From: Hypomesus transpacificus
Taxonomy: Eukaryota; Chordata; Actinopteri; Osmeriformes; Osmeridae
Assembly: GCF_021917145.1 (NCBI RefSeq)
Contig: NC_061065.1
Coordinates: forward strand, 5,235,337 to 5,299,336
Reading direction: 5' to 3'
DNA: 64,000 nucleotides
Below, one piece after another: positions 1-64,000 of the stretch. The notes beneath the pieces are model-generated. The model saw only the letters and a program-made list of their open reading frames with translations. It searched no databases and was not told the DNA's origin. Position 1 is the first letter of the stretch; each line of letters opens with the position of its first letter. A program made the translations under genes and the position numbers.

Positions 1-272
1 TGTATGGCTCCTTTAGCTTTGACCTGTATCCCTCCCTATGAGTGCTGTATCCCTCCCTACGAAGAATAGGGCCTCATTAAAACTGAATGTGCTGCTTTCT
101 CAAGTCCTCTCTGACAGTTGTGTCTTCAGGAAATGACCAACTGGAGAGTGGTGAAGGCTGTTGCTAAAAGACAAAGATACCATGTTCTAACCATCTCTGT
201 GATATGATTGGGATCTTGACTTAGCGACATTAGCTTTTATACACAACATTCCTCTTGTGTTTGTGTTAGCAG

Positions 273-1639
273 CATCAACACCCTCACAGGGAAGGGGGAC
301 CAGCCTCCACAAGTAAGTGCAGGTTTCCTGTCCTGTGTATGTGTAGTGCATTCTATTCATCCTTGACAGTATTAGTATTGTATGAAAAATGTTGCGGGTG
401 TCCATGATTGCTAATCCTCCATGCTCATGTTTCTTTATCTCCACCAGAGAGACTGTACTCATACTCAAGAGGCTCAGAGGGCACACTGGCTAACTCCCCC
501 CTTGAGACAGAAACAGATACACCTGCTAACTCCACCCCTGAAGCACACACTTACACTCACGTCGAGCGTAACCCTGGGACACATACAAACATAGGCATAA
601 GCGAGGAGATACGCTATGCAAATGGGAAGGTAGGGGTCGGGACATGCCCTATCGTCATGTGAATAAAGGGTGTGATTTCCTTCCCAACCATAAAAACCTT
701 GCCTTGTGATTGGTTCCCCTCTCCCCAGATTGAACACATCCTGTCAAATGGCTGCCGAGTCATTACATTCCGGAACGGAACCAGGAAGGAGATTTCTGCT
801 GACAGGAAGTCTGTGACGGTCACCTTCTTCAACGGAGATGTCAAACGCACACTGGCTAGTGGGAAAGTAGTACGTGTGTCTGTTAACCTTTCCATCTGTC
901 AGTCTACCGCACTATACAGGATTCAATTGTTCAGTTATGCAGTTAGTTGGGTTTATTTGAGTTTTGCCGATTCCTATCACACGGCAGGTTTACCACTATG
1001 CTGACGCCCAGATGACACACACCACCTACCCTACTGGTCTGGAGGTCCTGCACTTCCCCAATGACCAGATAGGTAAGGCTCCGTCTCATTAACTACCTTC
1101 CACTATGCAGGCGTAGATAAATAGATCCTCACGTTATATATTCCCCTGGTGCTCCCACCTTCCCCCTAACCCCGCCCACCCCAGAGAAGCACCACCCGGA
1201 CGGACGGAGGGAGATTGTGTTCCCAGACCAGACCCTCAAGTACCTCCACCCTGACGGGCGAGAGGAGAGCATCTTCCCTGATGGCACGCTGGTCAAGATC
1301 TCCCAGTAAGAGCTCCCCTTCTGGGAAACACCGCCTGCTCAAACCAAGCATACACAACAACCTAACCCTAACCAACATACATTAACACTAATCCTACCCC
1401 CATCATTGGTGCATCACTTCTTAATGGCTCCTCTCTTCTCCGCCCCCCATAGAGGAGTTAAGACGGTGGAGTTCACCAACGGGCAGAGAGAGGTTCACAC
1501 CTCCCAGTTCAAGAGGAGGGAGTACCCTGACGGGACGGTCAAAACGGTTTACGTTACCGGTCGCCAGGAGACCAGGTTCCCCTCCGGCCGCGTACACATT
1601 AAGGACAGAGACGGAGCCGTCATCATAGACAGGAAGTGA
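273..1639 (+). CDS. TCP10/CENPJ (CPAP)-family protein, 3'-terminal exons
   Basis: These are the last exons of a gene whose 5' part lies outside the window. Exons with consensus splice sites and consistent phase: 448-629, 729-869, 988-1072, 1185-1305 and 1453-1639 (stop at 1637-1639). A weaker upstream exon, 273-312, ends in a good gtaagt donor. Together they encode the C-terminal TCP10/G-box domain, a ladder of short beta-strand repeats recognisable by recurring PDG or NG turns ([48 protein letters not shown]). In CENPJ/CPAP this domain binds STIL in centriole assembly. TCP10 is a shorter relative. The sequence alone does not separate the two. The neighbouring TTLL2 and UNC93A exon, both next to TCP10 on human 6q27, favour the TCP10 identity. 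A likely ATTAAA poly(A) signal lies at 1933-1938. The 273-312 exon is tentative; the others are firm. Confidence 0.85.
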
Positions 1640-2277
1640 AGCATGTCTATCATCATAGACAGGAAGTGAAGCATGTCTATGTTCACAGACAGGAAGTGAA
1701 GAATGTCATTTGTCAGGCTGCTGTTTGTTCTGAGGCTTTTGTGCCAAATTATGGAATGATTCTTACCCATACAAAATATTCTGTAGGTTATTTATCTGCT
1801 GTTGGATGTTTGAGATGATTGCTTTGCATCATATCTTACATGTGTGTTCCTGTTTATCATGTAAAGTCTGTTTTTCAAAGACGGCGCTTAAAAATATTTT
1901 TTCTGTTAGAATTGTACCATTTTATATTGTCAATTAAAAGGTATTTATACTTCACATATAAACTTTATATCAAGTTTTGTTAAAGTTACCCAATGTCTAC
2001 ACTGGTCTACGACAGATGGGTATTAAGGGGTGAGACGGTTAGAGTTTTAACCTAAAACTGACCCCTGTTTGTGTGTCAGCAGGAATCTAATTAGGATGAC
2101 AGATTATTCATGAGGTCAACACGTACGTTCTCTTTTCATCTCACTCTCTCTTTGTGAAACCATGATCACCCTCTAGCACACACACACCTCAGTCCATTTG
2201 ACACACAGTATTTTGTCTCTTAAAGGCCGTATGCATGGATCCTGACTTTATGTATAGTTGTAATGTTTGTGTCTGTG

Positions 2278-2997
2278 CAGGGACGTGCACAGACTATGGC
2301 TAAGGTTGCCCGGGCAACTGCCCTTTTGCCCTCCTCGAGTCAAAGTGCCCCTCTGAGGAAAACAATTAAATAATAGTGAAATTAAACAGCTGCATAATTT
2401 CAAGTAGACCTAGATTTAAAAAATCGCCACCCGAAACATTTCATAAAGTAGCCTTATTCACATCCAATCGATAAGCCTATGGGCAACGAGAGTGGAAGTC
2501 ACAAGGGGGAGGGGGTATGCCCCCTACTCTGTTTAGGGGGCATACCCCTAAACAACCTCTACTACTGCACGCAACTGCCACCTGAGCCTGCATTTTCTTG
2601 CACTTAAGAGACGGTAACGGTTGTTTTATTCTGTGTTGATAAAAAACAGCTTTGACGTTGTCAGAAAAAGTGAGTTTTAAGTTGTAGAAATGTATAACAA
2701 ACGAACAATCATCATCAAGTTTTATGAAATCAATTAAAATCTTCATAAATCCAGGCTCAGTTTGCCACGTTTAGCTTAAATAATCAGACTTGCCTACCAG
2801 ACAACCAGCCCGTTTCACATGCACATTTTTTGGTAGGAAAACAAAGTTACATGTCTGCTGATGGTTAGTTTATAACATTTAGTTTTAACAAGAAGAATAA
2901 ATGACGGAAGTATTGCGTGACATGAATTATTATCATTAGTAGGCAGGCTATTTCAGGCCACAGCAACTGCCCTTAAAAATTCCTGTGCACGTCCCCG
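2278..2997. mobile_element. Non-autonomous hAT-type DNA transposon
   Basis: The termini are inverted: CAGGGACGTGCACAG at the left and CTGTGCACGTCCCCG at the right. They are flanked by 8-bp direct repeats differing at one base (TGTCTGTG at 2270-2277, TATCTGTG at 2998-3005). A CAGGG-type terminus with an 8-bp duplication is the hAT signature. There is no transposase frame inside. A perfect 15-bp-arm hairpin (2512-2526 / 2534-2548, 7-base loop) sits in the interior. It lies between the TCP10-family gene and TTLL2, outside both coding regions. Confidence 0.75.
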
Positions 2998-3097
2998 TAT
3001 CTGTGTACAATGTGGTCTTAGTACTCTTCTCTTAGGACCACAATGGCAAATCAAGCATAAGCTTTAATATAAAAGTTGTTGACAAGTGAAAATATAA

Positions 3098-5002
3098 TCA
3101 GTTGGAGATGCAGAATTCACGAAGCAGGGGTGGGTTCTTAGGCCCCCAAAACAGGTACTCCTCTTCCTCCTTCCTCCCCCCACACACCCCTGGCCCCTCC
3201 TCCTCCTTCCTCCTCTTCCTCCTCTCCGCCTGGCTCCGACGCGACGTCAGCTGAGCCGCCAGCTTGCTGACCTCCTGAACGGCCGTCCTGACGTCCAGCC
3301 CGTCTCGCGATGCCCTCAGCGTGGCCCGGTTGAAGGGGAATGTCAGGATAAAGTCCCCCACGCGGCAAGGAGGATGAGGAGCCATGCTCCACTCCTGCCT
3401 CTGATTGGCCCAGGGGCTCCTGACTGACAGCTGTCGCCTGGGAGGGATTGCAGGTAGTTTACAGGCTTGGGAGGAGGATGAAGACGAAGAGAAGCCCACA
3501 GTGTGGTGGTGTTGCGGTGTGACCCGCCGCCGGAGGCTATCAGGTGTCAACGCGTCCGTGTCTCCAGACACGTCTGTAACCTCAGACACGCGTGCGGTCG
3601 CCCGATTCCCCGTGACGAGCGACGAGGGCGTCGGACGTGTCCTCCTGTTTCCGGTTACCGCGGTGATAGGGTGAGAATGTGGTGGAAGTGTCGGGTTCGA
3701 ACCGGCGGTGCTGCTCACCCAGCGGAGGGAGGAGCAGGTCTGATTCAGCTGGGAGGAAGGCGGGAACTTCCTCCTCTGCTCAGTCAGCAGGGCCTGTAAA
3801 CTGGACTGGCTGTGGCTCCTCTTCTTTGATTGGTGCCGGCAGACAGACTTGGAGAGAGGAAGACCGGGAGCTGGCTGCAATTGGCTGCCCAGGTAACAGG
3901 GGCGTTTGTGCTTCTGTCGGAAGTAGCCTCTCTGCCTGAGGCTGTCCCCTGATTGGTAGCTCATCAGATCAATCATGTCGTGGACCAACCCTTTCTTGAC
4001 GGTGATGTCGGCCTGGCAGTCAGAGGAAAGGGCGGGGCTAAAGTTGACCTCCAGCAGCCAGGGCTTGAGCGCGGCATCGATCAGGATGTCGAAGCCCAAC
4101 AGCTCTACGCAGTTACGGCTGGGCGGGATGGAGGGAGCCACGGTGAGCAGGGTGAGGGTCACGATGCTGTTGATCCTCAGCCACAGGAGCTGCTGGTCGA
4201 CACCCTGGCTGTGGAGAAAGCACCGAAACTTGCTCATCGTCCACTTGCAACCCTGGCCCACCCTCTCCTTATCTGTGGTGTAGGAAGGGCCGAACTTGTT
4301 GATGCTGGTGTTGGTAAGGTGGGAGAACAGGTTGTCCAGAGACGACAGGCTGTACTTCTCGGTGGCGAAGCGCACCAAGCCCTCCTGGTGCATGTAGACG
4401 GTGAGGGGCTGGAAGCTCTTCACGCATACGTACAGCCGCAGGTCGAACTTGTAGCCGGAGATAAGCAGGGGGTCGCTGACGTACCTCTGGACAATCACGG
4501 ACGAGTTGTAAACCAGGTCTTTGACGTCCTCGAAGATGTAGATCCCCCTGCCTCGAGAGAGATCCACTGGCTTACAGATCCAGTAGCCTGTGGCTCTCCC
4601 TCCCTCCCCTCCTCCACTTGCTGCTCCACATAGGTGATGTTTGGTATACTCTGCCAGGAACCGTGTGTAATCGTTGGGGAGGATGAACACAGTGGGACTG
4701 AAGTCGTAGAGAGTCGAACCAAACGTCCCCCTCATCCTCCTCAGGTTGCGGGCAAGGCAGTCCTTGCGGGTGATGCCCACCGTTTTGGGATGGTGGTTGA
4801 GGCGCTGCCAGGGGAGGAGCCTCTTGTAGTCGGAGGAACGGAAGGCAGAGGGGCGCCAGTACAGGTTCCAGTCACCCTCCTGGTGCTCCTGCGAGTTGAA
4901 CTCCTCCCAGCCACGCTCCAGAAGCACCTCCCGCACCAGCTCAGGGGCGCCATCATGCAGCCGGAAAACCAGCTGTGGGGTGTCCCTGACGTCCTCAGAC
5001 AT
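3098..5002 (-). CDS. ttll2: Tubulin tyrosine ligase-like protein 2 (probable tubulin polyglutamylase)
   Basis: One uninterrupted 634-aa frame; human TTLL2 is of similar size and also has most of its coding sequence in one exon. The TTL domain covers roughly residues 70-370. Visible ATP-grasp motifs: an ICKPVDLSRGRGI nucleotide-binding segment, VQRYVSDPLL followed by GYKFDLRLYV, the LFSHLTNTSINK segment, and ELLGFDILID...WLLEVNFSPAL, whose acidic and Asn residues bind magnesium. The family adds glutamate chains to tubulin tails in axonemes and centrioles; TTLL2 is testis-enriched in mammals. The tail after about residue 380 is Ser/Arg-rich and poorly conserved. The start is the Met of MSEDVRDTPQLV; an acceptor-like ...tttcag lies just upstream on the minus strand, so a non-coding 5' exon is likely. 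It is convergent with the TCP10-family gene, as expected for the conserved pair. Confidence 0.9.
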   Translation of the reverse strand: MSEDVRDTPQLVFRLHDGAPELVREVLLERGWEEFNSQEHQEGDWNLYWRPSAFRSSDYKRLLPWQRLNHHPKTVGITRKDCLARNLRRMRGTFGSTLYDFSPTVFILPNDYTRFLAEYTKHHLCGAASGGGEGGRATGYWICKPVDLSRGRGIYIFEDVKDLVYNSSVIVQRYVSDPLLISGYKFDLRLYVCVKSFQPLTVYMHQEGLVRFATEKYSLSSLDNLFSHLTNTSINKFGPSYTTDKERVGQGCKWTMSKFRCFLHSQGVDQQLLWLRINSIVTLTLLTVAPSIPPSRNCVELLGFDILIDAALKPWLLEVNFSPALSSDCQADITVKKGLVHDMIDLMSYQSGDSLRQRGYFRQKHKRPCYLGSQLQPAPGLPLSKSVCRHQSKKRSHSQSSLQALLTEQRRKFPPSSQLNQTCSSLRWVSSTAGSNPTLPPHSHPITAVTGNRRTRPTPSSLVTGNRATARVSEVTDVSGDTDALTPDSLRRRVTPQHHHTVGFSSSSSSSQACKLPAIPPRRQLSVRSPWANQRQEWSMAPHPPCRVGDFILTFPFNRATLRASRDGLDVRTAVQEVSKLAAQLTSRRSQAERRKRRKEEEGPGVCGGRKEEEEYLFWGPKNPPLLREFCISN

Positions 5003-6070
5003 TGGCCTGAAAGCACGAGTGGGCAGGTCCTATAAAACCAGACATGAGGCGACAGTTGTCATTGTTCTTACACTCTGTTGCTATAGGTCCTCAGTCATAA
5101 CAACAACATAAGGAGTATTATATATCAGGACATTCATGGTCAACATGTACATTTTCATTTAGCCATTTTGTTACTGCCATGGCAAGTTTAGTTGCTTTTA
5201 ATGCATCATTTTTAAACACACATTTTCGATAGCCTACTTAGTTACTATATAGGCTAGTATATAGATACAGAATACAATTTTAAGACAAATACGGCTACTT
5301 TATAGACATTCTTAGGGAAACATTTTACACTATATGCTACTGGATCCGCAGCAATGTTATGCAAAATTGCGGAAAGATTTGAATTGCCCACCTGCCAGCT
5401 TCTGTGAGGAGTTTGTCTCTTCTCTCCGACAGCCGATAGACACCGGAATCTTTCCCGTCATCTGCGTAGCTATGGAGACCCACTGAGCACCACTGATAAT
5501 TCAGAGGTGTACTGCGCGCGAAACTATACTTTGATGGAATATTGATGCTACGTTGTTTGTGCCTTTGTGCACATTTTGATCATCGAGCTACGTTCAGGTT
5601 TTGTTATATTACACTTGGTCTTGTATAGGGTGATCAGATTTGAGTTTGTGAAAAATAAGATTTTGTAGGCCTACTAGGACTATTATATGAATATCTAGGC
5701 GACATACTGCAGGTGTTTGGACACAATATTGTGCTGTACAAACTAGACCACAGGTCGCAGGTTTAAACACATCTTATGTCGACCTATCCCAACCATTTTG
5801 GATGATCTTTTGACAACTCAACATTTTAATCTTCTCGTTGACACCTAGCGTTATCCAGCTTGCAGTCAATGTCAACTTCACTGTTCGTCTGAAAAAACTC
5901 AGCAGAGCTACAACCAGAATACACCGCATCACGTCCACATACTGCAGACAACTAAAAGCTAAATGCAGTTGCAAAGCAGGCGTACAACCAAAACCTGCTA
6001 CGGGCTGGCGAACGCTGCCTCTTTCTGGTCATAATGAAGAAACGCAGGGAGCGCTAGCGGGGGACGCATA
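5003..6070. other. Intergenic stretch upstream of TTLL2
   Basis: No convincing gene. The part nearest TTLL2 should hold its promoter and 5' non-coding exon, but I could not fix either. From about 5818 the sequence is weakly similar to 34746-34885 and from about 5985 strongly similar to the second copy of this region. Confidence 0.5.
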
Positions 6071-6072
6071 TA

Positions 6073-7054
6073 GGGGAGACCGGGGTTGGTTGGCTACAGG
6101 GGTTGGTTGGCACACAGCATTTTTGGGTCGTTTTGAAGGTCACAGAAACAAAATTGTAACATCAAAATGTCTGTTTTCTCGACCTGCACTCATCTACTAT
6201 GTTAAAACATCTGAAAATCACAAACTGTTTTGGTGAGGGTAACATTTCACTTTTATAGTATCAAAAGTAAAAAAGTGGTCTGTGGACTGAATTTATTATA
6301 AAACTGTGTCAGCTAAAGATATTTAAAACATGTTACATGTAGTTAATAGACATAGGAATCAGCTACATTTTCATTTAAAATTTGAAAGTTTGTGATGAGT
6401 GATGGTAGATAGCCAACATAATTTAATCACAAAATTGGGTTAAATTTGAGCGGGGTTGGTTGGCACAGTGATTTTGAAGATATAGGAATTTAATCAAAAA
6501 GTGCTAAAACATGTATTATAAGTTTGATGGGGGAGAGGGGCTACTAAGAGGGCTACTGTTAGGCTACTGTTGGGGTTATTATCCCTTTTAAATGTTGTCT
6601 AATAAGAATGTTGTTGTCAACATTCCGTTCTTCAGTCTTTTTGCCTGATTCTGAGGATTAGGCATAGGTTTAGGTTTAATACATACATTCCTTCTAATAA
6701 ATTGCATAAAACATGTTATAGAATGATTAATTGGTTACACTCTTTTATTAAATGTTCAAATTGTTTCTATTGCTTGCTTCATTTTGTGTAACTATAGCAT
6801 TTTAACATTGTGCCAACCAACCCCATATTGTGTGCCAACCAACCCCGTGATGGGGCTGGTTGGCACAAATGCACAACATGATTTAAATCTCAAATCACCA
6901 CATTTAAAACAAATATTTGTGTACTTGTAAACATATTTAATTATGGCTTAGACCATAACGTTTCATTTGCTGCTGGTTAGAATATTATATCATAAAAGAT
7001 GCCAGAGAAATATGGCAGTCAGTGAAAAGTGTGCCAACCAACCCCGGTCTCCCC
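6073..7054. mobile_element. Non-autonomous DNA transposon with TA target duplication
   Basis: The left end GGGGAGACCGGGGTTGGTTGG and its reverse complement at the right end (7034-7054) are perfect inverted repeats over 21 bp, each flanked by TA (6071-6072, 7055-7056). The paralogous site near 34970 lacks the element and has a single TA there, so the borders are fixed by a real empty site. The motif GGGGTTGGTTGGCAC recurs inside in both orientations (near 6084, 6099, 6452, 6805, 6830 and 6850). No transposase frame is present. A TA duplication fits Tc1/mariner and some other superfamilies; I do not assign one. Confidence 0.85.
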
Positions 7055-7694
7055 TACACATGCCTCAGACAAATTGATCATTGTTTTCTAATGTGCAGTT
7101 CTGAGCAGAGATGAAATTACATTGTTGTTATTTTACAATGACAATTGTATGACAATTTGTTTTCTACGATGCAAACAAGCTAGTGTTACATTTGTCTGGG
7201 TTTGCCGGTCTGTCAGGCCCAGTTAGATGGAAGGACGGACGGAGAAGGAGATGGACAAGTCTTACCAAAATAGTGGTGCTCTCTGTGTGAAACTGTGCTG
7301 CTCTGACAGTGAAAGTTGAACGGTTCCCAAACACCATATTAAATCTACTGACATTAAAACAGAATTTGATTTGTCTCTGGAGGAGGGGATCTCACTGAAT
7401 GCTCCTCCCAAGGTTTTCCTTGTCTTCCTTGAGGTTTAGGTTGTTATAGGTGCTGATATGTGGGTATATGTGAAGCTCTCTGTGACAACACTTGTAAAAA
7501 GGACTATACCAATTCAATTCGATTTGATGACTTGATTAAATCTCTAAAAATCTTTCTCCATGTTCCATAGCATATCCCTCATGCTAATTATTTCACAAAA
7601 TGGCCAAAACATGTACGTGGGTCTGCAGTTTATTAAATGAAGCAGACTTTATAGATGTGAATAAATGTCAAGTGGGGAGGTCTGGCTGTGAAAG

Positions 7695-10600
7695 TCAGCA
7701 GCCATCTAGATCTCCCAGCAGCTCCTGGATGATTCCCTCCAGCCGGCTGAAGAGCACAGCTGATAGGACGTCAGCTTGGCTGAAGGTGGACTCGTCCAGA
7801 TCCAGGATGCTGTCTAGCAACTTCATTAGCTGGACCTGAGATCAGTGAGACACAACACAACGTTATTCCACACATAGATCCAGAACATAAAAGTAAGCAA
7901 AACCAGCTTGACCATGAAACAGGAAATACATTTGTGTACCTGAAGGACTTCCTGGAACATTTTGGCACATGGCTGCCATCCAGTTGGAGGGGTTACAATT
8001 GGCTCCAGCACCTGGAAAAGGTGATCAAGGAATCCCTGTTCCTGCTTCTTGGGGTCAGAAGTTTGTCATTAACAAAGTTACAATGAATTATTCGATATCT
8101 TAAAACTCTAAAGTCTTCAAAGCTTTTCTCTTTTCTCAGTACAACTTACGTTTTGTGGAGGCAAGGCAGCATTGTTTTTTATCACTCCCAGAATGATGAA
8201 ATCATACACAATATCCAGGAAGTTGGTGTGATGGATCTGCAGAAACCAAACACAGGCAAAACTGACATGGGCTGCTCAAAGCAATGCCCAACAATATCTG
8301 AGCAGAATGTACCTTGACATTTACTTGAACATGATAAATCAATATGTAAAATGCACAATTATTTCAATTTGTTATCATTACTCACGTTGACAGAGGCCAG
8401 CTCCCTCTCTATCCCAGCCCTGTGGGCGGGATCTTCAATGTAGCTCACCAGGCGGTTGAACGATGTGCAGAGGGAACTAATATCCTATATCAGAGAGAAG
8501 AATATAATCATTACGTTCATCAATGGACCATCAAAGTCTCTGTTGTTCTAAGATGCCTGGTCCTTACCGCCTGGTTGAGCTGGACCAGCCCTGAAAGAAT
8601 CATCTTTCCTGCAACTAGCAGGAAGTTTTTTGTGCTGTCCTGGGTCAGGAGTGACTGTAACACAAGGTCATCTCAAGTTGAAAATCTAGATTTCTGGATA
8701 TTGACATGTTCCTGCATTCTGATATACTTGAGATCGATAAACTCACATGAAATGCCTCACGAAGGGCCACAATTTTATTGCTCAAGTCTTGGACCTGTTT
8801 CTCCTGAAGATAGGTCCTGTAACCACCACAACAAACATCTCAGTTCATGTTGTGCTTTCAAAATGGCTTGAATCTATTATGAACATATTGTGCAATAAAG
8901 TGTGAATGTATTTGGACTAACATGAGGCGGGAAACTTCTCTGTTCCCAGGGGGCGGAGCCTGATGTGACTCCTCCCCCTCAGCGTGTTCATATCCAGAGT
9001 CTTCCTTCGGAACCCTCTCCTCCTCCTCAGGCTCCTGCTGCACAATCGTGGACAAGATAAATACTCCTCTCCCATCTTCAAACTTCCAGAAGGTCAAATC
9101 CCCTCAACCATATCAACATACAGTAGGATGTCTCAAAACGTTATCAAGATAAAGGACTTAGGATTCTACAGTCAGATGGGGAAGAAGCTGATTGTACCTG
9201 GGGCTGGAAGGAATGCTCTGGGGGGGAAGGAGGGCCGTGGGTGTGGCTGTTGGCACGCCCAGCATGACTGTGGCTGTGGTGATGTTTGGGGCCGGGGGCA
9301 TGGCCTGGTCTGGAGGTGTTCCTGGGGCCACTGCTGGCTCCCTGGGGGTACTGGTGGCCGTGGGCATGGTTGTGTCTTTGTCCAGAGCCGCTGGCATGGC
9401 CTGGTCCAGAGGCATGCTGGGAGTCGTGGCTGTTACCAGGGCCGTGGGTGTGTCCGGGAAGATGAGAGTAGAAGCTCTGAGTGTTGGTCCGGCTGGTAGG
9501 AAACACTTGGCCCCAGGGATCCACATAAACCCCTGAATGTTCCCATGTCACTCTCTGCTCCTGTTTTGAATACAAGAACACTCATTTAAAAACACACTTG
9601 CTCAGCGATCTAACAGAAAGAGTTGTTAAAGTTTATCAGCATCTCACCAGAAAGCCATCAAACTGGGTGAAGTGGGTGTTCTGCTTGCTGCTGGAAGACA
9701 TGTATTTCTCTACAGCAGCTCCCACCAGCTAGAGTCAAGAAGAAAATAACACTTTAATAATGATTATGTTGTCATAATTATACAATAAAATGTATTTATA
9801 GTATTCATACATGAAAAAAATATAATAAATGAAGGAATAACTTACCTTAACTCCTGTGATGTACTTGGTGACAGATTTGTAAACTGGAGCACCCTTCACC
9901 AGTGAAAAAGTTGAACATGAAGTTGTACTTTCTTGAAAATAAATGTTCTATGGTTTGCTATGACAGAGTATAACGTTAATAGCAAGCAAACACATTACCT
10001 GGTGATCCACTCTGGTCCTCTCAACCAGATCACTCCACCACAGTTGAGTGGTTGGGCCTCGGGTCATCCATATATGATGAGTCTTCACCAAGAATTGCTA
10101 CACAGTCCAAACACAGCTGAGTCAGGTCACATGTCTGCATGCATTTACTTTAAGGATGTTCTTCAATGAGTCTATCAACCTCTCCTTCTTAATAAACTGT
10201 TGACAACATTCATCCCTATTATACTGTCATTTTAGTAGCCATAGTGTTGAGATCCCATTCACACTGACCTCAAAGTGGGTCCTGAAAGAGAACTGAAATG
10301 TAAACTGGTTACAGTCGTCTCCCAGAACCAGTGGACCAGACTCTGGAAGGCCCTGCAGACATTGATCACTCAAGTTAACAAGTCACTCTTTTATAATCAG
10401 TATCAGACATGATTTAGCTGAAAAGGCTATGATCAGATGAGTGTACTCTCAAAATCTACTTTCTGTACTCTATTCTCTATCAGACAGCTTTTGAGTGGTT
10501 GTATTGACATATAGAAAAGATAATAGTGACCTGGAACAGGACCACAGGCCCACAGTACAAGGGGCTCCATGGCAACAGCCGCTGATCATCCTCACTGGCT

Positions 10601-11797
10601 TCCTGGATACACAAAAACATCAGGGATTGGGAGAAAATGGATACATCATTCAGAAAAGCCACTTACTGAGAGTTAAAAGTGCAATCCTCTGCTTCTGTAA
10701 ATGTGTCAATTGTGTTGAAACATGCATAGAGTTGCTTACGGAGAACAGAACCACTGGTCCACAGTGTAAAGGACTGTATCTCCATGGAAGCAGCTGTCCG
10801 CTTGTCTCACTGACCCCCTATATTAGTAAACAAAAAGGAAATGGATACAACATTTCATTCAGAAAAGGCCAAATGCTGCGAGTTCGATCCTTGATTTCTA
10901 TAAATGTGTTAATTGAACTGAAACATATAAATAGTGTTGCTTACAGAGAACAGAACCACTGGTCCACAGTGTAAAGGACTGTATCTCCATGGGAGCAGCT
11001 GTCCGCTTGTCTCACTGACCCTCTATAACACAGAAAACACAGATTATGTTCAAGTCAAGCCTTCAGAGAAAAATCTTCATCTGTTATCAGATGATCTGAT
11101 GAAGGGACTGGATTCTCACCCTGTAGATGGTGACAGGGCCACAGTACAGTGGGCTGTACATAAAAAGCATGAGCTTGCCATTCTCCTCGTTAATAGCCTG
11201 CCAGGACACATAAAACATGGAAAGTTATGATCTGCCATTCAAGTTTCTAAATTTATTTTTTAAAGTAGAGAATTGTATGAAAGCAAAAATGTCACGTTAC
11301 TTGAGGGGTTTCAGCTGTTGAGACGTCCTGATAATCAGAAGTAATGGGAAGTTCATCTTGAGGGGAATTAAAGAACAAACACAGTGTTAGTAATGAAGTA
11401 AACCAATATATAGGCTTAAAGTCATAGTTGAATTGTAGTTTTAATTGAGACTATAAACATCTTGGAAAGTCACTTGAACACTTTAGGTGTACAATTGACA
11501 CAGACATAAACTGTCTAATAACCTATACCTTCAAGAAAATAAATACTTTCCTGTTGTGGATTTGTTAGGGTTATAAATTGAATGTTTCCCAAGTCATATG
11601 AGCTGTATTTCATTAGTTTACTAGAAGAAAAAACTATTTTTTAACACATTTATGTTCATACCTTCCTCAGGTGTGGGTCTGCAGTACCACTGATAGATAT
11701 AAACAGCCCCAACTGCTGTTAAGGCCACTCCGGCACTCCACACTAAAGGATGTGTACGGTTGCACCCAAACTTGGGTAGCATCTTGCTGAGAATCAT
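7695..11797 (-). CDS. Mitoguardin-like protein (FAM73/MIGA-related), 18 exons, about 626 aa
   Basis: I could place 18 exons with GT/AG borders, all in frame (coding order): 11797-11662, 11356-11301, 11197-11120, 11022-10945, 10817-10740, 10602-10531, 10352-10269, 10097-9999, 9893-9846, 9728-9648, 9560-9198, 9037-8922, 8816-8747, 8654-8568, 8484-8386, 8236-8150, 8047-7940, 7835-7695. The N-terminus has one membrane segment (VWSAGVALTAVGAVYIYQW). Residues about 65-165 hold four tandem repeats. The 121-residue eleventh exon is rich in His/Gly/Pro. The C-terminal about 200 residues resemble mitoguardins: LREAFxxLL, GKMILSGL, SYxxxP, then NFLDIVYDFIILGV near PP, ending ILDLDESTFSQADVL. Mitoguardins sit on the mitochondrial outer membrane and promote fusion and ER contact. 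The repeats and His-rich region are not typical of MIGA1/2, so this is a divergent relative. Minus-strand AATAAA at 7629-7634. Confidence 0.7.
10531..11197 (-). repeat. Four tandem exon-encoded repeats in the mitoguardin-like gene
   Basis: Exons at 11120-11197, 10945-11022, 10740-10817 (78 bp each) and 10531-10602 (72 bp) all start and end at codon borders. Each encodes a 24-26-residue unit with the core SPLxCGPVxxF/Y (YSPLYCGPVTIY, YSPLHCGPVVLF twice, WSPLYCGPVVLF). The two middle exons are almost identical at DNA level and share flanking intron sequence, so they come from a recent exon duplication. Symmetric phase lets the unit be copied or skipped without a frameshift. Confidence 0.85.
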
Positions 11798-11829
11798 TTT
11801 CAAGTCCTGATCAATTCACCGTCTCCAAA

Positions 11830-13260
11830 AACATGTTCATCAAATGTTCAAACGCATCTGACTGATTAGTAACTTGTATGTGTCTTGTGTCAGAATTCCA
11901 TTCCAGTCCATTCCGATTTCTATGGTTACGCTTATGACATCATAGTGGGCCTAGTAGATCAAAGCAACTCTGGTGTGGGTTAATATTACAAAGATGCAGT
12001 CTATCCATACTAGTCCCCCCTTTCACAGAGATTGTCCATGTTGTTGTTTAGACCCACCGTTATGAAACACAGATGCCCTGGAACACATACAACCAGGGTA
12101 GACTGGGAGCAGCACAGTCAGTCTCAGTACAGTACAGCCTGAACAAGGTGGCGTGTGGTTGTACGCCATTGCGGCTGTTGTAGGAACCTGAGATAGGAAT
12201 CAGCACTTCATCTACCAACCCAATAGCCCTGGATTTCATTAAACATTGCTTGTATCTAAGTCTATTTGTTCTTACATCATGGTTATGTTCAGGTGAACTA
12301 CAGAGAAGCGTCTCTTTCTATGAATTTAGAAATGAATGATTCATCTTACAGGAGGAACACGAAACCTCACAGGAGACTCAATCCTGAATCAACTTGGATG
12401 ATAAAGATGACATATTTACTAGCAATCTTAGGGTCATGGGATGTTATTAGATCATAGATAGTTCTATTGTGGCCTACAGACCACAATATTTTCTTTTTGT
12501 CTAATAGTAATAGTGGATACGTCAACATGGCATACAGGGTATAAGGGTAAAAACACTGCCAGGCTAAGCTCTACATTCCTACATCTTATAAAATAACTGA
12601 CCTTTGATTATATGGCCTCTTATAAAATTGCAACCAAATCAAGAATGGGGATGATTAAATGTGATTTGGCTACATAAACTGAGAATTGTCCTCCACCTGT
12701 TGTCAATTGTGACTGCACCAAGTAGAACAACAGTTTTTACTTTGCTTTTTAACCCTCCTATTGTGTTGCAGGGAGTACAGTTCTTTTTGTTGGTTCTGGT
12801 GGTATTTACACAATTGAATGGTTGCCCCAGTATTTGTAAAAATAAAGTCCTGAACGTAGCTTCAAAAAATGTATGTGTATGCTTAATGTGGTCATTCCAT
12901 GAAAAGAGGAACTTTTTGTTTTTATATTGAAAATAAAGGAAATGTTAAACTGAAAGAACAAGTGGTGTATTCTGAAATATGTTATATGTGTTAATGTATG
13001 TTGTAAGAAATGCTCAATTCAAATTGAGTTCTTGTATTGTCATTTCTGACCACCTGGGAACTGGTGGTTCAGTTTCACTCTCATTCTGATGAGTATTCTG
13101 TGGCACAGTGACTTTGCTACCTAAGATGTCTATGTGTATATAGATGTGATCAAATTTGTTGTTACCCTACTTTGAAATAATGCTTCATTCCTCCTGAAAT
13201 GGATGACAATCAAAGCTATTGCATCATCAATTCCTGCATGACTTTGGTATGTCATAAAGC
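11830..13260. other. Intergenic, nothing identified
   Basis: AT-rich single-copy-looking sequence between the mitoguardin-like gene and histone set A. I see no frame, RNA gene or repeat border that I can support. It is absent from the second copy of the region. Confidence 0.5.
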
Positions 13261-13521
13261 AAAGAAGCTGTGAAAAGAGATATGTAATTGCTCAGTCTAA
13301 CTATGGCTTGGACACATTTTTTGATACCCCTTGGACAAGATAATAGATAATCATATAGATAAAACTGTGATTTTACTTCCTTTTGTACGTCCATTTGTAT
13401 AACACAAGACTGTGTCTCCAACATGTAATCTGTCATTCGGCCTATTTGAATGGATGAAAGAAGTCACTGCGCCATTTGATATCATTGAGTGCACCACACT
13501 GAACACGGACCATGAACCATG

Positions 13522-13585
13522 AATTGGAAGTCGCTTTGGATAAAAGCGTCTGCTAAACGAATAAATGTAAATGTAAATGAATGAG
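13522..13585 (+). mobile_element. L2-type LINE 3' tail (short fragment)
   Basis: The segment with GTCGCTTTGGATAAAAGCG and a (TGTAAA)-type end matches the 3' terminus of the longer L2-clade LINE that ends near 22831. Only the tail is present, as in a strongly 5'-truncated insertion or a SINE that shares the LINE tail. Confidence 0.7.
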
Positions 13586-14307
13586 GTAATGTTTAATGAT
13601 GAGTTCAAATCAACAAGCGACTACCTTTAAATGTAAGTTATCTGTAAGAAACCGAAAATATGAATGTTAAAATTATATATGTTTTAGTGAAATAAATAGA
13701 CCACATATGCTAGCCTACCAGGGTTGGTGGCACCTGAAGTCCCGAGGGCAGTGTGCCAATCCTCTATAAATTCTTTATAAAATAATTATTCAAGAAAAAG
13801 CTTTTCTTTTGGGCCAACATTCAAATAAAATGAGTGCAAGTTTTTGATATTTTGGGATAGAAGAGTGGATATTTGTGAGACTTGAGTAGTAGCATTTTGG
13901 GAATTCAATTCATACCGCACCAATTGTTTTGAATAAGTTGGTTCTGGACCAGATAAAATGTACCTGCTTATTTGTTGCAAGTCGTTTTGTGTGAAAAGTC
14001 CTACAGCAGTGGTGCCAGCCGTTTTGCATAGACTACAAGCATGCAAGGAAAGTCCTAATTCGATATAGGCCAAGCATGTAATCGTTTCTTGTATATGGTG
14101 CGTTAGAAAAGTGGGACAGTCGTTCTGGGCAAAATCTAATGGAGCTGCTTAATGTCATCGATTGTTAGTGCATTTGATGCAAATCACATTCCTTGGACAG
14201 GCATACTCAACACTGTTGCCAGCAGTGTCAAATGGTAATGTTATTTCAAATACTACAAGCATGCAAGGAAACGGGAGTACTTGGTCTTTTCATAGAGATA
14301 ATGAAGT

Positions 14308-14323
14308 GGCTCTTAAAAGAGCC
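14308..14323 (-). promoter_or_regulatory. Histone 3' stem-loop of H3 (set A)
   Basis: A perfect 6-bp stem with a 4-base loop, GGCTCTTTTAAGAGCC on the minus strand, 27 bases after the H3 stop codon. It is bound by SLBP and directs U7-dependent 3' processing instead of polyadenylation. Confidence 0.95.
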
Positions 14324-14350
14324 TTTGGGGGTGTTGCAGTCAAATTACAT

Positions 14351-14954
<604 letters not shown>

Positions 14955-15491
14955 TTTGCAATTATTATTTTAAATTTAAGAATCCGTCTCAAACAACTTC
15001 AATTTTCCCTTTCAAAAGGCCAAATTTAATCACAATTTCCAGAATAACGCTATTCTATTACGCGGGGACAGCGTATTTATTTGCGTGCAGATATATACCT
15101 TTTGTTCTTCTTTTTCTTTTTCTTTCTTCTTCCACAAAAGGTTTCCTCCAATGAAGATAAAAAATAGATTCTCTCATTTGTAAATGAGCATCTTTATTCC
15201 TGTGCGCAATAGACGATTAACCTCTCAGCCTTTTGGTGCTTGTTTGAAAAGCGTTATATCGAGAGTAGATAGACAAATATGGCCGCGCGTATTAAGATGG
15301 TTTTCAGAAAGCCATTGGGCGACGCTCTTTAGTAGACCCAAGTAGGCTACACCTGGTAAGGACACATTTTACTTTTCATGAGGGACGTAACACTCATAAG
15401 GGATATTCAAGGTGACACATTAGTAACTTGTTAACTGTCTGGCTCATGAAAAACCTCAAGAACATATTGGCTTTGCAAGAGTGATGTGGAT

Positions 15492-15508
15492 GGCTCTTTG
15501 AACGAGCC
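15492..15508 (-). promoter_or_regulatory. Orphan histone-like stem-loop
   Basis: GGCTC and GAGCC arms with a 7-base loop, close to the histone 3' stem-loop but with no histone frame ending next to it on either strand. The following sequence keeps the TTAGGGG-like purine stretch. It may be the remains of a lost histone gene's 3' end. Confidence 0.45.
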
Positions 15509-15711
15509 TTAGGGGATTTTACAAAGTCTCCGTGCCCGTCTAAATTTCAAACTTTATTTGAAATGCAGTATGTTTATTATTGTTCAGTCACGTGGGGCAT
15601 GGAGTTTTGGTGTAGCCCACTACATCTATGAATAGTCCACTAGTGAAATAATATGATACCTCTATGCAATAGGTTAATATGGTGAAAGCGCTTTTCTTGA
15701 GTTAAATGGTT

Positions 15712-15727
15712 GGCTCTTAAAAGAGCC
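15712..15727 (-). promoter_or_regulatory. Histone 3' stem-loop of H2A (set A)
   Basis: The same 16-base perfect hairpin as at H3, 40 bases after the H2A stop. Confidence 0.95.
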
Positions 15728-15767
15728 TTTGGAAGGTTGAGTAATCACATGAAATCACACAGGAACG

Positions 15768-16172
<405 letters not shown>

Positions 16173-16204
16173 TTACAGTGAATGGCATCGGTCATAGCCC
16201 AGAT

Positions 16205-16264
16205 ATTATACTTCACGGTAACTGGCAGTCATTGGTCACAAGGCCGGTTCAGTCTCAATCCAAT
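16205..16264 (-). promoter_or_regulatory. H2A promoter (set A)
   Basis: A weak TATA-like element (GTATAATA on the minus strand, about 16204-16211) lies about 50 bp before the ATG. Two CCAAT boxes follow, one on the minus strand (16231-16235) and one on the plus strand (16260-16264). Confidence 0.55.
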
Positions 16265-16445
16265 CAGAGGTAGCGGCAAAACTGAAGGCGGAGTCTTTTC
16301 CTTAATCTCAAACGGCGAGGGGGGTATTTGGTCCCCATCCTTCTCTTTGTTCCTTTCCGTCGCTCCTCATTTTGGGCACCATTCGCTAAAATGGTTGACA
16401 TCAAATTTCTTCAGAACCAGCATTTTTGTTAGATGTTACAGATGC

Positions 16446-18581
16446 GCATGGGCGTCGGCAGCATTTTGAGAGTGGGGGACACACATTTTGCCTGGGGTCT
16501 AGGGGTTTCTCCCCATGAATTTTTCTAAAGATGTAGATGCAATTTCCCGCATTCTGGTGCATTTACCACAACTATTTACCATAGTTGTTATACATATATT
16601 GAGGGGCTGGACATAAAAATATTTTGAAAACGAAACTTTCCAATAAACAATGGGACATCTTCAACTACCTGTCATCTTTCAGCACTCACCTCAGCAACAG
16701 AGCTGTCTCCACTGCCCCTGCATGCTGCCCCTGCCTCTGACTCACTCTCAATCTCAACCATCTAGGCTATATCAGGAGACATGGAGATGCATTGAGCATT
16801 CTTTCATATTGATAATTGAAATAAGCTTAATGTAGATTGTTCATATGAAGATTTCTGAGGCGTCATGTTATCAGCATATCAAATTCACAATTGGTATAGG
16901 TTTAGTAGTAGTTTAGTATGTAGGCTACATAAAAAAATAGCATCTCCCTAAAGCATGACTGGACAGTTCAGAAATAGTGTGTGTTCAAACCTGTAGGCTA
17001 GTCTTTTCCACAGATCACATCCTTAGGATGTAAGCTTTCAGAAAAAACATGGTTTAGGTGGTTGAATCAGTTTCCCTAAATAGCAAAGCCCCAAAAAGTA
17101 TCAGCCATATACTCCATTTACCAATACCAAATGTATAATGCATAGGCAGCATACTAATATGGAGAGAAGGACGTGTCTCTTGTCTCATTAGATAACATCC
17201 TGAGGGTATGGTTTTAATGGTTTGACAGTTTTGACTTCATGTTACAGACTAACATGTAGCAAGGAAATTCTGCATATTTCCAAAATCACAAGTTGAGCAA
17301 CCCTGTTTAATTTGGAAGACAATTCTAGCAACTAGCATGTTAGCTAAGGTTAACTCCAGATTATCTCACGGTTGTTATCGCAATAAAAAAAACACCAGCA
17401 ATTTATTTTGTCATCATCATCACTGGGGGACAGCTTGAGATGTTGGCTCAGGACCGAGATGCTTGGAGAACTCTTGTTTGCGGCCTAAGCCCCAGAAGGG
17501 GTAGTAGGCGATGATGAATTTATTTTTTAGCTACTAAAAAAAAAACATCCTTGTCATCTCTTTCTGCCTGAAACAGACGCCTAGGTCTGAACACGGCCAA
17601 AAACATTACATATTTTAGACCCAGATTAAGAAATCAACAAATGCTGTTCCACTTGTAATGGCTAAATAATAACTACTCACTAACCGAACGGTCGAGGTTA
17701 GTAAGTTGTTTATTGTATAGCATTTTTAGCTCTTTTCATTATGTAAATGAAAATAAATGGTAGGCTAATTGTAGCTAGCTCTCAAATCTTCTCACAGTGT
17801 GTTCAGGTGTTGCCTAGCACACCCAATTACTTTTGATGGAAAGCGGACAACGCGGTTCTGCTAAAATGGCTTTAATTCCAACACAAATTGTTGGCAACGA
17901 CAGTACGAGCGCTCCACACCCCTGCACTAATATTTTGATCGCAAATGTGTTTTGTTTTTTTTAAGTGAGGGGGACGTGACCTAGCCTGGCTCTGCCCTCC
18001 TACGTACTTCCGCTCAATTTGGATTTTGCTTCTGTACTAGGTCTGGGAGCTAGGCTCTGATGTCGGTTTCCAGAAACACATTTTTTGTAGGTCCAATCAG
18101 CGAACAGAGGGAGTGGCTGAGAACGATGACGTTAATGTCGTGCACTTGTTTGAGTAGTTCAGTAATGGCGGCGGAGAAAGATGCGAGCAAACTATTCTAC
18201 GGTTGTGGCAACGCTGCCGAATATAGGTTAAAGCCGGAGCAAGAACATTCCTTGCTGAGTTTTGTTGGTGGCCATGATGTTGTGGCCCTCCTCCCCACGG
18301 GGTTCGGGAAACGTTTGATTTTCCAGCTATGGCAGCTAGCTCCGTTACAGTAGTGGTGAAGGAGTTGGCTAAGTCGAACGCTTGCGATTAGTTAAGGCAA
18401 ATCTGAGTGGCTCTGGGCGGATCCAATAGTTTTAAACTTCAACAGAGGACCCGCCTTCAAGGAAGTTAACGTTTGTCAATCGAGAGATCCCAGACCCTCT
18501 GTACAAATGAAATGTAAGAGGGTCTGGTTAGGACCAAGCTAGACGTGACCCCCCCAAGGTACATTATGGCGACGCCCATGC
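16446..18581. mobile_element. DNA transposon relic with inverted ends and a helicase fragment
   Basis: The ends GCATGGGCGTCG (16446-16457) and CGACGCCCATGC (18570-18581) are inverted. The similarity extends weakly inward to a G-run/CAC, and ATGC flanks both sides (16442-16445, 18582-18585), a possible 4-bp target duplication. The interior holds a RecQ/SF2-like helicase 5' fragment at 18165-18353. A further internal inverted similarity (about 17964-17995 against 18515-18555) suggests nesting. A 3-4 bp duplication plus helicase would fit an Academ-like element, but that is a guess. Confidence 0.5.
18165..18353 (+). pseudogene. RecQ/SF2 helicase-like N-terminal fragment
   Basis: A 62-codon frame starting MAAEKDASKLFYGCG and containing the Q-motif-like LKPEQEHSLLSF and Walker A-like LLPTGFGK, where a functional motif would continue GKS/T (here GKR). 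It stops soon after FQLWQLAPLQ. The family unwinds DNA using ATP, but only the first motif region is here and the Walker Ser/Thr is replaced, so it is non-functional. It is embedded in the transposon relic and copied at 47295-47483. Confidence 0.6.
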
Positions 18582-18941
18582 ATGCAGATACATTTTGATC
18601 TTCATTCATTTGCTGATTAATATATAATATAATATATATAATATAAAGTCTATGTTTGCTCTCTGAGCTGAGCTGCCCTGTGGAGCGGAGCACTACGCAA
18701 TGGAACTCAGAAACTTTGTTTATTTTAAGTCGCTACCATGAAAAGCGGTCTATGAGCGGGGGAAGATTTCCCCCACAATGTAACAAATACTTGTGGCCTG
18801 TTTGACCGGAGGGATGCCCATGTCAACGACAGAGTATGATAATCCCATTTACTCAAAGCAATAGTTATGCTTCAGCCAAACACCTAGTATTTGTGGAGGG
18901 AAATTAACAAATGCAAATGCGCTTTAACGGAAAGAGCTGGT

Positions 18942-18957
18942 GGCTCTTAAAAGAGCC
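18942..18957 (-). promoter_or_regulatory. Histone 3' stem-loop of H1 (set A)
   Basis: A perfect 16-base hairpin identical to those of H3 and H2A, 61 bases after the H1 stop. Confidence 0.95.
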
Positions 18958-19018
18958 TTTTGTTTTTGCATGTGTAACTGAGCAATGCAACTGCCACGTA
19001 GAAGTCGTATTCAAGAAA

Positions 19019-19630
19019 TTACTTCTTCTTGGGTGTAGCCTTCTTGGCCTTGGGCTTGGCCGCCTTTGGCTTGGCTGCCTTGACTGTCTTCTTCGGGCTC
19101 TTGGCTGCTACCTTCTTGGGCGTCACAGGCTTCTTGGCCTTTTTGGGGCTCTTGGTAGTCTTCTTTGCTGCCACGGGCTTCTTTACCTTCTTGGGAGACT
19201 TCTTGGCAGGTGCCGTTTTTTTCGCCACAGCCTTCTTGGGCTTCTTGGCCGCAGCGGGCTTCTTAGCGACAACCTTCTTGGGCTTCGGAGTGACGGCCTT
19301 CTTGACAGGCTTCTTTGCCTTGGTCTCGGCGGCCTTGTTGATCTTAAAAGACCCTGAGGCGCCGGTTCCCTTGGTCTGGACCAAGGTCCCCTTCGTAACC
19401 AGACTCCTGACGGCGATCTTGACGCGGGAGTTGTTCTTCTCTACATCGTAGCCCCCCGCTGAAAGAGCCTTCTTGAGCGCTGCCAGGGACACGCCGCTGC
19501 GTTCCTTGGAGGCGGACACAGCCGTAACAATCAGCTCACTGACGCTGGGTCCCGCTTTCTTGGGCTTAGCTGCTGCCTTCTTCTTGGGTGCCTTGGCCGG
19601 AGCGGGAGCTGCAGGGGCGACTTCTGCCAT
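19019..19630 (-). CDS. Linker histone H1, replication-dependent (set A)
   Basis: An intact intronless 203-aa H1. A short Ala/Pro/Lys N-tail is followed by the winged-helix globular domain at about residues 28-100 ([20 protein letters not shown] ... [11 protein letters not shown]). The long C-tail is almost only Lys, Ala and Pro with several SPKK/TPKK CDK and DNA-binding motifs. It binds linker DNA at the nucleosome dyad and compacts chromatin. The stem-loop and H1 box show it belongs with the replication-dependent set. The Lys-rich tail produces long antisense frames that are not genes. Confidence 0.97.
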
Positions 19631-19714
19631 GTCTGTCGTTTGAACCGATTGCTCGAGTAAACTCCACTGATTTCTGTGCTCGGGAGTAGTGTTCGGCTCC
19701 GGGCTGGGGGCTGG

Positions 19715-19799
19715 CCTTAAAGGCGGTATGAGAACTGTGTAGACTCAATTAGTCAGCTCGACCGCAGTCTGCAATCGACAAGCTGTGCCACTTGTGTTT
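19715..19799 (-). promoter_or_regulatory. H1 promoter (set A) with H1 box
   Basis: A TTTAAGG TATA-like element (19715-19723) lies about 90 bp before the ATG. An AAACACA box (minus strand, 19793-19799) lies about 165 bp before it. AAACACA is the H1-specific distal element of vertebrate H1 genes. Confidence 0.65.
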
Positions 19800-19819
19800 T
19801 CTCCTCGTGTATAACGGTG

Positions 19820-21280
19820 TACAAATCGAAGCTGGAATAGACAAACTGTCCAAAAGCATCGGTGGCTAGAAAGTAAACTTCTTAATGCTCATAATAAACT
19901 TGTTCTAGTAGTGGAAGCCTCCTGTTTTTAGTTGCAACTGTCCCAACACGCCAGCGTTGAACTCCGAGAATGGGCTTTGCCCACGGGTTTACCGATGGCA
20001 TTTTCCCTCTAAAGTGTTTAAAAGTGTATTCTATTCCGACCAGTACACGTTGCACAGTGGGCCAAGATGTCAGGCAATATACTTTGCAGTTTTGGGCTAG
20101 CCAATTCGGGTGCCAAAGGTTTTTAATGTGCGTCTTCTGAGTCGCGTAAAACACAGGTCTCAAGTCCCGAGCCATCGGTGGATTCTGTCTCCCTTCCCCA
20201 AATGATTTGACCTATATTTTCACTCTCCGAGAAAGGCTAAATCACCAAATACAGCCCTTTTACCCAATTAATTTCTTTGAAACCATTACTTATGGTGTGT
20301 ACTCACAGCCACCAATAGCGACGCATGTAACGCAGGATATAATCCATAGCCTACAGCATTATGTTTATCAGTTGTGGTGTCATTCTCAAGGCAGGCGCCA
20401 ACTGCAGCGACCTGGACCCGAGACACAAACATCGCCCTGTGGTCTTAGCATTTCACCTCATGAAATGGCAAGGAGTAGAGATTGTGTAGAAATGTGAATA
20501 CGTGATGTCAAGTTAAGACTACGGTTATCTGTCACGGACATAGCACGACACAGTGTCAAAAGACCATGCCTAATCTTTGAAGTTCACGATGACCGTTCAA
20601 ACCAAAAACATTCTGAATGCAGAGACGAGTTTCAATACTTACTTTCTGAATGAAGAAAACACCATATTTCACTGCTTTTTAATAATTAGACGGAGAATTA
20701 AATACACGAATGTGCGTGACAATATGTGTGAAATGGAACCCTGAACAAATCAAGGTAGCCTACTCCTACTCGAAATATGTATGTGGAACGTAAGTTATTT
20801 TTTTAAGATCAAAATTCACATTTGGTCATTTGCAATTGAAACAAGAACATGGATCATGACGATTTGAGTATTTCAACGTGCAAAATTGTCTGTTTCAGTG
20901 CATAAATCAAATACAAACTGAAATGTCTTTGTAATGTGTAACCCCAAGTGCCAGTTAAAAACGGGTAGGCCTAGTTCGTTACACTCACTCTCAAGTGTCT
21001 TAAAACGATATCCATACGCACCTTCAAAGCCCCCAAGAGCCTTTATGACTTTTAAAGAATACAAAGATCAGTTGTCTGCTGAAGCCGATGTAGGTTAAGC
21101 ACTGCCTCGACATAAAAAAAGTGTGTATTTTGTAACGGGTTTATTATGCATATCTCTAGAAACTACATGTGTCCACATTATGTAAATCACTATGTAGATT
21201 AAATACATAATAATAATAACAACAACAAAAATAATAATACAAATAAAGGCTGCATTTTCCACCGTTTTTATTTACAACGT
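19820..21280. other. Spacer between H1 and the microsatellite, nothing identified
   Basis: Long spacer repeated almost unchanged at 48950-50412. I found no gene, repeat border or RNA gene in it. Confidence 0.5.
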
Positions 21281-21285
21281 GGCAA

Positions 21286-21293
21286 CCCCCCCC

Positions 21294-21324
<31 letters not shown>

Positions 21325-21334
21325 ACACACACAC
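21286..21334. repeat. Poly-C tract followed by (AC)n microsatellite
   Basis: About 25 C followed by about 12 AC units. The second copy (50418-50460) has a shorter C tract, so the two copies differ in length here. Confidence 0.95.
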
Positions 21335-21959
21335 AATAATATGTTGTAACATGGTGCAGATTCCCCGCAAGCCTCTGTCTCCAATATAGTTGATTATATG
21401 AATACCTATATATATATTATAGGCCTATAATATGTATTATTACATGTTTGTATTACTACAATTACTTTATAATATACGTTTTAAATATCACTCCCCACGT
21501 TTAAATGTGACAATAAACCTTTTTGGTAAATTCGCCCAAAGAGGGCAACATCTTTCCTTATCCTGTCTGTCTGTCTCTGTGTCTGTAACGTCTCAGCCTC
21601 CTGCATCATCTTCCAACATCTTCTTCTATCCCAGGCTCAAACTCATCCTCATCTCTCTCATCATCTAGTAGCAAGTAGGTTGTATTTATGACCAGGGTTA
21701 GGGTTATTTATGTTATATGTTTCTGTTATCTCTAAGATTTTAAGATTTCCACAGTGATGCCATGAATGCCATAAAAAATGTCTCAAGAATGCAACGTTTG
21801 TTTCCATGAGTATGGTCAACACTATAATTTTATAATAATGCACTACCACTACATTTAATCTAATTTGATTTGCGTGAGGTTTAATTATTGTTCTTGTTTA
21901 TGAGTTTTCATAGGTGTTTTTTTCTTCATCCTATTAGATTCACACCTGTGCTACCTACA

Positions 21960-22836
21960 CTTCCTGACTGTCAAGATGACCCTACAGCCCAAGTTGGACT
22001 ACTGCAACTCGCTGCTCGCCGGTCTCCCATCATGCGCAACCCGCCCTCTTCAGAGAATTCAGAACGCAGCGGCCCGTCTGGTCTACAATCTACCCAGACG
22101 CTCCCACGTTACACCGCTCCTCATCTCCCTCCAATGGCTACCCATAACGGCCCGCATCAGATTCAAGACCCTGGTACTGACCTTCCGAGCAGTGAACGGG
22201 ACTGCGCCCGACTACTTCAAGTCTCTCCTGCAGCCTTACACCCCCACCCGCCACCTACGGTCTTCTTCAGACAACCGCCTGGTGGTCCCACCTCTCAAGA
22301 CCGCCCGGTCCCAGCACAAGCTCTTCTCCCGCCTGGCACCCCAGTGGTGGAATCAACTCCCCACCTCCATCAGAGACACGGACTGTCTCTCCACCTTCAA
22401 GAGAAGGCTCAAGACACACTTGTTCCGGGAGTACAATGGTAGCCTACTTAGGAAGGGTTTGCTGAACCCAACACTAGTTTCCTCAAGGTTCACAATGACT
22501 CTTGCTTAGACTGTTGCTCTTGTTGGTTAGTGGTAGCTGATTTAAACTGTTGTATTCTTTTTTAGTTAATCCTATTTTTATTGCTTTCCTACAGGTACAC
22601 CTGCACTTAGAGATTAATGTTGTGTAATTTTAACTTGTTTAACTACATGCTCTTGTGGTTTCTTCCCTTTAGCACTATTTTTTGGTTGTTCACAATATGT
22701 ACTTGTTTTTGACTACCCGCAATGCTGTGGGGCTATCTTGTTGTTATTATCAGTGACCTATGCACTTTGTGAAGCTCTCTCTTGGAAGTCGCTTTGGATA
22801 AAAGCGTCTGCTAAATGAATACATGTAAATGTAAAT
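21960..22836 (+). mobile_element. 5'-truncated L2-clade LINE
   Basis: Contains the C-terminal part of an L2-like reverse transcriptase: LDYCNSLLAGLP, RIQNAAARLVYNLPRR, LLISLQWLPITARIRFK, and the FKRRLKTHLF end. An untranslated tail follows with GTCGCTTTGGATAAAAGCG and a (TGTAAA)n end. The catalytic part is missing. The same family gives the minus-strand copies near 26.3-28.4, 54.1-55.1 and 55.8-57.0 kb. Confidence 0.88.
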
Positions 22837-22853
22837 GTATTGTCACTCTAGGG

Positions 22854-24111
22854 CAGGGGTCGGCAAGTAACTTGGGCCACGGGCCAGTATTTTTCCTCGC
22901 CACTAGACGGCGGGCCAGAGTCTGGGTTACTGCCTATTTAGACGCTGCGATAGGTGCCCTTGCGATACGTGCACTCGCAACAACTAGGCCTACATGGAGA
23001 ATGGGTATGTCTACTACAAATAGCTAACGATAATAAACCATGTGCATGAGCCCATTGGTGGTCTGTTAACGAACTGTATCAACATGGTCGTCACTGTCAT
23101 CCCAACGTGGTGGGTCGTCATCGTTGGTGCACATAAATACTGTCATCAAGTGAGAATAGGATTACTAGGACCTAGTCAAGGTTTTAATGTGAGGTGAAAT
23201 CGGAACTTCACATTAATGCGAGCAAAAATTTAATTTTTTACCTGGCTTTTTCAGTTCCTCCTGGGATCTTATCCCTTCCATTTTATTTTTTTCGCTTCAG
23301 CTTAATCTAGCTAACTCCCTCCACAACAATAAATTATGGTTTGTGTTTGAGAAACATGCGCGACAACTGAACTGCACTTTTTAATGCACGGTCTGATCAT
23401 GCGCTTAATTAGATTAAAACATAATGTAGCCTATTAGCTTACTTTTCAGTCACACAGTAACTTAACAAACTTAAGGCATATCCTGTTATTCGGTGTGTGA
23501 AAAAAACAAAGAGAAAGCAGGCGATCTTCTGGCCCAATTTATAAGCGGGCAAAGCGGCCCACCGTGAATTCTCCCTATTCTCCCGATGGCCATTCCGGGC
23601 CTGAAACTATAAATTAATAAGCAATGTCGTGGGGGGTGCTATCGGGGTGCTTTGGTCTTTCTTGGGGGTGCTGAAGCACCTGCTAGCCCCTTCCTAGCGC
23701 TGCCATAGAGAGCGCTGCCCATGATTACTAACCATAACTGTGCTTTCACCTCAGGCGATCTGTCAGCCGTGAGGTGTAGCGATCATATGGTAGCGATGAC
23801 ATGGCGAAAAAATACTTCAGAAAAGTCAATAAGTGTATTCGACTTCATGCAGCGACGGCAGCGCCGACAGCCGGCTGCCTTGAAGCTGAGAATGCCATTG
23901 GTTACTTCAAGTCAACCGGGCTGCAGGCGACGCCGGCGCTGCATGAAGTCGACAACATCTAATGACACCATACCCAGTTTCCGGTTTCAAAATAAAAGTC
24001 GACGGGGAAAAAAACGTTATAAAAAATATATCATTGGAAATATTTTGACGGGCCAAATAAAATCGCTGGCGGGCCACAATTGGCCCGCGGGCCGCCTGTT
24101 GCCGACCCCTG
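22854..24111. mobile_element. Non-autonomous hAT transposon present only in copy A
   Basis: The ends CAGGGGTCGGCAA and TTGCCGACCCCTG (one mismatch at most) are flanked by a perfect 8-bp duplication CTCTAGGG (22846-22853, 24112-24119). At the matching place in the second copy (about 51975) CTCTAGGG occurs once with no element, giving a clean empty site. No transposase frame. GGGCC-rich subterminal parts match common vertebrate hAT families. Confidence 0.92.
23840..23951. repeat. Foldback sequence inside the hAT element
   Basis: Arms 23840-23885 and 23905-23951 are inverted and similar along about 46 bp, sharing CGACTTCATGCAGCG at the outer ends, with a spacer of about 19 bp. It looks like a small foldback or MITE-like unit nested in the hAT element. 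Confidence 0.7.
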
Positions 24112-24441
24112 CTCTAGGGCGATGTTCAGTTGTTCTATCCTCCAAGTTTGGCTGTCTTTTCACGCAAAAATGATCCCGTGGTCCACTACCGTGGACATAT
24201 ACAAAATAAAAGAACATTTTCAAAAGTCTAAATTGTAAGATGTTTAAAGACTAAATAAACAGGAAATTACACCCCCCAAAAATAAATGTAATGGAAAACC
24301 CCACTTTTACTGGGCTCCCAGGGGGTTATGACCGATCGCTGTATGACTATTGCGATCCCTTTCATTACCTTTGGAAAATGGCTTTGAGAATGTTGGCTAC
24401 ACAAATAGTGTCAGCATACAGAAGGCCATGTTGGGAGATAG

Positions 24442-24888
<447 letters not shown>

Positions 24889-24924
24889 TCTACAATTTTG
24901 ACCTGTTTCGACACTTGACCCAAA

Positions 24925-24940
24925 GGTTCTTTTAAGAGCC
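24925..24940 (+). promoter_or_regulatory. Histone 3' stem-loop of H4 (set A)
   Basis: GGTTCTTTTAAGAGCC: the usual hairpin with one G-U pair in the stem, followed by ACCCA, 36 bases after the stop. Confidence 0.93.
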
Positions 24941-25596
24941 ACCCACACCCTCTGTAAAGACTCTTCCATATTCAATTCAGGGTTGAATACGATACATTTT
25001 TTTCCCTCGGTTTTAATCAATACATGTCGTCTGTGGTTAATGGTGGGTCAGGTTGAAATTACGTTATAAATCAGGAATGAGTTATCAAGATGTGAGCTAG
25101 TAGAGTTCCCGAGCAATGTAACATTGACTAGGCCACCGAGCACAGTGTGTACAGCGCTAGGATTGTGGTCGGACACGTTTAGTGAGGCTTGATTTCGTTT
25201 GTAAGGATGGCATTTGCGACATTGAGCAGCAGTTAAACGAGGCTCCTATTCCGAGTGAAGTGGCAAATGATAGTAATTGGAACAATGCAGTTTTTACAGT
25301 AGAATTTAGTGTAGCTAGTAAATGTGTATAATTTAACTACACGTTCGACATATAAATACCCTATCTGACCTTTGAAAGGAAACACACGTTGGTTGAAACC
25401 GATCCGTAACAAAACATGAGACAGTGGCAAACTTTTGATGGTTAACAAAATGGATACTTTTGGGTGGCAAGCGCATGTCGTCCGCAAGGATGCACGCATG
25501 CGCTGGAGGGATGCCAACAAAATCCACCGGGAAAAGAGAAGTAGAGGAGGCAAATAATCAGGCGCACGCGCGTTTCACTGCGTCAACGCCTCGTAG

Positions 25597-26073
<477 letters not shown>

Positions 26074-26105
26074 ACGGGTGCTATATGACACCACTGTACC
26101 CCAAA

Positions 26106-26121
26106 GGCTCTTTTAAGAGCC
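26106..26121 (+). promoter_or_regulatory. Histone 3' stem-loop of H2B (set A)
   Basis: A perfect GGCTCTTTTAAGAGCC hairpin followed by ACCCA, 32 bases after the stop. Confidence 0.95.
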
Positions 26122-26267
26122 ACCCACACAACTTTAAAATGCCAATTTCCATTTGCGCCTTTCAAGGGTATGACAGACCAGAAGCAACTTGCTATGGTAT
26201 CTGCGAACAGATATTAGTTTCCTAGCTCTTGGTCAGTACAAATGCATTGCCAAATCTTTTCACCATT

Positions 26268-28402
26268 ACATTTACATTTATTCATTTAGCAAATCAAATC
26301 AAATCAAATTTATTTGTATAGCCCTTTTTACACGCAAGCATGTCACAGAGGGCTTCACATGCGCCCATAGAACTGCCCCTCAACCAACCTAAACCCTCAA
26401 GGAAGACAAGGAAAAACTCCCACCGGGAGAAAAAATGGAAGAAACCTTGGGAGGAGCAATTCAGAGAGGGATCCCCTCCTCCAGAGACGGTTGGTAAGAG
26501 AGAGGAGCAGAACACAAGCTAACTCCACTCCAAGGCTCTGGCAGAGATCCATTTTAAAGGTTACCAGGCAGTGGTCTGATAATATAGGATTGTGGGTATG
26601 AACAATGACATCACTAATCTTGATTCCCCGCGTGAGAACTAAATCCAATGTATGCGAGTGAAGATGGGTAGGTTTAGAAACCACCTGAGTGAGACCCGTG
26701 GAATCCATAAGAGCAGTAAAGGCCTTACTTAGAGGATCTTTTGGGTCATCGACATGAATGTTAAAATCACCCATAATTAAGATATTGTCAGTGTATGTCA
26801 CAAGATCAGCACTAAAATCAGCAAATTCCTCAAGGAAGAGGGAGTATGGGCCAGGGGGCCGGTATAGAGTAACTATACAAAATGAAGGAGGGGGGGCAAC
26901 AGTAGTAGAATTAGTCCTTTTTAAAGTAGTTGGTGGTTTCATACAAATTATCTCAAATGATTTAAAGGTATTGACAGATTTTAGGCTGAGGTTGAAGCTA
27001 GCTTTATATAACATAGCAACACCACCACCTTTCTTTGAAACACGAGGGATGTGTGAATACGCAAAATCAGGAGGCGAAGCTTCATTCAGGGGGAAATATT
27101 CATCAGGTTTTAGCCAGGTTTCGGTGAGACCAATCAGGTCCAGGCTGCAGTCAGACATCAGATCATTAATCAAAACGGCCTTTGTGGATAGAGATCTGAT
27201 GTTTAGGAGCCCAACATTCCAGTATGGCAGTATTTAGCAGACGCTTTTGTCCAAAGCGACTTCCAAGAGAGAGCTTCACAAAGTGCATAGGTCACTGATA
27301 ATAACAACAAGATAGCCCCACAGCATTGCGGGTAGTCAAAAACAAGAAGTACATATTGTGAACAACCAAAAAATAGTGCTAAAGGGAAGAAACCATAAGA
27401 GCATGTAGTTAAACAAGTTAAAATTACACAACATTAATCTCTAAGTGCAGGTGTACCTGTAGGAAAGCAATACAAATAGGATCAACTAAAAAAGAAGAAT
27501 ACAACAGTTTAAATCAGCTACCACTAACCAACAAGAGCAACAGTCTAAGCAAGAGTCATTGTGAACCTTGAGGAAACTAGCGTTGGATTCAGCAAACCAT
27601 TCCTAAGTACCATTGTACTCCCGGAACAAGTGCGTCTTGAGCCTTCTCTTGAAGGTGGAGAGACAGTCCGTGTCTCTGATGGAGGTGGGGAGTTGATTCC
27701 ACCACTGGGGTGCCAGGCAGGAGAAGAGCTTGTGCTGGGACCGGGCGGTCTTGAGAGGTGGGACCACCAGGCGGTTGTCTGAAGAAGACCGTAGGTGGCG
27801 GGTGGGGGTGTAAGGCTGCAGGAGAGACTTGATGTAGTCGGGCGCAGTTCCGTTCACTGCTCGGAAGGTCAGTACCAGGGTCTTGAATCTGATGCAGGCC
27901 GTTATGGGTAGCCAGTGGAGGGAGATGAGGAGCGGGGTAACGTGGGAGCGTCTGGGTAGATTGTAGACCAGACGGGCCGCTGCGTTCTGAATCCTCTGAA
28001 GAGGGCGGGTTGCGCATGATGGGAGACCGGCGAGCAGCGAGTTGCAGTAGTCCAACTTGGAGAGGACAAGTGCTTGGACAAGCAGCTGGGTGGAGTGCTC
28101 AGACAGGTATCTCCTGATCTTCCGGATGTTGTAGAGGGTGAATCTACACGACCGGGAGACCGCAGCAATGTGGGCCGTGAGGGAGAGCTCGTCGTCCATG
28201 GTCACCCCAAGGTTCCTGGCAGAGGATGAGGGGGTCACCGTCGCAGATCCCAGGGTGATTGAGAAGTCATGGGAGATGGAGGGTTTGGCCGGGATGATGA
28301 GAAGTTCTGTTTTGGCAAGGTTCAGCTGGAGATTGTGCTCAGTCATCCAGGCGGAGATGTCTGCGAGGCAGGCCTCAATCCTGGCTGAGATCCCCGGATC
28401 GG
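26268..28402 (-). mobile_element. L2-clade LINE, 5'-truncated, interrupted by another LINE
   Basis: The tail is at the left (CATTTACATTTATTCATTTAGC, then the inverted GTCGCTTTGG segment from about 27239). Rightwards is the RT C-terminal frame (27603-28346) with LNLAKTELLIIP, RNLGVTMDDELSL, LSKLDYCNSLLAGLP and the FKRRLKTHLF end. The YxDD catalytic part is not present. The element is split by the insertion at 26292-27231. Confidence 0.88.
26292..27231 (-). mobile_element. Second LINE fragment nested in the L2 copy (endonuclease domain)
   Basis: Flanked by a perfect 8-bp duplication ATTTAGCA (26284-26291 and 27232-27239). The left end is an (AAATC)n tail. A 3' untranslated part is followed directly by an apurinic-type endonuclease frame (26397-27173) with LTETWL, MGDFNIHVDD, LDLVLTRG and LSDHCLVTF. 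Reverse transcriptase is missing between endonuclease and tail, so the copy is internally deleted. The copies of this L2 at 54.1 and 55.8 kb lack the insertion. Confidence 0.9.
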
Positions 28403-29326
28403 TCGGAGGGAATTACATTGTGGTCTGTTCTGTGGTCCATTACATTATTTCTGATTTGGAATCTAAATCCCACTTATGGAAGCAGCCCATCAGCACTGCA
28501 GGAGCATCCCGTTGAAAACAACGACAGTTAATGGAGGTAACTCCAATTCTGAGTGGAGCGGAGCCCCATAAGAGAGCTTCGCTCCTTATGGTTTACCCGC
28601 TGCCTAGTGCATCTAATGAGTGAAGATCAAAATGAATACACACCTGTCCCTCACACAGGTGCCCTATATGAGGTGGGTGGGGGGACAGCCGTCACTCATC
28701 TTCCCAAAAGTATTAAATACAGCCGGGTTGAATAAGTCGAGCTGGGCCTGCAGCCCTATGGGGCTCCGCTCCACTCATAGAACTGGAGTTACCTCCATTA
28801 ACTATCGTTCTATTTCGTGGTGCACCACGAGCGAGGCCAGATATACCCCCAGTGAGACTAGATCTAAAAGACACAATCTCACATGGCACCGAGGACAGAC
28901 CTGCTGATGTAAATAATACATAGGGTCTGTCCTCCCGGTCAGGCCGCTACTGTGACACAGAGAGCTGTCCAGGGTGAAAACAGGAGAGTTCACTTAAAAC
29001 TCATGTTGTTCCTCTCGCCTGCACAACAGCTAAGCTGAAGGGGCAACAGAACACATACGGTATAAACATCTCAACTGAGCATATCTGACTGTCCCACACT
29101 TGGCGATATAATCAACAAACAACTCGCATTTAGGGCCCACAAGAAGCCGGTGAGTTTTCATCTCGCTACACCTGATCCACCAGCCATGCTGAGGACAGAA
29201 TGCGCAAAAGATGAGGAGGAAACGTCCAACAGATAATATTGCACAAAAGGTGAAGGCGACGACCAAGACGCTGCTTCACAAATCTCCTCCACTCCTACAC
29301 CCCTGAGGATGGCGGCTGAGGCGGCT

Positions 29327-30383
29327 ATAACTTTCTTAAATTAAAGGAAGACAACACCGAAGTCCTACTATGTGGCCCCAAATCCAAAAGAGAGATGCTT
29401 ACTAAGAACCTAGGAGGTTTAACCCCCTGGCTTAAACCAGAGGTGACAAGTCTCGGTGTAGGCTAATCCTGGACTCAGATTTGAAGTTCAACTCTCACAT
29501 TAATAAAGTGACCAAGACTGCTTTCTTTCACCTGAGGAATATAGCAAAGGTATGACCATTCATAAACCAAAATGATGCAGAGAAGTTATTTCATGCTTTT
29601 ATATCCAGCCGGCTGGACTACTGTAACGCACTTTTCGCTGGTCTTCCCAAGAAAACCACTAAAAGACTACAGCTCATTAAAAATTCTGCAGCTAGATTAT
29701 TAACCAAAACTAAAAGGAGAGAACACATACACATACACTGGCTGACATACACTGGCTCCCTGTTACCTTCAGAATTGACTTTAAGGTCCTATTCCTCACA
29801 TACACAGCTCTTCACGGACAAGGACCTAGCTACATTGCTAACTCTCTGATAAACTACACTCCAGCTAGAACACTGCAATCATCAAATGCAGGCCTATTAG
29901 AGGTCACCGGAAGCAGTCATAAGAAGATTGGTGACGCCCCAAAACTATGGAACAAATTAGGGAGGCAAATACGCTAGACATTTTTAAAAGACAGCTTAAA
30001 ACCTACCTTTTTACCAGAGCATTTAACATTTTTTTTTCATCTCAGAAGGGTTTTACAACTTTTAGTAGTTATATTATTATTTTTATAGATTTGCTTTGTA
30101 TTCCCGCAAAGATTGTGTTCGACTTGCACTATTGCTTATATGTTACATTTGATCTATTTTGTTGAGTCATTGTATTTTGTTATTTTGTAGTTTTTATCAT
30201 TGTTATTATAATTTTACTTATTTATTTTTTAAATTGGGATACCACAAAGACTGTGCGAGAGTGCATGTTTTTTGTTATGTTTCACTTGTATTATTGTTTT
30301 TGTTGATTTTATGTTAAGCACCTTAAGCTGCAATTCCTGTATGAAATGTGCTATATAAATATATAAAAAAGTCTTACTTACTT
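29327..30383 (+). mobile_element. 5'-truncated LINE nested in DIRS copy A
   Basis: Coding remains of an L2-like RT C-terminus (SRLDYCNALFAGLPKKTTKR, LDIFKRQLKTYLFTRAF) followed by an AT-rich untranslated tail ending in TTACTTACTT. DIRS copy B has continuous sequence here, giving the empty site; copy C carries the same insertion at 57894-58950. Stops and shifts in the frame show it is dead. Confidence 0.82.
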
Positions 30384-32473
30384 ACTCCTCGGGTGGAATG
30401 AGCCCGAATACCAGGTGGCACGGGGCATCTTATAGACTTGTACGTGAGCCCAATAGCCTCGCAGAGCCAGTGAGAAAGTCTCTGTTTTGTGAGTGGTAAG
30501 ACAGCCCTGGATCCGCCGTAGTAGATCAGTGACTGGGGAGAAGATCTGATGTTTGCTTTGCACTCCAGATTGCGCGAGAGAGAGCGCACCGGGCACAGCC
30601 TGTGTAAGCATCTCAAAAAGCTCTCAGTTCGCAGCTCTCTGCCTTGAACGCTCGGCTATTCACCTTGGGGATAAAAGCCGGATTAGGGCGCAACACTGCT
30701 CTTGTTTGATCACCTGAGATGATCAAAAAAGCGCACAAGTCACTCGCTTAGCCGTAGTCAAAGACTCGTTTTGAGAGAAAGCAGACGTAATGACACATTG
30801 TCTATGGGCTCGAAAGGTGGCCAACACAGAGCGTCTAACACCAGAGATACATCCCATGTAGGTGCTGACGCTCTCGGAGGTGGCCTTAGCCTACACACCG
30901 CAGCCAGAAAACGCTTGACCAGCAGGTGGCTGAACAGTGTCGTTTTGGCGAACCCCTTGTGACACGCCGAAATGGCAGCTGCGTAAACACGCACAGTGCT
31001 CGCGGCTAAGCCCTCGTCAAACAAAAATTGTAAGAAACACAAGAACATTTCGACCGGACATGATACCGGGTCAAGGTTATGTTTTCCACACCATTGTGCA
31101 AAGGCTCGCTAGCGCAACGCGTACCCTCAAGCAGTAGATTGTGTGCGCGCACTCTGAGTGGTCTGAATGACAGCATCAGACAAATATCTGCGCTCTAAGA
31201 GCTCCCTCTCCGTAGCCAAGCCATAAGTGGGGCTCCGATCACTGGAGGGCTCTTCACCAGGCCTCCGGCCTGAGAGAGCGCATCCATCTGGTGAGGTATG
31301 GGCCAAGGCCCGCCCACCAGCATCCCCATCATCTCCGGGAACCACGGGGCTCCGGGGCAATGGGGGGCTATCAGAATAGCCGACAGCCCCTCCGACATCA
31401 CCCGAGCCAGCAAGGGGTGGATGGAGGTCAGAGGTGGAAATGCGTACAGTAGACCTCTTGGCCAAAAACGGTGCGCAAACACATCGACTCCAAGCGGAGG
31501 TCTGTCCTGTGCGCGCAGCGAGAACCATAGATGACACTGTGTGTTTGCTCCTGACGCAAACAGATCCACCTGTGCTCGGCCAAAGCGCGCCCAGATCAGA
31601 GACACGATGGACGGATTCAGCCTCCACTCAACCTCTCTCGGGCCGCCCTTTGACATCAGGTCCGCTCCCTCGTTGAGCAGACCTGGAATGTGCTGACCTC
31701 TCCGGGAGCGTAAGTGCGTGAAAGCCCAGGTCCACACTTCCTCTGCTAAGTGATGAAGTGGTGGAGAGCGCACCCCTCCCTCTCTGTTGATGCAAGCCAC
31801 CGTTGCTCTGTTGTCGGATCTTACAAGAACGTCCTGATTCTTCAACACAGGCGTGAAATGGCACAGAGTCAGTCGAACTGCCTCGAGCTCCAGGAGGTTG
31901 ATGTGACGCGACTCTGACGGTTCCCATCTTCCCCCTATCGGGCCCGCCTGACATACTCCCCCCCACCCGGTCAAGGACGTGTCCGTAAAGACCGGGTAGA
32001 GAGATGTCACTCTGCCCATGTTGACTCCGCGCGTCATGACATGCGGGTCTCTCCAATGGTTCGGAACGGCTTTGACTGATCTCGGTATTACTAGCAGTCT
32101 GCAGCGGTGTCGCACCGGATCCAACCGCAGCTGAGCGAACCATCCCTGCTGCTTGCGCATGTATAACAGGACTAATGGCATTACTACATGCGCCGCCGCC
32201 ATCAACCCCAATAGGGACATCACCGAGAGCGCGGTGACTGTGCGTCAGACCCGAAACGCAAGGAGAGCTATTGAAATAGCCTCTCTCCGTGGTGCCGACA
32301 GTCTGACTCATCCCAAACAGTGTCCAAATGGATACCTAGGTAGGTAAACTGTTGAGCCGGCCATGGAGCGCTCTTCTCCCAGTTGACAGCGAACCCCAAC
32401 TGGCTGAGCTGAGTCAGCAGTGAGGTCGCGTCCTGGATAGCTCTGTCCGGAGACTGAGCTAGAACTAGCAGGT

Positions 32474-32860
32474 TCAGGCAGGAGAAATGTACTTGATACA
32501 TTATTCACACGGTACAACACCTCATTGTAACATTTGATTTGGCATTTTGGTTCTGCTTGCATCGGCTCCCTGCCGCATCCAACGGAGACACCGTCTCGAC
32601 CTCCGAGCAGAGAGCAGCGACGCATTCCCCCTACAACAGGAAACACAGAACCTAGGGTGGAGGCCGGGGAGGCGGAGGCAGCAGATTAACAGGAAGCAAC
32701 CTGTGTCGCACTACAAAGCAGAGTGCAGCGATATCCCGATTAAATAGCCCGCCCTGCTAAGAGGGTGTGCCCCTACTGCGTGATGATGCGCTGCCAGTGA
32801 CGCGCTGCTAATGAGGCGCGATGTCTCGCGTCCCCCTGGATGAACCACCTCCGTTTGTTT
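32474..32860. repeat. Unassigned insertion in DIRS copy A
   Basis: About 390 bp absent from the matching place in DIRS copies B and C. No family recognised; no clear terminal repeats. Confidence 0.5.
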
Positions 32861-33750
32861 GTCGAGGTACAATAGAATCCGTATTGGGCGTGTATTCGTA
32901 CTTCATCCCATCGAAGGCAAAACGCTGAAATATCCTGTGCTTCAGTTTGATAGGCACATGGAAATACGCGTCCATCAGATCTATGCTGATCCCAAAGTCG
33001 TTCCGCTGTACACAAGTCAGCAAACGCTTTAATGTCAGCATGCGAAAGGGCCGTCTGGCCACACTCTCGTTGAGCACCCGCCAACGGACGGCAAGCTTGT
33101 TTCCTCCTGCTTTGCGAGGCACCTGCGGGAACAGAGAAGGGAGCAGCGTTAGCCTTCTTCTGCAGGGGCGTATGCCCTAGCAGGTGCTTCCTCTCGTCCC
33201 TTCCAGAAGGTTGCGCCTCATTTGCCGCCTCAAGGTGGTCCTCAAACTCCAAACTCTCCTCGTCGGAGAGCAGGGCCGAGACCACGTCTTCAAGGGGCTC
33301 CTCCACCTGGAAGAAATCAAACCGCAGCCGAGGCAGGTGCATGATTCACAGCCAGGGGAGTCCACCAACCCGTCCCTGGCATGCTGGGGTCCCTAGCACA
33401 CAAAACAAAATTTGTGGCAGTCCCCCTCAGCTTCCAGGTAACGACACCTGCACTTGGCTCTTTAAAGGGCCTTGCGCAGGAGTGGCGAAATGGAAAAGCT
33501 TATAGTTCTTTTCTTCTAGATATTCTTCAATCTTCAAGCCACTGAATTCAAGCAACCCGTGCTGATTTTTTGGGGAAGATGAGGGACGGCTGTCACCCCT
33601 TTATATAGGGCACCTGTGTGAGGTACAGGTGTGTATACATTTTGATCTTCAGTCATTGGCTGCACTAGGCAGCGGGTAAACCATTAGGAGCAGAGCTCCC
33701 CTATGGGGCAGAGCTCCACGAAATAGAACCACTGTGCTCTCTGTCTCCAG

Positions 33751-34218
33751 TCGTCTATGTAGGTTTCTTCTACGGCCACAAGGAGGCAGCATTTGCTAAC
33801 TACCGACTGGGAAGCAGTCGGGTACGTGATGGCCTTCTCGTACAGCCGCTTCCTGTGTGTGGACGTGAAGCTGTACATCCTGCTGTCAGTCCTGCTGCTG
33901 TCTGTGAGCCTGTGTTTCACTGTGGAGTATGGGGAGTACAGGAGCCCCACGCCCAGTAGAGAGGACACTACACACACTACACACACTACACACACTACAC
34001 ACAGCACACACACTGCATTCACACTTACACACACTACACACACTACACCCAGCACACACACTACACACAGCACACACACTGCACACACACTGCACCCAGC
34101 ACACACACTGCACACAGCACACACACTGCACACACACTGCACCCAGCACACACACTGCACCCAGCACACACACTACACACAGCACACACCCAGCACACAC
34201 ACTGCACCCAGTCCATAG
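33751..34218 (+). pseudogene. unc93a: UNC93A-like terminal exon, frameshifted fragment
   Basis: An acceptor (ctgtctccag, ending 33750) precedes a frame reading FFYGHKEAAFANYR. The homologous reading continues one frame over as WEAVGYVMAFSYSRFLCV and DVKLYILLSVLLLSVSLCF, the last transmembrane part of UNC93A, a 12-segment membrane protein of the UNC93/MFS-like family. The switch at about 33810 fits loss of two bases in CTGTGG. The C-terminus runs into a CA-rich minisatellite. Upstream sequence is DIRS copy A, so no other exons are attached. Either a pseudogene fragment or a rearranged or mis-assembled gene end. Human UNC93A is next to TTLL2. Confidence 0.75.
33966..34213. repeat. CA-rich minisatellite in the UNC93A C-terminal region
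   Basis: Imperfect repeats of ACACACACTGCACCCAGC and ACACACTACACACAGC-like units for about 250 bp, producing His/Thr-rich or Cys/Val-rich frames on both strands that are not genes. Confidence 0.9.
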
Positions 34219-34745
34219 GCAGAGAGGACTGGGACCCTCAATGACCAGCGGAATGTCGATGGAGTTTTGACATTTTCTGATTTTGGTACTATTGACAACT
34301 GAGTGACGTTGTGTTGTTTATGTATGTGCATGTGTTTTGTCTGACTTCAAACAGGTAGTAAAAAATAATAATAAAAAGATACAATCCTGTTGGTAACTAT
34401 AATTCATTTGGCTTCATGGTCTCCATTGAGAAACAATGACATATTTGCTACTATATTACTGTAATAATATTACAGTATTAGCGTATTATTACTGTAAAAT
34501 CACTTACATTCTACTGCTCAGTAATGAGTATTGCACAATGCGTTTGCAGATAATTCTTCATAACTCTGTCAGCTCAGCCATGCCAGTTTTTTAACCGACT
34601 CAAGCTAGCCGCTACGTGAGCTAAAGGTGGACCGTGGTGGCCTCCAAACACCAAATAAAAAAGGAATGATATAAAGTAACCCCTCAAGTATTGAATCTCC
34701 AAACATACTCCTGCATGCTTATTGCAAATAATGTCACAAAATGGC
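34219..34745. other. Spacer, nothing identified
   Basis: AT-rich sequence between the UNC93A fragment and the start of the second copy. No feature that I can support. Confidence 0.5.
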
Positions 34746-37343
34746 CAACATTTTAATCTTCTTGTTGACACCTAACATTAGGTTGTGATCAATGTGAACT
34801 TCACTGTTAATCTGAAAACACTCAGCAGAACTACTAAAAGCAGGCAGGCAACTAAAAGATAAACGCAGTGGCAAAGCAGGGGTACAACCAAGGCCCGCTA
34901 CGGGCTGGCGAACGCTGCCTCTTTCTGGTCATCATGAAGAAACGCAGGGAGCGCTGGCGGGGGACGCATATACACATATGCCTCAGACAAATTGATCATT
35001 GTTTTCTAATGTGCAGTTCTGAACAGAGAACTGCACATGAGATGAAATTACATTGTTGTTATGTTACAATGACAATTGTATGACAATCTGTTTTCTACGA
35101 TGCAAACAAGCTAGTGTTACATTTGTCTGGGTTTGCCGGTCTGTCAGGCCCAGTTAGATGGAAGGACGGACGGAGAAGGAGATGGACAAGTCTTACCAAA
35201 ATAGTGGTGCTCTCTGTGTGAAACTGTGCTGCTCTGACAGTGAAAGTTGAACGGTTCCCAAACACCATATTAAATCTACTGACATTAAAACAGAATTTGA
35301 TTTGTCTCTGGAGGAGGGGATCTCACTGAATGCTCCTCCCAAGGTTTTCCTTGTCTTCCTTGAGGTTTAGGTTGTTATAGGTGCTGATATGTGGGTATAT
35401 GTGAAGCTCTCTGTGACAACACTTGTAAAAAGGACTATACCAATTCAATTTGATTTGATGACTTGATTAAATCTCTAAAAATCTTTCTCCATGTTCCATA
35501 GCATATCCCTCATGCTAATTATTTCACAAAATGGCCAAAACATGTACGTGGGTCTGCAGTTTATTAAATGAAGCAGACTTTATAGATGTGAATAAATGTC
35601 AAGTGGGGAGGTCTGGCTGTGAAAGTCAGCAGCCATCTAGATCTCCCAGCAGCTCCTGGATGATTCCCTCCAGCCGGCTGAAGAGCACAGCTGATAGGAC
35701 GTCAGCTTGGCTGAAGGTGGACTCGTCCAGATCCAGGATGCTGTCTAGCAACTTCATTAGCTGGACCTGAGATCAGTGAGACACAACACAACGTTATTCC
35801 ACACATAGATCCAGAACATAAAAGTAAGCAAAACCAGCTTGACCATGAAACAGGAAATACATTTGTGTAACTGAAGGACTTCCTGGAACATTTTGGCACA
35901 TGGCTGCCATCCAGTTGGAGGGGTTACAATTGGCTCCAGCACCTGGAAAAGGTGATCAAGGAATCCCTGTTCCTGCTTCTTGGGGTCAGAAGTTTGTCAT
36001 TAACAAAGTTACAATGAATTATTCGATATCTTAAAACTCTAAAGTCTTCAAAGCTTTTCTCTTTTCTCAGTACAACTTACGTTTTGTGGAGGCAAGGCAG
36101 CATTGTTTTTTATCACTCCCAGAATGATGAAATCATACACAATATCCAGGAAGTTGGTGTGATGGATCTGCAGAAACCAAACACAGGCAAAACTGACATG
36201 GGCTGCTCAAAGCAATGCCCAACAATATCTGAGCAGAATGTACCTTGACATTTACTTGAACATGATAAATCAATATGTAAAATGCACAATTATTTCAATT
36301 TGTTATCATTACTCACGTTGACAGAGGCCAGCTCCCTCTCTATCCCAGCCCTGTGGGCGGGATCTTCAATGTAGCTCACCAGGCGGTTGAACGATGTGCA
36401 GAGGGAACTAATATCCTATATCAGAGAGAAGAATATAATCATTACGTTCATCAATGGACCATCAAAGTCTCTGTTGTTCTAAGATGCCTGGTCCTTACCG
36501 CCTGGTTGAGCTGGACCAGCCCTGAAAGAATCATCTTTCCTGCAACTAGCAGGAAGTTTTTTGTGCTGTCCTGGGTCAGGAGTGACTGTAACACAAGGTC
36601 ATCTCAAGTTGAAAATCTAGATTTCTGGATATTGACATGTTCCTGCATTCTGATATACTTGAGATCGATAAACTCACATGAAATGCCTCACGAAGGGCCA
36701 CAATTTTATTGCTCAAGTCTTGGACCTGTTTCTCCTGAAGATAGGTCCTGTAACCACCACAACAAACATCTCAGTTCATGTTGTGCTTTCAAAATGGCTT
36801 GAATCTGTTATGAACATATTGTGCAATAAAGTGTGAGTGTATTTGGACTAACATGAGGCGGGAAACTTCTCTGTTCCCAGGGGGCGGAGCCTGATGTGAC
36901 TCCTCCCCCTCAGCGTGTTCATATCCAGAGTCTTCCTTCGGAACCCTCTCCTCCTCCTCAGGCTCCTGCTGCACAATCGTGGACAAGATAAATACTCCTC
37001 TCCCATCTTCAAACTTCCAGAAGGTCAAATCCCCTCAACCATATCAACATACAGTAGGATGTCTCAAAACGTTATCAAGATAAAGGACTTAGGATTCTAC
37101 AGTCAGATGGGGAAGAAGCTGATTGTACCTGGGGCTGGAAGGAATGCTCTGGGGGGGAAGGAGGGCCGTGGGTGTGGCTGTTGGCACGCCCAGCATGACT
37201 GTGGCTGTGGTGATGTTTGGGGCCGGGGGCATGGCCTGGTCTGGAGGTGTTCCTGGGGCCACTGTTGGCTCCCTGGGGGTACTGGTGGCCGTGGGCATGG
37301 TTGTGTCTGTGTCCAGAGCCGCTGGCATGGCCTGGTCCAGAGG
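34746..37343. repeat. Segmental duplicate of 5818-9412
   Basis: From about 34886 the match to copy A is almost perfect (constant offset 27931 over the gene part); 34746-34885 matches 5818-5990 only moderately. It lacks the TA-flanked transposon. The duplicate stops inside exon 11 of the mitoguardin-like gene and, after about 17 bases of filler, joins the copy of 13267 onward. Confidence 0.93.
35626..37343 (-). pseudogene. 5'-truncated copy of the mitoguardin-like gene
   Basis: Holds exons 12-18 (36968-36853, 36747-36678, 36585-36499, 36415-36317, 36167-36081, 35978-35871, 35766-35626) and the last part of exon 11 (to 37343). The first ten exons, including the membrane anchor and all repeats, are missing. 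The donor after the second-last exon has changed from GT to TT (35869-35870), so splicing would also fail. Coding sequence is otherwise nearly unchanged, so the copy is young. A pseudogene by structure. Confidence 0.85.
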
Positions 37344-37615
37344 TGATCAAACCAAATCAAGCTGTGAAAAGAGATATGTAATTGCTCAGTCTAACTATGG
37401 CTTGGACACATTTTTTGATACCCCTTGGACAAGATAATAGATAATCATATAGATAAAACTGTGATTTTACTTCCTTTTGTACGTCCATTTGTATAACACA
37501 AGACTGTGTCTCCAACATGTAATCTGTCATTCGGCCTATTTGAATGGATGAAAGAAGTCACTGCGCCATTTGATATCATTGAGTGCACCACACTGAACAC
37601 GGACCATGAACCATG

Positions 37616-37679
37616 AATTGGAAGTCGCTTTGGATAAAAGCGTCTGCTAAACGAATAAATGTAAATGTAAATGAATGAG
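37616..37679 (+). mobile_element. L2-type LINE 3' tail (copy)
   Basis: Duplicate of the tail fragment at 13522-13585. Confidence 0.7.
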
Positions 37680-38401
37680 GTAATGTTTAATGATGAGTTC
37701 AAATCAACAAGCGACTACCTTTAAATGTAAGTTATCTGTAAGAAACCGAAAATATGAATGTTAAAATTATATATGTTTTAGTGAAATAAATAGACCACAT
37801 ATGCTAGCCTACCAGGGTTGGTGGCACCTGAAGTCCCGAGGGCAGTGTGCCAATCCTCTATAAATTCTTTATAAAATAATTATTCAAGAAAAAGCTTTTC
37901 TTTTGGGCCAACATTCAAATAAAATGAGTGCAAGTTTTTGATATTTCGGGATAGAAGAGTGGATATTTGTGAGACTTGAGTAGTAGCATTTTGGGAATTC
38001 AATTCATACCGCACCAATTGTTTTGAATAAGTTGGTTCTGGACCAGATAAAATGTACCTGCTTATTTGTTGCAAGTCGTTTTGTGTGAAAAGTCCTACAG
38101 CAGTGGTGCCAGCCGTTTTGCATAGACTACAAGCATGCAAGGAAAGTCCTAATTCGATATAGGCCAAGCATGTAATCGTTTCTTGTATATGGTGCGTTAG
38201 AAAAGTGGGACAGTCGTTCTTGGCAAAATCTAATGGAGCTGCTTAATGTCATCGATTGTTAGTGCATTTGATGCAAATCACATTCCTTGGACAGGCATAC
38301 TCAACACTGTTGCCAGCAGTGTCAAATGGTAATGTTATTTCAAATACTACAAGCATGCAAGGAAACGGGAGTACTTGGTCTTTTCATAGAGATAATGAAG
38401 T

Positions 38402-38417
38402 GGCTCTTAAAAGAGCC
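38402..38417 (-). promoter_or_regulatory. Histone 3' stem-loop of H3 (set B)
   Basis: Perfect 16-base hairpin, unchanged from set A. Confidence 0.95.
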
Positions 38418-38444
38418 TTTGGGGGTGTTGCAGTCAAATTACAT

Positions 38445-38915
<471 letters not shown>

Positions 38916-39585
38916 TTATATCTCCAGCCACGTCGTGCATTGATTGGACAGCCTCATTGTCAGGCAGGAGCCTCCCTCTCCCCCGCCATTGGATGTAGTC
39001 AGGCCCGCCAAAAATTCAAACGAGACTCCGCCCCACTCCTAAGATTGGTTTGCAATTATTATTTTAAATTTAAGAATCCGTCTCAAACAACTTCAATTTT
39101 CCCTTTCAAAAGGCCAAATTTAATCACAATTTCCAGAATAACGCTATTCTATTACGCGGGGACAGCGTATTTATTTGCGTGCAGATATATACCTTTTGTT
39201 CTTCTTTTTCTTTTTCTTTCTTCTTCCACAAAAGGTCTCCTCCAATGAAGATAAAAAATAGATTCTCTCATTTGTAAATGAGCATCTTTATTCCTGTGCG
39301 CAATAGACGATTAACCTCTCAGCCTTTTGGTGCTTGTTTGAAAAGCGTTATATCGAGAGTAGATAGACAAATATGGCCGCGCGTATTAAGATGGTTTTCC
39401 GAAAGCCATTGGGCGACGCTCTTTAGTAGACCCACGTAGGCTACACCTGGTAAGGACACATTTTACTTTTCATGAGGGACGTAACACTCATAAGGGATAT
39501 TCAAGGTGACACATTAGTAACTTGTTAACTGTCTGGCTCATGAAAAACCTCAAGAACATATTGGCTTTGCAAGAGTGATGTGGAT

Positions 39586-39602
39586 GGCTCTTTGAACGAG
39601 CC
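39586..39602 (-). promoter_or_regulatory. Orphan histone-like stem-loop (copy)
   Basis: Duplicate of 15492-15508, again with no adjoining histone frame. Confidence 0.45.
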
Positions 39603-39805
39603 TTAGGGGATTTTACAAAGTCTCCGTGCCCGTCTAAATTTCAAACTTTATTTGAAATGCAGTATGTTTATTATTGTTCAGTCACGTGGGGCATGGAGTT
39701 TTGGTGTAGCCCACTACATCTATGAATAGTCCACTAGTGAAATAATATGATACCTCTATGCAATAGGTTAATATGGTGAAAGCGCTTTTCTTGAGTTAAA
39801 TGGTT

Positions 39806-39821
39806 GGCTCTTAAAAGAGCC
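39806..39821 (-). promoter_or_regulatory. Histone 3' stem-loop of H2A (set B)
   Basis: Perfect 16-base hairpin, unchanged from set A. Confidence 0.95.
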
Positions 39822-39861
39822 TTTGGAAGGTTGAGTAATCACATGAAATCACACAGGAACG

Positions 39862-40266
<405 letters not shown>

Positions 40267-40511
40267 TTACAGTGAATGGCATCGGTCATAGCCCAGATAT
40301 TATACTTCACGGTAACTGGCAGTCATTGGTCACAAGGCCGGTTCAGTCTCAATCCAATCAGAGGTAGCGGCAAAACTGAAGGCGGAGTCTTTTCCTTAAT
40401 CTCAAACGGCGAGGGGGGTATTTGGCCCCCATCCTTCTCTTTGTTCCTTTCCGTCGCTCCTCATTTTGGGCACCATTCGCTAAAATGGTTGACATCAAAT
40501 TTCTTCAGAAC

Positions 40512-43500
40512 GATAGTTAATGGAGGTAACTCCAGTTCTATGAGTGGAGCGGAGCCCCATAGGGGAGCTCTGCTCCTAATGGTTTACCCGCTGCCTAGTG
40601 CAGCCAATGACTGAAGATCAAAATGTATCCGCACCTATCACTCACACAGGTGCCCTATATAAGGGGGTGACAGCCGTCACTCATCCTCCCAAAAGTATTA
40701 AATACAGCCGGGTTGAATAAGTCGAGCTGGGCCTGCAGCCCTATGGGGCTCCGCTCCACTCATAGAACTGGAGTTACCTCCATTAACTATCGTTCTATTT
40801 CGTGGAGCTCCGCCCCATAGGGGAGCTCTGCTCCTAATGGTTTAGGCGGAGCGAGCGAGGCCAGATATACCCCCAGTGAGACTAGATCTAAAAAGACTCA
40901 TCATCTCACAAGACACCGAGGACAGACCTGCTGATGTAAATAATACATAGGGTCTGTCCTCCCGGTCAGACCCCTACTGTGACACAGAGAGCCGTCCAGG
41001 GTAAGAAAAACAGGGGAAGTTTACTTAGAAACTCATGTTGTTTCTCTCGCCTGCACAACAGCATAGCTGGAGGGGCAACAGAATACATACAGTAAAGACA
41101 TCTCAACTGAGAACGTCTGCCTGTCCCACATTTGGCGATATAACCAATGAACAACTCGCATCTAGGGCCCACAAGAACCTAGCAAGTTGTCATCTCGCTA
41201 CACCTGATCCACCAGCCATGCTGAGGACAGAATGCGCAAAAGATGAGGAGGAAACGTCCAACAGATAATATCGTACAAATGGTGAAGGCGACGACCAAGA
41301 CGCCGCCTCACAAATCTCCTCCACTCCCACACCCCTGAGGATGGCGGCTGAGGCTGCCACTCCTCGGGTGGAATGAGCCCGAATGCCAGGTGGCACGGGA
41401 CATCTCATAGACTCGTATGCGAGACCAATAGCCTCGCAGAGCCAGTGAGAAAGTCTCTGTTTGGAGAGTGGCAAGCCAGCTCTCGATCCACCGTAGCAGA
41501 TCAGTAACTGGGGAGAAGATCTGATACTTGCTGTGCATTCCAGATAGCGCAACAGAGCGCGCACTGGGCACAGCCCATGTAAGCGTCTTTCCTCCTCTCC
41601 GCTGTGCGGAGGCGGGAAAAAGGCTCTCAGTTCGCAGCTCTGTGCCCTGAACGCTCGGCTAATCACCTTGGGGATAAAGGCCGGATTAGGACGCAACACT
41701 GCTCTCGTTCGATCACCCGAGATGATCAAACAATCCGCTCGCGTTGACAGAGCGCACAAGTCGCTCACTCGCTTAGCCGTAGTCAAAGCGAGGAGCAGAC
41801 TGGTCTTGAGAGAAAGCAAACGTAATGACACGTTGTCTATGGGCTCGAAAGGTGGTCCGCACAGAGCGTCTAACACCAGAGATAAATCCCATATAGGTGT
41901 TGACGCTCTCGGAGGTGGCCTGAGCCTACACACCCCAGCCAGAAAACGCTTGACCAGCGGGTGGCTGAACAGTGTCGTCTTTGCGAACCCTTCGTGACAT
42001 GCCGAAATGGCAGCCGCGTAAACACGCACAGTGCTCGCGGCTAAGCCCTCGTCAAACAACGATTGTAAGAAACACAAGAACATTTCGACCGGACATGAGA
42101 CCGGGTCAAGGTTCCGTTTTCCACACCATTGTGCAAAGGCTTGCCAGCGCGACGCGTACCCTCTAGCAGTAGATTGTGCGCGCGCACCCAGAATGGTCTG
42201 AATGACAGCATCAGACAGACCCCTGCGCTCTAAGAGCTCCCTCTCAGTAGCCAGGCCATAAGTGGGCCTCCGATCACTGGAGGGCTCTTCACCAGGCCTC
42301 CGGCCTGAGAGAGCGCATCCATCTGGTGAGGTATGGGCCAAGGCCCGCCTACCATCATCCCCATCAGTTCCGGGAACCACGGGGCTCCGGGGCGATCGGG
42401 GGCTATCAGAATGACCGACAGCCCCTCCGACCTCACCCGAGCCAGCAAGGAAAGGATGGAGGCCAGAGGTGGAAATGCGTACAGTAGACCTCTCGGCCAG
42501 GAACGGTGCGCGAACGCATCGACTCCCAGCGGAGGTCTGTCCTGTGTGCGCAGCGAGAACCATAGAGGACACTGTGTGTTGGCTCGTGACGCAAACAGAT
42601 CCACCTGTGCTCGGCCGAAGCGTGCCCAGATCAGAGAAACGATGGACGGTTTCAACCTCCACTCGTCCTCTCTCGGGCCGCCCCTTGACATCAGGTCCGC
42701 TCCTTCGTTGAGCAGACCTTGAATGTGCTGAGCTCTCAGGGAGCGCAGGTGCGTGAAAGCCCAAGTCCACACTTCCTCCGCTAAGCGATGAAGAGATGGA
42801 GAGCGCACCCCTCCCTGTCTGTTGATGTAAGCCACCGTCGCCCTGTTGTCGGATCTGACGAGAACGTCTTGATCCTTCAACACCAGCGCGAAATGGCACA
42901 GAGTCAGTCGAACCGCTTCGAGCTCCAGGAGGTTGATGTGACGCGTCTCTGACGGTTCCCATCTTCCTCCTATTGAGCCCGCCTGACATACTCCACCCCA
43001 CCCGGTCAAGGACGCGTCCGTAAAGACCGGGTAGAGAGATGTCACTCTGCCCATGTCGACTCCGCGCGTCAAGACACGCGGGTCTCTCCAATGGCTCAGA
43101 TCGGCTTTGACTGATCTCGGTATCACTAGCAGTCTGCGGCGGTGTCGCACCGGATCCAACCGCAGCTGAGCGAACCATCTCTGCAGCTTGCGCATGTATA
43201 ACAGGCCCAATGGCACTACTACATGAGCCGCCGCCATCAACCCCAACAGGGACATCACCGACAGTGCGGTGACTGTGCGTGAGACCCGGAACGCACGGAG
43301 AGCTATCGAAATAGCCTCTCTCCGTGGTGCCGACAGTCTGGCTCTCATCCCAACAGTGTCCAAATGGATACCTAGGTAGGTAAACTGCTGAGCGGGCCAT
43401 GGAGCGCTCTTCTCCCAGTTGACCGCGAACCCCAACTGGCTGAGCTGAGTCACCAGTGAGATCGCGTCCTGGATAGCTCTGTCCGGAGACTGAGCCAGAA

Positions 43501-46120
43501 CTAACAGGTCGTCGAGGTACGCCAGAATGCGTATACCCCTCCGCCGTAACGGTTCTAGAGCTGCTTCCACGCACTTGGAGAAAGTTCGAGGAGCCAGCGC
43601 GTACCCAAACGGCAGGCGCGTGTACTCGTACTTCTTCCCCTCGAAGGCAAAACGCAGAAATCTCCTGTGCTTCAGTTTGATAGGCACATGGAAATACGCG
43701 TCCTTCAGATCTATGCTGATCCCAAAGTCGTTCCGCTGCACACAAGTCAGCAAACGCTTTATCGTCAGCATGCGAAAGGGCCGTTTGGCCACACTCTCGT
43801 TGAGCACCCTCAGATCTAAAATCGGTCTCATCTGCCCGTTTTTCTTGGGAACCAAAAAATAAGGGGAGTAGAGACCCGAGTTCTCTTGATCTCTGGGGAC
43901 AGGGATCACCGTCCCTTTGGTCAGCAAGCTTGCTATCTCTTTCCGAAGTGCGAGCGCTTTCAGCGGACAGGACAAGCGTGTCTCCCTCACTCCTCTGAAA
44001 GGAGGAGGAGTGCGCATGAACTGGATGGTATAACCCTCTCTCAGTATCCTGTCTAGCCAGCCTGACAGTGAGCATGACTCTCGCCACTCTGCATAATGCA
44101 GAGAGAGCGGGCGTGCGTTCAGCTGCGGAGCCGCAGACAGGAAACGGCCGTACTCTCGTCTGACCCCAGCCGCCGCTGTGCACCGACTCGGCGACACAGC
44201 CCAAGGCGGGGTCAACTCGAAAGGGCTGGAGCAGCGTCTCAAGGCCAAAAGAGGCCTGAGTGCTGTCCTCATTATGATCCTCGAGAAGACTCACAGCGCG
44301 ACCAGAGATCTGCGCGTAACGTTGCAGCGGTGGCTCATGTAACGTGATAACAGAGTCACACGCTGTGTTATGGCGCATGGGGGCGGCTAGCGGTCTGGCC
44401 ACACGCTTGCTAGCTGGGCCAGACTCCGCTATGTACGTGCCCGATGGTTTGGCATCGCTAGTAGTTGGAAACTCGCGAACCGAAACCAACTCATTACTCC
44501 GCTCGACAACAGTACGAGTGCTCAGCTCAGTAACTGTCGAGATTGCAAGAGGCACTGGATGGAACACTTGTCTTTCTGGGAAAGAGTAAAGCGGAGGTCC
44601 AAGCCTCTTTATTTCATCCCTACAAACAGGGGTGGGAACCGAAGCCTCGGTCCCCGCCGCCAGTCACGCCCTCCTCTTTTTCCCACCTCCGCCACCACGC
44701 CAGCTGGGATTAGGCGGACGGCTGTAACCCGCTCTCTCGGGGGGAACAGCCAAAGGTGGAACAGGTGTCGCGGGAGGAGCAGCCTGCGTCGCAGTGGCCG
44801 CTCGTGCCACCGGACGGCGAGCTCGTTTCCTTCTACCTTGTGTGGCACCTGCAGGGATAGAGAAGGGAGCAGCGTTAGCCTTTTTCTGCAGGGGCATATG
44901 CCCCAGCAGGTGCTTCCTCTCCTCCTCCAGGCGCGAGAAGCGTTCGGACGCTGCAGCCACAGCCGGTCCGAACAGGCCCTCGCCCGTCACCGGGGCATTC
45001 AGCAGGGCAGACTTGTCCGCCTCTCTCATGGCCGTCAGGGACAGCCAGAGGTGGTGATGAACAACAAGGCTGTTGCCCATTGCTCTGCCTGCACAAATGG
45101 CCGCCCCCTGATTCAGGTGGAGCGCCGCGGACGCCATCCTGGCCACCCACGACGTCTCCTCCGGCGACAGGCCCTCAGGTTTCTCCGTCGAGAGCTTTGA
45201 GACCGCCGCCGTTAAAAGGGCGGCGTTGCCGGAGGCTGCCGCTGCCTGCGCACCCCAGACATAAGCTTTGTCTGCCAGAGAGGCAGTAAGCTTGTCACGG
45301 GAGGACGGCAGGTTTGCCTTCTTAGTCGTCATCCACGCGCTGGCCCCTGGAACCAGGTATGCCGCGAGGGACGGTTCCAAGGGCGGGGGGCCGGTCTTAA
45401 CCGCCTCTCCCAGCCCGGTCACCCTCGTGAAAGGGAGCAGCGCTTTGACTGGCGCGTTAGCCATCAAAGGCGCTTCCCAGGAGCCCTGCACGTAATCAGC
45501 CAGCTTTGGCATAGTGGGGCACAGGGGTTTTGACGTCTTCATGCGTTTTGCATGGGGGCCAACCTCCCACGGGTCCTCTTCCTCCACAGGAGGAGAGGCC
45601 GGCAGCGGAACGCCCATGATCTCCGCTGCTTTCTTAATGATTGCAGGGAAATCCGCCCTTCGAGACAGTGCAGAAGTGACAGTAGGGCCGGGAGCCGGCT
45701 CCTCGTCATCCTCCGAAATTGAACTCAGCGCCCGCCCTTCCACATCAGGAAAGGACAGGGGGGCTGTGCGCAACACGTTCTTCAGGATAACCTCCACAGG
45801 AGGGTCCCTACTAGACGGTTGCGCCTCATTTGCCGCCTCGAGGTGGTCCTCAAACTCCGAACTCTCCTCGTCGGAGATCAGGGCCGAGACCACATCTTCA
45901 AGGGGCTCTTCCACCTGGAAAAAATCAAAGCGCAGCCGCCTCTCCGAAACGGAGAGCTTTTTTGGGAGGATGAGTGACGGCTGTCACCCCCTTATATAGG
46001 GCACCTGTGTGAGTGATAGGTGCGGATACATTTTGATCTTCAGTCATTGGCTGCACTAGGCAGCGGGTAAACCATTAGGAGCAGAGCTCCCCTATGGGGC
46101 GGAGCTCCACGAAATAGAAC
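40512..46120 (-). mobile_element. DIRS-type tyrosine-recombinase retroelement, copy B (fossil, nearly whole)
   Basis: DIRS family, genes on the minus strand. Inverted terminal repeats occupy about 40535-40690 and 45955-46110. An internal complementary region at about 40740-40860 reads as the complement of the left end joined directly to the complement of the right end. Parts from 5' to 3': gag-like region (about 44664-45914), reverse transcriptase/RNase H (about 42230-44272), and tyrosine recombinase (about 41190-42230) in an overlapping frame, an overlap known for DIRS elements. It looks almost whole, with about one visible break. No target duplication; AAC abuts both borders. Close identity to copy C suggests it is young. 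Confidence 0.9.
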
Positions 46121-47711
46121 CTGTAGGCTAGTCTTTTCCACAGATCACATCCTTAGGATGTAAGCTTTCAGAAAAAACATGGTTTAGGTGGTTGAATCAG
46201 TTTCCCTAAATAGCAAAGCCCCAAAAAGTATCAGCCATATACTCCATTTACCAATACCAAATTTATAATGCATAGGCAGCATACTAATATGGAGAGAAGG
46301 ACGTGTCTCTTGTCTCATTAGATAACATCCTGAGGGTATGGTTTTAATGGTTTGACAGTTTTGACTTCATGTTACAGACTAACATGTAGCAAGGAAATTC
46401 TGCATATTTCCAAAATCACAAGTTGAGCAACCCTGTTTAATTTGGAAGACAATTCTAGCAACTAGCATGTTAGCTAAGGTTAACTCCAGATTATCTCACG
46501 GTTGTTATCGCAATAAAAAAAACACCAGCAATTTATTTTGTCATCATCATCACTGGGGGACAGCTTGAGATGTTGGCTCAGGACCGAGATGCTTGGAGAA
46601 CTCTTGTTTGCGGCCTAAGCCCCAGAAGGGGTAGTAGGCGATGATTAATTTATTTTTTAGCTACTAAAAAAAAAACATCCTTGTCATCTCTTTCTGCCTG
46701 AAACAGACGCCTAGGTCTGAACACGGCCAAAAACATTACATATTTTAGACCCAGATTAAGAAATCAACAAATGCTGTTCCACTTGTAATGGCTAAATAAT
46801 AACTACTCACTAATCGAACGGTCGAGGTTAGTAAGTTGTTTATTGTATAGCATTTTTAGCTCTTTTCATTATGTAAATGAAAATAAATGGTAGGCTAATT
46901 GTAGCTAGCTCTCAAATCTTCTCACAGTGTGTTCAGGTGTTGCCTAGCACACCCAATTACTTTTGATGGAAAGCGGACAACGCGGTTCTGCTAAAATGGC
47001 TTTAATTCCAACACAAATTGTTGGCAACGACAGTACGAGCGCTCCCCACCCCTGCACTAATATTTTGATCGCAAATGTGTTTTGTTTTTTTTAAGTGAGG
47101 GGGACGTGACCTAGCCTGGCTCTGCCCTCCTACGTACTTCCGCTCAATTTGGATTTTGCTTCTGTACTAGGTCTGGGAGCTAGGCTCTGATGTCGGTTTC
47201 CAGAAACACATTTTTTGTAGGTCCAATCAGCGAACAGAGGGAGTGGCTGAGAACGATGACGTTAATGTCGTGCACTTGTTTGAGTAGTTCAATAATGGCG
47301 GCGGAGAAAGATGCGAGCAAACTATTCTACGGTTGTGGCAACGCTGCCGAATATAGGTTAAAGCCGGAGCAAGAACATTCCTTGCTGAGTTTTGTTGGTG
47401 GCCATGATGTTGTGGCCCTCCTCCCCACGGGGTTCGGGAAACGTTTGATTTTCCAGCTATGGCAGCTAGCTCCGTTACAGTAGTGGTGAAGGAGTTGGCT
47501 AAGTCGAACGCTTGCGATTAGTTAAGGCAAATCTGAGTGGCTCTGGGCGGATCCAATAGTTTTAAACTTCAACAGAGGACCCGCCTTCAAGGAAGTTAAC
47601 GTTTGTCAATCGAGAGATCCCAGACCCTCTGTACAAATGAAATGTAAGAGGGTCTGGTTAGGACCAAGCCAGACGTGACCCCCCCAAGGTACATTATGGC
47701 GACGCCCATGC
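46121..47711. mobile_element. Left-truncated copy of the helicase-bearing DNA transposon relic
   Basis: Duplicate of 16991-18581 (offset 29130). Its left end and the flanking spacer (16419-16990 in copy A) are missing where DIRS copy B lies; the right terminal CGACGCCCATGC is kept at 47700-47711. Confidence 0.65.
47295..47483 (+). pseudogene. RecQ/SF2 helicase-like fragment (copy)
   Basis: Duplicate of 18165-18353, with the same GKR in place of the Walker A GKS/T and the same early stop. Confidence 0.6.
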
Positions 47712-48071
47712 ATGCAGATACATTTTGATCTTCATTCATTTGCTGATTAATATATAATATAATATATAAAATATAAAGTCTATGTTTGCTCTCTGAGCTG
47801 AGCTGCCCTGTGGAGCGGAGCACTACGCAATGGAACTCAGAAACTTTGTTTATTTTAAGTCGCTACCATGAAAAGCGGTCTATGAGCGGGGGAAGATTTC
47901 CCCCACAATGTAACAAATACTTGTGGCCTGTTTGACCGGAGGGATGCCCATGTCAACGACAGAGTATGATAATCCCATTTACTCAAAGCAATAGTTATGC
48001 TTCAGCCAAACACCTAGTATTTGTGGAGGGAAATTAACAAATGCAAATGCGCTTTAACGGAAAGAGCTGGT

Positions 48072-48087
48072 GGCTCTTAAAAGAGCC
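48072..48087 (-). promoter_or_regulatory. Histone 3' stem-loop of H1 (set B)
   Basis: Perfect 16-base hairpin, unchanged from set A. Confidence 0.95.
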
Positions 48088-48148
48088 TTTTGTTTTTGCA
48101 TGTGTAACTGAGCAATGCAACTGCCACGTAGAAGTCGTATTCAAGAAA

Positions 48149-48760
48149 TTACTTCTTCTTGGGTGTAGCCTTCTTGGCCTTGGGCTTGGCCGCCTTTGGC
48201 TTGGCTGCCTTGACTGTCTTCTTCGGGCTCTTGGCTGCTACCTTCTTGGGCGTCACAGGCTTCTTGGCCTTTTTGGGGCTCTTGGTAGTCTTCTTTGCTG
48301 CCACGGGCTTCTTTACCTTCTTGGGAGACTTCTTGGCAGGTGCCGTTTTTTTCGCCACAGCCTTCTTGGGCTTCTTGGCCGCAGCGGGCTTCTTAGCGAC
48401 AACCTTCTTGGGCTTCGGAGTGACGGCCTTCTTGACAGGCTTCTTTGCCTTGGTCTCGGCGGCCTTGTTGATCTTAAAAGACCCTGAGGCGCCGGTTCCC
48501 TTGGTCTGGACCAAGGTCCCCTTCGTAACCAGACTCCTGACGGCGATCTTGACGCGGGAGTTGTTCTTCTCTACATCGTAGCCCCCCGCTGAAAGAGCCT
48601 TCTTGAGCGCTGCCAGGGACACGCCGCTGCGTTCCTTGGAGGCGGACACAGCCGTAACAATCAGCTCACTGACGCTGGGTCCCGCTTTCTTGGGCTTAGC
48701 TGCTGCCTTCTTCTTGGGTGCCTTGGCCGGAGCGGGAGCTGCAGGGGCGACTTCTGCCAT
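48149..48760 (-). CDS. Linker histone H1 (set B)
   Basis: Same 203-aa H1 as set A. The H1 box and TATA-like element are kept about 165 and 90 bp upstream. It lies about 2 kb from the DIRS copy B border, so its proximal regulation is untouched. Confidence 0.97.
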
Positions 48761-48949
48761 GTCTGTCGTTTGAACCGATTGCTCGAGTAAACTCCACTGA
48801 TTTCTGTGCTCGGGAGTGGTGTTCGGCTCCGGGCTGGGGGCTGGCCTTAAAGGCGGTATGAGAACTGTGTAGACTCAATTAGTCAGCTCGACCGCAGTCT
48901 GCAATCGACAAGCTGTGCCTCTTGTGTTTTCTCCTCGTGTATAACGGTG

Positions 48950-50412
48950 TACAAATCGAAGCTGGAATAGACAAACTGTCCAAAAGCATCGGTGGCTAGA
49001 AAGTAAACTTCTTAATGCTCATAATAAACTTGTTTTAGTAGTGGAAGCCTCCTGTTTTTAGTTGCAACTGTCCCAACACGCCAGCGTTGAACTCCGAGAA
49101 TGGGCTTTGCCCACGGGTTTACCGATGGCATTTTCCCTCTAAAGTGTTTAAAAGTGTATTCTATTCCGACCAGTACACGTTGCACAGTGGGCCAAGATGT
49201 CAGGCAATATACTTTGCAGTTTTGGGCTAGCCAATTCGGGTGCCAAAGGTTTTTAATGTGCGTCTTCTGAGTCGCGTAAAACACAGGTCTCTAGTCCCGA
49301 GCCATCGGTGGATTCTGTCTCCCTTCCCCAAATGATTTGACCTATATTTTCACTCTCCGAGAAAGGCTAAATCACCAAATACAGCCCTTTTACCCAATTA
49401 ATTTCTTTGAAAACATTACTTATGGTGTGTACTCACAGCCACCAATAGCGACGCATGTAACGCAGGATATAATCCATAGCCTACAGCATTATGTTTATCA
49501 GTTGTGGTGTCATTCTCAAGGCAGGCGCCAACTGCAGCGACCTGGACCCGAGACACAAACATCGCCCTGTGGTCTTAGCATTTCACCTCATGAAATGGCA
49601 AGGAGTAGAGAGTGTGTAGAAATGTGAATACGTGATGTCAAGTTAAGACTATGGTTATCTGTCACGGACATAGCACGACACAGTGTCAAAAGACCATGCC
49701 TAATCTTTGAAGTTCACGATGACCGTTCAAACCAAAAACATTCTGAATGCAGAGACGAGTTTCAATACTTACTTTCTGAATGAAGAAAACACCATATTTC
49801 ACTGCTTTTTAATAATTAGACGGAGAATTAAATACACGAATGTGCGTGACAATATGTGTGAAATGGAACCCTGAACAAATCAAGGTAGCCTACTCCTACT
49901 CGAAATATGTATGTGGAACGTAAGTTATTTTTTTAAGATCAAAATTCACATTTGGTCATTTGCAATTGAAACAAGAACATGGATCATGACGATTTGAGTA
50001 TTTCAACGTGCAAAATTGTCTGTTTCAGTGCATAAATCAAAGACAAACTGAAATGTGTCTTTGTAATGTGTAACCCCAAGTGCCAGTTAAAAACGGGTAG
50101 GCCTAGTTCGTTACACTCACTCTCAAGTGTCTTAAAACGATATCCATACGCACCTTCAAAGCCCCCAAGAGCCTTTATGACTTTTAAAGAATACAAAGAT
50201 CAGTTGTCTGCTGAAGCCGATGTAGGTTAAGCACTGCCTCGACATAAAAAAAGTGTGTATTTTGTAACGGGTTTATTATGCATATCTCTAGAAACTACAT
50301 GTGTCCACATAATGTAAATCACTATGTAGATTAAATACATAATAATAATAACAACAACAAAAATAATAATACAAATAAAGGCTGCATTTTCCACCGTTTT
50401 TATTTACAACGT
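48950..50412. other. Spacer between H1 and the microsatellite (copy), nothing identified
   Basis: Near-identical to 19820-21280. Confidence 0.5.
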
Positions 50413-50417
50413 GGCAA

Positions 50418-50460
50418 CCCCCCCCCCCCCCCCACACACACACACACACACACACACACA
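50418..50460. repeat. Poly-C / (AC)n microsatellite (copy)
   Basis: About 16 C then about 14 AC units; length differs from the copy at 21286-21334. Confidence 0.95.
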
Positions 50461-51084
50461 ATAATATGTTGTAACATGGTGCAGATTCCCCGCAAGCCTC
50501 TGTCTCCAATATAGTTGATTATATGAATACCTATATATATATTATAGGCCTATAATATGTATTATTACATGTTTGTATTACTACAATTACTTTATAATAT
50601 ACGTTTTAAATATCACTCCCCACGTTTAAATGTGACAATAAACCTTTTTGGTAAATTCGCCCAAAGAGGGCAACATCTTTCCTTATCCTGTCTGTCTGTC
50701 TCTGTGTCTGTAACGTCTCAGCCTCCTGCATCATCTTCCAACATCTTCTTCTATCCCAGGCTCAAACTCATCCTTATCTCTCTCATCATCTAGTAGCAAG
50801 TAGGTTGTATTTATGACCAGGGTTAGGGTTATTTATGTTATATGTTTCTGTTATCTCTAAGATTTTAAGATTTCCACAGTGATGCCATGAATGCCATAAA
50901 AAATGTCTCAAGAATGCAACGTTTGTTTCCATGAGTATGGTCAACACTATAATTTTATAATAATGCACTACCACTACATTTAATCTAATTTGATTTGCGT
51001 GAGGTTTAATTATTGTTCTTGTTTATGAGTTTTCATAGGTGTTTTTTTCTTCATCCTATTAGATTCACACCTGTGCTACCTACA

Positions 51085-51961
51085 CTTCCTGACTGTCAAG
51101 ATGACCCTACAGCCCAAGTTGGACTACTGCAACTCGCTGCTCGCCGGTCTCCCATCATGCGCAACCCGCCCTCTTCAGAGAATTCAGAACGCAGCGGCCC
51201 GTCTGGTCTACAATCTACCCAGACGCTCCCACGTTACACCGCTCCTCATCTCCCTCCAATGGCTACCCATAACGGCCCGCATCAGATTCAAGACCCTGGT
51301 ACTGACCTTCCGAGCAGTGAACGGGACTGCGCCCGACTACTTCAAGTCTCTCCTGCAGCCTTACACCCCCACCCGCCACCTACGGTCTTCTTCAGACAAC
51401 CGCCTGGTGGTCCCACCTCTCAAGACCGCCCGGTCCCAGCACAAGCTCTTCTCCCGCCTGGCACCCCAGTGGTGGAATCAACTCCCCACCTCCATCAGAG
51501 ACACGGACTGTCTCTCCACCTTCAAGAGAAGGCTCAAGACGCACTTGTTCCGGGAGTACAATGGTAGCCTACTTAGGAAGGGTTTGCTGAACCCAACACT
51601 AGTTTCCTCAAGGTTCACAATGACTCTTGCTTAGACTGTTGCTCTTGTTGGTTAGTGGTAGCTGATTTAAACTGTTGTATTCTTTTTTAGTTAATCCTAT
51701 TTTTATTGCTTTCCTACAGGTACACCTGCACTTAGAGATTAATGTTGTGTAATTTTAACTTGTTTAACTACATGCTCTTGTGGTTTCTTCCCTTTAGCAC
51801 TATTTTTTGGTTGTTCACAATATGTACTTGTTTTTGACTACCCGCAATGCTGTGGGGCTATCTTGTTGTTATTATCAGTGACCTATGCACTTTGTGAAGC
51901 TCTCTCTTGGAAGTCGCTTTGGATAAAAGCGTCTGCTAAATGAATACATGTAAATGTAAAT
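51085..51961 (+). mobile_element. 5'-truncated L2-clade LINE (copy)
   Basis: Duplicate of 21960-22836 with the same RT C-terminal frame and tail. The sequence just after it (about 51971-51978, CTCTAGGG) is the empty site of the copy-A hAT element. Confidence 0.88.
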
Positions 51962-52300
51962 GTATTGTCACTCTAGGGCGATGTTCAGTTGTTCTATCCT
52001 CCAAGTTTGGCTGTCTTTTCACGCAAAAATGATCCCGTGGTCCACTACAGTGGACCTATACAAAATAAAAGAACATTTTCAAAAGTCTAAATTGTAAGAT
52101 GTTTAAAGACTAAATAAACAGGAAATTACACCCCCCAAAAATAAATGTAAGGGAAAACCCCACTTTTACTGGGCTCCCAGGGGGTTATGACCGATCGCTG
52201 TATGACTATTGCGATCCCTTTCATTACCTTTGGAAAATGGCTTTGAGAATGTTGGCTACACAAATAGTGTCAGCATACAGAAGGCCATGTTGGGAGATAG

Positions 52301-52747
<447 letters not shown>

Positions 52748-52783
52748 TCTACAATTTTGACCTGTTTCGACACTTGACCCAAA

Positions 52784-52799
52784 GGTTCTTTTAAGAGCC
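52784..52799 (+). promoter_or_regulatory. Histone 3' stem-loop of H4 (set B)
   Basis: Same hairpin with one G-U pair as in set A. Confidence 0.93.
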
Positions 52800-53453
52800 A
52801 CCCACACCCTCTGTAAAGACTCTTCCATATTCAATTCAGGGTTGAATACGATACATTTTTTCCCTCGGTTTTAATCAATACATGTCGTCTGTGGTTAATG
52901 GTGGGTCAGGTTGAAATTACGTTATAAATCAGGAATGAGTTATCAAGATGTGAGCTAGTAGAGTTCCCGAGCACAATACATTGACTAGGCCACCGAGCAC
53001 AGTGTGTACAGCGCTAGGATTGTGGTCGGACACGTTTAGTGAGGCTTGATTTCGTTTGTAAGGATGGCATTTGCGACATTGAGCAGCAGTTAAACGAGGC
53101 TCCTATTCCGAGTGAAGTGGCAAATGATAGTAATTGGAACAATGCAGTTTTTACAGTAGAATTTAGTGTAGCTAGTAAATGTGTATAATTTAACTACACG
53201 TTCGACATATAAATACCCTATCTGACCTTTGAAAGGAAACACACGTTGGTTGAAACCGATCCGTAACAAAACATGAGACAGTGGCAAACGTTTGATGGTT
53301 AACAAAATGGATACTTTTGGGTGGCAAGCGCATGTCGTCCGCAAGGATGCACGCATGCGCTGGAGGGATGCCAACAAAATCCACCGGGAAAAGAGAAGTA
53401 GAGGAGGCAAATAATCAGGCGCACGCGCGTTTCACTGCGTCAACGCCTCGTAG

Positions 53454-53930
<477 letters not shown>

Positions 53931-53962
53931 ACGGGTGCTATATGACACCACTGTACCCCAAA

Positions 53963-53978
53963 GGCTCTTTTAAGAGCC
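53963..53978 (+). promoter_or_regulatory. Histone 3' stem-loop of H2B (set B, first copy)
   Basis: Perfect hairpin followed by ACCCA. Confidence 0.95.
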
Positions 53979-54125
53979 ACCCACACAACTTTAAAATGCC
54001 AATTTCCATTTGCGCCTTTCAAGGGTATGACAGACCAGAAGCAACTTGCTATGGTATCTGCGAACAGATATTAGTTTCCTAGCTCTTGGTCAGTACAAAT
54101 GCATTGCCAAATAATCTTTTCACCA

Positions 54126-55080
54126 TTACATTTACATTTATTCATTTAGCATTTGTCCAAAGCGACTTCCAAGAGAGAGCTTCACAAAGTGCATAGGTCA
54201 CTGATAATAACAACAAGATAGCCCCACAGCATTGCGGGTAGTCAAAAACAAGAAGTACATATTGTGAACAACCAAAAAATAGTGCTAAAGGGAAGAAACC
54301 ATAAGAGCATGTAGTTAAACAAGTTAAAATTACACAACATTAATCTCTAAGTGCAGGTGTACCTGTAGGAAAGCAATACAAATAGGATCAACTAAAAAAG
54401 AAGAATACAACAGTTTAAATCAGCTACCACTAACCAACAAGAGCAACAGTCTAAGCAAGAGTCATTGTGAACCTTGAGGAAACTAGCGTTGGATTCAGCA
54501 AACCATTCCTAAGTACCATTGTACTCCCGGAACAAGTGCGTCTTGAGCCTTCTCTTGAAGGTGGAGAGACAGTCCGTGTCTCTGATGGAGGTGGGGAGTT
54601 GATTCCACCACTGGGGTGCCAGGCAGGAGAAGAGCTTGTGCTGGGACCGGGCGGTCTTGAGAGGTGGGACCACCAGGCGGTTGTCTGAAGAAGACCGTAG
54701 GTGGCGGGTGGGGGTGTAAGGCTGCAGGAGAGACTTGATGTAGTCGGGCGCAGTTCCGTTCACTGCTCGGAAGGTCAGTACCAGGGTCTTGAATCTGATG
54801 CGGGCCGTTATGGGTAGCCAGTGGAGGGAGATGAGGAGCGGGGTAACGTGGGAGCGTCTGGGTAGATTGTAGACCAGACGGGCCGCTGCGTTCTGAATCC
54901 TCTGAAGAGGGCGGGTTGCGCATGATGGGAGACCGGCGAGCAGCGAGTTACAGTAGTCCAACTTGGAGAGGACAAGTGCTTGGACAAGCAGCTGGGTGGA
55001 GTGCTCAGACAGGTATCTCCTGATCTTCCGGATGTTGTAGAGGGTGAATCTACACGACCGGGAGACCGCAGCAATGTGGG
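54126..55080 (-). mobile_element. L2-clade LINE fragment
   Basis: Same insertion as 26268-28402 but without the nested endonuclease LINE. It is cut at its right side by the tandem-duplication junction and lacks 6 bases (GACGCT) in its tail relative to the next copy. Confidence 0.87.
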
Positions 55081-55108
55081 CGCGTTTCACTGCGTCAACG
55101 CCTCGTAG

Positions 55109-55585
<477 letters not shown>

Positions 55586-55617
55586 ACGGGTGCTATATGA
55601 CACCACTGTACCCCAAA

Positions 55618-55633
55618 GGCTCTTTTAAGAGCC
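55618..55633 (+). promoter_or_regulatory. Histone 3' stem-loop of the third H2B
   Basis: Perfect hairpin followed by ACCCA. Confidence 0.95.
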
Positions 55634-55786
55634 ACCCACACAACTTTAAAATGCCAATTTCCATTTGCGCCTTTCAAGGGTATGACAGACCAGAAGCAAC
55701 TTGCTATGGTATCTGCGAACAGATATTAGTTTCCTAGCTCTTGGTCAGTACAAATGCATTGCCAAATAATCTTTTCACCATTACAT

Positions 55787-56969
55787 TTACATTTATTCAT
55801 TTAGCAGACGCTTTTGTCCAAAGCGACTTCCAAGAGAGAGCTTCACAAAGTGCATAGGTCACTGATAATAACAACAAGATAGCCCCACAGCATTGCGGGT
55901 AGTCAAAAACAAGAAGTACATATTGTGAACAACCAAAAAATAGTGCTAAAGGGAAGAAACCATAAGAGCATGTAGTTAAACAAGTTAAAATTACACAACA
56001 TTAATCTCTAAGTGCAGGTGTACCTGTAGGAAAGCAATACAAATAGGATCAACTAAAAAAGAAGAATACAACAGTTTAAATCAGCTACCACTAACCAACA
56101 AGAGCAACAGTCTAAGCAAGAGTCATTGTGAACCTTGAGGAAACTAGCGTTGGATTCAGCAAACCATTCCTAAGTACCATTGTACTCCCGGAACAAGTGC
56201 GTCTTGAGCCTTCTCTTGAAGGTGGAGAGACAGTCCATGTCTCTGATGGAGGTGGGGAGTTGATTCCACCACTGGGGTGCCAGGCAGGAGAAGAGCTTGT
56301 GCTGGGACCGGGCGGTCTTGAGAGGTGGGACCACCAGGCGGTTGTCTGAAGAAGACCGTAGGTGGCGGGTGGGGGTGTAAGGCTGCAGGAGAGACTTGAT
56401 GTAGTCGGGCGCAGTTCCGTTCACTGCTCGGAAGGTCAGTACCAGGGTCTTGAATCTGATGCGGGCCGTTATGGGTAGCCAGTGGAGGGAGATGAGGAGC
56501 GGGGTAACGTGGGAGCGTCTGGGTAGATTGTAGACCAGACGGGCCGCTGCGTTCTGAATCCTCTGAAGAGGGCGGGTTGCGCATGATGGGAGACCGGCGA
56601 GCAGCGAGTTGCAGTAGTCCAACTTGGAGAGGACAAGTGCTTGGACAAGCAGCTGGGTGGAGTGCTCAGACAGGTATCTCCTGATCTTCCGGATGTTGTA
56701 GAGGGTGAATCTACACGACCGGGAGACCGCAGCAATGTGGGCCGTGAGGGAGAGCTCGTCGTCCATGGTCACCCCAAGGTTCCTGGCAGAGGATGAGGGG
56801 GTCACCGTCGCAGATCCCAGGGTGATTGAGAAGTCATGGGAGATGGAGGGTTTGGCCGGGATGATGAGAAGTTCTGTTTTGGCAAGGTTCAGCTGGAGAT
56901 GGTGCTCAGTCATCCAGGCGGAGATGTCTGCGAGGCAGGCCTCAATCCTGGCTGAGATCCCCGGATCGG
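55787..56969 (-). mobile_element. L2-clade LINE, 5'-truncated (copy)
   Basis: Uninterrupted version of the L2 at 26268-28402, with the complete tail (TTTAGCAGACGCTTTTG). The RT C-terminal frame is 56170-56913. It is the empty site for the nested endonuclease LINE. Confidence 0.88.
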
Positions 56970-57089
56970 TCGGAGGGAATTACATTGTGGTCTGTTCTGT
57001 GGTCCATTACATTATTTCTGATTTGGAATCTAAATCCCACTTATGGAAGCAGCCCATCAGCACTGCAGGAGCATCCCGTTGAAAACAAC

Positions 57090-60000
57090 GACAGTTAATG
57101 GAGGTAACTCCAATTCTGAGTGGAGCGGAGCCCCATAAGAGAGCTTCGCTCCTTATGGTTTACCCGCTGCCTAGTGCATCTAATGAGTGAAGATCAAAAT
57201 GAATACACACCTGTCCCTCACACAGGTGCCCTATATGAGGTGGGTGGGGGGACAGCCGTCACTCATCTTCCCAAAAGTATTAAATACAGCCGGGTTGAAT
57301 AAGTCGAGCTGGGCCTGCAGCCCTATGGGGCTCCGCTCCACTCATAGAACTGGAGTTACCTCCATTAACTATCGTTCTATTTCGTGGTGCACCACGAGCG
57401 AGGCCAGATATACCCCCAGTGAGACTAGATCTAAAAGACACAATCTCACATGGCACCGAGGACAGACCTGCTGATGTAAATAATACATAGGGTCTGTCCT
57501 CCCGGTCAGGCCGCTACTGTGACACAGAGAGCTGTCCAGGGTGAAAACAGGAGAGTTCACTTAAAACTCATGTTGTTCCTCTCGCCTGCACAACAGCTAA
57601 GCTGAAGGGGCAACAGAACACATACGGTATAAACATCTCAACTGAGCATATCTGACTGTCCCACACTTGGCGATATAATCAACAAACAACTCGCATTTAG
57701 GGCCCACAAGAAGCCGGTGAGTTTTCATCTCGCTACACCTGATCCACCAGCCATGCTGAGGACAGAATGCGCAAAAGATGAGGAGGAAACGTCCAACAGA
57801 TAATATTGCACAAAAGGTGAAGGCGACGACCAAGACGCTGCTTCACAAATCTCCTCCACTCCTACACCCCTGAGGATGGCGGCTGAGGCGGCTATAACTT
57901 TCTTAAATTAAAGGAAGACAACACCGAAGTCCTACTATGTGGCCCCAAATCCAAAAGAGAGATGCTTACTAAGAACCTAGGAGGTTTAACCCCCTGGCTT
58001 AAACCAGAGGTGACAAGTCTCGGTGTAGGCTAATCCTGGACTCAGATTTGAAGTTCAACTCTCACATTAATAAAGTGACCAAGACTGCTTTCTTTCACCT
58101 GAGGAATATAGCAAAGGTATGACCATTCATAAACCAAAATGATGCAGAGAAGTTATTTCATGCTTTTATATCCAGCCGGCTGGACTACTGTAACGCACTT
58201 TTCGCTGGTCTTCCCAAGAAAACCACTAAAAGACTACAGCTCATTAAAAATTCTGCAGCTAGATTATTAACCAAAACTAAAAGGAGAGAACACATACACA
58301 TACACTGGCTGACATACACTGGCTCCCTGTTACCTTCAGAATTGACTTTAAGGTCCTATTCCTCACATACACAGCTCTTCACGGACAAGGACCTAGCTAC
58401 ATTGCTAACTCTCTGATAAACTACACTCCAGCTAGAACACTGCAATCATCAAATGCAGGCCTATTAGAGGTCACCGGAAGCAGTCATAAGAAGATTGGTG
58501 ACGCCCCAAAACTATGGAACAAATTAGGGAGGCAAATACGCTAGACATTTTTAAAAGACAGCTTAAAACCTACCTTTTTACCAGAGCATTTAACATTTTT
58601 TTTTCATCTCAGAAGGGTTTTACAACTTTTAGTAGTTATATTATTATTTTTATAGATTTGCTTTGTATTCCCGCAAAGATTGTGTTCGACTTGCACTATT
58701 GCTTATATGTTACATTTGATCTATTTTGTTGAGTCATTGTATTTTGTTATTTTGTAGTTTTTATCATTGTTATTATAATTTTACTTATTTATTTTTTAAA
58801 TTGGGATACCACAAAGACTGTGCGAGAGTGCATGTTTTTTGTTATGTTTCACTTGTATTATTGTTTTTGTTGATTTTATGTTAAGCACCTTAAGCTGCAA
58901 TTCCTGTATGAAATGTGCTATATAAATATATAAAAAAGTCTTACTTACTTACTCCTCGGGTGGAATGAGCCCGAATACCAGGTGGCACGGGGCATCTTAT
59001 AGACTTGTACGTGAGCCCAATAGCCTCGCAGAGCCAGTGAGAAAGTCTCTGTTTTGTGAGTGGTAAGACAGCCCTGGATCCGCCGTAGTAGATCAGTGAC
59101 TGGGGAGAAGATCTGATGTTTGCTTTGCACTCCAGATTGCGCGAGAGAGAGCGCACCGGGCACAGCCTGTGTAAGCATCTCAAAAAGCTCTCAGTTCGCA
59201 GCTCTCTGCCTTGAACGCTCGGCTATTCACCTTGGGGATAAAAGCCGGATTAGGGCGCAACACTGCTCTTGTTTGATCACCTGAGATGATCAAAAAAGCG
59301 CACAAGTCACTCGCTTAGCCGTAGTCAAAGACTCGTTTTGAGAGAAAGCAGACGTAATGACACATTGTCTATGGGCTCGAAAGGTGGCCAACACAGAGCG
59401 TCTAACACCAGAGATACATCCCATGTAGGTGCTGACGCTCTCGGAGGTGGCCTGAGCCTACACACCGCAGCCAGAAAACGCTTGACCAGCAGGTGGCTGA
59501 ACAGTGTCGTTTTGGCGAACCCCTTGTGACACGCCGAAATGGCAGCTGCGTAAACACGCACAGTGCTCGCGGCTAAGCCCTCGTCAAACAAAAATTGTAA
59601 GAAACACAAGAACATTTCGACCGGACATTTCGACCGGGTCAAGGTTCCGTTTTCCACACCATTGTGCAAAGGCTTGCCAGCGCGACGCGTACCCTCTAGC
59701 AGTAGATTGTGCGCGCGCACCCAGAATGGTCTGAATGACAGCATCAGACAGACCCCTGCGCTCTAAGAGCTCCCTCTCAGTAGCCAGGCCATAAGTGGGC
59801 CTCCGATCACTGGAGGGCTCTTCACCAGGCCTCCGGCCTGAGAGAGCGCATCCATCTGGTGAGGTATGGGCCAAGGCCCGCCTACCAGCATCCCCATCAG
59901 TTCCGGGAACCACGGGGCTCCGGGGCGATCGGGGGCTATCAGAATGACCGACAGCCCCTCCGACCTCACCCGAGCCAGCAAGGGAAGGATGGAGGCCAGA

Positions 60001-63000
60001 GGTGGAAATGCGTACAGTAGACCTCTCGGCCAGGAACGGTGCGCGAACGCATCGACTCCCAGCGGAGGTCTGTCCTGTGTGCGCAGCGAGAACCATAGAG
60101 GACACTGTGTGTTGGCTCGTGACGCAAACAGATCCACCTGTGCTCGGCCGAAGCGAGCCCAGATCAGAGAAACGATGGACGGTTTCAACCTCCACTCGTC
60201 CTCTCTCGGGCCGCCCCTTGACATCAGGTCCGCTCCTTCGTTGAGCAGACCTTGAATGTGCTGAGCTCTCAGGGAGCGCAGGTGCGTGAAAGCCCAAGTC
60301 CACACTTCCTCCGCTAAGCGATGAAGAGATGGAGAGCGCACCCCTCCCTGTCTGTTGATGTAAGCCACCGTCGCCCTGTTGTCGGATCTGACGAGAACGT
60401 CTTGATCCTTCAACACCAGCGCGAAATGGCACAGAGTCAGCCGAACCGCTTCGAGCTCCAGGAGGTTGATGTGACGCGTCTCTGACGGTTCCCATCTTCC
60501 TCCTATTGAGCCCGCCTGACATACTCCACCCCACCCGGTCAAGGACGCGTCCGTAAAGACCGGGTAGAGAGATGTCACTCTGCCCATGTCGACTCCGCGC
60601 GTCAAGACACGCGGGTCTCTCCAATGGTTCAGATCGGCTTTGACTGATCTCGGTATCACTAGCAGTCTGCGGCGGTGTCGCACCGGATCCAACCGCAGCT
60701 GAGCGAACCATCTCTGCAGCTTGCGCATGTATAACAGGCCCAATGGCACTACTACATGAGCCGCCGCCATCAACCCCAACAGGGACATCACCGACAGTGC
60801 GGTGACTGTGCGTGAGACCCGGAACGCACGGAGAGCTATCGAAATAGCCTCTCTCCGTGGTGCCGACAGTCTGGCTCTCATCCCAACAGTGTCCAAATGG
60901 ATACCTAGGTAGGTAAACTGCTGAGCGGGCCATGGAGCGCTCTTCTCCCAGTTGACCGCGAACCCCAACTGGCTGAGCTGAGTCACCAGTGAGATCGCGT
61001 CCTGGATAGCTCTGTCCGGAGACTGAGCCAGAACTAACAGGTCGTCGAGGTACGCCAGAATGCGTATACCCCTCCGCCGTAACGGTTCTAGAGCTGCTTC
61101 CACGCACTTGGAGAAAGTTCGAGGAGCCAGCGCGTACCCAAACGGCAGGCGCGTGTACTCGTACTTCTTCCCCTCGAAGGCAAAACGCAGAAATCTCCTG
61201 TGCTTCAGTTTGATAGGCACATGGAAATACGCGTCCTTCAGATCTATGCTGATCCCAAAGTCGTTCCGCTGCACACAAGTCAGCAAACGCTTTATCGTCA
61301 GCATGCGAAAGGGCCGTTTGGCCACACTCTCGTTGAGCACCCTCAGATCTAAAATCGGTCTCATCTGCCCGTTTTTCTTGGGAACCAAAAAATAAGGGGA
61401 GTAGAGACCCGAGTTCTCTTGATCTCTGGGGACAGGGATCACCGTCCCTTTGGTCAGCAAGCTCGCTATCTCTTTCCGAAGTGCGAGCGCTTTCAGCGGA
61501 CAGGACAAGCGTGTCTCCCTCACTCCTCTGAAAGGAGGAGGAGTGCGCATGAACTGGATGGTATAACCCTCTCTCAGTATCCTGTCTAGCCAGCCTGACA
61601 GTGAGCATGACTCTCGCCACTCTGCATAATGCAGAGAGAGCGGGCGTGCGTTCAGCTGCGGAGCCGCAGACAGGAAACGGCCGTACTCTCGTCTGACCCC
61701 AGCCGCCGCTGTGCACCGACTCGGCGACACAGCCCAAGGCGGGGTCAACTCGAAAGGGCTGGAGCAGCGTCTCAAGGCCAAAAGAGGCCTGAGTGCTGTC
61801 CTCATTATGATCCTTGAGAAGACTCACAGCGTGACCAGAGGTCTGCGCGTAACGTTGCAGCGGTGGCTCATGTAACGTGATAACAGAGTCACACGCTGTG
61901 TTATGGCGCATGGGGGCGGCTAGCGGTCTGGCCACACGCTTGCTAGCTGGGCCAGACTCCGCTATGTACGTGCCCGATGGTTTGGCATCGCTAGTAGTTG
62001 GAAACTCACGAACCGAAACCAACTCATTACTCCGCTCGACAACAGTACGAGTGCTCAGCTCAGTAACTGTCGAGATTGCAAGAGGCACTGGATGGAACAC
62101 TTGTCTTTCTGGGAAAGAGTAAAGCGGAGGTCCAAGCCTCTTTATTTCATCCCTACAAACAGGGGTGGGAACCGAAGCCTCGGTCCCCGCCGCCAGTCAC
62201 GCCCTCCTCTTTTTCCCACCTCCGCCACCACGCCAGCTGGGATTAGGCGGACGGCTGTAACCCGCTCTCTCGGGGGGAACAGCCAAAGGTGGAACAGGTG
62301 TCGCGGGAGGAGCAGCCTGCGTCGCAGTGGCCGCTCGTGCCACCGGACGGCGAGCTCGTTTCCTTCTACCTTGTGTGGCACCTGCAGGGATAGAGAAGGG
62401 AGCAGCGTTAGCCTTTTTCTGCAGGGGCATATGCCCCAGCAGGTGCTTCCTCTCCTCCTCCAGGCGCGAGAAGCGTTCGGACGCTGCAGCCACAGCCGGT
62501 CCGAACAGGCCCTCGCCCGTCACCGGGGCATTCAGCAGGGCAGACTTGTCCGCCTCTCTCATGGCCGTCAGGGACAGCCAGAGGTGGCGATGAACAACAA
62601 GGCTGTTGCCCATTGCTCTGCCTGCACAAATGGCCGCCCCCTGATTCAGGTGGAGCGCCGCGGACGCCATCCTGGCCACCCACGACGTCTCCTCCGGCGA
62701 CAGGCCCTCAGGTTTCTCCGTCGAGAGCTTTGAGACCGCCGCCGTTAAAAGGGCGGCGTTGCGGAGGCTGCCGCTGCCTGCGCACCCCAGACATAAGCTT
62801 TGTCTGCCAGAGAGGCAGTAAGCTTGTCACGGGAGGCAGCAGGTTTGCCTTCTTAGTCGTCATCCACGCGCTGGCCCCTGGAACCAGGTATGCCGCGAGG
62901 GACGGTTCCAAGGGCGGGGGGCCGGTCTTAACCGCCTCTCCCAGCCCGGTCACCCTCGTGAAAGGGAGCAGCGCTTTGACTGGCGCGTTAGCCATCAAAG

Positions 63001-63884
63001 GCGCTTCCCAGGAGCCCTGCACGTAATCAGCCAGCTTTGGCATGGTGGGGCACAGGGGTTTTGAAGTCTTCATGCGTTTTGCATGGGGGCCAACCTCCCA
63101 CGGGTCCTCTTCCTCCACAGGAGGAGAGGCCGGCAGCGGAACGCCCATGATCTCCGCTGCTTTCTTAATGATTGCAGGGAAATCCGCCCTTCGAGACAGT
63201 GCAGAAGTGACAGTAGGGCCGGGAGCCGGCTCCTCGTCATCCTCCGAAATTGAACTCAGCGCCCGCCCTTCCACATTAGGAAAGGACAGGGGGGCTGTGC
63301 GCAACACGTTCTTCAGGATAACCTCCACAGGAGGGTCCCTACTAGACGGTTGCGCCTCATTTGCCGCCTCGAGGTGGTCCTCAAACTCCGAACTCTCCTC
63401 GTCGGAGATCAGGGCCGAGACCACATCTTCAAGGGGCTCTTCCACCTGGAAAAAATCAAAGCGCAGCCGCCTCTCCGAAACGGAGAGGCAAGCGCATGAT
63501 TCGCAGTCAGGGGAATCCACCAACCCGTCCCTGGCATGCCGGGGTCCCATGCACACGAAACAGAATTCGTGGCGGTCCCCCTCAGCCTCCAGGTAACGGC
63601 ACCTGCACTTGGCTCTTAAAAGAGCCTTGCGCGGGAGCGGTGGCATGGAAAAGCTCATTTTTCTTTTCTTCGCGATACTCTTCTATCTTCAAGCCAGTGA
63701 ATTCAAGCAACCCGTGCTGAATTTTTTGGGAGGATGAGTGACGGCTGTCACCCCCTTATATAGGGCACCTGTGTGAGTGATAGGTGCGGGTACATTTTGA
63801 TCTTCAGTCATTGGCTGCACTAGGCAGCGGGTAAACCATTAGGAGCAGAGCTCGCCTATGGGGCGGAGCTCCACGAAATAGAAC
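57090..63884 (-). mobile_element. DIRS-type tyrosine-recombinase retroelement, copy C (fossil, hybrid)
   Basis: DIRS family, genes on the minus strand. The left part (57090 to about 59630) is nearly identical to copy A, including the nested LINE; the right part (about 59640-63884) follows the copy-B lineage over the RT/RNase H (about 59763-61805) and gag-like regions. The 5' end is not identical to copy B, so the donor was a sister of B. Broken, with a few lesions; the recombinase part comes from the degraded lineage. AAC abuts both borders. The very high identity to A and B points to recent recombination. Confidence 0.87.
57894..58950 (+). mobile_element. 5'-truncated LINE nested in DIRS copy C
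   Basis: Same insertion, at the same place and with the same tail, as 29327-30383. Confidence 0.82.
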
Positions 63885-64000
63885 ATTACATATTTTAGAC
63901 CCAGATTAAGAAATCAACAAATGCTGTTCCACTTGTAATGGCTAAATAATAACTACTCACTAACCGAACGGTCGAGGTTAGTAAGTTGTTTATTGTATAG
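63885..64000. repeat. Start of a third histone-unit copy
   Basis: Matches 17605-17720 and 46735-46850, spacer sequence inside the helicase-bearing transposon relic. The unit continues beyond the window. Confidence 0.9.

Follow-up and report, generated by a model that had tools for sequence, protein, structure and literature searches.

How did a DIRS1-like retrotransposon whose two parts belong to different lineages come to stand in a histone gene array, and did the event that produced it add a histone set or break one? The question is raised by a window of 64,000 nucleotides of the Hypomesus transpacificus genome (C6:5235337-5299336 of a 437-Mb assembly), which contains two histone units, each with genes for H3, H2A, H1, H4, and H2B, the last being present twice in unit 2. 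H3 (14351-14761 in unit 1 and 38445-38855 in unit 2), H2A (15768-16154 and 39862-40248), and H1 (19019-19630 and 48149-48760) are encoded on the minus strand, H4 (24577-24888 and 52436-52747) and H2B (25699-26073 in unit 1; 53556-53930 and 55211-55585 in unit 2) on the plus strand. H1, H4, and H2B recur in a third unit, which follows the element in question.

DIRS1-like elements in the histone array

The window holds three DIRS1-like elements in the same orientation, each bounded by AAC. Copy A (A1; 28523-33726, minus strand) stands at the end of unit 1 and carries internal deletions, copy B (40512-46117, minus strand) is young, and copy C (57090-63881, with the minus strand as coding strand) is the element of mixed composition. 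The left flank of copy B starts at AAC 16415 and its right flank at AAC 16988, two sites 573 bp apart, and the 573 bp of spacer is absent between its flanks.

A reverse transcriptase domain (PF00078, E = 2.5e-27) was found in copy B at 42230-44272 on the minus strand. An overlapping open reading frame of 1157 aa had no Pfam match; a C-terminal motif in it, YR-like by eye, may be that of a tyrosine recombinase. The ends of copy B form inverted terminal repeats (ITRs; left versus inverted right end, 96.3% over 161 bp), and its internal complementary regions (ICR) match both ends (56/56 and 53/53) and share the AAC circular junction, whereas the ICR is broken in A and C. Among the family relatives listed, the outer ends abut AAC in 11 of 14 cases on the left and in 17 of 18 on the right, tandem copies being counted as right ends. 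A search of viral contigs with the DIRS end gave no match. Insertion of DIRS1-like elements is described, in the available parts of the published account, as occurring at one 3-bp site and without target duplication (PMC3266345). Two relatives agree with this: the copy in an H2A gene at C6:12172902, the flanks of which overlap by 3 bp in paralogues, is a one-site insertion, and the copy in an H3 gene at C11:4226453 is consistent with one.

Copy C is a hybrid of two lineages

Copies A and B differ, with C equal to one of them, at 329 diagnostic sites. Up to position 59593 C is A-type at 126 of 127 of these sites, and from 59632 onwards it is B-type at 199 of 202. The MaxChi statistic for a breakpoint between 59593 and 59632 was 312, compared with a maximum of 21.2 in 2000 shuffles. 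On these alignments, C as represented in this assembly is confirmed as a hybrid of two DIRS copies. Its A-type part (57090-59593, minus strand) has 1 difference in 2504 positions to A1 and no substitution in 2504 to a further A-type element, A3, which lies beyond the window. It includes a nested fragment, called a LINE by eye from its translation (57889-58951, plus strand), at the same place as the fragment at 29322-30384 in A. The young-lineage, B-type part (59632-63881, minus strand) has 18 differences in 4017 positions to copy B, and a copy on C11 is equally close to it (18/4250). Moreover, C contains a segment of 234 bp (63488-63721) that is absent from B. The sharp switch is what the initial annotation had expected from comparing C with A and with B, and its assignment of the left 2.5 kb or so, nested LINE included, to copy A and of the right 4.2 kb or so to the copy-B lineage holds; only its location of the switch at 59620-59640 needs adjustment, as the interval is slightly wider and extends from 59594 to 59631.

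Most of a perfect 13-bp tandem repeat (59612-59637) lies within this switch interval, beyond which it extends by 6 bases. Of 19 copies compared, C alone possesses the repeat and the other 18 lack it, which makes an assembly chimera less likely. Events private to C are few (4 in 3598 columns, two tri-allelic sites aside); as proof of a mutation linked to the junction this count was weak at first, and it became firmer with the comparison of 19 copies. The tandem looks like a repair scar. A-type and B-type sequences diverge by about 8% (143/1859) and share a run of only 37 identical bases at the switch.

The flanks of C derive from two sites

The left flank of C (55799-57089) is homologous to the left flank of A, with 3 substitutions in 1280 positions, all of them private to unit 2. 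To the right of C the sequence reverts to histone spacer, as had been annotated: the last 119 bases of the window (63882-64000) are identical to 17602-17720 (119/119) and continue as spacer of unit 3 past the window. This right flank, which starts at AAC 17602, is neither that of A nor that of B, whose target site (16988) lies 614 bp away from it. The matching AAC target site is empty both in unit 1 (17602-17604) and in unit 2 (46732-46734).

Since the flanks of C come from two sites, and DIRS elements insert at one, C must, by its sequence, be a rearrangement junction and not a simple insertion. Its B-type part is best assigned to an unseen third insertion, referred to here as D, and not to copy B, because the right flank belongs to another site, the 234-bp segment is absent from B, and the C11 copy is equally close. 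Another DIRS copy joined to the flank at 17602/17605 was not found in the assembly among the candidates scored (best 40 of 437 and best 40 of 508), nor did the assembly candidates scored include an intact D or a reciprocal hybrid.

Unit 3 and the direction of the exchange

The sequence past the window was inspected as well, and its coordinates are continued here from the window numbering. Unit 3 starts at C and consists of H1 (65302-65907), H4 (69562-69870), and H2B (70728-71099), followed by A3 (73552-78755), which carries A's own right flank. Neither H3 nor H2A was detected in unit 3 (tblastn, E 1e-10), and the same search returned 2 H3, 2 H2A, 3 H1, 3 H4, and 4 H2B genes in the 144 kb examined. 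The array ends at a 100-N gap 27 kb downstream. At the junction formed by C, the H2B end of unit 2 is followed directly by the H1 side of unit 3, with H3 and H2A left out; judged from this gene order, the exchange would thus have broken a histone set instead of adding one.

Over the spacer they share, the three units are nearly equidistant (11, 11, and 17 substitutions in about 5.2 kb), so that the direction of the exchange cannot be fixed from their divergence. From H2B to A3, the end of unit 3 resembles unit 1 more closely than it does unit 2, and it has neither the LINE deletion of about 950 bp nor the H2B tandem duplication of the latter. Because neither unit 1 nor unit 2 carries an insertion at site 17602, an exchange between sister chromatids would have been a contraction; growth by this route would require D in unit 1 or 2, whereas a D located downstream leads to deletion.

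A different picture is given by the recent duplication of the full set, from unit 1 to unit 2. Its left breakpoint lies near 35080/7160 (left edge of unit 2 at 34974-35080), where identity climbs from about 80-98% to about 99.7%, in spacer outside any DIRS. As this edge is located in DIRS-free spacer, the histone repeats' own homology was probably also at work in the duplication of complete sets.

These findings bear on the mechanism proposed in the initial annotation, a crossover between DIRS copies flanking a histone set. Recombination with exchange of flanks, combining a left flank from the A locus with a right flank from the middle of a unit, is retained from it; the choice of copy B as partner is not. 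The statement that each exchange adds a set conflicts with the skipped H3 and H2A, and the view of the elements as an engine of growth with the empty site in both upstream units, which makes a D-bearing homologue necessary for growth. That dispersed elements acted in place of the histone repeats themselves is not supported, given the DIRS-free breakpoint near 35080.

Origin of copy C

Recombination between DIRS copies is well supported as the source of C by the comparisons above, and C quite probably arose when two DIRS1-like elements in direct orientation, one A-type and the other D, underwent non-allelic recombination within the histone array. The parents would have been A2, an A-type element that closed unit 2, and a young element of the B lineage, D, inserted in another unit at the AAC site equivalent to 17602, between H2A and H1. 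The exchange may have taken place in the short stretch common to both elements (59594-59631), toward their left, recombinase end, and would have left the local 13-bp duplication at the switch, as expected from repair with slippage or template switching. Unit 2, with its H2B end, would thereby have come to adjoin the H1 side of the unit that follows, which thus lacks H3 and H2A. In the most economical version, crossover or single-strand annealing between A2 and a D located downstream would have deleted DNA and contracted the array, a process for which a DIRS family concentrated in histone loci would provide the raw material. Against this explanation it has to be considered that neither D nor the reciprocal hybrid was found among the assembly candidates scored, and that 37 identical bases and a divergence of about 8% offer little for ordinary crossing-over.

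An alternative route would be growth: if a homologue with D in its unit 2 took part in an unequal exchange, H1-H4-H2B would have been duplicated, a net gain of three genes and about 10.9 kb. Such a duplication would equally be expected to leave the order unit 2 - C - (H1, H4, H2B) - A3, and the lack of substitutions between A3 and the left part of C fits it. Growth of this kind is nevertheless rather doubtful, since it requires D on a different haplotype, site 17602 being empty in units 1 and 2, and since the end of unit 3, nearer to unit 1, does not share the LINE deletion and H2B duplication of unit 2 unless later events intervened. An exchange with copy B of unit 2, by which a set would be added as annotated initially, has in its favor that B precedes C within unit 2 and belongs to the same lineage, but is very improbable: the 614 bp between the right flanks, the 234-bp segment, and the equally close C11 copy argue against it, and it would need a precise deletion of flank from AAC to AAC plus a later deletion in B. 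As a direct donor, copy B is ruled out by flank, segment, and divergence. Gene conversion affecting the right half of an A-type copy would account for a sharp, internal switch, yet it would have left the flank unchanged; A1 and A3 have the right flank from 33730 onwards and C does not, which rules this hardly credible reading out.

That the hybrid arose during reverse transcription and was inserted as such is extremely improbable, even though a gag-side mosaic common to five other copies suggests that template switching may occur in the family. The genomic left flank and the nested LINE are common to A and C, none of 12 other copies groups with these two in the left-half tree, and the ICR of C is broken; the common flank, the LINE, and the ICR rule this origin out. 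Retrotransposition is in any case an unlikely way for C to have been made, as the ICR is broken in A and C and intact in B. An assembly chimera might be suspected because the array is repetitive and a 100-N gap follows 27 kb downstream, but has only a slim chance of being correct in view of the mere 37 bp of A/B identity at the switch, the 13-bp tandem found in 0 of 18 other copies, and the 18 substitutions by which the right part of C differs from B, and again from its closest C11 copy. A one-ended integration, finally, would have had a young DIRS cDNA recombine with an A-type element by homology on the left while on the right the tyrosine recombinase attached it to AAC 17602, with deletion of the intervening DNA; copy B, with its two AAC sites 573 bp apart, would then be a related two-site event. 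The odd right flanks of B and C, both starting exactly at AAC, and the lack of an intact D among the candidates scored (best 40 of 437 and of 508) agree with such an origin. It is improbable all the same, given the ordinary one-site insertion in two relatives and given that no precedent was found in the literature searched.

Recombination between A2 and D would not be the only rearrangement associated with these elements. With the copy at C6:12197918 as its center, a histone block is duplicated in inverted orientation, the arms being at least 4.4 kb long and 99.8% identical, and in a 3176-bp tandem repeat on C11 a DIRS end is joined to a DIRS interior at AAC. Together with the two-site flanks of B, these cases fit the view that the elements are rearrangement hubs in histone loci, causing losses and inversions as well as gains, and they appear to rearrange the histone array and not just to make it larger. 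No claim is made for a deletion of H2A/H1 at C11:2860177 (relative to C11:2753146), as it rests on a 32-bp match only.

Association of the family with histone genes

The family is a small one: among the best 40 of 69 candidates scored, 24 left-end loci with at least 75% identity to B were listed, and 14 of them, B included, were regarded as young copies (at least 97% identity to the left end of B). Eleven of the 14 young copies have an H2A or H3 locus within 1 kb, as do 12 of the 24 family loci among the matches listed; A1, C, and A3 are among the misses, at distances of 4.7 to 33 kb. For this comparison 22 strong H2A matches out of 33 and 17 strong H3 matches out of 31 were kept; a check on the 12 loci more than 1 kb away showed that the H2A and H3 matches dropped lie on other contigs or at megabase distances. 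The 1-kb neighborhoods of H2A and H3 make up 0.018% of the genome, and a binomial test gave 3e-39, a value to be read in the light of few clusters, thresholds set after the data had been seen, and independence that is not assured. The three young misses are C9:18523258, on a contig without H2A or H3, C11:3039223, which lies 21 kb from H2A/H3 but has an H2B-like gene at 1.05 kb, and C11:4246147, with H1 at 0.9 kb and H2A at 6.8 kb. One of the 11 copies near histone loci, C11:1916236, sits in an older DIRS fragment beside H2A, both of its flanks being 82-89% identical to the family.

Seen from the histone genes, 11 of 22 H2A entries have a DIRS element within 1 kb, one interrupted gene counting as two entries. 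One copy interrupts H3 at codon 54, another interrupts H2A near aa 24, and a third ends in H2A near aa 115-117, with a single flank in the gene; as others are inserted in spacers, there is no fixed position, and AAC is the sole common feature noticed among the insertion positions. In 13 of 15 cases (p = 0.007) the element and the histone gene nearest to it are encoded on the same strand; the 15 cases include A, B, and the postulated D and exclude the palindromic copy, the tandem, and the copies on C9 and C10, the last two having no histone gene in the flanks compared. Distant reverse transcriptase relatives outside the 24 loci served as a control, and 1 of 18 among the best 65 of 694 candidates scored was located within 1 kb of H2A/H3, the exception being the old fragment beside H2A already mentioned (C11:1922220, 542 bp from H2A). 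These relatives are 28-73% identical, one having an 87% piece, and their greater age is a confounder of the comparison.

The family thus looks like one that prefers histone genes, with better survival in multicopy loci as the alternative. We tentatively propose, as a conceivable though far from secure reading, that replication-dependent histone genes, even the coding sequence of H3 and H2A, are preferred integration sites of the young DIRS1-like family, whose copies mostly share the orientation of the nearest histone gene, and that recombination between these copies deletes, inverts, and re-joins histone sets. In titles and abstract openings of the literature no report of histone-directed DIRS elements was found, a weak result as matching papers were covered in part. 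The apparent preference merits follow-up more than the hybrid does.

Comparison with known systems

Histone arrays are a textbook example of concerted evolution through the homology of their own repeats. At copy C a mobile element would have supplied the homology, and because it did so at a non-equivalent position of the repeat an incomplete histone set resulted. If the tentative reading given above is true, the family would be a retrotransposon with histone genes as its target, and histone arrays would also be turned over by way of dispersed elements, at the cost of the 1:1 make-up of the sets; and if the preference is real, the family would offer a testable case of a retrotransposon that uses S-phase histone loci as a haven, with a resulting dosage imbalance.

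The transposon Galileo is reportedly found at inversion breakpoints in Drosophila as a consequence of ectopic recombination. Recombination between dispersed element copies would be common to both cases, but Galileo is said to be a DNA transposon that produced inversions, whereas a retrotransposon and a histone array are involved here. Dada is likewise said to be a transposable element directed to multicopy genes, and the family studied here would share with it a multicopy gene family as target, and with this the logic of a safe haven, while differing in its protein-coding histone targets and in its varied AAC sites without a fixed position. The same similarities and differences apply to the tRNA-targeting retrotransposons, which the available parts of the source likewise present as elements directed to multicopy genes (PMC5911963).

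For the Drosophila histone array, unequal sister chromatid exchange is described (PMC12400953). A change of histone copy number through misaligned exchange would be common to both arrays; no dispersed element is credited in the accessible portion of that report, whereas here an element appears to have supplied the homology and an incomplete set resulted. In Trematomus fish, hot spots of DIRS1 insertion have been proposed to promote rearrangement (PMC5941688, available in part), and clustered DIRS copies with ectopic recombination as the suggested process are found in both systems, but there the process was deduced from the chromosomal distribution of copies, and here one junction could be read base by base. 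Structural counterparts are GaDIRS1 and GaDIRS2 of stickleback and TnDIRS1a of Tetraodon, elements of 5.3-5.9 kb that, according to the available parts of their description, have an AAC circular junction, ITRs, and an ICR near the 3' end and lack target-site duplications (PMC3266345). The family described here resembles them in length and in all four structural respects; no histone preference is reported for them in those parts of the description, whereas the young copies analyzed here are mostly located at histone genes.

Histone units and the flanks of DIRS copy B

Comparison of copy B of the DIRS1-like retrotransposons (40509-46120) with the stretch 16415-16990 revealed that the two flanks of this copy derive from sites of the insertion sequence AAC that are located 573 bp apart. 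Copy B may therefore be, like the hybrid copy C, a product of recombination or of a two-site event, or else unit 1 of the histone gene sets may carry a 573-bp insertion.

The histone units in the window also differed in other respects. Unit 2 contains a 1.66-kb tandem duplication (53425-55085 and 55080-56745), which brings a second H2B gene and has 6 bp in common at its boundary; approximately 950 bp of a LINE found in unit 1 are missing from both of these copies. An insertion at 22855-24120, which we take to be hAT-like based on visual inspection, is present in unit 1 only and is bordered by an apparent 8-bp target duplication. A further insertion of 983 bp (6073-7055), which has inverted ends and adjoins TA, is located beside unit 1 and is absent at the start of unit 2. 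The histone array is closed by a 100-N assembly gap 27 kb downstream of the window (contig C6, about 5326422-5326521), which is preceded by two unit starts.

DIRS copies at histone genes elsewhere in the genome

Most young DIRS copies, which share at least 97% identity with the left end of copy B, are located within 1 kb of an H2A or H3 gene (contigs C6, C11, and C90). Two of them break the coding sequence of H3 or H2A, and a third has one end within H2A. The young copy C11:1916236 is inserted in an older DIRS fragment (region C11:1911000-1922900), which itself lies about 0.5 kb from an H2A gene. In C90:198880-217151 a second H3 gene appears interrupted, with the parts encoding amino acids 56-136 and 1-59 being 17.9 kb apart.

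Rearrangements involving DIRS elements were also observed. At C6:12193660-12208000 a histone block is present as an inverted duplication (arms of at least 4.4 kb, 99.8% identity), whose centre is a DIRS element with an inverted right end in place of its left end. A 3176-bp tandem repeat at C11:1904001-1914229 contains a DIRS end joined at AAC to DIRS interior sequence.

Five DIRS copies (C11:4239818, C11:4246147, C6:12182512, C90:137458, and C10:133851) shared 68-87% identity with the reference copy across much of the gag side and 92-100% elsewhere. Judging from these sequence identities, they would represent a second subfamily, which perhaps arose through template switching.
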